DNA from: Thermococcus bergensis
GTDB lineage: Archaea > Methanobacteriota_B > Thermococci > Thermococcales > Thermococcaceae
NCBI RefSeq assembly: GCF_020386975.1
Contig: NZ_JABFNK010000005.1
Location: 744,001 to 808,000, forward strand
DNA: 64,000 nucleotides
Direction of reading: 5' to 3'
Program-made: the position numbers and the translations under genes
The notes under the pieces: model-generated
The model's input: only the letters and a program-made list of their open reading frames with translations
Told to the model about the DNA's origin: nothing
The model's database searches: none
Shown here: positions 1-64,000 of the stretch, piece after piece
Layout of the letters: every line of letters begins with the position of its first letter
Numbering within the stretch: the stretch's first letter is position 1

Positions 1-74
1 CTTTTGACTAAGACATCAAGAGCGTTTATGAGTCCCTGTGGCAACTGAACACTAATGATCCTCATCTTTGCCAT
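1..74 (-). CDS. Ribbon-helix-helix (CopG-type) transcriptional regulator, partial
   Basis: Only the N-terminus is in the window; the gene runs off the left edge. The reverse-strand translation begins MAKMRIISVQLPQGL, the short beta-strand plus helix start typical of archaeal ribbon-helix-helix DNA-binding proteins. Upstream in-frame starts exist at 86 (ATG), but the ATG at 74 is preceded by GGTG six bases away, so I prefer 74. The target is unknown. It is divergent from cgi121, with about 210 bp of promoter DNA between them. The family call rests on about 24 residues only. Confidence 0.55.
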   Translation of the reverse strand, partial: MAKMRIISVQLPQGLINALDVLVK

Positions 75-284
75 TCTGTCCACCATTACATGAGGTGCAT
101 CTAGTGTATGTTTTGGCTTTAATTAGTTAAATACTTTTTGCTTGTGTGTTAATATTAGAATATTATGAATTTCAAAAATTTTTAAGAAAGTATGTAGGAG
201 GATTAAAATATTTTTATCGAGTACTCATTTCTGTGTAGACAAAAAATTTAATAAACAACAAAACAATACGCTTGGGGAGATAAA

Positions 285-707
285 ATGAAGGTATTAAACT
301 ATGGCACAATTAAGGTTGCAATTGCAAAGATTTTGCTTGAAGATACTGCAGATATTTTTGAAATTCTCCCCGATAATGTTCAGATATTGAACGTGAACTG
401 TTGGGAACATGTGGCTTTTTCTGCTATATCAGCCCTAAAGTCCTTTGAACGAAAAACGAACAAAGCGAAAACAGTCAAGGGGGAGATTCTTCTTAGGGCA
501 AGTGGGACGCTGCAGATCAAAGATGCCATTAAGACCGTGGGGGCAAAGGAGGGTGAGAACTTCATAGTGGCATTCGGAGAGAATGCAGAGAAAGATCTTC
601 AAGAAGTGCTCTCGAAGATACCTGCAGAAGAAGTACCGTTCAATGACTGTGACAAAGAGGAAGCAAAAAAAGTCTTCGAGAAGGCTGCTTTAGTCGATGT
701 CCTCTAA
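285..707 (+). CDS. cgi121: KEOPS complex subunit Cgi121
   Basis: A 140-residue protein resembling archaeal Cgi121, the KEOPS subunit (with Kae1, Bud32 and Pcc1) that helps recruit tRNA for N6-threonylcarbamoyladenosine formation at position 37 of ANN-decoding tRNAs. Seen: usual family length, the early segment with conserved NCWEHVAFSA, and the central segment ILLRASGTLQIKDAI. The start follows GGGGAGA with good spacing. It is monocistronic, between a divergent regulator and an aminotransferase with its own promoter. Partner KEOPS genes are not in this window, which is usual for archaea. Function is inferred from family resemblance. Confidence 0.85.
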   Translation: MKVLNYGTIKVAIAKILLEDTADIFEILPDNVQILNVNCWEHVAFSAISALKSFERKTNKAKTVKGEILLRASGTLQIKDAIKTVGAKEGENFIVAFGENAEKDLQEVLSKIPAEEVPFNDCDKEEAKKVFEKAALVDVL

Positions 708-840
708 TATCGACGTATTGCCCATTTTTTGCCAAAATTTCGAAAGAATTTTCGTAATCTTTGCCCAATTTTAGAACTTTTCTCTCGATAGATTTATAAG
801 AATTTGGCCTCACTCATAACTGCTCTCGGAGGGATGCGCC

Positions 841-2016
841 ATGCGTTATAAAAAGCACAAATATTTCGTTGCAGACCGTATAAATCTTATTCAGAGGTCA
901 AAGATTAGAGAACTTTTTGAAAGAGCCGCTAAGATGGAAAACGTTATTTCCCTTGGAATAGGCGAACCAGATTTTGACACTCCGCAAAATATAAAGGAAG
1001 CCGCAAAGAGGGCTCTTGACGAGGGGTGGACCCACTATACTCCTAATGCTGGTATTTCGGAGCTTAGGGAAGCAGTTTCGGAGTACTATAATACCCATTA
1101 TGGCCTGAATATTCCAGCTGGGAGGGTACTTATAACGGCTGGAGCTTACGAAGCTACATATCTCGCCTTTGAAACCCTGCTGGAAGATGGTGACGAGGTT
1201 ATAATCCCAGATCCCGCTTTTGTATGCTATGTTGAAGATGCAAAGGTTGCCGGGGCAAAGCCCATTAGGTTACCCTTGAAAGAGGAAAACAGCTTCCAGC
1301 CCGATCCGGACGAGCTTCTTGAGCTTATAACCAAGAAAACGAGAATGATTGTGATTAACTACCCAAACAACCCAACTGGTGCTGTTCTGGATGAAGATGT
1401 TGCAAAAGCTATTGCGGACATTGCTCAGGATTACAACATTTACATCCTTAGCGACGAGCCGTATGAGCACTTCCTGTACGATGGGGCAAAGCACATACCT
1501 ATGATAAAGTATGCCCCAGATAACACAATCCTCGCAAACAGCTTTTCAAAGACCTTCGCAATGACAGGATGGCGCTTAGGGTTTACAATAGCGCCAGAGG
1601 ACATAATCAAGGACATGATAAAACTTCATGCTTACATAGTTGGAAACGTAGCGTCTTTTGTCCAGGTTGCGGGAGTTGCAGCCCTTAGAGAGGAAGCAAG
1701 CTGGAAGGCAGTGGAGCAAATGCGCAATGAATACGCAGAGAGGAGAAAGCTCGTCTTAGAGCAATTAAAAGAAATACCCTACATAAAGGCGTTTGAACCG
1801 AGAGGAGCGTTTTACATCTTTGCCAATATAAAGGATACAGGAATGAAAAGCGAGGAGTTTGCAGAATGGTTGCTGGAGAAGGCAAGAGTGGTTGTTATCC
1901 CGGGAACGGCATTTGGGCCTAATGGCGAAGGCTACATAAGAATAAGCTACGCGACAAAGAAAGAAAAACTCTTAGAGGCTATGGACAGAATGAAAAAAGC
2001 TCTTGAGGAGCTTTAG
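841..2016 (+). CDS. Class I/II pyridoxal-phosphate aminotransferase
   Basis: A 391-residue fold-type I aminotransferase. Seen: the substrate segment SLGIGEPDFDTP near the N-terminus, NYPNNPTGAV in the middle, and the PLP-lysine motif NSFSKTFAMTGWR with Lys near residue 237, followed by the C-terminal RISYAT arginine motif that binds the substrate carboxylate. Known relatives in Thermococcales act on aspartate, alanine, kynurenine or aromatic substrates, so the amino donor cannot be fixed from sequence. The start follows GGAGGGATG. The first 13 residues are a basic extension not common in the family, so initiation further downstream cannot be excluded. Confidence 0.9.
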   Translation: MRYKKHKYFVADRINLIQRSKIRELFERAAKMENVISLGIGEPDFDTPQNIKEAAKRALDEGWTHYTPNAGISELREAVSEYYNTHYGLNIPAGRVLITAGAYEATYLAFETLLEDGDEVIIPDPAFVCYVEDAKVAGAKPIRLPLKEENSFQPDPDELLELITKKTRMIVINYPNNPTGAVLDEDVAKAIADIAQDYNIYILSDEPYEHFLYDGAKHIPMIKYAPDNTILANSFSKTFAMTGWRLGFTIAPEDIIKDMIKLHAYIVGNVASFVQVAGVAALREEASWKAVEQMRNEYAERRKLVLEQLKEIPYIKAFEPRGAFYIFANIKDTGMKSEEFAEWLLEKARVVVIPGTAFGPNGEGYIRISYATKKEKLLEAMDRMKKALEEL

Positions 2017-2057
2017 CCATTTAATTGTTCTTTTTATCTTCTTATGGGGGTGTTAGC

Positions 2058-2321
2058 GTGAAGGAAGTTCTTTATATTTTTGCCGCGATATTCCTTGCAG
2101 AACTAGGAGACAAGACTCAGCTAGCAACAATCGCCTTTGCTTCCAAATACGGTTGGGCAAAAGCATTTCTGGGAGCAATTCTTGGTTTAGCTTCGGTCAA
2201 TTTGATTGGGGCTGTTTTGGGAGACAAAATAGGTGATGCTTTGCCAGTTGAAGTTATTCACAAAGGGGCCGGTATTTTGTTCATACTATTTGGTGTGCTG
2301 ATGTTGCTTGGAAAGCTGTGA
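2058..2321 (+). CDS. TMEM165/GDT1 (UPF0016) family half-size membrane protein
   Basis: An 87-residue membrane protein with three hydrophobic segments and the family signature ELGDKTQLA around residues 14-22. Family members transport Ca2+ or Mn2+ (with H+ exchange) and normally carry two such repeats. This is a one-repeat version that would have to pair with itself. I chose the GTG at 2058 because GGGGGTG lies just upstream; a longer reading from 2025 lacks a Shine-Dalgarno match. It is followed closely by an MFS gene, probably in one transcript. The ion is not known. Confidence 0.75.
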   Translation: MKEVLYIFAAIFLAELGDKTQLATIAFASKYGWAKAFLGAILGLASVNLIGAVLGDKIGDALPVEVIHKGAGILFILFGVLMLLGKL

Positions 2322-2331
2322 GGTGAGAAAC

Positions 2332-3534
2332 ATGAAACACTGGAGATCAGTCATATTGGACACGTTGGTAATGACAGCGGGCTTTGGAACTCTAAGCATG
2401 ATGAGTGTTGCAAAGCCGGATATAATTTCTCACTTCGGAATAAGTGCTGAGGCTTATGATTTCCAGCACGTGGCATATGTATTCGGTCTCTTTATAGCAT
2501 TCTTGCTTGGACACACGAAGCTCTACGAAGGGAGTTTTAAGAGAAGCGTTGCCCTGGCTCTCAGTTTCGCCGCAATACCTCAAGCTCTGATCCCCTATGT
2601 GGGGAACTGGTATCTGGTTGTCTTTCTCAGGTTTATCCAGGGTTTTGTCGTGAGCTTGGTTCCCCTATTCAGCACCCAGATAGCCAATTACTTTGTTGCA
2701 GAAAGGCCGTTTGCTAAGGGTATTATTCTCTCAGGTATATTCTGGGGGGGCGTTTTTGGCTCAATAAGCGCCAAATACCTGGTAAGCGCCTTGGGATGGA
2801 AGACTGCCTTCTTGGTAACGGTTGCCATAATGTATGCCGTCCTTCTAATATGGTGGCTCCTCACAGAGGACTTTGAAATAGTTCATAAAAAAGAAGGGGA
2901 AGAAGAGATAAACATCTGGAAGATGAAGTTTACATGGGTGCTTGGATTCACTTTCTTCCCAGCTCTGTGGGTCATCTTCACAATAGCGGGGTTTTCAGCC
3001 TCCATGGGATACGAAGCAGGCTGGAGCAAGGATCAGGTGGCCGCTCTAAGCACGAACCTCAACATATCAAAAGCTCTCTGGTCAATAGTTATGGGATTCG
3101 TTGGTTTCCAGCTTTCCAAGAAAAACCCAAGTCCAAGGGGACTCTTTAAGGCTATTGTTCAGGTCATGATACTCTCATACGCAGTGGCTTTTGTTGGATT
3201 GGGTATTTATTCCAAGGCAATGCTCGAAGGGAACTATTCACTTGCTTTAGCCTCAGTATGGCTGATTGGTGCTCTTCAGGGTACGGGGCCAGCATTTTGG
3301 ACCTCAGCCCCAGCAACCTACCCCAAGAGCATCTACCCCCGGGCCTCTTTTGCCCTAGGATTGATTTCCAACTCAGCAAACGCAGTCGCTCCGTCTATCA
3401 CAGAAGCCCTTGCAAGGCATAGTGAAGCGCTGGCACTTGCGGAGCTTATGCTTATGCCGGTACTGGGAATATTAACTTTAATTGCAGTGTCCAGAATGAA
3501 GTTGCCTGTGGAGGAGCTTGGAGATGAGGCTTAA
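2332..3534 (+). CDS. Major facilitator superfamily transporter
   Basis: About 400 residues with roughly 12 hydrophobic segments and a charged central loop (around KKEGEEEIN) separating two six-helix halves, the MFS layout. The segment WGGVFGSISAKYL at the end of the N-terminal half fits MFS helix packing motifs. Substrate not recognisable. The ATG at 2332 follows GAGGTGA, while an earlier TTG at 2308 overlaps the previous gene. Its stop overlaps the start of the small membrane protein gene by 11 bp, suggesting translational coupling. Confidence 0.8.
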   Translation: MKHWRSVILDTLVMTAGFGTLSMMSVAKPDIISHFGISAEAYDFQHVAYVFGLFIAFLLGHTKLYEGSFKRSVALALSFAAIPQALIPYVGNWYLVVFLRFIQGFVVSLVPLFSTQIANYFVAERPFAKGIILSGIFWGGVFGSISAKYLVSALGWKTAFLVTVAIMYAVLLIWWLLTEDFEIVHKKEGEEEINIWKMKFTWVLGFTFFPALWVIFTIAGFSASMGYEAGWSKDQVAALSTNLNISKALWSIVMGFVGFQLSKKNPSPRGLFKAIVQVMILSYAVAFVGLGIYSKAMLEGNYSLALASVWLIGALQGTGPAFWTSAPATYPKSIYPRASFALGLISNSANAVAPSITEALARHSEALALAELMLMPVLGILTLIAVSRMKLPVEELGDEA

Positions 3535-3859
3535 GCCCATCGTTTCCACCTTCTTTTTCTTAATGGGGACGTATTTTGCTGGAATGGGTGTTTTGAGTCT
3601 AGATGAAATGTCCACTGCACTCGGGTTTTTTATAATCGCAGGGATACACTTCCTTATTCTCCTGGGAATTCTGCTAGGCAGGGAGCTTGTTGTCCAGATT
3701 GGGACTTATATAACACTTTTGGACCTTATCTTTGGCATACTGTGGGTGCTGGTAAGCTTTGAGCCCGCATCTGCTAGCTTGACATTTTTGGCGGCAATTT
3801 CCCTTGTACTGATAACCAGCGACGAATTTAAAAACGAAATAAAGTTTGGTTACCAGTGA
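3524..3859 (+). CDS. Small four-helix membrane protein, unknown function
   Basis: A 111-residue protein with about four hydrophobic segments and a short charged C-terminus (DEFKNEIKFGYQ). I do not recognise a named family. It overlaps the MFS gene upstream and lies 5 bp before the RNA methyltransferase gene, so it sits inside a co-directional set (2058-5109). An accessory role for the MFS transporter is possible but is only inference from coupling. The ATG at 3524 is chosen over the TTG at 3518. Confidence 0.6.
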   Translation: MRLKPIVSTFFFLMGTYFAGMGVLSLDEMSTALGFFIIAGIHFLILLGILLGRELVVQIGTYITLLDLIFGILWVLVSFEPASASLTFLAAISLVLITSDEFKNEIKFGYQ

Positions 3860-3864
3860 GGGCA

Positions 3865-5109
3865 ATGAAAGGAAAAGGATACATAACAAAAATGAGTTCT
3901 GATGGTTACGGAGTGTTAAAGCTGGTTAGAGATGTTTATGTCCCCTACGCTGTCATTGGAGATTTTGTGGAGGTCAGAAAAACGTTCAGGAGGTTTGGAC
4001 GTTTAATTGCGGAAGACTTCACTGTCCTCGAGGAGTCACCGTTGAGACAAAATCCCAGGTGTCCATATTTCGGAAGGTGCGGAGGCTGTTTTTGGCAGCA
4101 CATAAAGTACAAAGAACAGCTAAACCTTAAAATGAAAATATTTGAGGAAACAACTGGAGTCGAAGCTCCAATAAAGGGTTCCCCGAAACTCTGGGGCTTT
4201 AGGAACGTAAGCAACTTTATTGTCTCGACAAAGGGCGCTGGATTCAAACGGAGGGATTCCCAGCATATTGTGAGTATCAATCAGTGCCCAGTTTTTTCAA
4301 ACCACACTCCGGAGTTCATAAGTGCTTTGAAGCATTTCATGATTGAAGAAAACCTTTCTCCGTGGGATCCAAAAAAGAAAAGCGGTGATATTCACTACCT
4401 TTCTGTTAGAGAAAGTAAATTCACCGGAGAAATCATGGTTAACGTCATTGCCCACCTTGAAAAAGCCCCACAAAGCTTTTCGGATTATTTTGACTTTGCA
4501 GATTCTCTCTACTGGAGCTTCAAAGAGGATCCTAAAGACGACCCTAAAGGCATACCAAAACTTGTAAGCGGTTCTCCGTTCATAAAGGAAAGAATTGATG
4601 GCATTACTTACTTGATACATCCAAACAGCTTTTTCCAGACAAATTCTTATGCCCTTTCTATTCTCTTGAAGGCAGTTTTAAATTTTGTCGAGGGGGAGAA
4701 TGTTCTTGACCTTTATTCCGGTGTGGGAACCTTTGGAGTGTTTTTAGCAAAGGAAGGAATTAAGGTTAAGGGAGTTGAAATAAACCCCTTTGCAGTTGAA
4801 ATGGCAAATAAAAACGCTGAAATAAACGGTGTGGAAGCAACTTTTTTGGTAGGAGATGCCGAATCTTTCCCGATAGGGGATTACGATACAGTTGTTGTCG
4901 ATCCTCCACGAAAAGGTTTGAAAGATGGTGTAAAAACCCTAAAAAGAGAGAAACCGGAAAACATCGTTTATGTCTCATGCAACCCACAAGCATTTAGCAA
5001 AGATTATTCCCACTTGAAGGAGATTTACAAGGTAGAGGATGCCATTTTAGTTGATATGTTCCCACATACTCCCCACGTGGAGGCAGTTATAAAGCTCAAG
5101 CGGTGTTGA
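3865..5109 (+). CDS. TrmA/RumA-type 5-methyluridine RNA methyltransferase
   Basis: A 414-residue SAM-dependent RNA m5U methyltransferase. Seen in order: an N-terminal TRAM-like beta barrel; an Fe-S cysteine cluster in CPYFGRCGGC near residue 65 plus a later Cys in NQCPVF; SAM motif I DLYSGVGTFG; VVDPPRKGL; the nucleophile motif VSCNPQ near residue 371; and a C-terminal HVEAVIKL glutamate motif. In Pyrococcus one RumA-like enzyme methylates tRNA U54 and another 23S rRNA, and I cannot say which this is. ATG at 3865 is preferred over the GTG at 3856. The 3' end overlaps the convergent aminotransferase by 14 bp. Confidence 0.85.
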   Translation: MKGKGYITKMSSDGYGVLKLVRDVYVPYAVIGDFVEVRKTFRRFGRLIAEDFTVLEESPLRQNPRCPYFGRCGGCFWQHIKYKEQLNLKMKIFEETTGVEAPIKGSPKLWGFRNVSNFIVSTKGAGFKRRDSQHIVSINQCPVFSNHTPEFISALKHFMIEENLSPWDPKKKSGDIHYLSVRESKFTGEIMVNVIAHLEKAPQSFSDYFDFADSLYWSFKEDPKDDPKGIPKLVSGSPFIKERIDGITYLIHPNSFFQTNSYALSILLKAVLNFVEGENVLDLYSGVGTFGVFLAKEGIKVKGVEINPFAVEMANKNAEINGVEATFLVGDAESFPIGDYDTVVVDPPRKGLKDGVKTLKREKPENIVYVSCNPQAFSKDYSHLKEIYKVEDAILVDMFPHTPHVEAVIKLKRC

Positions 5110-6139
5110 TTTTCTTTATAAATTCTTCTGCACTTTTTGGAATCCTTATTCGAACATAGCTGTTGTCAAGGTTCATGAATTCCTCACCTGGTACTGTTAA
5201 AATCTCCTTGCTGAGGAAATATTGGTAAGTGTTGCCGTTTCCACCACAAAGGAATATTGGTGTTGATTTGTCAGTTCTTGCGATGTGAAAGCTTTTGCCC
5301 AATACCTTTATGAGTTTCTCCTTGTTTTTTCTTGTCTGCTCTACCGTTTTTCTTAGAAAATCTTGATCCTCTAGGGCCTTTAAAGCGGCAACAAGTGAAA
5401 TCGTTGTTACCGAAAAAGGAAAGTCAACTTTGGAAATTGCCTTTTTCATCTCATCGCCTTTAACAATGCAATATCCAATCCTCAGACCAGCCAGCCCAAA
5501 TCCTTTAGAGAAAGACCTTGTAACGAGGATGTTTGGAAACTCAAGGTTTATTGCTGAATTTTTCTTGCTCATGAACTCTCCGAAAGCTTCGTCTACTATC
5601 AAGATTGCACCTTTTCTCTCTGCTACTTCTGCAATTTCCTCAATTTGTTTTAGCTTTAAGACCTGTCCTGTGGGGTTATGTGGATTGTCGATATAAATGA
5701 ATGAGGTCTTTTCTGTTATCTTCTCTATTATCTCCCCAACGTCTATTGTAAAGTCGTTTTCTTTTCCAAGGGGGACATACTCATAAACTGCCCCGTTTAA
5801 TCGTGCGTCGTTGATATATGGAAGAAACTGCGGAGCATAGCCAAGGACGACTGAACCCGGGGAGAGGAGCTTGTTGATCTTCTGGAGACATCCCATGGAA
5901 CCTGTCCCTAAGAAAATTTGTTCGCTTTTTACACCCCAATATGCTTTTATAGCCTCTTTGAGCTTTTCCTCTTCTCTTGGGTAGAGATAAACAGCTTGAG
6001 AGCGGATGTTTTTAATCTCCTCAATCACTCTGCTAGAGCACCCAAATGGGTTATACGCAAGGGCACAGTCCAAGTATTTTCCTTTTGGCAGGTTTTTCCC
6101 ATAGTCTTTACCTATCTCTTCAATGTCCTGTGGAAGCAT
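5096..6139 (-). CDS. HisC/CobD-like class I/II aminotransferase
   Basis: A 347-residue PLP enzyme resembling histidinol-phosphate aminotransferase and threonine-phosphate decarboxylase. Seen: FLGTGSMGCLQ (cofactor phosphate region), YIDNPHNPTGQV, IVDEAFGEF, the PLP-lysine motif TRSFSKGFGLAGLRIG with Lys near 211, and a C-terminal YVRIRIP arginine segment. No histidine or cobamide biosynthesis gene lies nearby, so the substrate is open. The ATG at 6139 is set by GGTGAT just upstream. It is co-directional with the downstream-oriented MetS-like and NSS genes but separated by an A/T-rich stretch. Confidence 0.8.
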   Translation of the reverse strand: MLPQDIEEIGKDYGKNLPKGKYLDCALAYNPFGCSSRVIEEIKNIRSQAVYLYPREEEKLKEAIKAYWGVKSEQIFLGTGSMGCLQKINKLLSPGSVVLGYAPQFLPYINDARLNGAVYEYVPLGKENDFTIDVGEIIEKITEKTSFIYIDNPHNPTGQVLKLKQIEEIAEVAERKGAILIVDEAFGEFMSKKNSAINLEFPNILVTRSFSKGFGLAGLRIGYCIVKGDEMKKAISKVDFPFSVTTISLVAALKALEDQDFLRKTVEQTRKNKEKLIKVLGKSFHIARTDKSTPIFLCGGNGNTYQYFLSKEILTVPGEEFMNLDNSYVRIRIPKSAEEFIKKINTA

Positions 6140-6161
6140 CAATATCACCAAAAATAAAAAA

Positions 6162-6260
6162 TTAAGGGGTTGAAGCCTTTGAAAGTTTGTAAAGAGCCCA
6201 TATCAAAGGCCCATAGACTATGAGCACTACAAACAGGGCTATTATGTACACTGCATCCAT
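6162..6260 (-). CDS. MetS-like 32-residue partner of the NSS transporter
   Basis: A very short gene encoding MDAVYIIALFVVLIVYGPLI and then a basic tail ending KASTP: one transmembrane helix of about 20 residues. It starts 5 bp after the NSS symporter stop, with GGGGTGAT as ribosome binding site. In bacteria NSS transporters of methionine and alanine (MetP) need a small single-helix subunit, MetS, encoded directly downstream. Position, size and topology match that arrangement. That this is its role here is inference; the coding call is supported by the start signal and tight spacing. Confidence 0.7.
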   Translation of the reverse strand: MDAVYIIALFVVLIVYGPLIWALYKLSKASTP

Positions 6261-6265
6261 TTAGA

Positions 6266-7549
6266 TCACCCCAGCAGGAATTGTGAGATGTAGATCACTA
6301 CTATCACTATTGGATACAGGAACTTTACCCATGGCTTCCAGAGTTTTGGTACCTCTATTAGAGCCCCTTTTTTGAGTTCCTCATACGCTTTGTCCACTCC
6401 GAGCTTTATCAGTGCCAGAGCCGCTATTAAAGCTCCCAATGGCCCTATGTAAACCGTTGAGATGTTGATCAGCCAGTCAAAGTATGATGGATTAATTGCT
6501 GAAGGTGCACCTACCAGGAAAGTTAAGAGGCCTAAGAGGATTGAGGCATTTCTTCTGCTCATATTGAGCTTTGTAATGGCTGAGTCTACATAAACTTCGA
6601 GCATTGAGACAGTTGAAGAAAGCCCGGCGAATATCAGCAGGAGGAAGAACAATGCGCCAAAAAACATTCCTCCAGGCATTTTCTGGAATACCATTGGTAA
6701 CGTTACGAAAACTAACCCTGGACCGGCTGTAGGCTCAAGACCAAACGAAAAAACCGCAGGAAATACTAGAAATCCAGCTGTAACGGCTACCGCTGTATCT
6801 CCAAATGCCGTTGCTATTGCCGATAATGGGATGTCGTCTTCCTCTTTTAGATAACTTCCGTAAACTACCATTGTAGTTCCTAAGACGCTTAGGGAAAAGA
6901 ACATCTGCGACAGGGCTATCATCCAAGTTTTTCCACTCATCACTTTGCTCCAGTCTGGAAGAAGATAGAACCTCAAACCTTCATACGCATTTGGCAATGT
7001 AACGCTCCTTATCGTTAATATCACCAGTAGCACAAACAAAGCAGGCATCATGACCTTGTTTGCCCTTTCAATTCCCTTTTGAACGCCCATAGCTACTATG
7101 GCTACCGTTATTGCTATCACGATAAACTGCCATAAAATAGCCTCTTTACTGAAAGCTAGGCCGTCAAAAAACGCCCCTGGATTAACTCCCGTCAGTTCTC
7201 CTGTTAGAGAGGCTATGAAATACCTAAGTATCCATCCAAGCACCAGGGAATAGAAGGCAAATATCATAACCATTATCGCATTTACAAGTATTCCAAGGTA
7301 TTTTCCTCCCGGTAGTGTTTTGGCAAATGCCTCTATGGGCCCTCCTTTAGTTGCCCTTCCCAGAGTCCACTCCACTGTAAGGCCAACTACTCCCACTGCA
7401 AAAAGCAACACTAAGTATGGAAGCAAGAATGCCGCTCCACCGTAGAGACCTGCTCTCATTGGGAACATCCAGATGTTTCCTAGCCCTACTGCACTTCCTA
7501 CTGCAGCTGCAACAAACCCTACTCTACTTCCCCAAGTTTCTCTTGCCAC
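6266..7549 (-). CDS. Sodium-dependent amino-acid symporter, NSS (SLC6/LeuT) family
   Basis: A 427-residue protein with about 11 hydrophobic helices. The N-terminus has the family signature: Arg in SRVGFVAAAVGSAVGLGN followed by IWMFP, the unwound helix 1 that binds Na+ and substrate. The 11-helix form without helix 12 is common in prokaryotic NSS members. The start is GTG, five bases after GGAGGTG. TTTTTATAG on the reverse strand near 7700 may be the TATA box. It probably imports an amino acid with Na+, together with the tiny protein encoded just downstream. Exact substrate not visible. Confidence 0.88.
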   Translation of the reverse strand: MARETWGSRVGFVAAAVGSAVGLGNIWMFPMRAGLYGGAAFLLPYLVLLFAVGVVGLTVEWTLGRATKGGPIEAFAKTLPGGKYLGILVNAIMVMIFAFYSLVLGWILRYFIASLTGELTGVNPGAFFDGLAFSKEAILWQFIVIAITVAIVAMGVQKGIERANKVMMPALFVLLVILTIRSVTLPNAYEGLRFYLLPDWSKVMSGKTWMIALSQMFFSLSVLGTTMVVYGSYLKEEDDIPLSAIATAFGDTAVAVTAGFLVFPAVFSFGLEPTAGPGLVFVTLPMVFQKMPGGMFFGALFFLLLIFAGLSSTVSMLEVYVDSAITKLNMSRRNASILLGLLTFLVGAPSAINPSYFDWLINISTVYIGPLGALIAALALIKLGVDKAYEELKKGALIEVPKLWKPWVKFLYPIVIVVIYISQFLLG

Positions 7550-7765
7550 AAACTACACCTCCAAAAGGTTTTATTGGATCAGCGCCAAAAACAATCCCTA
7601 CCTTGAATTAACAATAGAAGAGGTTCACCAACTATACTCCCAAAAACACTCACTCCTGAACGTCATAGGGCATCAACGCATTTGAATGTTCTTCCCCTAT
7701 AAAAATATTTTCCAGTTTTGTTTGTCATTATGTCAAAAAAGTCGAAGCTGAATAAGGGTTTTTGG

Positions 7766-8332
7766 TTATTCGTAGAGAATTATGCACTCAGGAGGAACAA
7801 ATTTAACTATACGAACATTCTTCCCAGCTTTGTAAATTCTGTAGCCTTTTTTCCTCAGACATTCAGCATCTACCAAGATAACCACCACATCTTGTCCATA
7901 CCTACGCCCTGTTTCGTAGGCTTCTTCTTTGCTTGTTGTTAGATGAACAAACTTTCTTTTCATCGATTTTATGCCTTCTTTTAGTATCTTTTCAAGGTTT
8001 CTTCGAGGAGTTCCATGATAGAGAACCTTAACTTCAACATCTTCCTCATGATCCAAAGAAACATCAAAAGTGTGTCCGTATCTGGCTCTTATTTTGTTTC
8101 CTCTAATCTCAAATCTGCCCTTTGGGTCGTTTTCGACTATCCAGAGGAGGTGCTCTTTTTCTACCCATGGATAGGACTTTTTAACAGCCCTGACAACCTC
8201 TTCAATATTGGCAAAGCCTTCTTCATCTACCTCAACGTCAAATTCCCAGGGAGCGTGCCTTAAGATGTAGCTCATTAGTTTGCTAATTTTAATCCTTTCT
8301 CTGCTTCTCAAGAACTCGTCTTTGCCCCTCAT
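7766..8332 (-). CDS. kptA: RNA 2'-phosphotransferase Tpt1/KptA
   Basis: A 188-residue protein matching the Tpt1/KptA family, which moves an internal 2'-phosphate from RNA to NAD+. Seen: the N-terminal winged-helix part with [11 protein letters not shown], then the ADP-ribosyltransferase-like part with [10 protein letters not shown] and [11 protein letters not shown], giving the conserved Arg-His and His residues. In Thermococcales the biological substrate is uncertain because archaeal tRNA ligation by RtcB does not leave a 2'-phosphate. It is followed 21 bp upstream (on this strand) by the flavoprotein gene and probably shares its transcript. Confidence 0.9.
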
Positions 8333-8353
8333 CGTTTAAAAATAGAAAAAGGA

Positions 8354-9673
8354 TCATTTAAACTTTCTCAGTGCCATTTCAGCTGCGACTGTAATCGGGT
8401 CTATTGTGGGGCTTATTGGAGGAGCGTAGGCAGTTTCTCCATAGGCTATATCTTCCACCGTTGCTCCCTTCTGAGCGGCAAAGCTAAGAGCCATTATTCT
8501 GCCCCATACCCTCTCTCCACCAACTATCTGAGCTCCTATTAATCTCCTGTCTTTCTTTCTAAAGATCAGCTTCACGGTTATTGGTTTTCCTCCGGGATAA
8601 TATTCTGGCTTTGTTGAGCCCTTGAATTTGCCCACAACGACGTCAATACCTTCTTTACTTGCCCTTTCTTGAGTTATCCCAAACGTCCCAATTTCTAAGT
8701 CAAAGAGCTCAGTTATGGCAGTGTTAAAAACGGGTCTGAATTTTACACCTTTTCCAAAGACATTTTCCGCCGCTACCTTTGCCATTCTTACTGCCGTAGT
8801 GCCGAGTTGGCTTAGCGTTCTTTTTCCTGTAACCGCATCGAAGACCTCAGCACAGTCTCCAATGGCAAAGATGTCGGGATCGCTTGTTCTAAGGTATTCA
8901 TCAACAACAATGCCTCTGTTAACTTCCAATCCGGCTTTTTGGGCAAGATCGACGTTAGCCCTTACACCAGTTGCCACAAGAACAAGATCTGCTTCAATCT
9001 CTTCTTCTCCTATCTTAACAGCTCTCACAGGGTTTCCAAGAATCTCACTTACTGCAACGCCGAATTTAAACTCTACTCCCCTTTCCTCAAGATGGGACTG
9101 GACTATTGAGGCAATATCCTTGTCCAGCATTGTTGGGAGCAAATGCTCGAGCAGTTCGACAACAAGAACTTCCAGTCCGAGCTCCCTAAATGCCACCGCC
9201 CCTTCTAATCCTATCAAGCCCGCTCCGATCACAACAGCTTTTCTTGGTTTTCTTTTCTCCAGATATGCTTGGATTTTCTTTACGTCCTCCATTGTCTTTA
9301 GGGTAAAGACCCCTTCACTTTCCACGCCCTTTATTGGAGGAACAAACGCTTTAGAGCCTGTGGCAAGGATGAGCTTATCATAAGGGACTTCACCTTTGTC
9401 TGTAATCACGACCTTCCTTTCTCTGTCTATTTCCTTTGCCTCAGTGTCCAACATCATCTGAATCTTCTGTTTTTCGTAGAATTCGTTTGGAAATACTATG
9501 ATGTTTTCCAGCTTTGGTATCTTCCCGCTTAAAACAAAGGGCAACGCACATGGAGAATACTGCATTGTTTTTTCTTTTCCTATCACGATGATTTCCGCTT
9601 TTCTATCAAGCTTCCTTGCAAAGAGGGCAAAATTACTTCCTGCTGTTCCGGAACCGATAACCACTATTCTCAT
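8354..9673 (-). CDS. FAD-dependent NAD(P)H oxidoreductase, CoA-disulfide reductase / NADH oxidase family
   Basis: 439 residues with two dinucleotide-binding folds: GSGTAGSNFA near residues 7-16 for FAD and GAGLIGLEGA near 155-164 for NAD(P)H. It also has AIGDCAEV, which binds FAD, and a C-terminal dimerisation domain. A single redox cysteine sits in SPCALPF near residue 43, as in CoA-disulfide reductases, NADH oxidases and the sulfur-reducing NSR of Pyrococcus. Which activity applies cannot be decided. I moved the start to the ATG at 9673 (GGTGAT upstream) because it begins exactly at MRIVVIG. It lies 50 bp after pyrH. Confidence 0.85.
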   Translation of the reverse strand: MRIVVIGSGTAGSNFALFARKLDRKAEIIVIGKEKTMQYSPCALPFVLSGKIPKLENIIVFPNEFYEKQKIQMMLDTEAKEIDRERKVVITDKGEVPYDKLILATGSKAFVPPIKGVESEGVFTLKTMEDVKKIQAYLEKRKPRKAVVIGAGLIGLEGAVAFRELGLEVLVVELLEHLLPTMLDKDIASIVQSHLEERGVEFKFGVAVSEILGNPVRAVKIGEEEIEADLVLVATGVRANVDLAQKAGLEVNRGIVVDEYLRTSDPDIFAIGDCAEVFDAVTGKRTLSQLGTTAVRMAKVAAENVFGKGVKFRPVFNTAITELFDLEIGTFGITQERASKEGIDVVVGKFKGSTKPEYYPGGKPITVKLIFRKKDRRLIGAQIVGGERVWGRIMALSFAAQKGATVEDIAYGETAYAPPISPTIDPITVAAEMALRKFK

Positions 9674-9723
9674 AATTATCACCAAATAGGAGAAAAGCCA
9701 GAGAGTATAAAAAAATTGTGAAC

Positions 9724-10470
<747 letters not shown>

Positions 10471-12960
10471 TCAAAAAAATCCCTTCCATTTGATAAGACC
10501 AAGTAAAAACTTGTGGGGAAGCTTGTCATGGTATGGATAAACTCTAACGGCATAGTGCCAGCAGGGATGACCGAGATTTTTGAGTGCGTTCCCTTCATAG
10601 CGATAAAGCCATCTGTTGCCTCCGAGACTTTGAGGGTGTTTAAGCTCTATGACGTAGGGTTTTTCTATTGCATATCCTTCTGCTTTGACTCCGTAATAAA
10701 TTTCAACCTTTACATCCTCTGGGCTTAGGCCGTCGAGGTTTACTATAACTTCAACTCCAGTGGCATCATGGGTTATAATGCGCTCTATCTCTACCTTATC
10801 CCAAGAGTTGAAGATCTTCGCTTTCCACGATGCAATTTCCCTTGCTGCTTTAAAGCTGTCTCTCTGGAGAAGGATAGCATTTGCCAGAGCTTTTGAGTAG
10901 AACTTGTCAACGTACTCTTTTACCATTCTGTGGGTGCTGAACCTTGGTGCGATGCTCTTTATGCTCTCCTTCATCATGTAAATCCATCTTGCCCTGTTCT
11001 CGTAGTATGTGGGGATTACTTCATTTTCAAGGAGTTCATAGAGGCTCTGAGCGTCTCTAATGTCATCTTTCTCTGTTTCCGGTTCGAGACTTTCATCTCC
11101 TATGACCCATCCGTTTTTGCCGTTGTAACCTTCGACCCACCACCCATCATAGACGCTCAAATTCAAAACGCCGTTTAAACCTGCTTTCATTCCACTGGTT
11201 CCGCTTGCTTCTAGTGGTCTTCTTGGATTGTTGAGCCACACATCGACCCCTGCCACCATGGCCCTTGCAGAGCCCATATCGTAGTTCTCAAACACTATGA
11301 TTTTGTTCTTAAATTCGGGCATCTGGGATACTTCATAGACCCTCCTGAGGAACTCCTTGCCTGCTTCATCCCTTGGATGGGCTTTTCCTCCAAAAATTAT
11401 GTACACGGGTCTTTCTGGGTTGTTAACTATCTTTTTCAGCCTCTCCAAATCGGTTAAAATTAGCGTCGCCCGTTTATAGGTTGCAAAACGCCTTGCAAAG
11501 CCTATTATTAAGGCGTTCTCATCTATTTCGGGTAGAGGCTCTTCAATTCCAAGGCGCTCGTTTCTCTCTTTTATCTTCCTTTTGATTAGTTCTATGAACT
11601 CTCTTTTTGCCTTTAAATGGGCTTCCCAGAGTTCCTCATCTGGAATTCTCTCCACTCCATACCAGAGACCCTCGAGCTCTGCATAATCTCTCCATACTCT
11701 TCCAATGTACCTATCGACGAGCTTCTTTATCTCGTTATGAAGCCATGTTTTTGTGTGAACTCCGTTTGTGATGCCCTCTACCGGAATCTCGTCTAAGGGA
11801 ACACCGTTCCAGAGGTGTCTCCACATTTCTTTAGTTACCTTTGAATGGAGCTTACTCACAGCGTTTACATAGCTCGAGGTTCTTATTGAGAGGAGGGTCA
11901 TGTTGAACTGATCTCCCTCTCTGCCTAAATTAAGGAATTCATCCTTTGGAAGGCCTTCAAGGAATTTGGCAAGTCTCTTCTCAACTTCTGCTATTGGGAA
12001 TTTGTCATGTCCAGCCGGCACGGGAGTGTGGGTTGTAAAAATCGTTGTGCCCCTTACGACAGTTAAAGCTTCCAAAAAGTTTAGACCCTCCTCCATATAC
12101 CATGCTATTCTTTGGAAGTTTGCAAACGCTGGATGTCCTTCATTAAGGTGAATAACAGCTGGATCAATTCCCAGCATTCTTAAAAGCCTCATTCCACCAA
12201 TGCCTAAGAGTATCTCCTGCTTTATTCTCTTGTCTATCTCAGCGTTGTAGAGGTAGTCACAGATGGTCCTATCATCCGGAGAGTTTTGAGGAACATCGGT
12301 ATCGAGAAGATACAACTTTACCCTACCGACATTGACTTCAAAGGCTCTTGCATACACTATTTTATCCTCTATTGGTACTTCTATGAGGAGTGGCTCTCCT
12401 TTCTCCGTGGTTAGGGGCTTAATCGGCATTTCCTCTGGGTTGTACTCTGGAAACACCTCTATCTGTTTCCCATCTTTGTCAATTTCTTGTTTGAAATATC
12501 CGTGCTTGTAAAGAAGACCGATAGCTATAAGCGGTATTCCCAAATCGCTTGCCGTCTTTATGTGATCACCGGCAAGTATTCCAAGTCCACCGGAATAAAT
12601 TGGGAGGCTCTTGCTTATCCCGTACTCCATACACAGATATATTACGGGCTCTTCCCATTTTGGATAATTGGTTGAGAACCATGTGCTTTCTGGGTTCATG
12701 TAATGCCTGAACTGATCAATTACGAGTTCATAGAGGTTTATAAAATCATCATCTTTTGAAAGCTCCTTTAATCTCTCCTCTGGAGTATCGAGGAGAAGTT
12801 TAACAGGGTTTTTATATTTCCGCCAGTGTTCGGGATCTATTTTTTCCCAGAGTTTTGTGGCTCTCCTATTCCAGCTCCACCAGTAGTTATAGGCTAGATC
12901 CAAAAGACCTTCCAAATTTTCTGGAAGTTTTGATTTTATCTGATTAACAACAGTTTCCAT
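10471..12960 (-). CDS. malP: Maltodextrin (alpha-glucan) phosphorylase
   Basis: 829 residues, close to the length of the characterised T. litoralis maltodextrin phosphorylase. It releases glucose-1-phosphate from alpha-1,4-glucans with phosphate and pyridoxal phosphate. Seen: N-terminal LAYNYWWSWNRRA, YSGGLGILAGDH, HLNEGHPAF, TTHTPVPAGHDKF, and the PLP-lysine motif EASGTSGMKAGLNG. The ATG at 12960 is preceded by GGGGTGATATC; an earlier start would add an unrelated leader. Maltodextrin pathway partners are not adjacent. A TATA box and a half-matching sugar-regulator site lie upstream. Confidence 0.93.
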   Translation of the reverse strand: METVVNQIKSKLPENLEGLLDLAYNYWWSWNRRATKLWEKIDPEHWRKYKNPVKLLLDTPEERLKELSKDDDFINLYELVIDQFRHYMNPESTWFSTNYPKWEEPVIYLCMEYGISKSLPIYSGGLGILAGDHIKTASDLGIPLIAIGLLYKHGYFKQEIDKDGKQIEVFPEYNPEEMPIKPLTTEKGEPLLIEVPIEDKIVYARAFEVNVGRVKLYLLDTDVPQNSPDDRTICDYLYNAEIDKRIKQEILLGIGGMRLLRMLGIDPAVIHLNEGHPAFANFQRIAWYMEEGLNFLEALTVVRGTTIFTTHTPVPAGHDKFPIAEVEKRLAKFLEGLPKDEFLNLGREGDQFNMTLLSIRTSSYVNAVSKLHSKVTKEMWRHLWNGVPLDEIPVEGITNGVHTKTWLHNEIKKLVDRYIGRVWRDYAELEGLWYGVERIPDEELWEAHLKAKREFIELIKRKIKERNERLGIEEPLPEIDENALIIGFARRFATYKRATLILTDLERLKKIVNNPERPVYIIFGGKAHPRDEAGKEFLRRVYEVSQMPEFKNKIIVFENYDMGSARAMVAGVDVWLNNPRRPLEASGTSGMKAGLNGVLNLSVYDGWWVEGYNGKNGWVIGDESLEPETEKDDIRDAQSLYELLENEVIPTYYENRARWIYMMKESIKSIAPRFSTHRMVKEYVDKFYSKALANAILLQRDSFKAAREIASWKAKIFNSWDKVEIERIITHDATGVEVIVNLDGLSPEDVKVEIYYGVKAEGYAIEKPYVIELKHPQSLGGNRWLYRYEGNALKNLGHPCWHYAVRVYPYHDKLPHKFLLGLIKWKGFF

Positions 12961-13003
12961 GATATCACCCCACAAGTTCATGCAACTTTGTTACTCATTC
13001 GCA

Positions 13004-13020
13004 GTGATACATTATAAGGA
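13004..13020 (-). promoter_or_regulatory. malP promoter TATA box with TGM-like half-site
   Basis: On the reverse strand TTATAAT is followed directly by TATCAC, then N5 and a degenerate second half (ATGAGT against the consensus GTGATA). The Thermococcales glycolytic motif TATCACN5GTGATA, bound by TrmBL1/Tgr, represses sugar genes when placed just downstream of TATA. The position fits, but only one half matches well, so binding is uncertain. Confidence 0.35.
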
Positions 13021-13051
13021 TTTTGGAGAAAATAAAAAGCGACAAGTGAAT

Positions 13052-13840
13052 TCATATTAAAACCTTTTTGAGCTTCCTTTTTGCTTCTTCTATGCTCTTA
13101 GGTATTTCCAGTCCGAGACTTGAGAATAAATCTACCAGGGGAGGAACATCTAAATTATGCTCTCTGAGAAGGTCTGCGTTTCCTAAAATCTCCTCTGGAC
13201 TTCCAACTTTTATAACTTTGCCTCCATCTAAAAGGGCTATCCTGTCACAGAGTGTAAGATACTCAGCTTCGTGAGAGGATAAGATTATAGTCTTTCCCCC
13301 TCTGAATTTCTCAATTAACTCCCTCAACATTTTCTTTCCCCGGAAATCAAGGTTAGCGAAGGGTTCATCAAATACTAAAATCTCTGGTTCCATTGCAAGT
13401 ACTGTCGCTATCGCTATCCTCTTTTTTTCTCCAAAGCTAAGTTCTTTTGTTTCTCTGTTTTTATATCCTTCCATACCAACAAGCCTTAGGGCTTTTTCAA
13501 CCCTTTCTTCTAATTCTCTTCCCCGCAAACCAAGATTGTAGGGGCCGAAAGCAACATCGTCAAATACCTTGGGAGAAAATAGCTGGTCGTTTGGGTCTTG
13601 AAACACTATCCCAACTATTTTTCTAACTTCTTTTGGATTTTTATTGACTTCTACCCCGTTTACAATAACTTTGCCCATTTTGGGTTTCAATATGCCGTTT
13701 AAATGCATTATAAGGGTTGATTTCCCTGCTCCATTTGGGCCCAGAATTCCAAATACCTCCCCGTCGTTTATTTTAAGTGAAATACCCCTCAGCACTTCTC
13801 GGTTGTTATACGAGAAATGGACGTTCACGAGTTCTATCAA
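13052..13840 (-). CDS. cbiO: ECF metal transporter ATPase CbiO
   Basis: 262-residue ABC ATPase of the energy-coupling-factor type powering cobalt or nickel uptake. Seen: Walker A GPNGAGKST near 34-42, Q-loop VFQDPNDQLF, signature LSFGEKKR near 136-143, Walker B ILVFDEP, and H-loop SSHEAEY. The Q-loop PNDQLF form is typical of CbiO/NikO. It is the last gene of a four-gene operon, overlapping cbiQ by 4 bp. A single ATPase gene implies a homodimer. Confidence 0.92.
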   Translation of the reverse strand: MIELVNVHFSYNNREVLRGISLKINDGEVFGILGPNGAGKSTLIMHLNGILKPKMGKVIVNGVEVNKNPKEVRKIVGIVFQDPNDQLFSPKVFDDVAFGPYNLGLRGRELEERVEKALRLVGMEGYKNRETKELSFGEKKRIAIATVLAMEPEILVFDEPFANLDFRGKKMLRELIEKFRGGKTIILSSHEAEYLTLCDRIALLDGGKVIKVGSPEEILGNADLLREHNLDVPPLVDLFSSLGLEIPKSIEEAKRKLKKVLI

Positions 13841-14502
13841 AGCAACGCCACCCCCAATGCGATTAGAGTTAGAACTATGGGTTCAACTCTTCTTTCTTCC
13901 GCCAGTTTGGGAAATTCTCCAAAGCCCCTCGAAAGCATTGCCCAGTGTATCCTCACACTTCTCATGTATGCTCTGGCAAATATCTCGCCTATAAGCATTC
14001 CTAGCTTTTTATAGTACTCTATTTTCCCAATGTTAAATGCTCTAGAATCAAGTGCCCTTTTCATCCTAAGGGCCTCTTCTTCAAAAAGTTCAAGATATCG
14101 ATAGGTGAATGCAAGAGTTAGCACCAGTATCCGCGGAAAGCGAAGGGTTTCCATCTCGGCTAATATGTAAGGGAATCCCAAAGAATTTGAGACTACAACA
14201 ACAGCGGAAGATGAGAGAAAGGCCTTTCCAAGTAGGATGGAGAATCTTTGAAGGCCCTCGTAGGTTATTATTCCAAAGGGGGTCGCTACTACGGGCTTTC
14301 CTGGTGTAAACAATGCCAGAATAAAGAGTAGCCCCTCAAAGCCCAAAAGAAATCCCAAATGTTTAAAAAGCGCTCTTTTTGGTTTGAGTAATAATATCAA
14401 AGCCATCAGCACTGGGAGAAAATAAAACAGCTCAACTAAGCTTGTTCTTGTAACGATCAGCAGTGCGTAAATAAAAATAAAAATGAGGTACAAGTCAGAC
14501 AC
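13837..14502 (-). CDS. cbiQ: ECF metal transporter transmembrane coupling protein CbiQ
   Basis: 221 residues with about five or six hydrophobic helices and, on the C-terminal side, charged coupling helices of the type that dock on the ATPases (segment FEEEALRMKRALDSRA, the family A-R-G/S style motif). It overlaps cbiO by 4 bp and cbiN by 8 bp. It connects the substrate-binding CbiM to CbiO. Confidence 0.88.
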   Translation of the reverse strand: MSDLYLIFIFIYALLIVTRTSLVELFYFLPVLMALILLLKPKRALFKHLGFLLGFEGLLFILALFTPGKPVVATPFGIITYEGLQRFSILLGKAFLSSSAVVVVSNSLGFPYILAEMETLRFPRILVLTLAFTYRYLELFEEEALRMKRALDSRAFNIGKIEYYKKLGMLIGEIFARAYMRSVRIHWAMLSRGFGEFPKLAEERRVEPIVLTLIALGVALL

Positions 14503-14743
14503 CTTTTATCAGTTTTCCAAGTCCGTAAGCTATTCCAAAGACAAGTGTTATCCCAATTGCTCCCATTATAAGACTTTGTCCCCACGTTTCGCCGTAGTCG
14601 AGAGGAGCGCTGTAAACTGGAGATTCCTCCAGATGTACTTTTTCCATTGTTGCTTCAAGCCCATCTGGGTTTTCAGATGCAAATGGCAAGGCAATTGCGA
14701 GCAGGATAAGGATTATGAGCAATCCTTTTACGATGTTTCTCAT
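14495..14743 (-). CDS. cbiN: ECF cobalt transporter small subunit CbiN
   Basis: 82 residues with one hydrophobic helix at each end and an extracytoplasmic loop between. The loop contains the family signature NPDGLE followed by an acidic stretch. In bacteria CbiN stabilises metal loading of CbiM. The presence of a CbiN rather than a NikL/NikN-type protein weakly favours cobalt, but specificity is not proven. Overlaps at both ends show tight coupling. Confidence 0.85.
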   Translation of the reverse strand: MRNIVKGLLIILILLAIALPFASENPDGLEATMEKVHLEESPVYSAPLDYGETWGQSLIMGAIGITLVFGIAYGLGKLIKGV

Positions 14744-15354
14744 GCTGGAACACCCCCTATCTCGGGGAGTTTAGACTTGAGAGCGTTCACCACAAAGAGA
14801 GTTATTAACGCTTCTCCAATCCCTATCACTGCATGGTAACCGACCATCAGGCCCAATACTTTTTCAAAAGGCAAGCTGTGACTTATGCCTATCTCCACCG
14901 AAGCTAAGAAGGCTCCTAAAACCACCGCTGACCAAGAGGCAAAGGCTATTCCAAATGCTTCATTAAAGTTCTTGAGCTTGGAGTATATCCAGTATCCAAC
15001 AAAAGCCCCAACTATTCCCATGTTTAGTATGTTTGCCCCTATGGCAGTTATTCCACCGTCTCCGAAGAGAAGGGTTTGGATCAATAGTACTGCGGTCATT
15101 ACAAGCACTGCTGCATATGGGCCCAAGAGCACCGCTACAAGCACAGCTCCAAGTAAATGTCCACTTACTCCCCCTATAATTGGGAAGTTTACCATCTGAG
15201 CAGCAAAGATGCCAGCCGCAAACAGCCCCAAAAGAGGGATTTTCTCTTCTGGGAAGTCCTTTAACTTCCTTAATGAATACGCAAGTATCCCAATCGTCAC
15301 TGCATATGTTACCACTATCACGGGAAGACTCAACAGCCCATCGGGGATGTGCAC
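14740..15354 (-). CDS. cbiM: ECF cobalt/nickel transporter substrate-binding protein CbiM
   Basis: I place the start at the GTG at 15354, giving a 204-residue protein that begins Met-His-Ile-Pro-Asp-Gly. In CbiM/NikM the N-terminal amine, His2 and nearby residues bind the metal, so Met1-His2 is functionally required. An upstream GTG at 15363 would add three residues (Ser-Tyr-Val) before His and overlaps the ribosome binding site GGAGGTG. The remaining sequence has six or seven hydrophobic helices with the conserved NFPIIGGVSGHLLG motif that holds another metal-binding histidine. It is the first gene of cbiMNQO, divergent from the subtilisin gene. Confidence 0.9.
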   Translation of the reverse strand: MHIPDGLLSLPVIVVTYAVTIGILAYSLRKLKDFPEEKIPLLGLFAAGIFAAQMVNFPIIGGVSGHLLGAVLVAVLLGPYAAVLVMTAVLLIQTLLFGDGGITAIGANILNMGIVGAFVGYWIYSKLKNFNEAFGIAFASWSAVVLGAFLASVEIGISHSLPFEKVLGLMVGYHAVIGIGEALITLFVVNALKSKLPEIGGVPA

Positions 15355-15381
15355 ATAGCTCACCTCCTCTGATTATTTAGT

Positions 15382-15415
15382 GACACTATGTCTTAATAAT
15401 GTAACACCAAATAAA
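15382..15415 (-). promoter_or_regulatory. cbiM promoter with candidate GACA-N3-TGTC operator
   Basis: On the reverse strand a TATA-like TTTTATTT lies near 15408-15415. An 11-bp palindrome, GACACTATGTC (15382-15392), sits about where transcription would start. A dyad at the start site of a metal-uptake operon suggests a metal-responsive repressor site. The regulator is unknown and the palindrome is short. Confidence 0.35.
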
Positions 15416-15508
15416 AGCTTTTTTAAAACCTTCCTTTTCCAACTAGAGGTTGCTGTAATTAGTTCAAACAAAACACCTAAAGTGTTAAATAGTTTGGAGG
15501 TCAAAATA

Positions 15509-15534
15509 GATTATAAGGAAACAAAAAAGTTTCC
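15509..15534 (+). promoter_or_regulatory. Subtilisin promoter: TATA box and inverted repeat
   Basis: GATTATAAG (15509-15517) looks like the TATA box. It is followed at once by the perfect 6-bp inverted repeat GGAAAC-N6-GTTTCC (15517-15534), upstream of the GAGGTG ribosome binding site. The repeat could be an operator or an RNA hairpin in the leader; no regulator is recognised. Confidence 0.35.
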
Positions 15535-15553
15535 AAATATGAGGTGAAAAGAT

Positions 15554-16828
15554 ATGGAATTTAACAAAGTTTTTTCTCTGCTGTTGGTCTTTGTTGTACT
15601 TGGAGCTACAGCAGGGATAGTAGGGGCAGTGGCTGCTGAGAAAGTTCGAGTGATAATAACAATAGACAAGGACTTTAACGAAAACTCCGTCTTTGCACTT
15701 GGGGGCAACGTTGTTGCAAGAGGAAAGGTATTTCCAATTGTTATAGCAGAGCTTCCTCCACGAGCAGTTGAGAGATTAAAGAATGCTAAGGGTGTCGTGA
15801 GAGTAGAGTACGATGCGGAGGCCCATATATTAAAAGGCAAACCACCGGGAGCAGGTAAGCCAAAGCCTTCACAACCAGCTCAAACGATTCCATGGGGAAT
15901 TGAAAGGATTAAAGCCCCGGATGTATGGAGCATAACTGATGGTTCAAGTGGTGTCATCGAGGTTGCAATCCTCGATACTGGAATTGATTATGACCATCCA
16001 GATTTAGCGGCAAATCTTGCGTGGGGTGTAAGCGTACTTAGGGGCAAAGTGTCCACAAAGCCCAAAGATTACAAAGACCAGAATGGCCATGGGACTCATG
16101 TTGCGGGAACTGTAGCGGCACTCAATAATGACATTGGAGTGGTAGGAGTCGCTCCAGCTGTGGAGATTTATGCTATTAGGGTTCTTGATGCAAGTGGTAG
16201 AGGATCTTATAGCGACATAATCCTTGGAATAGAGCAGGCATTGCTTGGCCCCGATGGAGTTCTCGACAGTGATGGAGATGGAATAATAGTGGGTGATCCA
16301 GATGATGATGCGGCTGAAGTCATAAGCATGAGCCTTGGAGGTTCAAGCGATGTTCAAGCCTTCCATGATGCGATAACAGAGGCGTACAATTACGGAGTTG
16401 TCATCGTAGCGGCAAGTGGTAATGATGGAGCATCAAGTCCAAGTTACCCTGCAGCTTATCCAGAGGTTATAGCCGTTGGTGCAACTGACATTAATGACCA
16501 AGTACCTTGGTGGAGCAACAGGGGAGTGGAAGTAAGTGCTCCTGGCGTTGATATACTAAGCACGTATCCGGACGATACCTATGAAACACTTAGCGGCACT
16601 TCAATGGCAACACCTCACGTTAGTGGAGTAGTGGCATTAATTCAGGCAGCACACTACAACAAATATGGGTATGTCCTTCCAGTTGGAACGTTTGGCGATC
16701 TTACCACGAGTACTGTTAGGGGAATTCTACACATCACGGCTGATGACCTTGGAAGCTCGGGTTGGGATGCAGACTATGGCTATGGAATAGTTAGGGCAGA
16801 TTTGGCTGTTCAAGCCGCTATCAGTTGA
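15554..16828 (+). CDS. Secreted subtilisin-like serine protease (Tk-subtilisin homologue)
   Basis: 424 residues. Domains: a signal peptide (about 1-28, hydrophobic core LLLVFVVLGATAGIVGAV); a propeptide of about 70-80 residues starting KVRVIITIDKDF, the intramolecular chaperone and inhibitor; then the catalytic domain from about QPAQTIPWGIE. The triad is visible as Asp in ILDTGIDYDHPD, His in NGHGTHVAG and Ser in GTSMATPHV. The insertion with repeated Asp (LDSDGDG, GDPDDDAAE) matches the Ca2+-binding loop of Tk-subtilisin from T. kodakarensis. It is secreted and matures by autoprocessing, and probably supports growth on peptides. A monocistronic promoter lies upstream. Confidence 0.95.
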   Translation: MEFNKVFSLLLVFVVLGATAGIVGAVAAEKVRVIITIDKDFNENSVFALGGNVVARGKVFPIVIAELPPRAVERLKNAKGVVRVEYDAEAHILKGKPPGAGKPKPSQPAQTIPWGIERIKAPDVWSITDGSSGVIEVAILDTGIDYDHPDLAANLAWGVSVLRGKVSTKPKDYKDQNGHGTHVAGTVAALNNDIGVVGVAPAVEIYAIRVLDASGRGSYSDIILGIEQALLGPDGVLDSDGDGIIVGDPDDDAAEVISMSLGGSSDVQAFHDAITEAYNYGVVIVAASGNDGASSPSYPAAYPEVIAVGATDINDQVPWWSNRGVEVSAPGVDILSTYPDDTYETLSGTSMATPHVSGVVALIQAAHYNKYGYVLPVGTFGDLTTSTVRGILHITADDLGSSGWDADYGYGIVRADLAVQAAIS

Positions 16829-16885
16829 TTTCTTTTTTTATTTTTCAGAAACTTTTAAAGGGAATATCCTCGTATTGCTATTTTG

Positions 16886-17509
16886 GTGATTCATATAGAG
16901 CCAAAAACAGCTCTCAATATAAGCAGATTCATTGTTTTCCTAGGATTTATAACTGCCCTCATCTATCAAAGGGTGGATCACATATACCGGACTCTTGTGG
17001 CCTTAATTGGCCTTTACATCCCGGATGTGGTTGAGAGATATTTCCCGAATCCTAATCCTAAATTAAGACAATTTTTGGCTCCAATCTACAACAAAAAGAC
17101 AATGGCACTCTTGGGAGTTTTTATAGCGGTTCATGTTTCTCTTGTAAACGTTCCCTTCACTACAATCGATCTTTTTCACAAAGAGTGGAGAAACGCGGAC
17201 ATGATAAGCCACTTCCTTGGAGGAATGGTTGTTTGGGCTATCACTGCCGAAGTTCTCCTTAACCTATCAGATGGAGGGTATTTAAGGTTAACAAGAAGAA
17301 AATTGGTTCTTTATTCTTTTTTGGCTCTTTTCATTTTAAGTTTTGGATGGGAAGTTGCTGAAAAGCTTAGTGAAAGCGAGATCTCGTTTATTCATGAAGA
17401 TGCCGGGAATAAAGTAAGGGACATCATAATGAATACATTTGGGGGATTGTTTGCTCTGTACTTAGTTCTCAAAGGAGGGTACCCATTTGAAATGGATTTG
17501 GAGCATTAA
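16886..17509 (+). CDS. Multi-pass membrane protein, DUF2238/VanZ-like
   Basis: About 207 residues with five or six hydrophobic segments. Conserved-looking polar residues lie within the membrane part: DMISHFLGGMVVW, GWEVAEKL, and a C-terminal DIIMNTFGGLFALY. This D-N-GG layout recalls the DUF2238 and VanZ-like membrane families. No enzymatic activity can be assigned. The start is GTG at 16886, or the TTG one codon earlier; no strong ribosome binding site is seen, so it may be leaderless or poorly expressed. It stands alone between the protease and CBS genes. Confidence 0.6.
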   Translation: MIHIEPKTALNISRFIVFLGFITALIYQRVDHIYRTLVALIGLYIPDVVERYFPNPNPKLRQFLAPIYNKKTMALLGVFIAVHVSLVNVPFTTIDLFHKEWRNADMISHFLGGMVVWAITAEVLLNLSDGGYLRLTRRKLVLYSFLALFILSFGWEVAEKLSESEISFIHEDAGNKVRDIIMNTFGGLFALYLVLKGGYPFEMDLEH

Positions 17510-17606
17510 GCAATCGAAAACTTTATTAACCTAATGTAAATAAATCTCATCTCGGAAAGGTTTAAATGGGATGAAAACCAATATAAAATTGAAGGAGGTG
17601 TCAAGA

Positions 17607-18779
17607 ATGGTCGGGATTTCTGTCCAGGAAGTTATGACAGAAAAATTTGCAAAAATCGACATAAACGCCCCCCTTTCTGAGGCGATTGGAATTTTTGAAA
17701 AAGAAGATCCGGATTTAATTGTTGTTTTTGATGGAAAGCTGTATAAGGGTGTATTGACCCAAGACTTGATAATCCGCTCCCACTTAAAGTGGGATCCGAC
17801 AAAGGCTAAGGTTAGGGATGTATACAAGCCCGCACCCGTTGTAAAGCCTGATGAAGATTTAAGTTTAGCGGCTAAACTTATGATAGAGACTGACTTACGT
17901 TCACTCCCTGTTGGGGAGGATAAGAGTAATGTTATTGGTGTAATAAGCGATATTGCCCTACTTGAAAGGGTTGCCAAGGAAGAATTTGGAAAAAGACCCG
18001 TAAAAGAGTTTATGAGCAGCGATGTAATCACTCTCAAACCGTACGATACCGTGGCTAAAGCACTTGCAACAATGAGGGATCATGCTATCTCAAGAATTCC
18101 AGTTGTAAATGAAGAAGGAAAGCTCGAAGGCTTGGTAACACTGCATGACCTGATTATCAGGTTTATAAAACCCAGATTCAGAGCACAGTTTGGAGAAGTG
18201 GCTGGAGAAAAAATCCCACCGTTCTCAACTCAGCTTAGAGAAGTCATGTTTAGAGGAGTGATAACAATAAAGCCTGAAGCAAGCGTTAGAGAAGCTGTGG
18301 GATTAATGAAGGAGCACAACATCGATGGACTTGTTGTAGTTGATAATGAAAACGTAGTTAGAGGAGTTCTTACGGTTAAGGATCTCCTGCTCCCAATATC
18401 AAGAATGGTCGAGCAGAAGGCCAGGTTCTACTTACAGCTTGGTGGAGATGCCCACTATTTAAGTGACTTTACAAGAGAGAGAATAATCTCCGACATAAGG
18501 AGATTTGTTGAGGGGTATGAAGACCTTCTCGGAAATGAAGGAATAATCTACCTTAGGATCAGGAGATTCCCGGAGAAACTCCGCGGGGTTCACCTCTACC
18601 AAGCAAGGATGAGAATCGTGACTGACAAAGGGCAGTTTATAGCCACGGGTGAAACATGGGGAGCAATACAGGCAGTTCATGATGCCTTAAGAGCTATAGA
18701 AAGGCAGATACTTCAAAAAGTGGAGCTTCAAAGAGAGACAAAGCACACCAGGAGGTTTATAGAGTATCTTGGCTTCTGA
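17607..18779 (+). CDS. Four-CBS-domain protein with HPF/RaiA-like C-terminal domain
   Basis: 390 residues. About residues 1-280 form four CBS motifs (two Bateman modules) recognisable by repeats such as VQEVMTEKFAKID, VKEFMSSDVITL and LREVMFRGVITI; these usually bind adenine nucleotides. The last ~110 residues (from about FTRERIISD) show a beta-rich then helical pattern with QARMRIVTDKGQFIA and AIQAVHDALRAIERQI. This is like ribosome hibernation factors (HPF/RaiA), including the terminal Lys/Arg-rich helix. Inference: an energy-sensing ribosome-binding protein. The ATG at 17607 follows GGAGGTG; an upstream ATG at 17571 overlaps the promoter. Confidence 0.75.
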   Translation: MVGISVQEVMTEKFAKIDINAPLSEAIGIFEKEDPDLIVVFDGKLYKGVLTQDLIIRSHLKWDPTKAKVRDVYKPAPVVKPDEDLSLAAKLMIETDLRSLPVGEDKSNVIGVISDIALLERVAKEEFGKRPVKEFMSSDVITLKPYDTVAKALATMRDHAISRIPVVNEEGKLEGLVTLHDLIIRFIKPRFRAQFGEVAGEKIPPFSTQLREVMFRGVITIKPEASVREAVGLMKEHNIDGLVVVDNENVVRGVLTVKDLLLPISRMVEQKARFYLQLGGDAHYLSDFTRERIISDIRRFVEGYEDLLGNEGIIYLRIRRFPEKLRGVHLYQARMRIVTDKGQFIATGETWGAIQAVHDALRAIERQILQKVELQRETKHTRRFIEYLGF

Positions 18780-18788
18780 GTTTTCTTT

Positions 18789-19901
18789 TTATATTCTGCT
18801 GCTGAATTCTCTTTCTAGGAGTGCCACCTGCTTCTCGGTTAGGGTTCTTGGGTCTATTATTAGAGCTATAACCTTCCCCTCGCTTACAACTCTGTCCTTT
18901 AAATCAAATAGGAACTTAACGGCACTCTCAAATCCATTTTCTATCATTAAATACTCAAATCCGTCCATGTAAACTGCATTGTAACCGCTTTCAAGGTTCT
19001 TAGTTAGGAGATGGATCAAGATATCTATTCTTGTTGGTGAGATCGGATATATCTTTCCATTCGCTTTGATATTCCCCTCTTCCATTTTTGTGAGCCAGTA
19101 AACTAAAGTATTTTCGGGAACTTTTTCTTTTGGTGGGTTTCTTGTTATCATAATAACGTTTTGGTCAAAGAAATTTGGGATTAGTTTTTTCAGTTCTTCT
19201 TTGCTTTTGAAGATAAATGCGCCCTTAACTTCCGGAGGCCTTTGCTGTTTTGGCTTTTCAAATACTGCCATTTTGGAGGGATATATTACAAATTTCAATG
19301 CTCCAACTGCGGCCATTAATCGAAAAACTGCTGCTAATAGAAACTCTGTTGAGGCTATTGACTCAATGTTTCTTGTAAACGGGTATGTGAGGTTTATTGC
19401 TCCCAAAAGAATTAATCCCCATGGAAAAAGCTCTTCAACTGTGTTCTTGGAGATCACATAGTTCCTCAATACGTACCCGACATAAATTAAAGAGGCTCCA
19501 AAGACAAAGCTGGGAAATGATGATTTGACTGGGAATGAATGTTCAAATCTGTCAAAAAACTCCGTTGCTAGAAGAAAGAGCCAGATATATGCTGCAATGG
19601 CGAATATCCCTAAAGTTACAACATCCCTAAACTCGCTCCGCTCTTTCCTCAGCTGAATTCCTCCCCAAACCAGCAGTCCAGCTACAAGGAAACTTGGTAT
19701 TTTAGACGCAACATCATACGCCTCTGGCTTAATGGAAACTCCAAGGGGAGTTAAGATATAATTTTCTACATCGAGGGCATTGATAAATAGGGCAAAGGCT
19801 ATTAACCCCCACCTTTTTTCCTTGGTTTTTGTGGTCTTATAAAGCACAGTAAGGAAAAGCAACCACCTCGACAGGAAATTAAGGTAGGGAATGAAAGCCA
19901 T
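18789..19901 (-). CDS. DUF835 membrane protein
   Basis: 370 residues. The N-terminal ~215 residues hold about seven hydrophobic helices. The C-terminal ~150 residues form a soluble DUF835 domain, an archaeal domain often found in signalling or membrane proteins of Thermococcales (seen: FIFKSKEELKKLI, VIMITRNPP, DILIHLL, YMDGFEYLMIENG). Function unknown; the fold has been compared to P-loop-like or DICT sensor domains, but I cannot confirm that. The start at 19901 is placed by GGTGAGGGGA overlapping the stop of the upstream nucleotidyltransferase gene, so the two are co-expressed. Confidence 0.75.
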   Translation of the reverse strand: MAFIPYLNFLSRWLLFLTVLYKTTKTKEKRWGLIAFALFINALDVENYILTPLGVSIKPEAYDVASKIPSFLVAGLLVWGGIQLRKERSEFRDVVTLGIFAIAAYIWLFLLATEFFDRFEHSFPVKSSFPSFVFGASLIYVGYVLRNYVISKNTVEELFPWGLILLGAINLTYPFTRNIESIASTEFLLAAVFRLMAAVGALKFVIYPSKMAVFEKPKQQRPPEVKGAFIFKSKEELKKLIPNFFDQNVIMITRNPPKEKVPENTLVYWLTKMEEGNIKANGKIYPISPTRIDILIHLLTKNLESGYNAVYMDGFEYLMIENGFESAVKFLFDLKDRVVSEGKVIALIIDPRTLTEKQVALLEREFSSRI

Positions 19902-19906
19902 TCCCC

Positions 19907-21166
19907 TCACCGTTCAATAATCTCTTTTTCCTGTTTGGCCACAACCAATACATTGGAGGGGATGTTTTTATCAACTATTACGCCCGGACCGATAAGAGAG
20001 TTGCTCCCTATTTTCCTTCCCGGGTAAATCGTAACGTTTATTCCAATCTTTACATTGTGTCCTATGATTGCTCCAAGCTTTCTTCTACCGCTGTCTTCGA
20101 GTTTACCTTTTACTTCTACCTTTATAGTTTTGTTGTCGTGTCTCAGGTTGGCTGTTATAGTTCCAGCGCCTAAGTTGGTGTTCTCTCCAATAATTGAATC
20201 TCCCACGTAGTTAAGATGGGGAGCGTTGCTGTGATCCATTATTATCGAGTTTTTGATTTCAACTGCATTTCCAATGTGGCACCTATCTCCAATGCTCGTA
20301 TAGGGCCTTATAAAGCAATTGGGCCCTATTTTGGAGTTTTTCCCGATTTTTACGGGTCCTATGATGTAGGCTCCACTTCTAACAACTGTTCCCTCTTCAA
20401 TTTCTACAGGAGGAAGAATAGTGGCCCCTTCTTCTACAATTCCTTTTATGCTGTGCTGGAGATGGTTTTTGAGAATGTACTCGTTTAGCTCTAAGAGGTT
20501 CCATGGCCTTCCCATATCGTTCCAGTAACCCTCATAAACTGCATAGGCTACTTTCTTGCCTTCTTTTATCATGAGGTTTATTGTGTCTGTTATCTCATAT
20601 TCTCCGCGCTGGCTCTTTGGAGTTTTTTCTATGAACCCGAAAACTTCTGGCTTGAAGAGGTAAATTCCCAGGTTTGCATATCCGGAAACAGCCCCGGGCT
20701 TTTCTCTAATGTTCTTTACGAGCTCACCCTCTACCTCTACCATTCCGAAATGAGTTAAATCCTCAAACCTCTTTACGAGCAATGCGGCATCAGCATTATT
20801 TTTTCTGAAGGACTGTAAAAGAGTCTTTATGCCCTCTCTCTCAAAGTATATGTCTCCGTTAACCGCCAAAAACTCCTCATTTTCGATGTATTCAATTGCG
20901 GAATAAATGGCCCTTGCAGTTCCTTCTCCTTTTACCTGCTCCACATAGGTTATTGGTTTTCCCCCGTATTCATCTCCTAAATATTCCATAAGCTTTTCCT
21001 TTTGGTACCTCACGATCACTATAAATTCATCGACAAAAGGATATATGTTTTCGAAGACGTAATCTATTATCGCTCTGTTTGCGACTTTGAGCATAACCTT
21101 TGGCCTATCGTCTGTAAGAGGTCTTAATCTTTCACCTTTTCCCGCTGCGAGTACTACACCCTTCAT
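19907..21166 (-). CDS. Bifunctional sugar-1-phosphate nucleotidylyltransferase / acetyltransferase (GlmU-like)
   Basis: 419 residues. The N-terminal Rossmann-like domain has AAGKGERLRPLTDDRPK, the NTP-binding loop, and VNGDIYF. The C-terminal ~170 residues are a left-handed beta-helix of hexapeptide repeats (for example IGPVKIGKNSKIGPN, VGDSIIGENTNLGAG). This is the layout of archaeal enzymes that acetylate glucosamine-1-P and make UDP-GlcNAc or dTDP-sugars. It overlaps uppP by 4 bp and DUF835 follows, consistent with surface glycan or glycolipid synthesis. Exact sugar specificity is inference. Confidence 0.88.
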   Translation of the reverse strand: MKGVVLAAGKGERLRPLTDDRPKVMLKVANRAIIDYVFENIYPFVDEFIVIVRYQKEKLMEYLGDEYGGKPITYVEQVKGEGTARAIYSAIEYIENEEFLAVNGDIYFEREGIKTLLQSFRKNNADAALLVKRFEDLTHFGMVEVEGELVKNIREKPGAVSGYANLGIYLFKPEVFGFIEKTPKSQRGEYEITDTINLMIKEGKKVAYAVYEGYWNDMGRPWNLLELNEYILKNHLQHSIKGIVEEGATILPPVEIEEGTVVRSGAYIIGPVKIGKNSKIGPNCFIRPYTSIGDRCHIGNAVEIKNSIIMDHSNAPHLNYVGDSIIGENTNLGAGTITANLRHDNKTIKVEVKGKLEDSGRRKLGAIIGHNVKIGINVTIYPGRKIGSNSLIGPGVIVDKNIPSNVLVVAKQEKEIIER

Positions 21167-21981
21167 ATCAACACCCCCAATAGAGATGCTATCAAAGCTA
21201 TGAACCCGAAGAAAATGCAGAACTTGGAAAAGTCAAGCCGCTTGGCAAGTCTAAGCATGACTTCAATCATAAGAAGGCTGACCACAAATGCAGTTATCAC
21301 TGCAGCTAGTGGAATTGTTAAGGGTTCCGAAGTGCGTGAAACTTCAGGTAGCTCTAAAAACAGTGCCCCCGTAATAGCGGGAATTGCCATTAAAAAACTG
21401 AGCCTTATGGCTTTTTCTTGTTTTACACCCAGAAGTAATAGACTCCCTACTGTCATTCCCGACCTTGATATCCCGGGAATTACTGCTATCCCCTGTGCTA
21501 CTCCAGCAATTATTGAATCGAATATCGTAGCTTCTTCTTTTTCACTTTTTAACCCTTTTTCTAGTTTTTCTAGTGGGGCTTCCCGAGATTTCTTTAAAAT
21601 TATGCCGGTAAGGATTAAGGCTATACCTATTATCCCATTAATAGCTTCTCCGTTGAATGAAGATGCAACGAGTTTGAAAGTTTTGTATAAGGGCAGGCCT
21701 ACTATACCAGTAAAGAGAGTTGAATAGAACAGGAACTTCTCTTCCTCTTCCCACCTAAAGAGAACCAATTTAAGCAAAATCTTGCTCAACTCATACCTAA
21801 ATTTGAAAAACAGCGCCATAAGAGTTCCTAAATGCAAGAGCAGAGAGTAAGAATAAGCCTGCTCCGGGGGTATCTTAAGAAGGTTTATTAAAAATAGCAT
21901 TGTCTGACCAGAACTGCTTATTGGCAGCCATTCTGTAATTCCCTGGAATAGACCAATAATAATAGCTTGGTAATACTCCAT
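21163..21981 (-). CDS. uppP: Undecaprenyl-diphosphatase-type membrane phosphatase (UppP/BacA)
   Basis: 272 residues with about eight hydrophobic helices and the two inverted repeats of the family: GITEWLPISSSGQ near the N-terminus and PGISRSGMT in the second half. These carry the catalytic Glu and Ser/Arg residues. In archaea the substrate is presumably dolichyl (polyprenyl) diphosphate recycled from glycan transfer. The ATG at 21981 is chosen for MEYYQAIIIGLFQG. Overlap with the GlmU-like gene suggests shared glycan biosynthesis. Confidence 0.9.
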   Translation of the reverse strand: MEYYQAIIIGLFQGITEWLPISSSGQTMLFLINLLKIPPEQAYSYSLLLHLGTLMALFFKFRYELSKILLKLVLFRWEEEEKFLFYSTLFTGIVGLPLYKTFKLVASSFNGEAINGIIGIALILTGIILKKSREAPLEKLEKGLKSEKEEATIFDSIIAGVAQGIAVIPGISRSGMTVGSLLLLGVKQEKAIRLSFLMAIPAITGALFLELPEVSRTSEPLTIPLAAVITAFVVSLLMIEVMLRLAKRLDFSKFCIFFGFIALIASLLGVLI

Positions 21982-22098
21982 TGCCGTCACTATAAAAACT
22001 AACTAAGGTATGATAAATAAACCTTTCGTAGTTCAAAGGTAAAAAATTAAGAGAAAAGTTCAAATTGAATCTCCAGATAATTTTTAAGAGTAATTAAA

Positions 22099-22314
22099 TC
22101 AGATAACTTCAGCAAAGGCGAATTTTCTCTTCACACTGTTAATTACAATCTCCACTTCGTCCCCAACTTTGGTGTTTGGAACGAAGACTACAAACCCTTT
22201 AATTCTAGCAATTCCATCTCCGCCTTGTCCAATACTCTCTATCTTTACCTTATATCTTTCTCCAACCTTAACTGGAGCTTCAAATCTTCTTCCACCAAAT
22301 CTATCTCCATACAT
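22099..22314 (-). CDS. Stand-alone TRAM-domain RNA-binding protein
   Basis: 71 residues forming a single TRAM domain. The beta-barrel signature is [31 protein letters not shown], split by basic and glycine residues, followed by VGDEVEIVI. Stand-alone TRAM proteins are common in Euryarchaeota and act as cold-responsive RNA chaperones in methanogens. The start at 22314 (MYGDRFGG) is preferred. It is convergent with nothing and lies 340 bp before the Mbh promoter, divergent from that operon. Confidence 0.88.
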
Positions 22315-22655
22315 TTCCAACAATCTCCTTTCAAATTTTCAGCACCCTAGAAGAGCGCTGAATTTAGTTCTTTTGAAGGTTTATAAAGGTTTGCATTTCG
22401 TTTTTTGCATGCACTATAATAGTGATCTGAGCAATTAAAAGTTCTTTAATGTTCATAATCTATGCTACGTAGTCCATAAGTAGACATGAACAAACGCTTT
22501 TCTACATAACCTTAGGTTAAAAACAAGGCTTTTTATACCTTTATTGTTAATTTAGACTTTTACAAAACCCTTTTAAAAGAAATTGTTGAAGTATACATCG
22601 ACAAAAGCGAAAATAGTGAGAATAAAGGCTTGGATTGAGATTCGAGGTGGGAAAA
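22315..22655 (+). promoter_or_regulatory. Intergenic promoter region of hydrogenase operon 1 with SurR-like site
   Basis: This 340-bp gap has no convincing gene. At 22508-22524 it contains AAC-N5-GTT-N3-AAC (AACCTTAGGTTAAAAAC), an extended match to the SurR motif GTTn3AAC(n5). It is followed six bases later by the TATA-like TTTTTATAC (22530-22538). In P. furiosus SurR, a redox-sensing regulator, activates mbh when its site lies just upstream of BRE/TATA, and sulfur oxidises and releases it. The geometry here is that of activation. The leader to the mbhA ATG is about 95 nt. Confidence 0.75.
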
Positions 22656-23156
22656 ATGAGTTTCATTGTTTCATTTGTATGGTCGTTTGTGCTTTGGCTT
22701 GTACTCACAGCAGGTACCAAAGGAATGCTCTGGAGCACGGAAGAAGTAATCGCAGGGATTATATTCGCTGCAATCGTCGGGCTTTCAACAAAGAATATCA
22801 TAGGAGAAAAAGCTCAGAGATTCCTAAACCCAGCAAAGTGGCTTGGATTCCTAGTTTATGCCATTGGCCCCCTCTTCTGGGGGATGGTAAAGGCAAATTT
22901 TGACGTTGCTTATAGAGTAATCACCGGAAAAATAAAGCCAGGGATTGTTAGAGTACCCGTTGACCTTGAAAATGAAGCCCAATACACAATACTAAGCAAT
23001 TCAATTACCCTCACTCCTGGAACCTTGACAGTGGATGCCTGCCCAGAAGAAAAAGCCCTCTACGTCCACTGGATATACGTAAGAGACGAAGAACCAAAGA
23101 GCTCTGAACCCGTTGCAGGTTCTTTTGAAAAATGGGCAAGGAGGTTAGGGAAATGA
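22656..23156 (+). CDS. mbhA: Mbh operon 1 subunit A (MrpE-like)
   Basis: 166 residues, two N-terminal hydrophobic helices and a soluble C-terminal domain (AYRVITGKIKPGI, SITLTPGTLTVD) typical of MrpE-like subunits. It is part of the Na+/H+ antiporter-like membrane module of the ferredoxin-dependent, H2-evolving Mbh complex. The ATG at 22656 follows GAGGTGG. It is the first gene of the operon; its stop overlaps the mbhB ATG (ATGA). Confidence 0.92.
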   Translation: MSFIVSFVWSFVLWLVLTAGTKGMLWSTEEVIAGIIFAAIVGLSTKNIIGEKAQRFLNPAKWLGFLVYAIGPLFWGMVKANFDVAYRVITGKIKPGIVRVPVDLENEAQYTILSNSITLTPGTLTVDACPEEKALYVHWIYVRDEEPKSSEPVAGSFEKWARRLGK

Positions 23157-23416
23157 TTTTCACAGAGTTCTTTTACGGAGCAATAGTAATTGCTCTTGGG
23201 GCGTTCATAACTCTGATTCGTGTCATGCTTGGACCTAGTGTTCCTGACAGGGTTGTTGGTGTTGACACATTAAACACCCTTATCGTGGCCGGAATGATCC
23301 TCCTGGGAGCAGCTTATGACAGAGTAATTTACATCGATATAGCCATAGTTTATGCCTTGCTCAGTTATATTGGGACTTTGGTAATTGCTAAGTATCTCCA
23401 GGGGGGATTGGAGTGA
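23153..23416 (+). CDS. mbhB: Mbh operon 1 subunit B (MrpF-like)
   Basis: 87 residues, three hydrophobic helices, with GPSVPDRVVGVDTLNT, the family signature of MrpF. Part of the Mrp-like sodium-translocating module. The ATG is within the ATGA overlap with mbhA; the end overlaps the GTG of mbhC. Confidence 0.92.
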   Translation: MIFTEFFYGAIVIALGAFITLIRVMLGPSVPDRVVGVDTLNTLIVAGMILLGAAYDRVIYIDIAIVYALLSYIGTLVIAKYLQGGLE

Positions 23417-23778
23417 TTAAAAGCATAATTTACGTTTTTCTGGCAATCAGTATTACTTTCAACTTGCTCGGGAGCGTTTCACTTCATAGATTTCCCGATG
23501 TTTACACCAGATTACATGGCGCAACAAAGTGCACAACTTTTGGAACGATATTTGCCGTCTTGGCCGTAATTGTCCATGCAATTTGGCAAATAAAAGAAAC
23601 AGGGAATCCAAAGTATCTTCAAATGGCATTGCACAGCTTGGTTGCTCTTATAGCCTTGTTGCTTACAAACCCAACAGGAGCTCATGCAATAGCGAAAGCT
23701 GCACATTTGAGCGGATATAAACCAGCAAGGGCTGTTATTGATGCTTATGAGAAGAAGTTGAGGGGTGAAGAAGCATGA
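23413..23778 (+). CDS. mbhC: Mbh operon 1 subunit C (MrpG-like)
   Basis: 121 residues, three hydrophobic helices. MrpG hallmarks are GSVSLHRFPDVYTRLHGATKCTTFG and the later LTNPTGAHAIAKAAH, the conserved helix-2 and helix-3 segments. GTG start in a 4-bp overlap with mbhB. Part of the membrane antiporter-like module. Confidence 0.92.
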   Translation: MIKSIIYVFLAISITFNLLGSVSLHRFPDVYTRLHGATKCTTFGTIFAVLAVIVHAIWQIKETGNPKYLQMALHSLVALIALLLTNPTGAHAIAKAAHLSGYKPARAVIDAYEKKLRGEEA

Positions 23779-24041
23779 ACCCATTAACCGTTGATATGAT
23801 AATTCAAGCGGGGCTCCTCATTGGAATATTGCTTTCTTCATACTGGATGATAACCACAAGGGATTTACTTTCAGCAGCCCTAGCGTCTGCGGCTATGAGC
23901 CTCCTTCTTAGTTTGGAATTCTACATGCTTCATGCACCAGATGTTGCCATAGCGGAAGCAGCTGTTGGTGCGGGTGTTGTTACTGCAATAGTTGTTTATG
24001 GGATTTCAAAAACCGAGAGATGGGAGCGTGAGAGTCCATGA
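23775..24041 (+). CDS. mbhD: Mbh operon 1 subunit D (MrpB N-terminal/DUF4040-like)
   Basis: 88 residues with three hydrophobic helices and the conserved [15 protein letters not shown] motif (DUF4040, equivalent to a C-terminal part of MrpA). The acidic residue in this segment is thought to lie on the ion path. 4-bp overlaps on both sides. Confidence 0.9.
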   Translation: MNPLTVDMIIQAGLLIGILLSSYWMITTRDLLSAALASAAMSLLLSLEFYMLHAPDVAIAEAAVGAGVVTAIVVYGISKTERWERESP

Positions 24042-24337
24042 GAAGAACTGTCGGAGCGTTATCCTTGCTCTTCATACTCGGAATGTTGCTTTTAATTGCT
24101 CATCCAAATTACGGCCTAAAATTTGGCTTAGGCGGGGAGGACTGGCAAAAGTATCGCTATACAGACCAGTACTACATAGATCATGGCATTGAAGAAGTGG
24201 GTGGAACTAACATTGTTACTGACATAGTCTTTGATTACAGAGGATACGATACCCTTGGAGAGGCCACGGTTCTTTTCACTTCAATAGCGGGAGCAGTCGC
24301 ATTGCTTAGAAAATGGAGGGAGGAAAATGGGGAGTGA
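24038..24337 (+). CDS. mbhE: Mbh operon 1 subunit E (MrpB-like)
   Basis: 99 residues: an N-terminal helix, a loop outside the membrane, and a second helix with [18 protein letters not shown], conserved in MbhE/MrpA C-termini. It belongs to the membrane module. Overlaps mbhD by 4 bp and mbhF by 11 bp. Confidence 0.9.
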   Translation: MRRTVGALSLLFILGMLLLIAHPNYGLKFGLGGEDWQKYRYTDQYYIDHGIEEVGGTNIVTDIVFDYRGYDTLGEATVLFTSIAGAVALLRKWREENGE

Positions 24338-24773
24338 CATGGGGCTTATAGTTAAAACAATGGCAAGAGCTACTATACCTCTCATAGGGATTTTCGGAGC
24401 TTACGTTGTTGCTCATGGACATCTGACCCCCGGAGGAGGTTTCCAGGGTGGAGCCACAATTGCTGGAGCGGGAATACTATTCCTTATAGCATTTGGACTC
24501 AATGAAGCCAAGACCAGGATAAACAAGAACTTATATTCCGCCCTTGAGGGAGTAGGAGGCCTAGTTTTCTTGATAGCTGGAATGCTCGGTCTGGGTGTAG
24601 CGTTCTTCTACAACACCCTATGGCATAACGGTCCAATTTTCAATGGAGAACCAGGCACACTTCTTTCAGCAGGTTACCTTCCAATAATGAACTTGGCAGT
24701 GGGTCTGAAAGTTTACACAGGGCTGGTAAGTGCTGTCCTTGCAATGGCTCTCTTTAGGAGGTGGAGAAAGTGA
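24327..24773 (+). CDS. mbhF: Mbh operon 1 subunit F (MrpB-like)
   Basis: 148 residues, four hydrophobic helices, with the MrpB signature [15 protein letters not shown]. The ATG at 24327 has GGAGGGAGGAAA upstream, overlapping the end of mbhE. Membrane module. Confidence 0.92.
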   Translation: MGSDMGLIVKTMARATIPLIGIFGAYVVAHGHLTPGGGFQGGATIAGAGILFLIAFGLNEAKTRINKNLYSALEGVGGLVFLIAGMLGLGVAFFYNTLWHNGPIFNGEPGTLLSAGYLPIMNLAVGLKVYTGLVSAVLAMALFRRWRK

Positions 24774-25132
24774 TACCACTGCAATTTGTTACGGCATTTT
24801 TAATGATCTTCATGGGCATTTACGCGTTCTTGTACAAGAGAAACCTCATCAAATTAATCCTGGCCCTCAATTTAATTGATGCAGGCATACACCTCTTGCT
24901 GATAAGCCTCGGATATAGATTGGAAAACGGAGTTTTACCTACAGCGCCCATTTACACTGGGTATGAAACATTGAAGGGCACTCCAATGGTTGGCCCAATA
25001 CCACAGGCTTTAGTGCTCACGAGCATAGTCATTGGAGTTTGTGTGCTCTCATTGGCAATGGCATTGACGATAAACGCCTATAGACACTACGGAACCCTTG
25101 ACGTTAACAAGTTAAGGAGGTTGAGAGGATGA
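24770..25132 (+). CDS. mbhG: Mbh operon 1 subunit G (MrpC/NuoK-like)
   Basis: 120 residues, three hydrophobic helices, related to NuoK/MrpC (ALVLTSIVIGV, ALTINAYRHYGTLD). GTG at 24770 is chosen because GGAGGTGGAG precedes it and it forms a GTGA overlap with mbhF; a GTG three codons earlier lies in that ribosome binding site. Membrane module. Confidence 0.9.
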   Translation: MIPLQFVTAFLMIFMGIYAFLYKRNLIKLILALNLIDAGIHLLLISLGYRLENGVLPTAPIYTGYETLKGTPMVGPIPQALVLTSIVIGVCVLSLAMALTINAYRHYGTLDVNKLRRLRG

Positions 25133-26712
25133 CGCTCCCGTTTCTAATCATAATTCCATTATTCGGAGCATTTTCAATGCCTATCATTAGCTTATTTGGA
25201 AAGAAGCTCAAGGAATATTGGGCACTCATAATCAGCGGCGCTACACTCGGAGTTGCTGCTAAGATATTTTACACAGTATGGAAGACCAACGAAATCATCC
25301 TTTATACCCTCGGGAGCGAAAGCCCAATTGGCAAAGGAGTGAAGTTCCCAATTAGAATTGTATGGGAAGTTGACTTACTTGGAGCGCTCTTGGCTTTAAC
25401 AATAACCTTCGTGGGCTTTTTGGCAGTGCTGTATTCTCTTGGCTATATGAAGCATGACACTGGCTTGGAGAAGTACTACACATTGATACTCATTTTGGAG
25501 CTGGGAATGCTGGGAATTGTTATCACCGGGGATATCTTCAACTTCTACGTGTTCTTGGAAATAATGAGCATTGCAAGCTATGCGTTAGTTGCCTTCAGAA
25601 ACGACACATGGGAAGGAATTGAGGCAGGAATTAAGTATATGTTCGTTGGTTCATTGGCAAGTTCCTTTATTCTATTAGGCATCGCCTTGCTTTATGGTCA
25701 GTATGGAACGCTTACAATGAGCTATCTCGGCATAAAAATAGCCGAAAATCCAACACTTGTGGCAAAAGTGGCTTTGGCTTTCCTTATTGGTGGACTGCTC
25801 TTTAAGAGCGGTGCGGTTCCAGTTCACATGTGGCTTGCAGATGCACACCCAGCAGCCCCAAGTTCAATCTCCGCAATGCTTTCGGGATTAGTCATCAAGG
25901 CGGGTGGAGTTTATGCAGTGGCAAGGATAGTATTCAGCATTTTCAACCCAGGACTGCACGCTTACCTAAAAGCGTTCAACATGCCCTCAATTAACATGGA
26001 GGCAGTTGGCTGGGTTATAGTGTTCTTTGCTTGCCTGACGCTCCTCATAGGAAATGCAATGGCCGTAGTGCAGACCGACATGAAGAGGCTTTTTGCATTC
26101 TCAAGTGTGGGGCAGATAGGGTATATTCTGCTCGGAATTGGTATTGGAACCCTCGCCTATGGTAGCAGGGCAGGTGAACTAGCACTGGCTGGAGCAATAT
26201 ACCACATAGTGAACCACGCATTGATAAAGGCACTCCTCTTCTTTGTGGCAGGAGCAGTTATCCATGAAGTCGGCACGAAGAACCTTAACGAGTTGAGCGG
26301 ACTGGCAAGAAAAATGCCTATGACAACCCTTGCATTTATAATAGGTGCTGCGGCAATCATAGGTCTTCCACCATTAAACGGATTTGCTAGCAAGTGGATT
26401 ATCTATGAGAGCTCCGCTATGTACAACCCAATCTTGGCAGCTATTGCCGTCGTTGGTACAGTGTTCTCCCTAGCAGCATACACCAGGGTGCTCTTTACGT
26501 TCCTAGGCAGAGAGAGCGAAAAGGTGAAGAGTGCAAAAGAGCCAGAAATGAGCATGCTTATTCCAATGCTGATTCTAGTAGTTGCAATTGTTGTCATGGG
26601 TCTCCTTCCATGGCAGATAAACGATAAAATAATGCTCCCGACAGCAAGAATGCTTGAGCAGCTCAATGGTGAGTATATGGTCGCTCTCTTAAAATTCCTT
26701 GGAGGTGCATGA
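25129..26712 (+). CDS. mbhH: Mbh operon 1 subunit H (MrpD/NuoN-like antiporter subunit)
   Basis: 527 residues with about 14 hydrophobic helices, the large antiporter-like subunit. Seen: conserved Glu in LEIMSIASYALV, Lys and His residues in LFKSGAVPVHMWLADAHPAAP, and KALLFFVAGAVIHE. These are the proton/sodium path residues known from complex I antiporter subunits. It is coupled to the neighbours by ATGA at the 5' end. Confidence 0.94.
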   Translation: MTLPFLIIIPLFGAFSMPIISLFGKKLKEYWALIISGATLGVAAKIFYTVWKTNEIILYTLGSESPIGKGVKFPIRIVWEVDLLGALLALTITFVGFLAVLYSLGYMKHDTGLEKYYTLILILELGMLGIVITGDIFNFYVFLEIMSIASYALVAFRNDTWEGIEAGIKYMFVGSLASSFILLGIALLYGQYGTLTMSYLGIKIAENPTLVAKVALAFLIGGLLFKSGAVPVHMWLADAHPAAPSSISAMLSGLVIKAGGVYAVARIVFSIFNPGLHAYLKAFNMPSINMEAVGWVIVFFACLTLLIGNAMAVVQTDMKRLFAFSSVGQIGYILLGIGIGTLAYGSRAGELALAGAIYHIVNHALIKALLFFVAGAVIHEVGTKNLNELSGLARKMPMTTLAFIIGAAAIIGLPPLNGFASKWIIYESSAMYNPILAAIAVVGTVFSLAAYTRVLFTFLGRESEKVKSAKEPEMSMLIPMLILVVAIVVMGLLPWQINDKIMLPTARMLEQLNGEYMVALLKFLGGA

Positions 26713-26713
26713 A

Positions 26714-27061
26714 ATGTTCGGCTATTGGGATGCTCTCTATTTCCTTTATGCTTTCTTCATTGGTCTGGTGATTAGTTATTTGCTCATGAAATGGGCAGAA
26801 AAAGCCAGCACTGGCACTAGAAGGGCTGGAGAGGGAACAAAGATTTACATCAGCGGTGAGGATCAAGATAAGATTATACCTCATTTTGAGCACTTTGAGG
26901 GCTACTTTACCGGAAGGCACGTAATGTGGGGCTTAATAAGAGGAGCTCAAAGGATGTTTTTGGCATTTAGAAAGGAACACACTGGTCTGCTTACAGATTA
27001 TGTTGCATACCTCTTGCTCACTGTAGCAATAGTGCTTGGAGCGCTCGTCATCGGGGGGTGA
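26714..27061 (+). CDS. mbhI: Mbh operon 1 subunit I
   Basis: 115 residues: hydrophobic helices at both ends and a central cytoplasmic loop (GEGTKIYISGEDQDKI, GYFTGRHVMWG). In the P. furiosus Mbh structure this subunit links the membrane antiporter module and the hydrogenase module. ATG at 26714, two bases after the mbhH stop, with GGAGGTG. Confidence 0.85.
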   Translation: MFGYWDALYFLYAFFIGLVISYLLMKWAEKASTGTRRAGEGTKIYISGEDQDKIIPHFEHFEGYFTGRHVMWGLIRGAQRMFLAFRKEHTGLLTDYVAYLLLTVAIVLGALVIGG

Positions 27062-27065
27062 AGTA

Positions 27066-27536
27066 ATGAACGAGAGAGAAATGCTTGAGAAAAGAATTTC
27101 AAAACTCTGTAAGTACCTTGGAAGGTCACCGTGGGTATTTCACGTTAACAGCGGTTCATGCAATGGATGTGATATTGAAATAATAGCTGCTCTTACACCC
27201 AGGTATGACGCAGAGAGATTTGGAGTAAAGCTTGTTGGAACACCAAGACATGCAGATATCCTGTTGGTAACCGGCCCAGTTACAGATCAAAGCCTTGAAA
27301 GGGTTAAATTGATATATGAACAAACTCCGGATCCAAAAGTTGTTGTTGCTGTGGGGGCATGCCCAACTGGTGGTAGTGTGTTTTTTGAAAGTCCATTTAC
27401 TAATGCTCCCTTGGACAAACACATCCCTGTGGACGTCTTTGTTCCAGGATGCCCTCCAAGACCAGAGGCAATACTCTATGGTGTGGTTTTGGGATTGGAA
27501 AAGCTCATAAAAAAGATAGAAGGTGAGAAAGAATGA
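27066..27536 (+). CDS. mbhJ: Mbh operon 1 small [NiFe]-hydrogenase subunit J
   Basis: 156 residues, related to NuoB. It holds the cluster nearest the [NiFe] site, with cysteines in GSCNGCDIE, GACPTGG and PGCPPRPEA. Cytoplasmic and membrane-attached. The end overlaps mbhK by 4 bp. Confidence 0.95.
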   Translation: MNEREMLEKRISKLCKYLGRSPWVFHVNSGSCNGCDIEIIAALTPRYDAERFGVKLVGTPRHADILLVTGPVTDQSLERVKLIYEQTPDPKVVVAVGACPTGGSVFFESPFTNAPLDKHIPVDVFVPGCPPRPEAILYGVVLGLEKLIKKIEGEKE

Positions 27537-28054
27537 CCCCCGAAGAATTCTTGGAGATGATTCTAACAAAATTCCCTAATGCCGATGGAAAAATTAGTGA
27601 GAACAAGCTCCCCCACCCTAGGAAGAGGGTCTGGATAAATGTTGCGAGAGAAGAATTCAAAGATCTTATGAAGTTTATTAAGGAACTTGACCCCAAAGCA
27701 CAGTTTTCTATAATAATCGCCAGGGATGGAGGAGACTACTTAGAGGCTAAGTATCACCTTGAACTATTTTACGAGCAAGCTCCAAGTATCTCACTCGTAG
27801 TTGGTACTAGATGTCCCAAAGATGACCCAACACTGCCCACTATCACAGACATATTACCAAGTTCGCTCCCCTATGAAAGAGAGGTTCAAGAGTTTTTGGG
27901 AATATTCTTTGAGGGCATACCCGATCCACGGAGGCTGTTTTTACCCGATGACTTCCCAGAAGACATCTATCCTCTGAGAAAAGATGAGAAAGGTATCAGC
28001 GATGAAATGATAAAGAACGCAGGCCATCCCTACAAAATGAAAAAGGAGGGTTAA
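27533..28054 (+). CDS. mbhK: Mbh operon 1 subunit K (NuoC-like)
   Basis: 173 residues related to NuoC, with ITDILPSSLPYEREVQEFLG and RRLFLPDDFPEDIYPLR conserved. It wraps around the large subunit. Two bases separate it from mbhL. Confidence 0.93.
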   Translation: MTPEEFLEMILTKFPNADGKISENKLPHPRKRVWINVAREEFKDLMKFIKELDPKAQFSIIIARDGGDYLEAKYHLELFYEQAPSISLVVGTRCPKDDPTLPTITDILPSSLPYEREVQEFLGIFFEGIPDPRRLFLPDDFPEDIYPLRKDEKGISDEMIKNAGHPYKMKKEG

Positions 28055-28056
28055 AC

Positions 28057-29349
28057 ATGGAGAATAGAGTTGAATATTGGGTTAAAATCCCAATTGGTCC
28101 CATTCACCCGGCACTTGAAGAACCTGAAAAGTTCATCATTACCCTTGATGGAGAAAGAATAGTAAATGTTGATGTAAAGCTTGGATACAACTTGAGAGGC
28201 GTAGAATGGATTGGCATGAGAAGAAATTACATCCAGATACTTTATCTTGCTGAAAGAATGTGTGGGATATGTTCTTTCTCTCACAACTATACGTATTCTA
28301 GGGCAGTCGAAGAAATGGCTGGGATAGAGGTACCCGAAAGAGCCGAATACATAAGGGTGATAATAGGAGAATTGGAAAGAATCCACTCTCATTTGCTCAA
28401 TCTTGGAGTTGTAGGGCACGCTATAGGCTATGACACTGTTCTCCACCTAAGCTGGCTTGCCAGGGAGAGGGTTATGGATCTCCTAGAGGCAATAGGGGGC
28501 AACAGGGTAAACTACGCTATGAACACAATTGGGGGCGTGAGGAGGGATATAGAGGATAAGCACAAAAGGGCGATTCTGGAGATGATAAAATACTACCGCG
28601 AAGAAGTCATGCCAAGGATTGAGGAAATATTCCTCTATGATCCAACTGTTGAAGCTAGACTTAGGGATGCAGGGGTCATACCCAAAAGGATAGCCATTGA
28701 GTACAGCGCTCAAGGTCCAACAGCAAGAGGAAGTGGCGTTGAGAAGGATGTCAGATACAATGAACAGCTGGGGGTTTATCCGGATTTGGGGATTAAGCCA
28801 ATAACCCCTAAGGAGTTTACAGGAATAATCAAGGGGGACATGTTTGATAGGATGGTCGTTAGAGTTGGAGAACTTTGGCAGAGCATGGAGCTCATAGAAA
28901 GGGCTTTAGACCAAATGCCAGAGGGAAAAATAAAGGCATTTCCGAAGGATAACGTAACTTTGATCCGGCTTAAAAAAGCAGAAGGAGAGGGCATTGGTAG
29001 GTATGAGGCTCCAAGAGGGGAGCTCATTCACTATGTGATGGCCAACCCTGGAAGCGAAATTCCAGAAAGGTGGAAAATGAGAGAACCCACTTTTCCAAAC
29101 CTCTTTGCAGTTGCGAGAGCACTAGTAGGAGAACAGCTTGCTGATGTGCCGGTTGCAATAGCGTCAATAGATCCCTGCCTGAGCTGTACAGATAGAGTAG
29201 CCGTTATAGATGCCAAAACCGGCAAGAAAAAAGTTCTTACAGAAAAAGATCTTCTCAAGGCTTCAATTGAGAAAACAAGAGAAATAAATCCCAACATAAA
29301 GGCAAAACCAGAACCCGTTGGCGGTTCTTGTGGGGGTGTTAGGCTATGA
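28057..29349 (+). CDS. mbhL: Mbh operon 1 catalytic large [NiFe]-hydrogenase subunit L
   Basis: 430 residues. All four nickel-binding cysteines are present in RMCGICSFSH near the N-terminus and DPCLSCTDR near the C-terminus, so it should be a true H2-forming enzyme and not the sulfane reductase Mbx. The N-terminal VEYWVKIPIGPIHP is as in P. furiosus MbhL (from memory). The last residues (GGSCGGVRL) end without a long cleavable tail. It uses electrons from ferredoxin through MbhN and MbhJ. Start 28057 follows AGGAGGGT; GTTAAAC lies upstream. Confidence 0.96.
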   Translation: MENRVEYWVKIPIGPIHPALEEPEKFIITLDGERIVNVDVKLGYNLRGVEWIGMRRNYIQILYLAERMCGICSFSHNYTYSRAVEEMAGIEVPERAEYIRVIIGELERIHSHLLNLGVVGHAIGYDTVLHLSWLARERVMDLLEAIGGNRVNYAMNTIGGVRRDIEDKHKRAILEMIKYYREEVMPRIEEIFLYDPTVEARLRDAGVIPKRIAIEYSAQGPTARGSGVEKDVRYNEQLGVYPDLGIKPITPKEFTGIIKGDMFDRMVVRVGELWQSMELIERALDQMPEGKIKAFPKDNVTLIRLKKAEGEGIGRYEAPRGELIHYVMANPGSEIPERWKMREPTFPNLFAVARALVGEQLADVPVAIASIDPCLSCTDRVAVIDAKTGKKKVLTEKDLLKASIEKTREINPNIKAKPEPVGGSCGGVRL

Positions 29350-30335
29350 ACATCGTTTATTTAACTCTAGGACTAATAGCGATTTACCTTTACGTCTCCG
29401 CTGCTTCTCTCCTTTGGGAAGGAATGGATAGAAAGCTTGTTGCGAGGATGCAGAGACGTATAGGTCCTCCAGTACTCCAGCCCATTTATGACTTTCTAAA
29501 GCTCGTCAGTAAAGAGTCCATAATCCCAAGAGATGCCAATAAATTCTTTGAAATCGCTCCAGTGTTGGCTTTAGCTTCTTCAATAGCCCTCCTAGCTTAC
29601 ACTCCTCTTGGATTTGAACCCCTCTTAGCCACAAAGGGCGATGTAATAGTTTTCATATACTTACTTGCTCTCATAGCCTTTGTAAGGGTGATGGGTGCCG
29701 TTAGCTCAGGATCCCCCTATGCGCAGATAGGTGCTCAGAGAGAAATAATCATGCTTGCTTCCAGGGAAGTTCCCATGATGTTGGGACTCTTTGCAATACT
29801 CTGGCGCTTAAGCAAACTCGGAGTTGAAAAACCTTTTAGCTTGGGAACGTTTTATCAGTATAACATCTGGGAGATTGGTACTCCCTTGACAGTCTTTGGC
29901 ACATTTGTTCTCTTCATAGTGTTCCTACTCTGGCTTGCAAGTGAGATTGAAGTCGGTTACTTCAACATTCCAGAGGCAGAGACAGAAGTTGCAGAAGGTC
30001 CCATGGCGGAATACAGTGGAAGACATCTAGCACTATTTAAACTAAGCAGTGCTCTGAAAGAGTTCGCAAGTGCCAGTTTGGTCGTGGCGATCTTTTTCCC
30101 ATGGGGTATAAGTGGGTACCTTGGCTTGACAGGTATTGGGGCGGTAGTCCTTGATTTGCTCTTCCACACTCTCAAAGTATTCATAGTCCTCTTTGTTAGC
30201 ATGAGCGTATTCAGAGCAATAACTGGAAGGCTCAGGATTACCCAAGCAGTTGGCATGTTTTGGGGCAGAATACTTCCAATGAGCTTTATAGGAGTGCTGC
30301 TGATAGTCATAGACGTTCTGGGGGTGATTGCATGA
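29346..30335 (+). CDS. mbhM: Mbh operon 1 membrane subunit M (NuoH-like)
   Basis: 329 residues with about eight hydrophobic helices and the NuoH features ARMQRRIGPPVLQPIYD and EAETEVAEGPMAEYSG, whose glutamates lie in the proton/sodium link between the active site and the membrane arm. ATGA overlaps with mbhL and mbhN. Confidence 0.94.
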   Translation: MNIVYLTLGLIAIYLYVSAASLLWEGMDRKLVARMQRRIGPPVLQPIYDFLKLVSKESIIPRDANKFFEIAPVLALASSIALLAYTPLGFEPLLATKGDVIVFIYLLALIAFVRVMGAVSSGSPYAQIGAQREIIMLASREVPMMLGLFAILWRLSKLGVEKPFSLGTFYQYNIWEIGTPLTVFGTFVLFIVFLLWLASEIEVGYFNIPEAETEVAEGPMAEYSGRHLALFKLSSALKEFASASLVVAIFFPWGISGYLGLTGIGAVVLDLLFHTLKVFIVLFVSMSVFRAITGRLRITQAVGMFWGRILPMSFIGVLLIVIDVLGVIA

Positions 30336-30901
30336 AGATCCCTCCAACTCTTTCAGTAGTTCTAAAAAACATCTTCAAAAAGCCTGCAACAAACCCCTTC
30401 CCTAAGAGTGATCCTATTCCAACACCAGAAGGCTTCAGGGGAAAATTGGTTTACCATGTTGACAAGTGCATAGGATGTAAGCTCTGTGTGACAGTCTGTC
30501 CGGCGGGAGTGTTTGAATACGTGCCCGAGCTCAAAAAGGTGACACTCTGGCTGGGAAGGTGTGTCTTTTGCCAGCAGTGTGTCGATGTATGTCCAGTAAA
30601 GGCACTGGAAATGAGCAATGAGTTCCTCTTAGCGACATACGACAAATACGACGATAACCTAAGATGGCTCAAAAATGAGGAAATTGAAGAAATGCTCGCA
30701 AAGCAAGGAGGAAAAACAAAGAAATATCGCGTAATCCCGGAGAAATGTAAGGGATGTACATTATGTGCCAGGAACTGTCCACAAAATGCTATTGAAGGAG
30801 CACCAAGAGAAGTGCATAAAATTGACCCCAATAAGTGTGTTGGATGCGGAATATGTGCAACTGTATGTCGCTTTGGTGCAATAGAAGAGTACGAAGAGTG
30901 A
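30332..30901 (+). CDS. mbhN: Mbh operon 1 ferredoxin-like subunit N with extra C-terminal 2x[4Fe-4S] domain
   Basis: 189 residues, about 50 longer than the P. furiosus subunit as I recall it. Residues about 45-95 carry the usual two cluster motifs CIGCKLCVTVCP and CVFCQQCVDVCP. After a linker, residues about 138-185 hold two more: CKGCTLCARNCP and CVGCGICATVC. The second pair, with its VIPEKCKGC start, looks like the C-terminal ferredoxin domain of NuoF/HydB-type flavin subunits. The start ATG 30332 overlaps mbhM. The extra domain may be a docking or entry site for ferredoxin electrons (inference). Confidence 0.9.
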   Translation: MKIPPTLSVVLKNIFKKPATNPFPKSDPIPTPEGFRGKLVYHVDKCIGCKLCVTVCPAGVFEYVPELKKVTLWLGRCVFCQQCVDVCPVKALEMSNEFLLATYDKYDDNLRWLKNEEIEEMLAKQGGKTKKYRVIPEKCKGCTLCARNCPQNAIEGAPREVHKIDPNKCVGCGICATVCRFGAIEEYEE

Positions 30902-30932
30902 ACTTTAGTTCTTTTTTTAAATTATTTTTAAA
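30902..30932 (+). terminator. Probable archaeal T-rich terminator of hydrogenase operon 1
   Basis: Directly after the mbhN stop is a T7 run followed by a further T-rich stretch (30912-30930). Such T-runs end transcription in Thermococcales. It separates the two operons, which have their own promoter signals. Confidence 0.5.
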
Positions 30933-31171
30933 GTCTCGTCAAGTTGTTATTATAATCCCGAATATTTCTTAACATCAATGAACTTTTTTGAACTATAATG
31001 TACTTCTAAGTTCCATTTTATGTAAAGTTTTGTTACCTTTATATTTGTCAAATTACATGTTTTCAACCTTTTGTTAAAGAAACGTATTTAATGAATTTTG
31101 GACTAATAAATAATGGAATTAGCTTGAAATATGTAATCGAACGGTTTAAAGCCTAAAGCTGGGGTGAGAGA
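30933..31171 (+). promoter_or_regulatory. Promoter region of hydrogenase operon 2 with SurR-like site
   Basis: At 31059-31075 is GTTTTCAACCTTTTGTT, a full GTTn3AACn5GTT match to the extended SurR motif. Nine bases further is a TATA-like GTATTTAAT (31084-31092). Another TATA-like TTTATATTT lies upstream at 31038-31046. If the downstream box is used, the geometry is that of activation as in operon 1. If the upstream one is used, SurR would repress. No gene is seen in this gap. Confidence 0.65.
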
Positions 31172-31674
31172 ATGTCCTTTATGACATCTTTCCTGTGGTC
31201 TTTGATTGTGTACTTAATCTTGACAGCCAGCTCCGGTAGTGTTTTACTGTGGAGTCCAGCAGAACTAGTGGCTGGAATTGTAATAGCAGCTCTTATAGGA
31301 TATGCAACGAGAAACATAATGGGGGAAAGGTTCGATTACTTTTTTAACCCAAAAAGATGGGTGCTTTTCATTATATTGCTTTGGGACCGTTCTTTTATGC
31401 CATGGCAAAAGCAAATCTCGACGTTGCCTACAGAGTTATAACAGGAAAAATAAGACCTGGAATCGTGAAAATATCCCCGGGATTAACGCGAGATGAAAGC
31501 AGAACCCTTCTTGCGAACTCAATAACTCTAACTCCCGGAACGTTTACCCTAGAAATTGACGATGAAGGGAACCTATACGTGCACTGGATTAACGTTCCGC
31601 AGGGAAAAGAGAAGCCGACTCCTGAAGAACTTTGTGGATACTTACCAAAATGGGCAAGGAGGATTGCAGAATGA
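31172..31674 (+). pseudogene. Hydrogenase operon 2 subunit A (MrpE-like), frameshifted
   Basis: The gene opens normally (MSFMTSFLWSLIVYL) but the reading frame breaks at 31376-31377. The first frame ends with the stop at 31439-31441 after 89 residues. The rest of the protein (ALGPFFYAMAKANLDVAYRV to KWARRIAE) continues in the next frame to 31674. Alignment with mbhA of operon 1 places a tyrosine codon there, so exactly one base is missing. It could be a real mutation, a sequencing error or, less likely, recoding. Without the shift the product would be about 167 residues. GGGGTGAGAG precedes the start. Confidence 0.85.
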
Positions 31675-31946
31675 CACCTGAAAGTTTGTTTATGGGGGCA
31701 ATGATACTGCTCTTCCTTTCAGCCACATTAACAATGATAAGAATGCTAATCGGACCAACAATTCCTGACAGGGTTGTGGCATTGGATGCCTTAACAACCA
31801 CGACTGCCGGTGCTATGGTTCTATATGGGGTAATTACGGAGCAAGCGGTGATTATCGATGTTGCACTTGTCTATGCGGTCCTTAGCTATATCGCAACTCT
31901 GTATATAGCAAGGTACTTAGTAAAGAAGAAGGTGGGATTGGCATGA
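31671..31946 (+). CDS. Hydrogenase operon 2 subunit B (MrpF-like)
   Basis: 91 residues, three helices, with GPTIPDRVVALDALTT. Its start overlaps the stop of the frameshifted subunit A gene (ATGA), so in the mutant its translation may suffer if coupling matters. Confidence 0.9.
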   Translation: MTPESLFMGAMILLFLSATLTMIRMLIGPTIPDRVVALDALTTTTAGAMVLYGVITEQAVIIDVALVYAVLSYIATLYIARYLVKKKVGLA

Positions 31947-32299
31947 TAGAAGGAGTTTTGGCGATACTCCTTGCAATTGGGGTGGGGTTTAATCTACTGG
32001 CCAGCGTTGGGATACTGAGATTTCCTGATGTTTACACAAGAATCCACGCTTCGACAAAATGCACTACCTTTGGAACGATTTTCATAGTCTTGGCAACCGT
32101 AGTGTACTCAATTTACAGATGGCTTCCAAACCACGACGCAAGATGGATTACAATAGGAATTCACTCGGCACTTGTAGTAATATTCTTGGTGCTAACAAAT
32201 CCCGTTGGAGCTCATGCAATTGGGAGAGCAGCCCGAAAATCCGGGATAAGACCATATGGTGCGGTAATAGATGAACTGGAGGGATACTATGAACTTTGA
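31943..32299 (+). CDS. Hydrogenase operon 2 subunit C (MrpG-like)
   Basis: 118 residues with GILRFPDVYTRIHASTKCTTFG and LTNPVGAHAIGRAA, MrpG family hallmarks. 4-bp overlap with B; 11-bp overlap with the next gene. Confidence 0.9.
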   Translation: MIEGVLAILLAIGVGFNLLASVGILRFPDVYTRIHASTKCTTFGTIFIVLATVVYSIYRWLPNHDARWITIGIHSALVVIFLVLTNPVGAHAIGRAARKSGIRPYGAVIDELEGYYEL

Positions 32300-32552
32300 A
32301 AACTTTTTCTGGGTTCTACAAATCTTCATTGCGATCGCCCTAATAGGGAGCTCAATAGCCGCAATCAGGTTCAAAAACTTAATTGCCGCTGTAATAGCAA
32401 TGGCAGTCTTTAGTTTAGCTCTTTCTGTGGAGTTCTACGTTCTTCAAGCTCCGGACGTTGCTATAGCGGAAGCAGGTGTTGGAGCTGGACTTACAACGGC
32501 AATGTACCTCCTTGCCATCAAAAACACCACCGATGAGGAGGTGGTAGAATGA
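32289..32552 (+). CDS. Hydrogenase operon 2 subunit D (DUF4040/MrpB-like)
   Basis: 87 residues, three helices, [15 protein letters not shown] motif. ATG at 32289 has GGAGGGATACT upstream within the previous gene; an alternative ATG/TTG-like start at 32271 is less well placed. Confidence 0.88.
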
Positions 32553-32824
32553 GGAGAGCGCTTGGATTATTTGCGTTCTTATCGTTCATAATCTTCCTCT
32601 TGGCTGCGGCTATAAGCTTGAGACCTTTTGGAGAACCTCCCCATGCAGAGATGGACACTTACTTCATAGAGCATGCCCAAGAAGAAGCTTCAGCTAATAA
32701 CGTCGTTACCAGTGTCGTATTCGACTACAGAGGTTTTGATACTCTAGGAGAGGCAACGGTTCTTTTTACTGCAGTTTCTGGAGTTCTGATGGCTTTAAGA
32801 CACTATGGGGGGAAGGAGAGATGA
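32549..32824 (+). CDS. Hydrogenase operon 2 subunit E (MrpB-like)
   Basis: 91 residues, N-terminal helix then [18 protein letters not shown], the conserved MbhE segment. ATGA overlaps at both ends. Confidence 0.88.
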
Positions 32825-33288
32825 CAACCACAATCATAAGAACAACAACAAAAATTTTAGTGCCTCTAATACTGGTGTTTGGCTCGTATATCATTCTACA
32901 TGGTCACCTAACACCCGGCGGAGGTTTTCAAGGTGGAGCTGTATTTGCAAGCGGTTTAGCTTTGCTGATAGTTGCAAATAACAAAGAAAAAGTCAAAGAA
33001 CTCTTCAACAAGGTTCCGTTAAGCCAGTTGGAAAGTATTGGAGCTTTAGGATTTCTGGGAATTGGGGCATTAGGCTTTATGGGGTACACTTTCTTGAAAA
33101 ATGTGATCGCAAACAGCGGATTCCTCTTTGGAGCTCCAACGCCTAAAGGGATTAATCCGGGCTATCTCAACACCGGCGGAACCCTTTCGTACCTCAACAT
33201 TTTCGTAGGAACAAAGGTATTAGCTGGTCTAACGAGCATAGTCCTGATATTCTTCCTTATTCTAAGGAGGGAGAGGGATGAATGGTAG
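32821..33288 (+). CDS. Hydrogenase operon 2 subunit F (MrpB-like)
   Basis: 155 residues, four helices, with [16 protein letters not shown]. It overlaps the next gene by 11 bp. Membrane antiporter-like module. Confidence 0.9.
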
Positions 33289-33643
33289 CATTTTTGTTAA
33301 CTTCCCGTTCATCGTAGTTGCAGTGTTGCTCGCTCTTGGCTTTTACACGATTGGATTCAAGCGGAACCTCATAAAGGTTGTAATTGGCGTTGAAATTCTT
33401 GAAGGAGCAGTAAATATGTTCATTGTTGCGTTAGGTTATGTAAAAGGTGGTTACGCCCCAATTTACACGCAAGCACCGCCCGAAGCTGTAGGAAAAATGG
33501 TTTTACCAACGCCACAGGCTCTGACTCTTACGAGCATAGTCATCGGGGTTGCTGTATCTGCTCTAATGCTGGCTTTTGCCGTTAACATCTACAGACACTA
33601 TGGAACTCTCGACGTTACCAAGATAAGGAGGTTGAGAGGATGA
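33278..33643 (+). CDS. Hydrogenase operon 2 subunit G (MrpC/NuoK-like)
   Basis: 121 residues, three helices, ending AVNIYRHYGTLDVTKIRRLRG, nearly the same end as the operon 1 homologue. The start ATG follows GGAGGGAGAGGG. Confidence 0.9.
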   Translation: MNGSIFVNFPFIVVAVLLALGFYTIGFKRNLIKVVIGVEILEGAVNMFIVALGYVKGGYAPIYTQAPPEAVGKMVLPTPQALTLTSIVIGVAVSALMLAFAVNIYRHYGTLDVTKIRRLRG

Positions 33644-35193
33644 TCGAGCACTTGCCTGCCTTAATGATTGCCGTTCCTTTATTTGGGGCATTTATAGCAC
33701 CTATATTTAAGAAACACTACAAGGGAGTCTCAATATGGGCAATTATAATAACCGGCATAACTGTAATACTCTCCCTCCTGCTCGCTAAGGAAGTTGTTAC
33801 CGGGGGAATAATGGTCTACGTCTTTGGAGCGGATAAGCCGACCCTCGTGCTGCCTTCTGGTTACTCCGTACCAATAAGAATCATGTTTGAGGTAGATGCC
33901 ATGGGCGCCTTTATGGCGATATCTGCAACGCTGATGAGTTTTGTGGGAGCTTTATACTCCTACAGTCATGTAGAGAAAGAAACAGGGCTGGAAAAGTATT
34001 ATTCTTTATTAATGCTCCTTGAAGTGGGCATCCTTGGTATGGTGCTTACGGGAGATCTCTTTAATCTCTTCGTGTTCTTGGAGATAGCAGGTATAGCTGG
34101 ATCTGCACTGGTAGGATTTAGAAACTATCGTGGTGAAGCAAGCGAAGCAGGAATAAAATACCTTATTGTTAGTGCTGTAGCTTCTCTAATGGTGCTCTTT
34201 GCAATAGGTATACTCTATGGACAGTATGGAAACTTAAACCTCGCATACATAGCTAGGAATATTTCCCCTAACCTAGTTGACATGATTGCACTTGGATTGC
34301 TCTTTACGTCATTTGCAATGAAATGCGGTGCCGTTCCAATGCACTACTGGGTGCCGGATGCATACACGGAAGTTCCAGCTGGAATAAATCCACCCCTCTT
34401 GGTAGCGACTTATGCCAGCCTTTATGCTCTCTTTAGAGTGAGCTTCACTCTCTTTGCAAACATTGTAGTAGATTTGGCAAGAGTAGGGTGGATTATGTCT
34501 ATCTTGGGAGTGCTTACAATGTTCATAGGCGTTACAATGGCTCTGGTGCAGAAGGACGTTAAGAGGTTAATGAGCTACCATGCTATATCTCAGACCGGCT
34601 ATATGCTTCTTGGTGTCGGTGTTGGTTTGACAGTCTTACATGATCCTTCAAAGCTCGCTGAGTTCGGAAGAGATGCCATGGCTGGTGGAGTGTTCCACAT
34701 AATAAACCACATAATCTACAAAAGCTTACTCTTGATGACCGCTGGAGCTCTGTTCTACGTTACGGGAACGAGGAACCTTAATGAGATGGGAGGCTTGGCT
34801 AGGAAGATGCCGGTAACTACGATAAGCTTCATGGTGGGAGCTGCTGCAATATCTGGCTTGCCGCCGTTTAACGGATTTGCAAGCAAGCTTCTCATATATG
34901 AGACATCATACCGGCTTAATCCACTCTTAACAGTGTTTGCAATGGTTACCAGTGTTTTAACTCTGGCTTCGTTCGTCAAGGTATTTGCATCAGCCTTCCT
35001 TGGTCCTCCGCTTGAAAAGTTCGAGAGTACAAGAGAAGTTCCTAAGCCAATGGTAATTGCAATGATAATCCTAGCAGCGCTCTGTATAATCTTCGGTCTC
35101 TTCCCGAACTTGGTACTTGACAAGCTTGTCTATCCGGCTGTTGATGCGTTAATTAACTTTGCTCAATACCACAGCTGGGGTGGTCTGGCATGA
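33640..35193 (+). CDS. Hydrogenase operon 2 subunit H (MrpD/NuoN-like antiporter subunit)
   Basis: 517 residues, about 14 helices. Conserved residues: Glu in VFLEIAGIAGSALVG, Lys in MKCGAVPMHYWVPDAYTEVP, and KSLLLMTAGALFY. The His-Pro-rich segment differs from operon 1 (PDAYTEVPAG against ADAHPAAPSS), a sign of real divergence and not a recent duplication. Confidence 0.93.
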   Translation: MIEHLPALMIAVPLFGAFIAPIFKKHYKGVSIWAIIITGITVILSLLLAKEVVTGGIMVYVFGADKPTLVLPSGYSVPIRIMFEVDAMGAFMAISATLMSFVGALYSYSHVEKETGLEKYYSLLMLLEVGILGMVLTGDLFNLFVFLEIAGIAGSALVGFRNYRGEASEAGIKYLIVSAVASLMVLFAIGILYGQYGNLNLAYIARNISPNLVDMIALGLLFTSFAMKCGAVPMHYWVPDAYTEVPAGINPPLLVATYASLYALFRVSFTLFANIVVDLARVGWIMSILGVLTMFIGVTMALVQKDVKRLMSYHAISQTGYMLLGVGVGLTVLHDPSKLAEFGRDAMAGGVFHIINHIIYKSLLLMTAGALFYVTGTRNLNEMGGLARKMPVTTISFMVGAAAISGLPPFNGFASKLLIYETSYRLNPLLTVFAMVTSVLTLASFVKVFASAFLGPPLEKFESTREVPKPMVIAMIILAALCIIFGLFPNLVLDKLVYPAVDALINFAQYHSWGGLA

Positions 35194-35531
35194 GCTTTAC
35201 ACTTACTACCCCTTCTGGATTTTGGAACCCCATTTTATGGCTGGTATTCTTAGCCCTCTTTAGCATAATTGCTTATCTGATATACTCCAGAGGAAACCCC
35301 TCGTATAAGAAAGACACCGAACAAATAAAGCCCTATTTGAGCGGTAATCCAGAGCCTACAAAAGAAAAAGTTCAGGTAAAGGCTGGAGACATCTATTGGG
35401 GATTCATTGAGGCTTTGAAAGGATACTACAAAGTACTCCAAGCAATCCACACAGGAGACATGAGGGATTACATTTTGTGGTATCTTGGCATTGGGGCTAT
35501 AATAACATTCATACTAATTGGAGGGGTGTAG
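35190..35531 (+). CDS. Hydrogenase operon 2 subunit I
   Basis: 113 residues: helix at each end, with the central loop YKKDTEQIKPYLSGNPEPT and GDIYWGF, equivalent in position and layout to mbhI. ATGA overlap with H; 14 bases before the small subunit start. Confidence 0.8.
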   Translation: MSFTLTTPSGFWNPILWLVFLALFSIIAYLIYSRGNPSYKKDTEQIKPYLSGNPEPTKEKVQVKAGDIYWGFIEALKGYYKVLQAIHTGDMRDYILWYLGIGAIITFILIGGV

Positions 35532-35532
35532 T

Positions 35533-35979
35533 ATGGGTAAGCTGACCAATTTTAAGCGTTCTCTTTGGGTTTTTCATGCCTCAGGGGGTTCATGCAACGC
35601 TTGTGATATTGAAATAGTGGCTGTGCTTACTCCAAGATATGACGCAGAGAGGTTTGGAATAAAGCTTGTAGGCTCCCCGAGGCATGCGGATGTCTTACTT
35701 GTCACGGGAGCTATTCCAAGAGACTTTGCTGATAAGCTTAGGCGTATTTACGAACAGATGCCCGATCCAAAGGCCGTTGTTGTAATAGGAAACTGCGGAA
35801 CCACGGGAGGAGTCTTTTATGACTCTTACAACATAGCTGGACCAATAGACGAGGTAATACCCGTAGACGTCTATGTTCCAGGATGTCCTCCCAGACCAGA
35901 AGCAATAATAGACGGAATTGTAAAAGCATGGCTCAAGATTGAGAAGCTTGAAAAGGAGCTGGAGGGGAAGGAGAAATGA
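35533..35979 (+). CDS. Hydrogenase operon 2 small [NiFe]-hydrogenase subunit J
   Basis: 148 residues with the proximal-cluster cysteines in GSCNACDIE, GNCGTTGG and PGCPPRPEA. The start follows GGAGGGGTG, overlapping the end of I. Shorter at the N-terminus than operon 1 mbhJ. Confidence 0.93.
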   Translation: MGKLTNFKRSLWVFHASGGSCNACDIEIVAVLTPRYDAERFGIKLVGSPRHADVLLVTGAIPRDFADKLRRIYEQMPDPKAVVVIGNCGTTGGVFYDSYNIAGPIDEVIPVDVYVPGCPPRPEAIIDGIVKAWLKIEKLEKELEGKEK

Positions 35980-36536
35980 CACTAACCGCTGAAGAAATCC
36001 TTGAGAGGTTAAAGGAAAAACTTGGAGATGCGATATTAAACTATGAGGTAAAAGAGTACAAAATGGGTGTTAAAAGGCCTAGAACTTATCAGGAAATCTG
36101 GATGGAGATTAACAAAGATGCCTTTAGGAAAGCAATTGAGGCAATATTCGAAATAGACTATCCGCATTTACACTTTATAGCCGGAGAAGACGTTGGCGAG
36201 GTAATCAAGATGATATACTCCTTTGGAGTCTTCCACTCCCACCCATGGGGTGAAGTGAGTATAGTAATGAAGCTTGACCTCCCGAAGAGCAACCTTGTTC
36301 TCCCCACTATAACAGACCTCATGATCGGTGCAGAGACCAACGAAAGGGAAATCAGAGAAATGCTTGGCGTTGAGTTTGAGGGGCTTAAGAACAAGAGACA
36401 CCTCTTTTTACCTGACGATTGGCCTGAAGGAAAGTATCCATGGAGAAGGGATGAGTATGGGGTTGAAGATATGATTAAACACACCCATAGGAGCGTAAAA
36501 GAGATTAGGAAACAAAGGGGTGAGCAGAATGGCTAA
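35976..36536 (+). CDS. Hydrogenase operon 2 subunit K (NuoC-like)
   Basis: 186 residues, NuoC-like, with TITDLMIGAETNEREIREMLG and RHLFLPDDWPEGKYPWR. Its stop overlaps the original ATG of the large-subunit gene at 36529, so K and L were translationally coupled before the IS insertion. Confidence 0.92.
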   Translation: MTLTAEEILERLKEKLGDAILNYEVKEYKMGVKRPRTYQEIWMEINKDAFRKAIEAIFEIDYPHLHFIAGEDVGEVIKMIYSFGVFHSHPWGEVSIVMKLDLPKSNLVLPTITDLMIGAETNEREIREMLGVEFEGLKNKRHLFLPDDWPEGKYPWRRDEYGVEDMIKHTHRSVKEIRKQRGEQNG

Positions 36537-36539
36537 AAC

Positions 36540-36547
36540 AACTTATT
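36540..36547. repeat. Target-site duplication, left of IS982-type copy 1
   Basis: AACTTATT is repeated directly at 37480-37487, exactly flanking the inverted repeats. Removing the IS and one copy restores the large-subunit reading frame. Confidence 0.9.
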
Positions 36548-37479
36548 ACCCTAGTTCCCATTAGATCGTTAGAGTTATAAGCACTTAAGTCTTTTGGTTG
36601 ATTGGTGGTTGTTATGAACTTTCAGCAGGAAATCCTGATCATAAAATCCGAAATCTATCCGATAATCAGCAAACACTACCCGAAAAACACTCGCAGGGAA
36701 GTAATCAGCCTCTACGACCTGATAACCTTCGCAATACTAGCCCACCTGCACTTCGGAGGAGTTTACAAGCACGCTTACAGAGTCCTAATCGAAGAAATGA
36801 AGCTGTTCCCAAAAATCAGGTACAACAAACTAACAGAACGCTTGAACAGGCACGAAAAACTCCTGCTCCTAGCGCAGGAAGAATTATTCAAAAAACACGC
36901 CAGAGAATACGTTAGAATACTGGACTCAAAGCCCATTCAGACCAAGGAGTTGGCCAGAAAAAACAGGAAGGAGAAGAAGGGTTCTTCAGAAATCATCTCT
37001 GAAAAGCCCGCAGTTGGGTTTGTTCCCTCTAAAAAAAGTTTTACTATGGGTACAAGCTGACCTGTTACTCTGATGGAAATTTGCTGGCTTTGCTGTCCGT
37101 TGATCCGGCAAACAAGCATGATGTGAGTGTTGTCAGGGAAAAGTTCTGGGTGATTGTTGAGGAGTTTTCTGGCTGTTTTCTGTTTTTGGATAAGGGTTAC
37201 GTTAGTAGAGAACTTCAGGAGGAATTCCTGAAGTTTGGCGTTGTTTACACGCCGGTGAAGCGGGAGAATCAGGTTAGTAATCTGGAGGAGAAGAAGTTTT
37301 ACAAGTACTTGTCTGACTTTCGCAGGAGGATTGAGACTTTGTTTTCGAAGTTTTCTGAGTTTCTTCTGAGGCCGAGCAGGAGTGTTAGTTTGAGGGGGTT
37401 AGCTGTCAGGATTTTAGGGGCGATTCTGGCCGTGAATCTGGACAGATTATACAACTTCACAGATGGTGGGAACTAGGGT
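36548..37479 (+). mobile_element. IS982-family insertion sequence, copy 1 (ISPfu3-like)
   Basis: A 932-bp element bounded by the perfect 13-bp inverted repeats ACCCTAGTTCCCA / TGGGAACTAGGGT and an 8-bp target duplication. The ends starting ACCC and the transposase type match IS982, a family known in P. furiosus (ISPfu3, from memory). A second copy of identical length lies inverted at 40830-41761. The two differ at only a few positions seen in the protein, so movement was recent. Confidence 0.92.
36614..37476 (+). CDS. IS982-type transposase, split by a -1 frameshift at an A7 run
   Basis: The first frame (36614-37060, 148 residues) ends after SKKSFTMGTS. The second frame continues with FYYGYKLTCYSDGN to 37476. 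The frames meet at A7 (37031-37037) inside TCT AAA AAA AGT; slipping back one base gives a continuous transposase of about 287 residues. DDE residues: Asp in RILDSKPIQ, Asp in FLDKGYVS, Glu in RRRIETLFS. Both copies in the window have the same A7 and split, which argues for recoding or RNA polymerase slippage rather than two decays. Its stop overlaps the new hydrogenase start at 37463. Confidence 0.85.
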
Positions 37480-37487
37480 AACTTATT
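37480..37487. repeat. Target-site duplication, right of IS982-type copy 1
   Basis: AACTTATT, the same 8 bases as at 36540-36547. The hydrogenase coding sequence resumes here (Thr-Tyr-Tyr-Val-Pro). Confidence 0.9.
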
Positions 37488-38703
37488 ATGTTCCCGTTGG
37501 TCCAATTCATCCAGCATTAAAAGAACCGATAAGAGTAGAGGCGGAGGTTGAGGGAGAGAAGATAGTGAAGGTTGATGTTAAGAGGGGCTTTGCTCATAGA
37601 GGAATTGAGTACATGGGGATGAAAAGGAATGCAATACAAACTTTGTACCTCTCGGAAAGAATATGTGGAATATGCTCGATATCTCACCCGTATGCATTCG
37701 TCATTGGCAGCGAAAAGGCTTTAGGCATTGAGGCTCCTCCAAGGGCTCAATACATAAGAACAATAATAGCCGAGCTTGAAAGAATTCACTCGCACATCCT
37801 CTGGCTCGGAGTTATAGCGCACGAGATAGGCTTTGATCCGCTCCTCTTCTGGACGTGGAAGGGGAGGGAAAAGGTTCTCGACATTCTCGAGGCTATAACG
37901 GGTAACAGAATAAACTACGCAATGTACATGATCGGAGGAGTTAGAAGAGACCTCAAAGAGAGCCACATTAAAGCTTTGCGGGACATGATAACCTATTACT
38001 GGGAGTTCACGGAACACATGAAGGAGGTCTTCTTGTCTGATCCGGTTTATAAGGCGAGGACGAGGGGGGTAGCACAGCTCTCAAAGGAGATGGCGTTGAA
38101 GCTCAACGTGGTTGGACCAGTAGCTAGGGCTGCAGGAATTAGAATGGACGTTAGGCAGGATATTCCCTATGATGCATATGCGGATATGGATGTTAAAGCA
38201 ATTGTTCCTCAAGACATAGTGGGGGAAGCAAGGGGAGATGCTTACGATATCACAATGGTGAGGCTTTACGAGATTGAGCAGAGCCTGGATATAATAGAAT
38301 TCTGCCTTGACAACCTTCCAGAAGGAAAGATACTTGCAATTCCAAACTACGTAGCATTGCTTAACAAGATCAAAAAAACCGAGGGAGAAGCTATTGGAGC
38401 ACATGAAGCTCCAAGAGGAGAGGTTATCCACTATCTCAAGTACGATGGAACTAGAGATGGTCCTGCAGTATGGAAGGTCATAGCGCCGAGTTACAACAAC
38501 ATAAACTCCTGGGCTCTATTGCTGCTTGGGGCAGAGGTGGCAGATATTCCAGTGGTTGTGGCATACATAGACCCATGTATGTGCTGCAACGATAGGGTGG
38601 CGGTTGTGGAGGATTCAAGCGGCAGGCTTCTGGACTATTCTTATCTGCACAAGAAAGCCGTAGAAAAAACCAGAAAACTTGAAAAAGAGCTGGGGGTGAG
38701 GAG

Positions 38704-39672
38704 ATGACCCCCGAAACTCTCTTTTATGCTATAGGAATGCCAATAATAGGAGTATTCCTTGGGTTGGTGTACAAAGGTATTGACAGGAGAGTATCTGCAA
38801 GAATGACGTCAAGAATAGGGCCCCCAATAAGACAGCCCTTCTGGGATGTGGGTAAGTTACTCCTTAAAGAAACCGTTGTACCGGAAAACGCGGTAAGGTG
38901 GATTTTCAACGCAATGCCTATCCTGGCATTTGCTTCATCAATGACTCTCCTCCTTTATATCCCCTTCGGCATCTTAAGGGCACCTTTAGAAGGATACGGT
39001 GATCTGGTAGTAATCTTATATCTCTTAACTCTTCAGGCACTTGCAATGGCAATCGGTGGATTTGCCTCGGGAAGTCCGTTTTCTTCAGTGGGAGCACAGA
39101 GAGAAATGGTTCTAATGATGAGCTACGAAATGCCCTTTGCAATAGTTATAACGGGCTTTGCCCTGATTTACAAGAGTTTTTCATTGAGCACAATAGCCTC
39201 TACCCCCGTATGGAGCATTGTAGGTCCTTTGGGAGGATTGGGAGTTCTATTGCTCTTGATAGCATTCCTATGGGTAACTCCAGCAGAGTTGGCTAAGCTT
39301 CCGTTTGATATAGCCGAGGCTGAAACTGAAATAGCAGAAGGTATGCTTGCCGAGTACAGCGGAAGAAACCTTGCTTTGTTCTACCTTTCAGATGCAGTTA
39401 GGGGCTTTGCCATGATAGCCTTGGAGGTAGTTTTATTCTTCCCCTTCACATTGAGCTACCTGTTTGGCTTGAATCTTTCGGGAGCCGCTCTCTATATAGC
39501 TGAAGGTCTGTGGTTCCTCTTTAAAGTGCTGGTGCTTTATATTCTAGCGGTAACGCTGGTCAGGACATCCTTCGCAAGGTTCAGGATAGAGCAGGCATCG
39601 AGGATCTTTTGGGTATACGTGAACATAATAGCCCTGCTTGGAGTGATATTGATATGGGCGGAGGTGATGTGA
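38704..39672 (+). CDS. Hydrogenase operon 2 membrane subunit M (NuoH-like)
   Basis: 322 residues, about eight helices, with SARMTSRIGPPIRQPFWD and EAETEIAEGMLAEYSGR, the NuoH-type conserved segments. ATGA overlap with L. It lies downstream of the IS, so its expression depends on read-through or on promoters in the IS. Confidence 0.92.
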   Translation: MTPETLFYAIGMPIIGVFLGLVYKGIDRRVSARMTSRIGPPIRQPFWDVGKLLLKETVVPENAVRWIFNAMPILAFASSMTLLLYIPFGILRAPLEGYGDLVVILYLLTLQALAMAIGGFASGSPFSSVGAQREMVLMMSYEMPFAIVITGFALIYKSFSLSTIASTPVWSIVGPLGGLGVLLLLIAFLWVTPAELAKLPFDIAEAETEIAEGMLAEYSGRNLALFYLSDAVRGFAMIALEVVLFFPFTLSYLFGLNLSGAALYIAEGLWFLFKVLVLYILAVTLVRTSFARFRIEQASRIFWVYVNIIALLGVILIWAEVM

Positions 39673-39673
39673 A

Positions 39674-40132
39674 GTGCCAACAAAAGCAATGTTCCTAATG
39701 ATAAAACAGATGCTTCAGAGGCCGTTTACAAATCCATTTCCGGTAAAGCACGCTCCAAAAGATGTGACATCGCTTGTTGAAAAGATCCAAAAAGGAGAAG
39801 TAAAGATACACCCTCCAGTTCCTGTTCCAGAAGGATTTAGGGGGAAGCTGCACTACGATCCCGAGAGATGCATTGGGTGCAGGCTGTGTATAACGGTATG
39901 CCCTGCAAACGCCATGGAATGGATTCCGGAGCTTAGGAAAATAAGGCACTATGTTTCCCGTTGCATGTTCTGTGCCCTCTGTGTGGATGTGTGTCCGGGC
40001 AAAAAGTTTCCGGGAGAGGAGAAGGCTGTAAAGGCACTATCTATGAGTGATGAATTCCTCATTGCCGACTACGACAAATACAGCGACAACCTTATAGAGG
40101 AACCACCTGAGGCTAAGGAAAAAGGTATTTAA
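39674..40132 (+). CDS. Hydrogenase operon 2 ferredoxin-like subunit N
   Basis: 152 residues with two [4Fe-4S] motifs: CIGCRLCITVCP and CMFCALCVDVCPG. It has the normal two-cluster form, unlike MbhN of operon 1. The second motif is followed by an eight-residue insertion (GKKFPGEEK). Start GTG at 39674 after GGAGGTGATGTGAA. Last gene of the operon. Confidence 0.92.
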   Translation: MPTKAMFLMIKQMLQRPFTNPFPVKHAPKDVTSLVEKIQKGEVKIHPPVPVPEGFRGKLHYDPERCIGCRLCITVCPANAMEWIPELRKIRHYVSRCMFCALCVDVCPGKKFPGEEKAVKALSMSDEFLIADYDKYSDNLIEEPPEAKEKGI

Positions 40133-40820
40133 TTACCTTTCTTTATTCTTTATCATGATACTCGTCGGAACGTGTGGTTTTTGTGAAGGCAAGAAGAGGT
40201 ATTTTGAAGACTTCAGCACTGTAGAGGTTCAGCAAACTTTTTACAAGATCTTGCAGGAAAAGACCCTCCAAAAATGGAGAAAAGAAGCCCCAGAAGATTT
40301 TGTGTTTTCTATTAAGGCATTCCAGGGTATAACACATCCTCCCACTAGCCCCACATGGAGAAGGAGCAACGTAAAGCCATCCAGAGATGTGGGATTGTTA
40401 AGACCTACAAAGAAGGTTTTTAGGTACTGGGAGCTTACACTTAAAGAAGCTGAGGCGTTGGGAGCAAAGTTTATTCTGATTCAGCTCCCCAAGAGTTTTA
40501 AAGAAAATGAAGAAAGCTTTGCTAATGCAGAAAAATTCTTTAAGCAGATAGAAAGGAGGGATTTTGAAATTGCAGTTGAACTTAGAGGTTGGAGTGAAAA
40601 GGGAATAGAGAAATTCGTTAGGGAGTTTGATCTCATCGATGTCACAGACCCTACACTACGGAAACCCACTCATGGGGGAGTGATCAATTACTACCGCCTT
40701 CACGGAGCTTATCAGGAAGGAAGGATAATATACAAACACAAATACAGTGAAGAAGAGTTAAGGGTGATAGCCAAAAAAGTCAAAGAGTGGAACAAGGCAG
40801 AGAGCTACGTTTACTTCAAC

Positions 40821-40829
40821 AACGTCTAT
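40821..40829. repeat. Target-site duplication, left of IS982-type copy 2
   Basis: AACGTCTAT, repeated directly at 41762-41770. Confidence 0.9.
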
Positions 40830-41761
40830 ACCCTAGTTCCCACCACCTGTGAAGTTGTATAATCTGTCCAGATTCACGGCCAGAATCGCCCCTAAAATCC
40901 TGACAGCTAACCCCCTCAAACTAACACTCCTGCTCGGCCTCAGAAGAAACTCAGAAAACTTCGAAAACAAAGTCTCAATCCTCCTGCGAAAGTCAGACAA
41001 GTACTTGTAAAACTTCTTCTCCTCCAGATTACTAACCTGATTCTCCCGCTTCACCGGCGTGTAAACAACGCCAAACTTCAGGAATTCCTCCTGAAGTTCT
41101 CTACTAACGTAACCCTTATCCAAAAACAGAAAACAGCCAGAAAACTCCTCAACAATCACCCAGAACTTTTCCCTGACAACACTCACATCATGCTTATTCG
41201 CCGGATCAACGGACAGCAAAGCCAGCAAATTTCCATCAGAGTAACAGGTCAGCTTGTACCCATAGTAAAACTTTTTTTAGAGGGAACAAACCCAACTGCG
41301 GGCTTTTCAGAGATGACTTCTGAAGAACCCTCCTTATCCTTCCTGTTTTTTCTGGCCAACTCCTTGGTCTGAATGGGCTTTGAGTCCAGTATTCTAACGT
41401 ATTCTCTGGCGTGTTTTTTGAATAATTCTTCCTGCGCTAGGAGCAGGAGTTTTTCGTGCCTGTTCAAGCGTTCTGTTAGTTTGTTGTACCTGATTTTGGG
41501 GAACAGCTTCATTTCTTCGATTAGGACTCTGTAAGCGTGCTTGTAAACTCCGTTAAAGTGCAAGTGTGCTAGTATTGCGAAGGTTATTAGGTCGTAGAGG
41601 CTGATTATTTCCCTGTGAGTGTTTTTCGGGTAGTGTTTGCTGATTATCGGATAGATTTCGGATTTTATGATCAGGATTTCCTGCTGAAAGTTCATAACAA
41701 CCACCAATCAACCAAAAGACTTAAGTGCTTATAACTCTAACGATCTAATGGGAACTAGGGT
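40830..41761 (-). mobile_element. IS982-family insertion sequence, copy 2, inverted
   Basis: 932 bp, the same 13-bp terminal inverted repeats as copy 1, flanked by a 9-bp target duplication. It lies in opposite orientation to copy 1, about 3.35 kb away. It differs from copy 1 at a few coding positions, including GTG where copy 1 has ATG near the right end. Confidence 0.92.
40833..41695 (-). CDS. IS982-type transposase, copy 2, split at A7
   Basis: The same two-frame structure as copy 1: first frame from 41695 to 41249 (148 residues), second ending at 40833. The A7 run is T7 at 41272-41278 on the + strand. Substitutions relative to copy 1 include REI for REV near residue 44, FNGVY for FGGVY, and KDKEGSSEV for KEKKGSSEI. 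DDE residues are conserved, so the element may be active if the frame is bridged. Confidence 0.85.
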
Positions 41762-41770
41762 AACGTCTAT
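41762..41770. repeat. Target-site duplication, right of IS982-type copy 2
   Basis: AACGTCTAT, identical to 40821-40829. The DUF72 coding sequence resumes here. Confidence 0.9.
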
Positions 41771-41792
41771 ATGTGCGACGATGCCAAGCGTT

Positions 41793-42797
41793 TTATTCAA
41801 ATCCTGGCTTTCTAATTTTTACAACATCTTTGTTGACAAGGTTCGGTGGGACTTCCCCTTTGGCAAATGCTATTAAGTTCTTTGCAACCAGCTCTGCCAT
41901 TCCCTCTCGTGCTTCATGAGTTGCGCTGCCTATGTGTGGGGCTAAAACAACGTTCTTCAACTTGAAAAGCTCCTCGTTATAGTAGGGTTCTTCCTCGAAG
42001 ACGTCCAAGCCTGCCCCTGCAATCCATCCTTCTTTTAATGCTTTGATTAGGGCATTTGTATCGACAACTGCCCCTCTAGAGGTATTTATGAGAATTGCAT
42101 TGGGCTTCATAAGCTTGAGCTCCTTCTCCCCTATCAGATGGTAAGTTTCTTTGGTTAGGGGAACGTGAAGGCTTATAAAGTCGCTCTCTTTCAAAAGGGT
42201 TTCAAAGTCTACATATTCTGCATCAATTTCTTTTTCTGCCTCCGGTTTGCGAGTTCTTGAGTAATAAATGATTCTCATCCCGAATCCTCTAGCTCTCTTT
42301 GCCATAGCCTGACCAATTCTTCCAAACCCCACTATCCCCAAAGTCTTTCCTTTCAGCCCATATCCTAAAAACATTAGCGGATGCCAGCCGACTTCGCTTT
42401 TCTTCCATTCGCCACTCCTCACAAAGGCATCAGCCTCTACAATTCTCCTCGCAACCGATAGAAGAAGGGCAAATGCAAGGTCAGCCGTTGCATCCGTAAG
42501 GACTCCGGGGGTGTTTGTAACGTATATTCCTCTTTTTGTAGCCCCTTCTATGTCTATGTTATCATAGCCGACTGCATACTGGGCTATTATCCTCAATCTG
42601 GGGGCGTTTTCTAGCAGCTCCTCGTCTACTTTGTCCGTCACAAGAGTCACTAGGGCATCGACCTCTCTGACTTTCTCTAAGAGCACTTCCCGTGGAGGTG
42701 CTTTTGGATCCTCCCAGAGTTCTATTTCGTAGAATTCTTCGATCATCTTAATTCCATTTTCCGGAATTTGTCGGGTTATGAACACTTTAGGCTTCAT
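41793..42797 (-). CDS. gyaR: D-2-hydroxyacid dehydrogenase, glyoxylate/hydroxypyruvate reductase
   Basis: 334 residues, closely like the T. litoralis glyoxylate reductase as I remember it. Seen: the NAD(P)-binding [31 protein letters not shown] and the catalytic [11 protein letters not shown] with His; Arg lies in INTSRGA and Glu in DVFEEE. It reduces glyoxylate with NAD(P)H in the cytoplasm. The C-terminus ([10 protein letters not shown]) differs from the usual end and overlaps the broken DUF72 gene's tail. Confidence 0.92.
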
Positions 42798-42868
42798 GGC
42801 ATTCCCCTTCTAAGATAAGGGTCAAAACGTATAAATACCTTTATGAAGATTAGTTAATGGTGATGTGG

Positions 42869-44092
42869 ATGGATTATACCAAATATCTAGCCGGAAGGGC
42901 GAATTGGATTAAGGGCTCCGCTTTAGCTGAGGTTATGAAAAAGGCTTCAGAACTTCAAAAGAAAGGAATGAAATTGATTTCCCTCGCGGCTGGAGACCCA
43001 GATCCGGAGTTAATCCCAAGGACAGCCCTTGGAGAAATAGCAAAAGAAGTCCTTGAAAAAGAGCCAAAGTCTGTTATGTATACTCCAGCAAATGGAATCC
43101 CGGAGCTTAGGGAAGAACTGGCAAGGTTTTTGAAAAAATATGATCATTTGGAAGTTTCTCCAGAAAACATTGTTATTACAATAGGAGGAACCGGAGCGCT
43201 GGATCTCCTTGGAAGGGTTTTAATAGACCCTGGAGATGTCGTGATAGCAGAGAACCCCTCTTATATAAACACCTTGCTGGCATTTGAGCAGCTGGGAGCC
43301 AAAATTGAGGGAGTCCCAGTTGACAATGACGGTATGAGAGTGGATCTGCTGGAGGAGAAAATAAAGGAGCTTAAAGCTAAAGGGCAGAAAATTAAGTTCA
43401 TCTATACCATCCCAACCGGTCAGAATCCGATGGGCGTCACCATGAGCATGGAACGCAGAAAAGCCCTGCTTGAAATTGCATCTAAATATGACCTCTTAAT
43501 AATTGAAGATGCCGCTTATAATTTCATGAGATATGAGGGAGGGGATATAGTACCCCTAAAGGCTCTGGACGATGAGGGAAGAGTCATTGTGGCAGGAACG
43601 CTTAGCAAAGTCCTTGGAACTGGATTCAGAATTGGATGGATAATAGCCGAGGGAGAAATCCTCAAAAAGGTTCTTATGCAGAAGCAGCCTATTGACTTCT
43701 GTGCCCCAGCTATTTCTCAATACATCGCTCTGGAATACTTAAAGAGGGGCTATTTCGAGAAGTATCACCTGGAAGGGGCACTCCTAGGTTATAAAGAAAA
43801 GAGGGACATCATGCTGAAGGCTCTGGAGGAAAACCTGCCGGATGCAGAATTTACAAGGCCAATAGCGGGAATGTTCATTATGCTGTTCTTACCAGAAGGA
43901 GCGGACGGAATAGCCTTCGCAGGTGAACTAATGGAGAAGAAGGGAGTAGTGGTAGTCCCAGGAAAGCCGTTCTACACAGATGAAAGTGGAAGAAACGCCA
44001 TAAGACTTAACTTCTCAAGGCCAAGCAAGGATGACATTCCGGTAGGAATTGAAAAGCTTGCTGAATTGTATAAGGAGAAGTTCCGCCCATAA
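42869..44092 (+). CDS. Aromatic / 2-aminoadipate-type aminotransferase
   Basis: 407 residues, PLP fold type I, of the group including aromatic aminotransferases of Thermococcales and LysN. Seen: SLAAGDPDPELIP, IGGTGALDLLGRVL, YTIPTGQNPMGVTMS, the PLP-lysine motif GTLSKVLGTGFRIGW, and the C-terminal IRLNFSRP arginine. It transfers amino groups from aromatic amino acids to 2-oxoglutarate in peptide fermentation, most likely. In-frame ATGs at 42857, 42863 and 42869 exist; 42869 begins at MDYTKYL and lies after GGTGAT. It is divergent from gyaR. Confidence 0.9.
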   Translation: MDYTKYLAGRANWIKGSALAEVMKKASELQKKGMKLISLAAGDPDPELIPRTALGEIAKEVLEKEPKSVMYTPANGIPELREELARFLKKYDHLEVSPENIVITIGGTGALDLLGRVLIDPGDVVIAENPSYINTLLAFEQLGAKIEGVPVDNDGMRVDLLEEKIKELKAKGQKIKFIYTIPTGQNPMGVTMSMERRKALLEIASKYDLLIIEDAAYNFMRYEGGDIVPLKALDDEGRVIVAGTLSKVLGTGFRIGWIIAEGEILKKVLMQKQPIDFCAPAISQYIALEYLKRGYFEKYHLEGALLGYKEKRDIMLKALEENLPDAEFTRPIAGMFIMLFLPEGADGIAFAGELMEKKGVVVVPGKPFYTDESGRNAIRLNFSRPSKDDIPVGIEKLAELYKEKFRP

Positions 44093-44178
44093 TCTCTTTT
44101 CTCTTTTTCTTAATGTCTCTTAGCATCTTATACCTTATACTTTGTCTTGGAATTTTTTCAGAAGAGTCAGAAGTCTTT

Positions 44179-44266
44179 TGGTGCGGGGGCGGGGATTTGA
44201 ACCCCGGAACCCCTACGGGACGGGACCCTCAATCCCGCGCCTTTGACCAGGCTCGGCAACCCCCGC
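44179..44266 (-). tRNA. tRNA-Leu (anticodon GAG)
   Basis: On the reverse strand the 88-nt sequence folds as a class II tRNA. It has a 7-bp acceptor GCGGGGG/CCCCCGC, an anticodon stem CGGGA/TCCCG around loop TTGAGGG (anticodon GAG), a long variable arm, and a T-arm with GGTTCAAATCC. The gene encodes the terminal CCA (44179-44181). A TATA box (TTTATAAA on the reverse strand, about 44299-44306) lies at the right distance upstream. Confidence 0.95.
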
Positions 44267-44315
44267 AAGAGCGCCGTTTATTTCTCTTCTCAGTTGGTTT
44301 ATAAATTTTTCTGTC

Positions 44316-44323
44316 CCTTCCGA
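44316..44323. repeat. Target-site duplication, left of IS6-type copy A
   Basis: CCTTCCGA, repeated at 45105-45112; 8 bp as expected for the IS6 family. Confidence 0.9.
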
Positions 44324-45104
44324 GATACTGTTAGGATAAGCTGTGGGGTGTCAGGTTTAAGTTACTGGCAGTACTTTAGAAAAAGAAGGGGGAACATGAA
44401 GTCTGAAACCATTATTTACTGGGTGGTTTCAGCCTTAAAACCCTTTCGTCGCAACAAAATCCCACCAGAAAAGAAAATCAGGGGAGTAGAATTATACCTG
44501 CGAGGCCTCAGTTACCGGCAAACCGCCAGAATACTCAAAATCAGTCACGTAACAGTCTGGGAGGCAGTCCAAAAACTCGCAGAAGCAGTTTACAAGCCAA
44601 AAATCCTCGCAGTCAAAAAACAGCGAAACTTCATCGCAGTTGACGAAACAGTAATAAAAATCAACGGGAAGAAAAGATACCTCTGGGCTGCAATTGACGT
44701 TGAGAGCAAGGAAGTTTTAGCAGTCTGGATTACGACTGTTAGAAACTGGTGGGTTGCCAGGGATTTCATTCTGGTTGTTTTAAAGTCGTGTGAAGGGCAG
44801 CCTGTCTTTCTGGTTGACAGGGCGAGCTGGTATAAGTCTGCTTTTAAGAGTTTGAGGTTGGGTTATCTGCATGTGACTTTCGGGCCGAGGAACAGTGTTG
44901 AGCGCTGGTTTAGGACGTTGAAGGAGAGGACGAAGCGTTTCTGGAATAATTTCAGGGGTAAAGACTGGAGGAGGGTTCATAGGTTTGTTTTTCTGTTTGC
45001 CTTCTGGTATAATTTTGTCAGAATTCATTCTAGTTTTGGTGATCCGCCTGGTGATGTTACTGAATGGCTTCAGGAGGTGATGCCCCAGTTATCCTAACAG
45101 TATC
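44324..45104 (+). mobile_element. IS6-family insertion sequence, copy A (ISPfu1/2-like)
   Basis: 781 bp with terminal inverted repeats starting GATACTGTTAGGATAA and flanked by the 8-bp direct repeat CCTTCCGA. It is inserted about 10 bp upstream of the TATA box of tRNA-Leu, leaving that promoter in place. The transposase gene is intact. A second, broken copy is at 60396-62053. Confidence 0.92.
44396..45097 (+). CDS. IS6-family DDE transposase, intact
   Basis: 233 residues. An N-terminal helix-turn-helix (LSYRQTARILKISHVTVWEAV) is followed by an RNase H-like catalytic core. Catalytic residues: Asp in FIAVDETVIKI, Asp in FLVDRASWYKS, Glu in NSVERWFRTLKERT, with the downstream Lys/Arg. The ATG at 44396 follows GGGGGAAC; a longer reading starting in the tRNA flank is not meaningful. 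It should be active. Confidence 0.92.
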   Translation: MKSETIIYWVVSALKPFRRNKIPPEKKIRGVELYLRGLSYRQTARILKISHVTVWEAVQKLAEAVYKPKILAVKKQRNFIAVDETVIKINGKKRYLWAAIDVESKEVLAVWITTVRNWWVARDFILVVLKSCEGQPVFLVDRASWYKSAFKSLRLGYLHVTFGPRNSVERWFRTLKERTKRFWNNFRGKDWRRVHRFVFLFAFWYNFVRIHSSFGDPPGDVTEWLQEVMPQLS

Positions 45105-45112
45105 CCTTCCGA
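45105..45112. repeat. Target-site duplication, right of IS6-type copy A
   Basis: CCTTCCGA, same as 44316-44323. Confidence 0.9.
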
Positions 45113-45307
45113 CATCCTTTTGATAATAGGTGGGATAACTCGCGAGGATAATCAGCCCCCTAATACCGTTTTGGGAAAAAAGGAGAGTTGTGAAAGGTGA
45201 AAGCACTGTTTACTCTGCGAATTCGGTTGTAAATCTTTTTGAACCAACCAGCAGAATCAATAGAGGACTTTTCCGGGTGCACCGCATGATTCTGAATTGG
45301 ATTAAAA

Positions 45308-45421
45308 ATGACGAGCTTATATGGTAAATTAACAATTTTAGTAGTCGGAGCAGCGTTAATGCGTTTAATTTTCCGGGTAAAGCTTATCAGAACATTTGAA
45401 AAGGAACATAGGGGAGAATAA
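45308..45421 (+). CDS. Possible small membrane protein, 37 residues
   Basis: The 310-bp gap between the IS and the NAC gene has no clear gene, but it holds this small frame: MTSLYGKLTILVVGAALMRL followed by a basic, charged tail ending KEHRGE. It would be one membrane helix with a cytoplasmic tail. No ribosome binding site is visible, and it runs convergently into NAC. The rest of the gap shows only a very short frame near 45198 (MKALFTLRIRL) with a GGTG site. Weakly supported. Confidence 0.3.
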   Translation: MTSLYGKLTILVVGAALMRLIFRVKLIRTFEKEHRGE

Positions 45422-45423
45422 AG

Positions 45424-45765
45424 TTATGCTCCCTGGAGTTTCAGTATTGCCTCTGCTAAGTCTCCTTTTGTTTCCTCTAATGCCTTTTTGGCAGTTTCAT
45501 AGTCAACGCCCGCCTGTTCCATAACGAGCCTTATGTCTTCATCGGATATGTTAAGGACTTCTCTGACTTCTTCTTTGCCCACTATCTGGTAGCTCTTTTC
45601 TCCCATGGCGGTTATTACAGTTACTGCGGCGTCTTTTATGACGATTTCTTTGTTTTCAAGTTTTATTACAACTTCTTTAACTCCCTCAAGTTCTTCCATA
45701 GTAATTCCAAGCTGTTTCATGAGCTTCTGCATTTGTTTGGGGTTCATACCCTTCATTGGCATCAT
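45424..45765 (-). CDS. nac: Archaeal nascent polypeptide-associated complex protein (alpha-NAC)
   Basis: 113 residues. A central NAC beta-barrel domain ([24 protein letters not shown]) and a C-terminal UBA domain ([35 protein letters not shown]). It forms a homodimer that binds nascent chains at the ribosome exit. The start at 45765 ([12 protein letters not shown]) is chosen because GGTGATAAGC precedes it; the reading from 45816 adds an unrelated hydrophobic leader. Confidence 0.94.
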
Positions 45766-45828
45766 GCTTATCACCAGAAAGGAATCAAGAAATAAGGATA
45801 TATAACGGTTTCCCAAAAATGAAAAATG

Positions 45829-46860
45829 TCATTGAGAACCCTTCTCTTCCGGGAAGTTTGAAGTTTCTTCGTTGCTTTTGATTATTCTCTGCCTGTATTC
45901 CTCGTATTTCTTTCTGGCTTCTTCAGCTTTATCTTTTTCTCCTAAGTACTCATAAGCCTCTGCAACGTGCTTCCACCACATGGGGTCGTTCTCAGCCTCT
46001 TTTAGGCAGTACTCGAGGAATTTTTGATAAGCTTCTCTCGCAAGCTCCTCCATGCCGAGCTTTCTCGCTATATTGCCAACATCCTCCCAGAAGACGCCCT
46101 CTTCTTGGGCTTCACCTTTGTAGTATTCCAAAGCTTTTTCCCAAGCCTTTTTGGCCTTTTCTTCATTGCCCAACTCTTCGTAAAGCTTTGCAACATCCTC
46201 CCAGAACCATGGCTCTTCTTCGGCATACCTCTCCAACGCTTTTGCAGCTCTCTCCATATTGCCTGCCTTTTTCCAGTATTCATGAGCTTCCTTGAGGTAG
46301 TAGGTGTCCTTTTCCTTCTCGTAAAGCTGCTCATAAATTTCAGCAGCCTTTTCGTATTTTTCGGCCTTTTCATATGCCCAGGCTGCACTTTCCATCCAGC
46401 CCAGCTTTTCATACATCTCTGCTGCTTTTAGGTAGTTTCCTTTCTTTTCGTACTTTCTTGCAGCGGCCTTGTATTTTCCGGCTCTTTCAAGGCTTTCAGC
46501 ACTCCTAAAGCGGTCAGTCAAGCTCAAATCGGGCTCACTTATATACCATATACCGAACACAAGTCCAAAAGCGAAGAGGAGTATTATCCCACCAACTACC
46601 TTGAGTTTCTGCCAAGTAATGGTCAGATAGGTCGCGTATGCACTTAATGCTGTTGGGATTACCAAAAGCCCCGCGTACTTCCAGCTTTCTGCATAAAGCG
46701 TCAGTGCCAGGAAAAACCCAAGCATCAGTGTTAACCCTAAAAATCCTAAGCTCAGCACTATCCTAACCAGCATCCAGAAGCCCCATTTGTATATTATGCC
46801 GGCTGCTATTGCGATAATCGCTACGAGAAATCCTATGATATAAAGCTTCAGCTTGTCCAT
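45829..46860 (-). CDS. Membrane-anchored TPR-repeat protein
   Basis: 343 residues. Residues about 1-120 have four hydrophobic helices; the rest is a series of tetratricopeptide-like repeats (for example YKAAARKYEKKGNYLKAAEMYEKLG without gaps, then similar units at about 30-35 residue spacing), giving a helical protein-binding arm. The repeats are Glu/Lys/Tyr rich, as is usual in hyperthermophiles. Partner unknown. The ATG at 46860 follows GGAGGGGGTGAAAG, overlapping the end of ogt by 13 bp, so they are co-expressed. Confidence 0.82.
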   Translation of the reverse strand: MDKLKLYIIGFLVAIIAIAAGIIYKWGFWMLVRIVLSLGFLGLTLMLGFFLALTLYAESWKYAGLLVIPTALSAYATYLTITWQKLKVVGGIILLFAFGLVFGIWYISEPDLSLTDRFRSAESLERAGKYKAAARKYEKKGNYLKAAEMYEKLGWMESAAWAYEKAEKYEKAAEIYEQLYEKEKDTYYLKEAHEYWKKAGNMERAAKALERYAEEEPWFWEDVAKLYEELGNEEKAKKAWEKALEYYKGEAQEEGVFWEDVGNIARKLGMEELAREAYQKFLEYCLKEAENDPMWWKHVAEAYEYLGEKDKAEEARKKYEEYRQRIIKSNEETSNFPEEKGSQ

Positions 46861-47375
46861 CCTTTCACCCCCTCCAGCATGAGTAAAAACTTTTTGTAGT
46901 CTATTTTTGGAGTATACCACCCTAACCCATTTGAAGCAACAACCCTGTGACAGGGAACCACTATAGGATATGGGTTTCTTTTCATTGCCCCACCGACAGC
47001 TCTTGGTGAGCTCTTGAGCATTTTAGCAAGCTCACCGTATGTTATGACTCGCCCTCTTTTAACCTTTTTTGTGAGGGCTTCGTAAACTTTCTTCTCAAAG
47101 GGAGTAGTTCCCTCAAAACTAAGGTACTTCAGTGCTTCATCGTTTTTGATTTCCCCTACAAGAACATTATAAACCAGTTGAGGAAAGCCGCTCTCTTTCT
47201 CCCTTAGGTCGACCTCTATGCCCCGCTTTTGCAAATGTTCGACTAAGGCTTTAATCCTTTCCTGAAGAAATTCCTCCCCATCAAGGGAAAAAGTTATGCC
47301 GTGAATTTTCTCCCCGTGAATCACGGCTATATGCAGTTTTCTTCCACGTATTTTGAATAAATCAACAGCGATCAT
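46848..47375 (-). CDS. ogt: O6-methylguanine-DNA methyltransferase
   Basis: 175 residues, the length of the T. kodakarensis enzyme. The acceptor cysteine is in VVPCHRVV; the helix-turn-helix before it contains TYGELAKMLKSSPRAVGGAM with the arginine finger. A suicide repair protein that removes alkyl groups from guanine. The ATG at 47375 (MIAVDLFKI) is preferred. It overlaps the SpoU methyltransferase gene by 14 bp. Confidence 0.93.
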   Translation of the reverse strand: MIAVDLFKIRGRKLHIAVIHGEKIHGITFSLDGEEFLQERIKALVEHLQKRGIEVDLREKESGFPQLVYNVLVGEIKNDEALKYLSFEGTTPFEKKVYEALTKKVKRGRVITYGELAKMLKSSPRAVGGAMKRNPYPIVVPCHRVVASNGLGWYTPKIDYKKFLLMLEGVKGWTS

Positions 47376-48102
47376 CTTTGCATCTCTCCAATCGTTCAAT
47401 GGCTTTCCTCAATGGCCCATACATGGAGTGTATCTCCTTTGCATATATAAACCCTCTTCCCAGAAAGCGCTGGAACATCATCACAGAAAGCTTTCTTCTT
47501 TCTAAATCTTTGGGGTACTCCAAAACGTTCAGGAACTGCTCCCACAGCTCAACCAGTCTAATCCTTTCCTCTTTTGTCGACTTTCTGAGCTTCTCTTTTA
47601 CTTCCACAACTTCAGTCTTCCGCCTCTGCTTATAAAGCTCGTACAGTATCACGGCAACTGCATGGCTCAGGTTCATTACGGGGTATTCCTCACTGGTGGG
47701 AATTGTGACTGTAAAGTCGAGCTTCTTGAGTTCCTCATTGTCCAATCCCCTGCTTTCCCTTCCAAAAACAAGCCCCACAGCCCCATCGTAAAGAAAAACC
47801 CTCTTTGCGAATTCTTCTGGTGTTATTGGAGTTCTCTCCGGAATATAGTCCCCTCCTGCTACTCCACTGGTCCCTACTGCCAAATCAACCATTTTAAGGG
47901 CTTCATCAAGTGAGTCAACGAGTATTGCGTTTTCCAGAACATCCACGGCATGGACAGCAAATTTTCTTGCTGTTTTGTCATTTGGACTAACCTTTGGACT
48001 AACCAAGATAAGCTTCTTCACTCCAAAGTTTTTCATGACCCTTGCAATCGCCCCGAGGTTTATGGGATACTCGACCTCAACGAGTATTACCGCCAGCTCC
48101 AT
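47362..48102 (-). CDS. SpoU/TrmJ-type tRNA 2'-O-methyltransferase
   Basis: 246 residues of the SPOUT class with a C-terminal helical part. Seen: N-terminal VEVEYPINLGAIARVMKNFG (motif 1 Arg/Asn), GLVFGRESRGLDNEEL (motif 2) and MNLSHAVAVILYEL (motif 3, SAM knot). This is the layout of TrmJ, which methylates nucleotide 32 of tRNA. The likely start is MELAVIL at 48102, close to a TATA-like TTAAATAT, so the transcript may have a very short leader. First gene of the ogt/TPR set, divergent from the ketopantoate reductase gene. Confidence 0.85.
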   Translation of the reverse strand: MELAVILVEVEYPINLGAIARVMKNFGVKKLILVSPKVSPNDKTARKFAVHAVDVLENAILVDSLDEALKMVDLAVGTSGVAGGDYIPERTPITPEEFAKRVFLYDGAVGLVFGRESRGLDNEELKKLDFTVTIPTSEEYPVMNLSHAVAVILYELYKQRRKTEVVEVKEKLRKSTKEERIRLVELWEQFLNVLEYPKDLERRKLSVMMFQRFLGRGFIYAKEIHSMYGPLRKAIERLERCKDDRC

Positions 48103-48170
48103 GACTGCAAGATATTTAAGGTAACGCGTTAAAATGGTTACGGTGAAGAGTGTGAAAAGGTGGTAAGAGG

Positions 48171-49070
48171 ATGAAAATCTATATTCTCGGTGCAGGCTCC
48201 ATAGGTTCCCTTTTTGGTGCACTTTTAACGAGAATTGGGGAAGATGTGACGCTGATAGGTCGGAAAGAACATGTAGATGCGATAAATAATAGAGGGCTTA
48301 GGGTAGTAGGGGCTGAAGAGTTCACTGTGTATCCGAGAGCAGTTACCGAAGTCCCTCCAGAGCCTCCGGATTTGATAATCCTGGCGACAAAGTCCTACTC
48401 TACAGCCCATGCTTTAAAATGCGCCAGAGAAAGCATAGGGAAAAATACTTGGATATTGAGTATCCAAAACGGGCTCGGAAACGAGGAGGAAGCGCTAAAA
48501 TACACCAAGAATGTTCTAGGTGGAATAACCACTAACGGTGCAGCCCTCGAGAAATGGGAAGTTGTTAGGTGGACTGGAAAGGGAGTAACAATAATTGGAA
48601 ACTACCCCAAGGGAAGAGGGGAATTTGCCGAAAATGTTGTCGCTCTACTTAAAAAAGCCGGACTGGAGGCAGAGATTAGCGATAACATAATTGGCTGGAA
48701 GTGGGCAAAAGCTATAGTTAACTCTGCGATAAACCCGATCGGCACTATTATGGAAGTCAAAAACGGAATTATTCTTGGGAATGATTATCTCTTAACCCTC
48801 GCAATGGAGGTTGTGAAGGAGGGGTGTCAGGTTGCGACTCAACTGGGCATCGAGTTTGATACGCATCCAATGGAACTCCTTCTTGAGACCCTTAAAAGGA
48901 CGAGGGAAAACTACAACTCTATGCTTCAGGACGTAAGAAGAGGTAAAACGACAGAAATAGACTTCATAAATGGCAAAATCATTGAATACGGTGAGAAAAT
49001 GGGGCTAAAAACTCCATTAAACTTTGCACTATGGAGTCTGGTAAAGGCAAAGGAGTCACAAACTAAATAA
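48171..49070 (+). CDS. panE: 2-dehydropantoate 2-reductase
   Basis: 299 residues. The N-terminal Rossmann fold has YILGAGSIGSLFGALL and the NADP(H)-type GRKEH after strand 2. The catalytic Lys is in WKWAKAIVNSAINPIG, with Asn and Glu/Ser residues in the C-terminal helical domain (RGKTTEIDFINGKI). It makes pantoate for coenzyme A; in Thermococcales this enzyme is feedback-inhibited by CoA. The start follows GGTGGTAAGAGG. Confidence 0.92.
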   Translation: MKIYILGAGSIGSLFGALLTRIGEDVTLIGRKEHVDAINNRGLRVVGAEEFTVYPRAVTEVPPEPPDLIILATKSYSTAHALKCARESIGKNTWILSIQNGLGNEEEALKYTKNVLGGITTNGAALEKWEVVRWTGKGVTIIGNYPKGRGEFAENVVALLKKAGLEAEISDNIIGWKWAKAIVNSAINPIGTIMEVKNGIILGNDYLLTLAMEVVKEGCQVATQLGIEFDTHPMELLLETLKRTRENYNSMLQDVRRGKTTEIDFINGKIIEYGEKMGLKTPLNFALWSLVKAKESQTK

Positions 49071-49104
49071 AGAGTATCACTTACAGTATAGTGGGGAATG
49101 GAAG

Positions 49105-49752
49105 ATGCCCATATTTGGAGGGAAGGAAAATAATGTTTTTGCGGCGATTGACAAGCACCTTGAAATGGTAAATTCCACTATATTAAAGTTCAGAGAACTC
49201 ATGGAGGCGTACCTTAACGGAGACGTTGAGAGAGCAGAATTTTTAATGGGGGAAGTAGAAAGGCTAGAACGTGAGGCAGATGGTCTTAGGAGAGAAATAG
49301 AGGCAATGCTTTATCAAGGAGCGTTTCTACCGGTCAACAGGGGCGACTATGCTCGGTTATCTGAGCTCGTTGATAGTGTCGCAGATGTGGCAGAAAGTGC
49401 TGCCCATGCTTTAATCTTGGCAAAACCCAAAGTTCCAGTAGACTTGAAGGAAGAAATATTGGAACTTCTTGATTATTCTTTAAAGACTTACCAGCTTCTC
49501 GAAGAGGCCGTTAAAGCACTCAACACAAATGTCGATGAAGCAATTGAATATGCAAAAAAGACTGAAATTGCTGAGGAAGAGGCAGATAAAATTGAGTATG
49601 CTCTTTTGAGAAAAGTTTTTGAAAGTGAAAAGATAACAACATTTGCAAAAATCGTATGGGATAAGGTTATAACAAAGATCGGAGACATAGCTGATAGGGC
49701 AGAGGATGCCTCCGATCAGGTCTTGCTTATGGCACTAAAAAGGAGGGGTTGA
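49105..49752 (+). CDS. PhoU-like / DUF47 (TIGR00153) protein
   Basis: 215 residues, all helical, with paired E/D-rich metal-binding motifs EVERLEREADGLRREIE and TEIAEEEADKIEYAL. This is the PhoU-related family often next to phosphate (Pit-type) permeases. No permease is adjacent here; serA follows after 1 bp, so the two are in one transcript. Likely role in phosphate or metal homeostasis, not certain. Confidence 0.8.
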   Translation: MPIFGGKENNVFAAIDKHLEMVNSTILKFRELMEAYLNGDVERAEFLMGEVERLEREADGLRREIEAMLYQGAFLPVNRGDYARLSELVDSVADVAESAAHALILAKPKVPVDLKEEILELLDYSLKTYQLLEEAVKALNTNVDEAIEYAKKTEIAEEEADKIEYALLRKVFESEKITTFAKIVWDKVITKIGDIADRAEDASDQVLLMALKRRG

Positions 49753-49753
49753 A

Positions 49754-50671
49754 ATGAAAGTATTGGTTGCCTCACCTTTGCATGAAAAAGCGTTCGAGAT
49801 TTTGAAAAACGCAGGGTTGGAAGTAATTTATGAGGAATACCCAGACCAAGATAAGCTCAAGGAACTCGTTAAGGATGTCAGTGCTATAATAGTTAGGAGC
49901 AAGCCAAAGGTAACAAAGGAAATTATAGACGCGGCACCAAACCTCAAAGTCATAGCAAGGGCTGGTGTTGGTTTGGACAATGTGGATGTCGAATACGCAA
50001 AGAGTAAAGGTATTGAAGTCGTTAATGCTCCCGCTGCATCAAGCAGAAGCGTTGCGGAGTTAGCTATTGCCCTGATGTTTGCTGTAGCAAGAAAAGTGGC
50101 CTTTGCTGACAGGAAGATGAGAGAGGGAGTTTGGGCCAAGAAGCAGTGCATGGGCTTTGAGCTTGAAGGAAAGACCCTTGGCGTTATAGGGTTTGGAAGG
50201 ATAGGATACACCGTGGCAAAGATAGCAAGTGCCATTGGCATGAAAATCCTTCTCTACGACACGGCCAAAGAAGAGGAGAGAGCAAAGGAAGTTGGTGGAA
50301 AGTTTGTGGAGCTTGAGGAACTCTTAAGGAACAGCGATATCGTTACAATCCACGTGCCCCTCCTGGAGAGCACCTACCACCTCATCAACGAGGAAAGACT
50401 AAAGCTCATGAAGCCCACTGCAATTCTCATAAACACAGCTAGAGGGGCTGTTGTTGACACTAACGCCTTAGTCAAAGCACTCCAGGAAGGATGGATTGCT
50501 GGAGCTGGCTTGGACGTATTCGAAGAAGAACCCCTCCCAGAAAACCACCCATTGACAAAGCTTGACAATGTGGTCTTAACTCCCCACATAGGGGCATCCA
50601 CAGTTGAGGCTCAGGAGAGAGCTGGCATAGAAGTTGCTGAGAAAGTCGTCAAGATTTTGAAGGGTGAGTAG
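49754..50671 (+). CDS. serA: D-3-phosphoglycerate dehydrogenase (short form)
   Basis: 305 residues. Seen: [47 protein letters not shown] and the catalytic TPHIGASTVEAQERAG. The last motif and AAPNLKVIARAGVGLDNVD are typical of phosphoglycerate dehydrogenase, the first step of serine synthesis. It lacks the C-terminal ACT regulatory domain of longer forms. Co-transcribed with the PhoU-like gene. Confidence 0.88.
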   Translation: MKVLVASPLHEKAFEILKNAGLEVIYEEYPDQDKLKELVKDVSAIIVRSKPKVTKEIIDAAPNLKVIARAGVGLDNVDVEYAKSKGIEVVNAPAASSRSVAELAIALMFAVARKVAFADRKMREGVWAKKQCMGFELEGKTLGVIGFGRIGYTVAKIASAIGMKILLYDTAKEEERAKEVGGKFVELEELLRNSDIVTIHVPLLESTYHLINEERLKLMKPTAILINTARGAVVDTNALVKALQEGWIAGAGLDVFEEEPLPENHPLTKLDNVVLTPHIGASTVEAQERAGIEVAEKVVKILKGE

Positions 50672-50750
50672 CCCTTTAACTTCTTTTCTGGCTTATTTTT
50701 TGCATTTTCTAACGAAGTGAGAACTTATAACTTAAAAGTTAAAAGAAAGG

Positions 50751-51752
50751 TCAAAGGAGCTTAACCTCTTCTATTGGTCTCACTTTAAGAACTTCTCTGT
50801 TTACGAGGTTCTCTGGAACTTCGCCCTTAAAGATTGAAAGCAGATTGTTCACAGCCTGGAAACCCATGTCTATCATGGCTTCTCTTGCTAGTCCTGCATG
50901 GTGGGGAGTAAGCACGGTCTCCCACTCCATTTCAAAGAGTTCGCTCTCCTGAAGTGGCTCTTTTTCATACACATCTGTCGCATAGCCTTTGAGCTTTCCT
51001 TCTTTTAGGGCTTTGATCAGGGCTTTTTCATCAACCAGGCTTCCCCTTCCGATATTCACAAGATATTTTCCTTCCAGTAACTTAAGCCTCTCTTCGTTTA
51101 TTATGTGATACGTCTCAGGAGTTGAGGGCAGGGCAAGGATGACTATGTCGCTCTGCTTCAAAACATCCTCAAGCGGAAGCCATTTTGCATTTACTTCCTT
51201 TTCTATGTCCTCTTTTCTGCTTCTGCTCCAGTAGTAAATTTCCGTTCCGAGAGCCTTCATTCTTCTTGCTATAGCTTTGCCTATTGAGCCCATTCCGAGG
51301 ATCCCAACTTTTTTGCCGTAAACTGTCTCTATGTTATTGTACCATCCCCAGACCGTTTTTTGAGAGTCCCAGAGGCCTCTCCTTATGAACTTGTCTGAAT
51401 AGGCTATTTTTCTCAGAAGGGCTATGGTCAAGCCAACGGTAAACTCCGCAACAGCTTCACTTAAGACCCCGCTAACCTTTGTTACATATATTCCCCTTTT
51501 GGTTGCGGCTTCAACGTCTATATGGTCGTAACCAGCAGACTGGGTGCTTATGACTTTGAGCTTTTCTCCTTTCTCAATTATCTCTTTGCCCACTTTATTC
51601 AGGGGCGAAACTATCAACCCATCATATTCGCCTATTATTTCCAGCACTTTCTCCCTCTCTGGATAGACCAGGATGTCAACGTCACAGTACTGTTTCAAGA
51701 GCTCCAACGGCTCGCTCTTCATGTTAAAAAGAACCAAAACTTTAGGTCTCAT
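50751..51752 (-). CDS. D-2-hydroxyacid dehydrogenase family protein
   Basis: 333 residues, diverged paralogue of gyaR and serA. NAD(P) motif GILGMGSIGKAIA, then SRSRK (a basic pattern suggesting NADPH), NIGRGSLVDEKAL, TDVYEKEPL and TPHHAGLAREAM with an HH pair in place of the usual HIG. It has the catalytic Arg (GRGSL), Glu (EKEP) and His. Substrate unknown; it could be glyoxylate, hydroxypyruvate or another 2-oxo acid. Start at 51752 (MRPKVLV) after AAGGTGAAAGCC. Confidence 0.82.
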   Translation of the reverse strand: MRPKVLVLFNMKSEPLELLKQYCDVDILVYPEREKVLEIIGEYDGLIVSPLNKVGKEIIEKGEKLKVISTQSAGYDHIDVEAATKRGIYVTKVSGVLSEAVAEFTVGLTIALLRKIAYSDKFIRRGLWDSQKTVWGWYNNIETVYGKKVGILGMGSIGKAIARRMKALGTEIYYWSRSRKEDIEKEVNAKWLPLEDVLKQSDIVILALPSTPETYHIINEERLKLLEGKYLVNIGRGSLVDEKALIKALKEGKLKGYATDVYEKEPLQESELFEMEWETVLTPHHAGLAREAMIDMGFQAVNNLLSIFKGEVPENLVNREVLKVRPIEEVKLL

Positions 51753-51861
51753 GGCTTTCACCTTTAAAACTTTTATCGAAACATGTTAATAAAACTTTTT
51801 GAGAAATTCTGCGAAAGGTTAAAAAGCATTGGAAATTTTTTAAGGGATGGGTGGTGAATTT

Positions 51862-53328
51862 ATGAGCGCTGACAGTAAAAAGCCGAAAGTAAAGAGAGAA
51901 AAGTGGTCAAGTGAGTTTAGCGAATGGTACAATGAGATGATAGAGCTCGCTGGAATACAGGATAAGAGGTATCCAGTAAAGGGAATGAACGTTTGGCTCC
52001 CCTATGGATTGAAAATTATGAGAAACATTGAGAGTTTCATCCATGAGGAAATGAGAAGAACCGGGCATGAGGAAGTACTCTTTCCGGCATTAATCCCTGA
52101 GACAGAGTTTGAAAAAGAAGCTGAACACATAGCGGGATTCCATGGGGAAGTTTTGTGGGTAACACACGCTGGTGAGAGGCCTTTGGACGTAAAGCTCATC
52201 TTGAGACCAACAAGTGAGACTGCAATGTATCCAATGTTTAACCTCTGGATTAGGTCTCATGCAGACCTGCCCTTTAAGGTATACCAAATAGTCAATGTTT
52301 ACAGGTATGAGACAAAGCACACAAGACCTTTGATCAGAGTTAGGGAAATAAGCAGATTTTTCGAAGCTCACACTGCCCATGACAGTTTCGAAGATGCCGA
52401 GAGGCAGATAAAAGAAGACCTTGAAATTTTCGATAACCTCGCCAAAAAACTGGCCTTGCCATATATCATCTCAAAAAGACCTGACTGGGACAAGTTCCCG
52501 GGAGCATTTTACTCCCTCGGTGCGGAGGTAATAATGCCCGATGGAAGGACTCTGCAGATTGGAACAATGCACAACTACAGGCAGAACTTTGCAAAGGCAT
52601 ACGAGATAACCTATGAAAAAGAAGACGGAACTCACGACTATGTTCACCAGACCACGTTTGGAATGAGCGAAAGACTGCTTGCCGCTGTCATGGCGATTCA
52701 TGGAGACGACAACGGTCTTGTATTGCCACCGGCAATAGCGCCAATACAGGTGGTAATAGTCCCAATCCCAATGAAGGATTCTCCATACGATGTTAATGCC
52801 TATGCCAAGGAAATTGCCGAAGAGCTCAAGATGGCTGGCATTAGAGTCCACATAGATGATAGAGAGGAGATAAGACCGGGAAGAAAGTTCTACGACTGGG
52901 AAATTAGGGGTGTTCCATTGAGGATTGAAGTAGGGCCGAGAGACGTTGAAGGAAAGAAAGCAGTGCTGGCAAGAAGGGACACCTATGAGAAATTCAGCGT
53001 CGAGAGGGAGAAAATCATTGAGGAAGTCAGAAAGACCCTCGATGCAATAATGGAAAACCTCTACGCAAGGGCAAGGGAGTTCATGGAGAGCCACATAAAG
53101 AGGGTGGACACAATAGAAGAAGCGAAGCAGCTCTTTGAAGACAGAAGAGGGGTAGTGGAGCTCCCATGGTGTGGTGAAGAGAGCTGCGGCGTTGAAATGG
53201 AAGAAATCCTTGACGCAAGCATGCTAGGAATACCGTATCCAGAGGAGACTGCAAAAATTGAAGGGAAGAAGTGCGCTCACTGTGGAAAAGAAGCAAAGTA
53301 CATAGCAAGGTTTGCAAGAACGTACTAG
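51862..53328 (+). CDS. proS: Prolyl-tRNA synthetase, archaeal/eukaryotic type
   Basis: 488 residues, class II synthetase. Motif 2 region [21 protein letters not shown] (split), the proline site FEAHTAHD, and motif 3 [16 protein letters not shown]; the anticodon-binding domain begins about IQVVIVPIP. The C-terminal zinc-type domain has the cysteines WCGEESCG and KCAHCGK. The ATG at 51862 follows GGTGGTGAATTT. Its end overlaps the convergent pcp gene by 4 bp. Confidence 0.95.
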
Positions 53329-53927
53329 CTCTTTATGCTTTCTTTTATTGCTATTTCTATTGCTTTTCTTATCATCTCAATGCTCATCGAAGGCTGTGGC
53401 TTTTCTAAAACCTGCTCGGGAATGTATGGGACGTGTATAAAGCCTGCTTTTGTGTCCAATCCCTTTATCGCTATGTGATGCAAAGCAGTGTACATGGCGG
53501 TGTTGCACACGTAGGTTCCAGCCGAGTTGGACACCATAGCGGGAATTTTATTCTCCCTCAAGGCATTTACAATTCTTTTTACCGGTATAGTGGCAAAATA
53601 AGCCGCTGGAGCATTTTCAAAGATGGGCTCATCTTCTGGTTTGTATCCTTCGTTGTCTTCCATCCTTGCATCCATGACGTTTATCGCAACCCGCTCAACA
53701 GTTATGTTAACTCTCCCACCAGCTTGGCCAGTGAGAATTACGACATTTGGCTCAATCTCGTCTATAATCTTGGGCAGTTTTTCTTTGACTCCCTTAAAAG
53801 TCACCGGAAGCTGGTGCTTTATTATCTCTGCGTTTTCAATCTTATCAGGAAGTTCCTTAACGGCTTCCCATGAGGGGTTTATTGTCTCTCCCCCAAAAGG
53901 TTCAAAACCCGTAACCAAAACCTTCAT
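53325..53927 (-). CDS. pcp: Pyrrolidone-carboxylate (pyroglutamyl) peptidase
   Basis: 200 residues, a C15 cysteine peptidase that removes N-terminal pyroglutamate. Seen: N-terminal [18 protein letters not shown], a middle TGQAGGR near the catalytic Glu, the nucleophile Cys in [14 protein letters not shown] and His in [10 protein letters not shown]. Length and sequence are like those of the T. litoralis and P. furiosus enzymes. Single gene with its own promoter (TATA near 53950). Confidence 0.95.
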
Positions 53928-53991
53928 TTAAATCACCCAAAGAGCTAAAGTTTAATTAAGATTTAAACTTTACACTCCTTAGGTGAAGCTC

Positions 53992-55110
53992 ATGAAGTAT
54001 GATGTTGCGATAATAGGAGGGGGGCCGGTTGGAAATTACCTCGCAAATCTTCTTGCGGGAGAGTTTAAGGTCGCATTAATCGAAGCAAAAACCTCTTTTG
54101 GCGGTAAAGCCTGCACGGGCATAATTGGAGCAGAAAATTATGAAAAGCTAAACCTTCCAAGGGAGGCTATTCTCAACGAGTTTAGGGGAGCCGTGTTTTA
54201 TTCCAGAATTCAGAGCTTTGAAATAGAGAGAAAAAGCCCGCAGGCATATATGGTCGACAGAAAGATTCTCGAAAAGACCCTCGCAGAGAAGGCAGTTAGA
54301 AACGGTGCTGAGTACTATATGGGTACCAGGTTCTTGGGGTTTAAAAATGGAAAAGCCCTTGTACAGAGGTTTAATGAAAGGTTCGAAATAGAGGCAGATT
54401 TTTACGTTGGGGCAGATGGTGTCTCAAGCAAAGTCGCTCAAGAAATCGGGGCAAGAGCAGAGGCGGAATTTTTGAGCGGCTACGAGGTCGAGGTAGTTGG
54501 AGACTTTAAACGGAAAGACTTTGTTGAAGTGTGGGTGAACAAGGACATCAACGAAGAGTTTTTCATGTGGGTTGCTCCGGTAAATGAGTCCTTAGCAAGA
54601 GTGGGCACTTTTGGAGACTATGATAGCCTTATGAGGTTTTTAAAGCTAAAGCTTCTCAAAGAAACACAGATAGTTGAGATAAAAGCTGGAAACGTTGGCT
54701 TTGGATTCAGAAGGCCCTGGGTAAAAGAAAATGTCGCGCTTGTTGGGGATGCCGCTTTGCAAATAAAGCCTCTAACGGCGGGAGGTATTGTATACGGGAT
54801 GCTCTGTGCTCATGCGCTTAGATACGCCATAAGAAGGAATAATTTAGCTATGTATGAAAAGCTCTGTGGAGACATAAAGAAACAGATCGCCTTTGGACTC
54901 CGGGTTAGAAAGCTTTTCAAAGACCTTAACCAAGAAAAAATAGAGAAGCTCTTCGAGGTTCTTTCAACTAGGGAAGCGATAGAGGTAATTGAAAACTACG
55001 CTGACTTCGACGACCACAAGAAAACAATAACAGCCCTTGTAAAGCACCCGCGTTTGCTTGCTAAGGCATTGAAAGTTACTCCAATGTTATTAAGATACCT
55101 GGTGATGTAA
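53992..55110 (+). CDS. Geranylgeranyl-reductase family flavoprotein
   Basis: 372 residues of the p-hydroxybenzoate hydroxylase-type FAD fold: IIGGGPVGNYLANLL at the start, then VGADGVSSKVAQ, and ALVGDAALQIKPLTAGGIVYGM, the FAD/GD motif. In archaea this family hydrogenates geranylgeranyl chains of membrane lipids, but several paralogues exist and this one may act on another substrate. Start at 53992 (MKYDVAIIGGG), preceded by AGGTGAAGCTC. The ASCH gene follows after 1 bp. Confidence 0.82.
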   Translation: MKYDVAIIGGGPVGNYLANLLAGEFKVALIEAKTSFGGKACTGIIGAENYEKLNLPREAILNEFRGAVFYSRIQSFEIERKSPQAYMVDRKILEKTLAEKAVRNGAEYYMGTRFLGFKNGKALVQRFNERFEIEADFYVGADGVSSKVAQEIGARAEAEFLSGYEVEVVGDFKRKDFVEVWVNKDINEEFFMWVAPVNESLARVGTFGDYDSLMRFLKLKLLKETQIVEIKAGNVGFGFRRPWVKENVALVGDAALQIKPLTAGGIVYGMLCAHALRYAIRRNNLAMYEKLCGDIKKQIAFGLRVRKLFKDLNQEKIEKLFEVLSTREAIEVIENYADFDDHKKTITALVKHPRLLAKALKVTPMLLRYLVM

Positions 55111-55111
55111 A

Positions 55112-55468
55112 ATGGAGTGGGAAATGGGGCTTCAGGAGGAGTATCTGAGGCTGATAAAAGAGGGGAAAAAGAAGATTGAGGGAAGGCTGTACGATGAAAA
55201 ACGAAGGCAGATAAAGCCGGGAGATGTAATAATTTTTGAAGGACGCTTGAAAGTAAGAGTAAAAGCCTTAAGGGTTTACCCTTCATTCAGGGAGATGCTC
55301 GAGAAAGAAGGGCTCGAGAGGGTTCTCCCAAACGTGAAGAGCATAGAGGAAGGAGTTGAAGTTTACAGGAGGTTCTACAGCGAGGAGGAAGAAAAGAAAT
55401 ATGGTGTTGTGGCGATTGAAGTTGAGCCAATAGAGGAGATAGAAAAAAAGGAAGAGACTTCAGTCTAG
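55112..55468 (+). CDS. ASCH-domain protein
   Basis: 118 residues: an ASCH beta-barrel, recognised by EEYLRLIKEGKKKIEGRLYDEKR and KPGDVIIFEG followed by VRVKALRVYPSF. ASCH (PUA-like) domains bind RNA or act as nucleoside amidohydrolases. An Arg/Lys-rich start and GRLYD-like acidic residue are present. The C-terminus is very acidic and overlaps the convergent carboxypeptidase gene by 9 bp. Exact role unknown. Confidence 0.8.
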   Translation: MEWEMGLQEEYLRLIKEGKKKIEGRLYDEKRRQIKPGDVIIFEGRLKVRVKALRVYPSFREMLEKEGLERVLPNVKSIEEGVEVYRRFYSEEEEKKYGVVAIEVEPIEEIEKKEETSV

Positions 55469-56962
55469 ATATTTTTCCTTTATATATCTTATGAAGTACT
55501 CTGGGTTCACGCCTTCTCCGAAGCTCCTTTCGAGAAGCTCCTTTGGTGGATACATGCTTCCGTATTTGTGTACTTTTTCTCTCAGCCACTCCCTTATCGG
55601 TGCAAATTCTCCGTTTGCGACCTTTTCGTAGAAGTCCGGGATGTCCTTAAGGATGTAGCTCCTAATCTGCGTTGCTAAGAGCGTTCCTAGGCTGTAGGTC
55701 GGGAAGTAGCCAACGGTTCCGTGGGCCCAGTGGATGTCCTGGAGAATTCCTTCCTTGTAGTTCTTTGGTCTTATGCCGAGAAGCCTTTCCATCTCATCGT
55801 TCCAGAGCTCGGGTAAATCCTTGGCCTTGACATCTTCGTTTACCATGAGCTTCTCAAGTTTGTACCTCAAGAGAATGTGGAAGTTGTATGTTACTTCGTC
55901 AGCCTCGACTCTTATGAAATCGGGCCTGACCATATTGAAATAGTTATAGAGGTCCTCTTCAGTGTATTTTGACATGAACGGGAGGTTTTCCCTGAGAATT
56001 GGATAAATCAATCCTGCAAATTCTCTGCTCCTTCCGATTATGTTTTCCCAGAACCTGCTCTGGCTTTCGTGGATGCCGAGAGAGACGCCTCCTGCTATGG
56101 GTGAGAACATGAACCTCTCATCTATTTGCAGCTCATAAAGGGCATGACCGAATTCGTGGACTACAGCTAGGAGAGTTCTCCTGAAGTCAAAGCCCTCGTA
56201 TCTGGTTGTTATTCTCACATCGTGGATTCCAAAACTTGTCGTGAACGGGTGAGGTGATACATCCAAGCGCCCTCTTGTTCCAAGGGGGTATTCCAAAAGT
56301 TCGAGAACTTTCAAGTTGATTTTCTTCATGGTCTCAACATCGTACTCCTCTTTCTCCAGAGGATGCTCCTTAGGAACCCTGCCTTCTTCGAGTATTTTGT
56401 CAAGAATCGGCTTAAGATCTTTTTCGAGCTTTTCAAATATCGGGTCAAGGTCTCTCGTCCTCAGCCCTTCCTCGTAGAGGTCAAGGAGGGCATCGTAGGG
56501 ATACTCCTCATAGCCGAGGTAATCTGCCGCTTTCTTCGCAAGCTCTGTTATTTTATCAAGCCACGGCTCAAACTTCTTGAAGTCATCCTTTTCTTTTGCC
56601 TCAGCCCATGCCATGGTCGCTTTGCTTCTGACCTCGCTTAACTCCCTAACGAACTCTGGAGGGAACGCCTTTGCTATTTTTATTTCCCTCTGCAGTACTC
56701 TAACAACTCCCCTTTCGTAATCGTTTAGCTCTTCCCCAGCTGCTTTTTCTACCAGCTCAACGAACTTTGGCTCCAGCATGAAGCTGTGCGATAAAACAGA
56801 GAGCTCTCCCTGGGCGGTGCTTCTTTCGGCTATTCCCATCTTGGGCATGTTTACTTCCATGTCCCATCCAAGGACGCTCTGAGCGTGTCCAATTGCCCAT
56901 ATCTTCTTATAGTGGGCTAGAATCTGTTTTATGGTCTCGTTTTGGAATATTTCCTCAACCAT
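55460..56962 (-). CDS. Thermostable carboxypeptidase, peptidase family M32
   Basis: 500 residues with the zinc site HEFGHALYE near residue 270 and the third ligand Glu in GIHESQSRFWEN. Also seen: the family's DVRITTRY and PHPFTTSFGIHDV segments. It belongs to the CP-1 group of P. furiosus (carboxypeptidase Taq), removing C-terminal residues from peptides in the cytoplasm. The start follows AGGTGAAC. Monocistronic, consistent with peptide fermentation along with the subtilisin, pcp and aor. Confidence 0.93.
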   Translation of the reverse strand: MVEEIFQNETIKQILAHYKKIWAIGHAQSVLGWDMEVNMPKMGIAERSTAQGELSVLSHSFMLEPKFVELVEKAAGEELNDYERGVVRVLQREIKIAKAFPPEFVRELSEVRSKATMAWAEAKEKDDFKKFEPWLDKITELAKKAADYLGYEEYPYDALLDLYEEGLRTRDLDPIFEKLEKDLKPILDKILEEGRVPKEHPLEKEEYDVETMKKINLKVLELLEYPLGTRGRLDVSPHPFTTSFGIHDVRITTRYEGFDFRRTLLAVVHEFGHALYELQIDERFMFSPIAGGVSLGIHESQSRFWENIIGRSREFAGLIYPILRENLPFMSKYTEEDLYNYFNMVRPDFIRVEADEVTYNFHILLRYKLEKLMVNEDVKAKDLPELWNDEMERLLGIRPKNYKEGILQDIHWAHGTVGYFPTYSLGTLLATQIRSYILKDIPDFYEKVANGEFAPIREWLREKVHKYGSMYPPKELLERSFGEGVNPEYFIRYIKEKYLD

Positions 56963-57092
56963 TTTTGTTCACCTATGTGTATCTAAGTTCACCACATTTT
57001 TAACTCTTTCGACATGCATCTTAACGCAAAAAACATGCTTGAAAATGCCAAAACTTTTTAGAAAACTATGAAAAGACATTGAGTGATGTAAA

Positions 57093-58370
57093 ATGAAGGC
57101 GGTAATTCTGGCGGCAGGTCTTGGAACCAGAATGGGAAAACTCAGCGAGAAAACTCCTAAAGGGTTAATAAAAGTTGCTGGAAGGGAGATACTTTACAGA
57201 ACAATGAAAATTCTCAAAGGGGAAGGAATTGATGAATTCGTGGTTGTTACCAACCCGTTATACAAGGAAAAATTTGAGGAATTTTTAAGGAAAAATAACT
57301 TTAGATATCAGCTCGTGATTAATGATTCTCCCGAAAAGGGGAATGGATACAGCTTATATCTCGCCCGTCCATACGTCTCGGGCAGGTTTGTCGTAGTGAT
57401 GAGCGACCACATCTATGAAGAAGCTTTCATAAGGGAAGCTCTGAAAGGTAATGGGCTTGTAGTTGATAGGGACGGGAAATTTGCAAACATAGATGAAGCA
57501 ACAAAGGTAAAACTAGAAAACGGAAGGGTAGCGGATATTGGAAAAGCACTTGAAGAGTACGACGCCTTGGATACGGGATTTTTTGTTCTAGAGCGGGATA
57601 TCTTCGAGATAATAGAAAAGCTGGTCAAAGAAAAAGAGGAGCTAGAGCTGGCCGAGATCGTTAAAGAGACTAAGCTGGAAGTCTTTGAGGTAAATGGGTT
57701 TTTCTGGATGGACGTTGATACGCCGGAAGACATCAAAAAAGCCAAGAAGTTCTTAATAAAGAACGCCATAAAAGGCAGCGGAGATGGCATTGTCTCGAGG
57801 CATCTGAACAGAAAGATATCCACAAAAATCAGTGAAGTTCTCATCGATTATGTGGAACCAATCCATATGACGATTTTTTCTTTCGCTGTCGGAATAATTG
57901 CGGCTTTTATGGCCTTCATCAGTCCCCCTGTAGGAGGGTTATTATACCAGCTGAATTCAATTCTCGATGGAGTTGACGGGGAAATAGCAAGAGCTGCAAT
58001 GAAAACAAGCAGGTTTGGAGGATATTTTGATTCAATCCTAGATAGATATATCGACTTTTTTGTGTTGCTGGGGCTTGCTCTCAACTTAAACCCCGACATA
58101 TGGGGGTGGGTAGTGGTTTCCCTGGCTCTCTTTGGGTCTGCTATGGTAAGTTACTCAACAGAACGTTACAAAGGTGAATATTTTGTTGACATATATAAAG
58201 TAATTCCTCAGATGAAGTACCTATTCGGAAAGAGGGATGAAAGAATCTTCTTAACTATGATCCTCTGTCTAGTGGGCAAGATATCGTGGATTTTCATCAT
58301 ATTGGCGTTGATAACCCACCTTAGGGTGTTTGCTACGATTTATTTGGTGCAAAAAAGAGAAGATTCCTGA
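57093..58370 (+). CDS. Bifunctional CTP:inositol-1-phosphate cytidylyltransferase / di-myo-inositol-phosphate-phosphate synthase
   Basis: 425 residues. The N-terminal ~230 residues form a nucleotidyltransferase (LAAGLGTRMGKLSEKTPKGL, SDHIYE, DVDTPED). The C-terminal ~190 residues are a membrane CDP-alcohol phosphotransferase with the full motif D-x2-D-G-x2-A-R-x8-G-x3-D-x3-D (DGVDGEIARAA to FDSILD). This fusion makes the precursor of di-myo-inositol phosphate, a heat-stress solute of hyperthermophiles. The inositol-1-phosphate synthase gene is not in the window. Divergent from the M32 gene; the IS605 element begins 50 bp downstream. Confidence 0.92.
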   Translation: MKAVILAAGLGTRMGKLSEKTPKGLIKVAGREILYRTMKILKGEGIDEFVVVTNPLYKEKFEEFLRKNNFRYQLVINDSPEKGNGYSLYLARPYVSGRFVVVMSDHIYEEAFIREALKGNGLVVDRDGKFANIDEATKVKLENGRVADIGKALEEYDALDTGFFVLERDIFEIIEKLVKEKEELELAEIVKETKLEVFEVNGFFWMDVDTPEDIKKAKKFLIKNAIKGSGDGIVSRHLNRKISTKISEVLIDYVEPIHMTIFSFAVGIIAAFMAFISPPVGGLLYQLNSILDGVDGEIARAAMKTSRFGGYFDSILDRYIDFFVLLGLALNLNPDIWGWVVVSLALFGSAMVSYSTERYKGEYFVDIYKVIPQMKYLFGKRDERIFLTMILCLVGKISWIFIILALITHLRVFATIYLVQKREDS

Positions 58371-58530
58371 AGCAATCTATGAACAAAGATATACATTAAT
58401 GGATTTTTACTTTTTCTTCTGAAAGCCTCGCCCTTTAGGGCGGGGATGCAGTAAACTACCCAACAGCCCTCAAACAGGAAAGCGAAAAGCATTTAAGCAA
58501 TAATGCAGACCATACATTAAGGGGTTCACA

Positions 58531-58965
58531 ATGAAACCCGAATCACCAAGAATCAAAAGAACAAGACACGCAAAACACTTCATAACCTACCATTTCGTCT
58601 GGATACCAAAATACCGGAGAGACATTCTCACCGGAAAAGTCGTCGAGAGACTCAAAGAAATGTTCAAAGAATACTCGGAAGAAATCGGGTGCGAGGTTAT
58701 TGCCCTCGAAGTAATGCCCGACCACGTTCACGTCTTCCTTCAGGCAAAGCCCAACCTCTCGCCAGCCCAAATAGTGAACCACTTGAAAGGCAAAACCGCC
58801 AGAAAACTCCTCCAAGAGTTTCCAGAACTGAGGAGCAAGACGACACACGGTAGGTTATGGTCTCGCTCCTATTTCGTCGCCTCAGTCGGCTACATAACGG
58901 ACGAGATTGTGAAGCACTACGTTGAAACCCAATGGGAGCGTGAGTTGAAACGAAGAGGAGCGTAA
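58531..58965 (+). CDS. tnpA: IS200/IS605 transposase TnpA (HUH Y1)
   Basis: 144 residues. The HUH metal motif is PDHVHVF and the single catalytic tyrosine lies in VGYITDEIVKHYVE. It cuts and rejoins single-stranded ends. It starts after GGGGTTCACA; TATA-like GCATTTAAGC lies upstream. Complete and probably functional. Confidence 0.92.
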   Translation: MKPESPRIKRTRHAKHFITYHFVWIPKYRRDILTGKVVERLKEMFKEYSEEIGCEVIALEVMPDHVHVFLQAKPNLSPAQIVNHLKGKTARKLLQEFPELRSKTTHGRLWSRSYFVASVGYITDEIVKHYVETQWERELKRRGA

Positions 58966-60260
58966 CGCTCAAACTCCAGCCCTCAAAAGAAACCGAGAGA
59001 ATTCTCTTCGAGTTAGCTGACATTGGGGCTAAAGTTTGGAACCAGATAAACTACCTTCGCAGGCAGGAATTCTTCGAGGGTAAACCAGTGGACTTCAACA
59101 GGACGGAGAAAATCGTCTATGAAGAATTCAAAAAGGAAATCGGCTCCGCAACAGTCCAGCAAATTTGCAGGAAGAATGCTGAAAGCTGGAGGAGCTTCTT
59201 CTCACTCTTAAGGAATAAGCGGAACGGAGAACTGCCCGAGTGGTTGAAGCCGAAGCCACCGAACTACTTGAAAGACGATGGGAAAAGAAAACCTTTAATC
59301 GTACTCAGGAACGACCAATACAAGATTGAGGGCAACAGGTTAATTCTCAAAGGCCTCGGCAAGTTCAAACGCCTCGAAGTCCAGTTTAAGGGGAAAATAC
59401 ACCTCAAAGGCAAACAAGGAAGGCTGGAAATAACCTACGATACCGTTAAGCGGAAATGGTATGCCCACATCAGCATTACCGTCGAGGAGAAACTAATTGG
59501 AGGCGAGTGGATTGAAGTTCCAAGGAAACCATTGGGCGACCTTTCAGCGGGAATTGATTTGGGAGTGAACAATCTAATGGCGGTCTACGTTGAGAACGGT
59601 GAAAGCTTCCTCGTGAACGGCAGGCCATTAAAATCAATAGCCTTTTACTGGCGGAAGAGGATTGCGGATTATCAGTCAAAACTTAACAGGTCGGGAGCGA
59701 AGAGAAGTAGAAAACTCAAAAGAATGCACGGGAAGGCTAAACTTCAAGCAAAGCATTACATCAACACGGCAGTAAGACAGACCGTTGAAAAGCTCTACCA
59801 CCTCGGAGTTTCGAGGATTGTTGTAGGTTACCCGAAGGGGATTGCCAGAAACTCTGAGAAAGGCAAGAGGCAGAACTTCCTCCTCTCCCACGTCTGGCGG
59901 TTCAATACTGTGATTCAAAGGCTCAAGGAAGTGGCTGAGGAATATGGCATCGTTGTTCAGGTTGTTAATGAGGCTTTCACCTCAAAAACCTGCCCCGTTT
60001 GCGGGAAGCCCCACGAGGGGGCCCGCTTTGTTCGTGGTTTGTTTAAGTGTCCCGCGACGGGGCTTGACTTTAACGCGGATTTGATTGGTGCTTTCAACAT
60101 TTTAAAGAAGGCTGTGGAAAAGATAACCCCGAATCTGGGCGGCCTTTATGCTCAGAGGAGGGGTAACGGGGGGAAGACCCTCCCCGAGGGGTCGAAGACC
60201 CGCTTTAACTTGGGTCTAAATGAAACCCCTCAAACCTCCCTGCCAATGGCGAGGGGTTAA
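58944..60260 (+). CDS. tnpB: TnpB-type RNA-guided nuclease homologue, without a clear start codon
   Basis: The frame encodes RSVTLKLQPSKETERILFEL onward, the usual beginning of TnpB, but between the in-frame TGA at 58941 and this point there is no ATG, GTG or TTG. The first canonical start is the GTG at 59088, which would drop about 45 residues. RuvC acidic residues are present: AGIDLGVNNL, VVNEAFTSKTC and FNADLIGAFNI. The zinc ribbon has CPVCG but the second pair is CPATG, with one Cys lost. The C-terminal tail (LGLNETPQTSLPMARG) is standard. Likely degenerate or started unusually. Confidence 0.75.
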   Translation, partial: VETKRSVTLKLQPSKETERILFELADIGAKVWNQINYLRRQEFFEGKPVDFNRTEKIVYEEFKKEIGSATVQQICRKNAESWRSFFSLLRNKRNGELPEWLKPKPPNYLKDDGKRKPLIVLRNDQYKIEGNRLILKGLGKFKRLEVQFKGKIHLKGKQGRLEITYDTVKRKWYAHISITVEEKLIGGEWIEVPRKPLGDLSAGIDLGVNNLMAVYVENGESFLVNGRPLKSIAFYWRKRIADYQSKLNRSGAKRSRKLKRMHGKAKLQAKHYINTAVRQTVEKLYHLGVSRIVVGYPKGIARNSEKGKRQNFLLSHVWRFNTVIQRLKEVAEEYGIVVQVVNEAFTSKTCPVCGKPHEGARFVRGLFKCPATGLDFNADLIGAFNILKKAVEKITPNLGGLYAQRRGNGGKTLPEGSKTRFNLGLNETPQTSLPMARG

Positions 60261-61043
60261 CTCGTTGGAACCCTCGCCCTTCAGGGCGGGGAGGAGGTCA
60301 GTCAACATGATGTCTTTGTGTGGATATTATTGTTTAATATTATCCTTTTACACTTTCCTTTTTTGCAAACTGTTTTATTTTCGTCAAATTTTATAGATAC
60401 TGTCAGGATAACTGGGGTATCACCTCCTGAAGCCATTCAGTCACATCACCAGGCGGTCCACCAAACCGAGAATGAATTCTAACAAAATTATACCAGAATG
60501 AAAACAGAAAAACAAACCTGTGAACCCTCCTCCAGTCTCTAGCCCTGAAGTTATTCCAGAAACGCTTTGTTCTCTCTTTAACAGTCCTAAACCAGCGCTC
60601 AACACAGTTCCTCGGCCCGAAAGTCACATGCAGATAATCCAGCCCGAGAGATTTAAACGCTGATTTATACCACGGCCCTTTGTCAACCAGGAAAATTGGC
60701 TGTCCCTCGCAGGATTTCAAAACAACTAGAATGAAGTCCCTGGCAATCCACCAGTTCCTAACGCTTGTAATCCATACTGCTAGGATTTCTTTGCTCTCAA
60801 CGTCGATTGCAGCCCAGAGAAATCTCTTCTGGCCGTTGATCTTTATCACTGTCTCGTCAATTGCGATGAAGTTTCTCTGTTTTTTGACTGCGAGGATTTT
60901 CGGCTGGTAAACTGCTTTCGCGAATTTTTGGACTGTTTCCCAGACTGTTGTGTGGCTGATTTCGAGGATTGTTCCTACCTGTCTGTAACTTAGTCCGTGC
61001 AGGTACAGGTTTATTGCCCTGGTTTTCTTTTTTGCTGGGATTT

Positions 61044-61053
61044 TGTTCCGGCG
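61044..61053. repeat. Target-site duplication, left of the nested IS
   Basis: TGTTCCGGCG, repeated at 61923-61932; both belong to the interrupted IS6 transposase gene. Confidence 0.85.
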
Positions 61054-61922
61054 GGGCGTGTTTATAGTAACCTTTATTAGGGTTTTTGCCGAATTCTTTC
61101 AGGTGGTTGCCGTGATCCCCAGATGGGATCACAGACTCAAAGACCCTGAAAGCGTGGCATTCACAATTCTTGACGTTTTAGCAGACTTCGAATCAGAAGG
61201 AAAGCTGAAGAACCTGCCAAAATCCAAAAAATTTCCAGTAAAAACAATACTGGCAATACTCCTCTTTAAACAATACTACAACCTACCCCTCAGAGACGCC
61301 CAGCACTACGGCAGAAAATTCTTCGGAGCAAACATTCACTACTCAACCCTCCACAACTGGGAGAAAAAGCTGAACCTCGAAGAACTGACAAACCACCTCC
61401 TGAAAAAACTCCAGAAATTACCCTACGCCAGCACTCAAGCAGACTCAACCATTATCACAAATAAAAAAAGGGCAGGATAGAAGTTCAGGCAATAACGAGA
61501 ATCCTGCCGGGTTTACTGTATCCGGTTGCTGTGAGGATCACAACTTCTGAGAACGAGCTGATTGAACTCCTGCCGGAGGGTTCTGGGAATTTTTATGCTG
61601 ATGGGGCTTATGATTCAAAGAAAGTTCTGAACACTGTGGTGGAAAAGGGTTATCGGCCGATTGTTAAGAAAACTAAGAACCCTCCAGGTGGTTTTGGTAG
61701 TAAGAGGAGAGATAGAGTGTTTTCTGAAGAAGAGTACAGGCATAGGAATCCTCATGAGGGGTTCTGGGGTGCGTTTACAACGTGGTTTGGCAGTAGGATC
61801 CCCTGTTTTCTGAAAAAGACTACTGTAACCCGAATCCTGCTTGGGGTAATGTGTTATGGTCTGAAAATCCTCCTCAGAGTCAAATACTGTTTAAATAACA
61901 GGGGGTGAAACTAAACACGCCC
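61054..61922 (+). mobile_element. Nested DDE insertion sequence (IS4/IS5-like), 869 bp
   Basis: Ends GGGCGTGTTTA and its inverted copy TAAACACGCCC, 11 bp, flanked by a 10-bp duplication. Long duplications of 10 bp or more are usual for IS4-type elements. It carries a single transposase gene split at an A7 run. I do not recognise the named element. Confidence 0.85.
61058..61908 (+). CDS. Nested IS transposase, DDE type, split by a -1 frameshift at A7
   Basis: The first frame starts at the GTG at 61058 or a GTG at 61103 and ends at 61480 after ADSTIITNKKRAG. The second frame continues GRIEVQAITRILPGLLYPV to 61908. They join at A7 (61453-61459) within AAT AAA AAA AGG; a -1 slip gives one protein of about 283 residues. 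Catalytic acids: Asp in QADSTII, Asp in YADGAYDSK, Glu in the NPHEGFWGAF region. The phase of the A7 run is identical to that in the IS982-type transposase. Confidence 0.78.
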
Positions 61923-61932
61923 TGTTCCGGCG
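61923..61932. repeat. Target-site duplication, right of the nested IS
   Basis: TGTTCCGGCG, identical to 61044-61053. Confidence 0.85.
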
Positions 61933-62084
61933 AAAGGTTTTTAAGACTGAAACCAGTAAGTAAATAATGGTTTCAGTCCTCATTTCTCTCCCCTTTTCTG
62001 AAGAGGTATCAGAAACTTAAACCTAACGTCCCACTGCTTATCCTGACAGTGTCATATATTGATATTTGTTTGAGGTGTTGCTTT

Positions 62085-63902
62085 ATGTTTGGGTACATTG
62101 GGAAAATATTGAGAGTTAACTTAACAACAGGAGAAATAAAGACAGAAGAATTGAAGGAAGAAGACGCAAAGAACTTTATTGGTGGCAGAGGTCTCGCAAC
62201 AAAGATTCTCTTGGAGGAAATAGACCCAAAAATTGATCCATTCAGCCCAGAAAACAAGCTAATCTTCGCCACGGGCCCCTTGACCGGGACAACCGCCCCA
62301 ACCGGCGGTAGGTACATGGTGGTTACAAAGTCTCCACTAACTGGTTTTATAGCCTCAAGTAATTCTGGTGGCTTCTTTGGGCCAGAACTTAAAGCTGCTG
62401 GTTATGACTTCTTGATTATTGAAGGAAAGGCAGACCATCCAGTTTACATTAGCATAAAGGACGATGACGTGGAAATTAAAGACGCTTCCCACCTTTGGGG
62501 CAAGAGAGTTAGCGAAACAACTGACAAGCTCCTTGAAGAGTTCGGAGACAAGAAAGCGAGGGTTGCATGTATAGGCCCAGCTGGAGAGAAACTGGTAAGG
62601 TTTGCCAGCATAATGAACGATAAACACAGGGCTGCTGGTAGGAGTGGCGTTGGTGCTGTGATGGGAAGCAAGAACTTGAAGGCTGTTGTCGTTAGAGGAA
62701 CAAAGAAAGTAGAAGTAGCGGACAAAGAAAAGTTCATGAGCGTCGTTAAGGAGAAAATAAAGAAGATAAAGGAGAACCCAACTACCGGTGGAGGGCTTCC
62801 AAACTATGGTACGGCCGTCTTGGTGAACATAATAAACGAAAACGGTCTTTGTCCAACAAACAACTTCCAGACGGGAGTGTTCCCATATGCATATGAGCAA
62901 AGCGGTGAAGCCTTAGCCGCTAAATACCTAGTAAGAAACCAGGCCTGCTTTGCATGTCCAATTGGGTGTGGAAGAGTCACATATCACCCTGCGGTAGGGG
63001 TTACGGAAGGCCCTGAATACGAGAGCATATGGGCTTTTGGAGCCGACTGTGGCATAAACGACCTGGCAAGCATAGTTATAGCGAACCACCTCTGTGATGA
63101 GCTGGGCCTTGACACTATTTCAACGGGAACAACAATTGCGGCGGCAATGGAGCTTTATGAGAAGGGCATTATAAAGCAGGAAGAGCTTGGAGATGCACCT
63201 CCACTGAGGTTTGGCAACACTGAGACCCTTCATTACTACATTGAGAAAATTGCAAAGAGGGAAGGCTTTGGTGACAAACTGGCTGAAGGAAGCTACCGCT
63301 TGGCTGAAAGTTATGGGCATCCAGAGTACTCAATGAGCGTTAAGAAGCAGGAGCTTCCAGCTTACGACCCGAGAGGTGCAGAAGGACATGGAATTAACTA
63401 TGCAACCTCCAACAGAGGTGGATGTCACGTTAGGGGTTATATGATCAGCCCAGAAATCCTTGGTGTGCCCGTGAAGCTCGATCCACACGACGTAAGTGAA
63501 GAGAAAGCCAAGTGGGTTAAGATATTCCAAGACCTCACTGCAGTGATCGACTCTGCTGGGCTGTGTCTCTTCACGAGCTTCGCCCTAGGTGCGGAAGACT
63601 ATGCAGACCTGCTCAATGCTGCCACCGGCTTTGACTTCACGGCTGATGAGTGGCTCAAGGCAGGAGAGAGAGTATGGAACATCGAGAGAATCTTCAACCT
63701 TAAAGCCGGCTTAATCCCAGAAAAAGACGATACCCTACCCAAGAGGTTCTTAGAAGAGCCGATGCCAGAAGGACCGAACAAAGGACACGTAGTGAGACTC
63801 CACGAGCTCCTTCCAAAATACTACAAGGCCAGAGGCTGGGACGAGAAGGGATACCCAACCGAGGAGAAGCTCAAGGAGCTTGGTCTGGATAAGTATTATT
63901 AA
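62085..63902 (+). CDS. aor: Tungsten-containing aldehyde:ferredoxin oxidoreductase
   Basis: 605 residues, the same length as P. furiosus AOR and very similar to it from memory. It oxidises aldehydes from amino-acid breakdown to acids and reduces ferredoxin. Seen: N-terminal [13 protein letters not shown], the [4Fe-4S] cysteines in CFACPIGC near 287-294 and GLCLF near 493, and the tungstopterin-binding DPRGAEGHG and GPAGE segments. ATG at 62085 after GAGGTG. The IS6 copy ends only 31 bp before it, so the native promoter is likely displaced. The reduced ferredoxin would feed the Mbh complex. Confidence 0.95.
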
Positions 63903-63936
63903 TTTTTCTCTTCTCCATTTATTTTGGGTGAGGAAA

Positions 63937-64000
63937 ATGGTCAAGGTAAAGGTTTTTGCTACACTCAGGAACATTGTTGGAAAGAACGAGCTCGAAGTTC
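63937..64000 (+). CDS. MoaD/ThiS-family sulfur carrier protein, partial
   Basis: Only the first 21 codons are present: MVKVKVFATLRNIVGKNELEV, the opening beta strand and helix of MoaD-like proteins. It lies 34 bp after aor, with GGTGAGGAAA as ribosome binding site. A MoaD-like gene next to aor is usual in Pyrococcus and fits synthesis of the pterin cofactor of AOR. The 3' part is outside the window. Confidence 0.8.
   Translation, partial: MVKVKVFATLRNIVGKNELEV

Follow-up and report, generated by a model that had tools for sequence, protein, structure and literature searches.

Results

The mbh1 and mbh2 operons

Within the window, the whole 64,000-nucleotide stretch of Thermococcus bergensis DNA analysed here, two operons lie in tandem on the forward strand. 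Operon 1 (22659-30901) is mbh1, whose large subunit matches MbhL (6cfw_L) with an E-value of 1.3e-202. Operon 2 follows directly; its first gene (mbh2A, 31172-31674) is split into two frames, 31172-31441 and 31357-31674, by a 1-nt deletion near 31376, and homology searches and translations identify the rest of the operon, from 31677 to 40132, as that of an Mrp-Mbh-type hydrogenase, with an insertion sequence in the start of mbh2L. The large subunit of operon 2 (37463-38707) is closest to MbhL (6cfw_L, E-value 2.2e-118, vs 1.7e-43 for MbsL, 6u8y_L), and its translation contains both CxxC motifs, CGIC and CMCC, the two motifs that hold the nickel in the large subunit of hydrogenases. The first subunit, compared through the intact orthologue of genome G077, gave 2.3e-54 against 6cfw_A and 1.1e-22 against 6u8y_A. 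Searches of the large subunit against NCBIfam returned general complex I and hydrogenase families only, all of them below the cut-offs. Since both subunits prefer the hydrogenase, operon 1 is mbh1 and an MbsA-like gene is found elsewhere in the genome (L015; Pfam MNHE), the sequence comparisons identify operon 2 as mbh2, a second Mrp-Mbh [NiFe]-hydrogenase operon in tandem behind mbh1. An assignment of operon 2 as mbx/mbs was rejected, as its large subunit is far nearer to MbhL than to MbsL. Published descriptions of T. barophilus (PMC12162507), T. aciditolerans (PMC12401011) and Palaeococcus pacificus likewise place an mbh1 and an mbh2 cluster next to each other.

The mbh2A deletion is shared with G081, the sister of the window's genome (one mismatch over the 746 bases compared), and a sequencing slip in one assembly can thus be dismissed. 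The insertion sequence of about 0.93 kb (36540-37489) lies in the first codons of mbh2L, supplies an in-frame ATG and is absent from G081; it encodes a transposase split over two frames, of which the second holds a DDE domain, is flanked by a 9-10 bp target duplication and has a near-identical copy on the minus strand at 40833-41707. The dN/dS between the window's genome and G077 ranges from 0.01 to 0.14 over 15 mbh2 segments and from 0.02 to 0.09 over six mbh1 genes, values for mbh2 that are not those of a decaying operon; being low despite the frameshift and the insertion sequence, they indicate that mbh2 is still constrained or that the damage is recent. The mbh2N gene of G077 (L088) is 86% identical to that of the window over the aligned part and, unlike the other subunits, has an elevated dN, perhaps owing to a local frameshift or a replacement.

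A conserved SurR motif upstream of mbh2

The original prediction placed a SurR-type site, GTTn3AACn5GTT, at 31059-31075 in front of operon 2, and these letters are exact (GTTTTCAACCTTTTGTT, forward strand). The window contains two matches to the pattern with 0.69 expected, a number reached in 12 of 100 shuffles, and the genome contains 28 with 13 for a reversed control pattern. These match counts alone prove little; it is the conservation upstream of mbh2A that places the motif beyond chance. From 40 further genomes of the same family we collected the region that follows mbhM and found mbh2A in 37 of these regions (not in those of G074, G091 and G015; the mbh2A of G091 begins at a contig end and its upstream sequence is unreadable), which together with the window gave 38 aligned promoters. 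G064 and G093 were added later to give 40 promoters, the alignment, matrix scores and arm counts referring to the 38 only. As all come from one family, the 40 promoters do not represent 40 independent events, and clustering of the aligned 38 at 90% identity leaves an effective number of about 18. Genome G074 has mbh1, and neither mbh2M nor mbh2A was found in it; of the genomes in the window's genus that are more complete, it is the sole such case.

The long motif is exact in all 38 aligned promoters and in 39 of the 40 mbh2A upstream regions, the window included, and in each of the 39 it begins 112 to 114 bases ahead of the start codon (-112 to -114); G093, the single exception, has one mismatch, GTG for GTT. 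Five bases ahead of the first GTT there is a degenerate left half-site, AAT (31051-31053, forward strand), which extends the motif to AAYn5GTTn3AACn5GTT (31051-31075), a form present in 36/38 aligned promoters. The genome has this four-half-site pattern at four separate places and its reversed control at none: the mbh2 promoter, surR, beside hypF and ahead of a 382-aa gene (L013), gene contexts that were assigned by reading translations. The L013 site (G000:C5:157163-157187) is a perfect palindrome, AACn5GTTn3AACn5GTT, followed at 22-bp spacing by a strong TATA box of 12.5 bits.

A probable single promoter behind the motif

For scoring core promoters we used a BRE/TATA matrix that was seeded from a hand-entered BRE/TATA consensus and trained on 94 promoters of this genome, drawn from the window and from ten further stretches of 20 kb, the mbh2 promoter being outside the training set. 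The TATA-like box that had been proposed downstream of the motif, at 31084, proved to be real: a BRE, GAAACG (31079-31084), with its GAAA invariant in the 38 genomes, and a TATA box, TATTTAAT (31085-31092), both on the forward strand, together score 7.8 bits. The best scores of shuffled promoters have their 90th percentile at 6.9 and their 95th at 8.2, which makes the box only fair on score alone; yet it reaches at least 4 bits in all 38 aligned genomes, and the TATA box always starts 9 bp past the motif. A conserved GAGGTG-type block ahead of the ATG (31161-31168, forward strand) is the ribosome-binding site of mbh2A. Passages from papers on transcription starts in T. kodakarensis and T. onnurineus contained none for the mbh2 promoter.

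A second TATA-like box had been proposed upstream of the motif, at 31038. The letters CTTTATATTT are present at 31037-31046, but the box scores 1.8 bits, less than the 2.7 bits that the best hit in shuffled 130-bp promoters reaches in the median, and the homologous position has at least 4 bits in 9 and less than zero in 23 of the 38 genomes. What is conserved here is a TTT at 31038-31040 (its third T in 94%) and an invariant TTTGTC at 31044-31049, and not the TATA letters between, as 31041-31043 vary. Given a score under the shuffled median and such poor conservation, we do not regard the box as a credible conserved TATA, and the second promoter that had been proposed is probably not real, although a weak start in the window's genome itself is conceivable. 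The box falls in a conserved block, TTTnTnTTTGTC (31038-31049), which in the 38 mbh2 promoters is preceded by another conserved block, TATGTAAAG-like (31019-31027), both read on the forward strand, and its TTTGTC part is conserved like the SurR site. A genome-wide count of TTTGTCAAAT gave 12 occurrences, with 4 for the reversed control; outside the mbh2 promoter, just one of the 11 others lies less than 150 bp from a SurR core, at a distance of 134 bp and inside a coding frame, which gives no indication of a second regulon. On these sequence grounds there is a real, conserved SurR-type site in what would be an activating position before a single operon 2 promoter, the one most likely to drive a second hydrogenase, not a sulfur reductase.

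A further SurR core at -28 in most relatives

The comparison of the 40 promoters revealed a second core, missed by the original prediction. GTTn3AAC is found at -28 from the start codon in 35 of the 38 aligned promoters, and in 37 of 40 with the two added genomes; in its long form the site is present in 28/38 and 30/40, respectively. Its middle three bases vary (TAA, TAG, CAA) and GTT and AAC are constant. The core is altered to GTTTAAAGC in the window, where it forms a degenerate site at 31144-31152 on the forward strand, and in G081, and to GTTTAGAGC in G083. The same element could itself be read as a promoter with the TATA box GTTTAAAA and a near-leaderless start, in which case SurR bound there would overlap the TATA box; for many of the 38 genomes it is the top BRE/TATA hit, with scores of up to 12.8 bits, and in the window it scores 6.1 bits. 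However, a conserved ribosome-binding site lies behind the element, and G001 and G038 carry GTTCAAAAC, in which the SurR core is kept and the TATA likeness is ruined (-4.5 and 0.2 bits). Because the variation in these two genomes spoils the TATA likeness while keeping GTT and AAC, we read the -28 element as a SurR site and find it very unlikely that it serves as the promoter.

Spacing between SurR cores and TATA boxes

At mbh2 the distance from the centre of the core to the start of the TATA box is 22 bp, and at surR it is 23 bp. In the ten promoters picked first, 6 of 16 cores lie at 22 or 23 bp (mbh2, surR, hypF, an nfn-like gene, a NuoE-like gene and L013), a pile-up that on any two neighbouring registers has a probability of 0.015 in 5000 simulations. 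This set omitted four of the 13 listed promoters (NSR-like, L011, DUF192 and trxR) and added hypF; when the analysis was repeated with all 14, 11 of 22 cores lay at 22-23 bp and none of the 5000 simulations was as concentrated, with the qualification that cores sharing a promoter are not independent of one another and that the set includes genes thought to be repressed. Three of the 11 matches are measured to TATA boxes of low score (surR 2.5, NSR-like -6.0 and trxR -2.7 bits), and at hypF the 22-bp core is the neighbour of the four-half-site core. The spacing differs at mbh1, with 10 bp, and at mbs, with 25 bp. The mbh1 long motif (22508-22524) is in the opposite orientation, and its 10 bp are counted from the centre of the core to the best TATA-like box that follows it. 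The 22-23 bp spacing offers a testable rule for SurR activation.

SurR and the transcription of mbh2

The genome encodes an intact SurR (L026), which matches PF0095 (2qlz) in phmmer with an E-value of 1.4e-97, carries the CxxC redox motif as CTEC and has a PF0095-like C-terminal domain and an ArsR-type HTH; a pdo-like gene is transcribed divergently from surR. PF0095 is the protein named SurR (PMC6981617). The published work used here comprises passages of PMC12162507, PMC12401011, PMC4247193, PMC5316973, PMC6981617 and PMC8595942. SurR is described as activating from sites upstream of the TATA box and repressing from downstream ones, and surR as being activated by its own product (PMC12162507). 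At mbh2 the motif is in the promoter and upstream of the core elements (motif end 31075, BRE from 31079, TATA from 31085).

Most of the reported mutant data are in line with activation. Disruption of surR in T. aciditolerans brought mbhL2 to 0.76, 0.40, 0.28 and 0.25 of wild type in four conditions (PMC12401011, Table 2), and in the surR mutant of T. barophilus the target genes, all but mbs and surR, were lower at 0.1 MPa and the target genes were also lower at 40 MPa with sulfur (PMC12162507). Against activation, mbhII rose threefold in the T. barophilus mutant at 70 MPa with sulfur, and sulfur at 0.5 g/L still lowered mbhII in this partial mutant (PMC12162507), which suggests that some of the response to sulfur may be independent of SurR; furthermore, mbhL2 of wild-type T. 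aciditolerans hardly responds to sulfur (PMC12401011). For Palaeococcus, MBH2 is slightly down with sulfur according to the text of the report, with no obvious change in its table. The balance of the evidence favours activation, together with a repressive side under some conditions.

Discussion

Taken together, we consider it reasonably probable that reduced SurR activates mbh2 through the site at 31051-31075 and the single BRE/TATA at 31079-31092. What is observed directly is the site and the promoter, the distance between them, which is constant across relatives, the identity of the operon and the intact surR gene, and the redox rule and the mutant phenotypes come from the literature. In the absence of elemental sulfur, reduced SurR would bind 31051-31075, 22 bp upstream as counted from the core centre to the TATA start, and would help to recruit the transcription machinery to the BRE/TATA, switching mbh2 on from a start predicted at about 31108-31115; in the presence of sulfur, SurR would be oxidised and leave the DNA, and mbh2 would drop to its basal level. 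We infer SurR binding and the direction of its effect in the window's genome from the recurrence of the 22-bp spacing at SurR sites and from the lower level of mbh2 mRNA in most conditions upon surR disruption in two other species.

The opposite sign of control deserves consideration, since SurR, as summarised in one paper, represses mbs from a motif that overlaps the BRE/TATA, so that occlusion remains a rival. SurR bound at 31059-31075 would then keep TFB and TBP from the promoter at 31085 and mbh2 would be induced by sulfur, as might be expected from a motif just 3 bases away from the BRE and from the threefold rise of mbhII at 70 MPa. The spacing at mbh2, however, is within 1 bp of that at the self-activated surR gene, mbh2 mRNA is mostly lower in the surR mutants of two species (PMC12162507, PMC12401011), and the textual account of Palaeococcus MBH2, if not its table, runs the other way; we regard repression from this site as unlikely. 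The site would matter little if mbh2 were transcribed mostly by read-through from mbh1, and the two operons are indeed on one strand and only 270 bp apart. Yet mbh2 is preceded by a full conserved promoter with a ribosome-binding site, a T-rich run (30912-30929) follows the mbhN stop, and mbhL2 transcripts in T. aciditolerans are reported to be tenfold below those of mbhL1 and mbsL (PMC12401011), which makes predominant read-through very improbable.

The arrangement originally envisaged was a switch in which one SurR site blocks an upstream promoter (TATA at 31038, start at about 31065, under the motif) and activates the downstream one (TATA at 31085). The part of it that stands is a SurR-type site directly upstream of a BRE/TATA, at a 22-23 bp spacing that recurs at surR, hypF and other sites, and activation from this downstream promoter, which agrees with most of the published mbh2 data from surR mutants. 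Repression from an upstream promoter, and with it the switch of two promoters around one site, does not stand: a functional upstream core promoter is not apparent in the sequence. The TATA-like letters in the window and the nine genomes with a passable box speak for it, but the box of the window falls short of the median for shuffled sequence, the position scores below zero in most genomes although the neighbouring TTTGTC is invariant, and a second promoter would need to be peculiar to a few genomes. We therefore hold a switch of this kind to be highly improbable.

Any dual control of mbh2 is more likely to run through the -28 core, and the relatives may possess a dual-site switch that has been simplified in the window's genome. 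In a speculative elaboration of SurR activation, which as a whole we think rather doubtful, the -113 site would activate from upstream of the promoter in most relatives and the -28 site, at about +30 to +37 from the predicted start, would act as a roadblock in the early transcribed region. Transcription of mbh2 would be off with SurR fully oxidised and off again with both sites filled, and would be on only at partial reduction of SurR, when the capacity of mbh1 is exceeded. The roadblock would have been broken in the lineage of the window and, it seems independently, in G083, leaving a plain SurR-activated mbh2, and the invariant TTTGTC beside the activator site would be the putative site of a second regulator. 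If this two-site reading were true, one thiol-switch regulator would give different outputs in adjacent hydrogenase operons according to the fraction that is reduced. It would also provide a simple reason for observations reported for T. aciditolerans, in which mbh2 looks transcriptionally silent in the wild type and increases strongly upon disruption of mbh1 or mbs; alternatively, the rise in the mbh1 mutant could reflect read-through from the adjacent inserted cassette.

Comparison with known SurR-controlled promoters

A two-site layout before mbh2 is already published as a table row for Mrp-Mbh2 of T. barophilus (PMC12162507, Table 2), in which two long motifs on the gene's strand are placed at 96 and 11 bp upstream of the start codon; once the 17-bp motif is added, these distances correspond to -113 and -28. 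As in the window, mbh1 and mbh2 are adjacent in T. barophilus (PMC12162507), but the window's genome retains the -113 site alone, its -28 core being degenerate. The portions of the literature searched do not describe a mechanism in which two sites control mbh2; two-site speculation has been published for mbh1 of T. aciditolerans.

The promoter of the self-activated surR gene resembles that of mbh2 in its four-half-site motif and in its nearly equal spacing (23 vs 22 bp), and differs in that it serves a regulator gene with a divergent pdo, has an extra short core further upstream and has a TATA box of 2.5 bits. The SurR-repressed mbs/mbx promoter (L015) has, like mbh2, a long motif upstream and a core downstream in this genome, whereas its motif is in the opposite orientation, the distance to the TATA box is 25 bp and the downstream core is intact.
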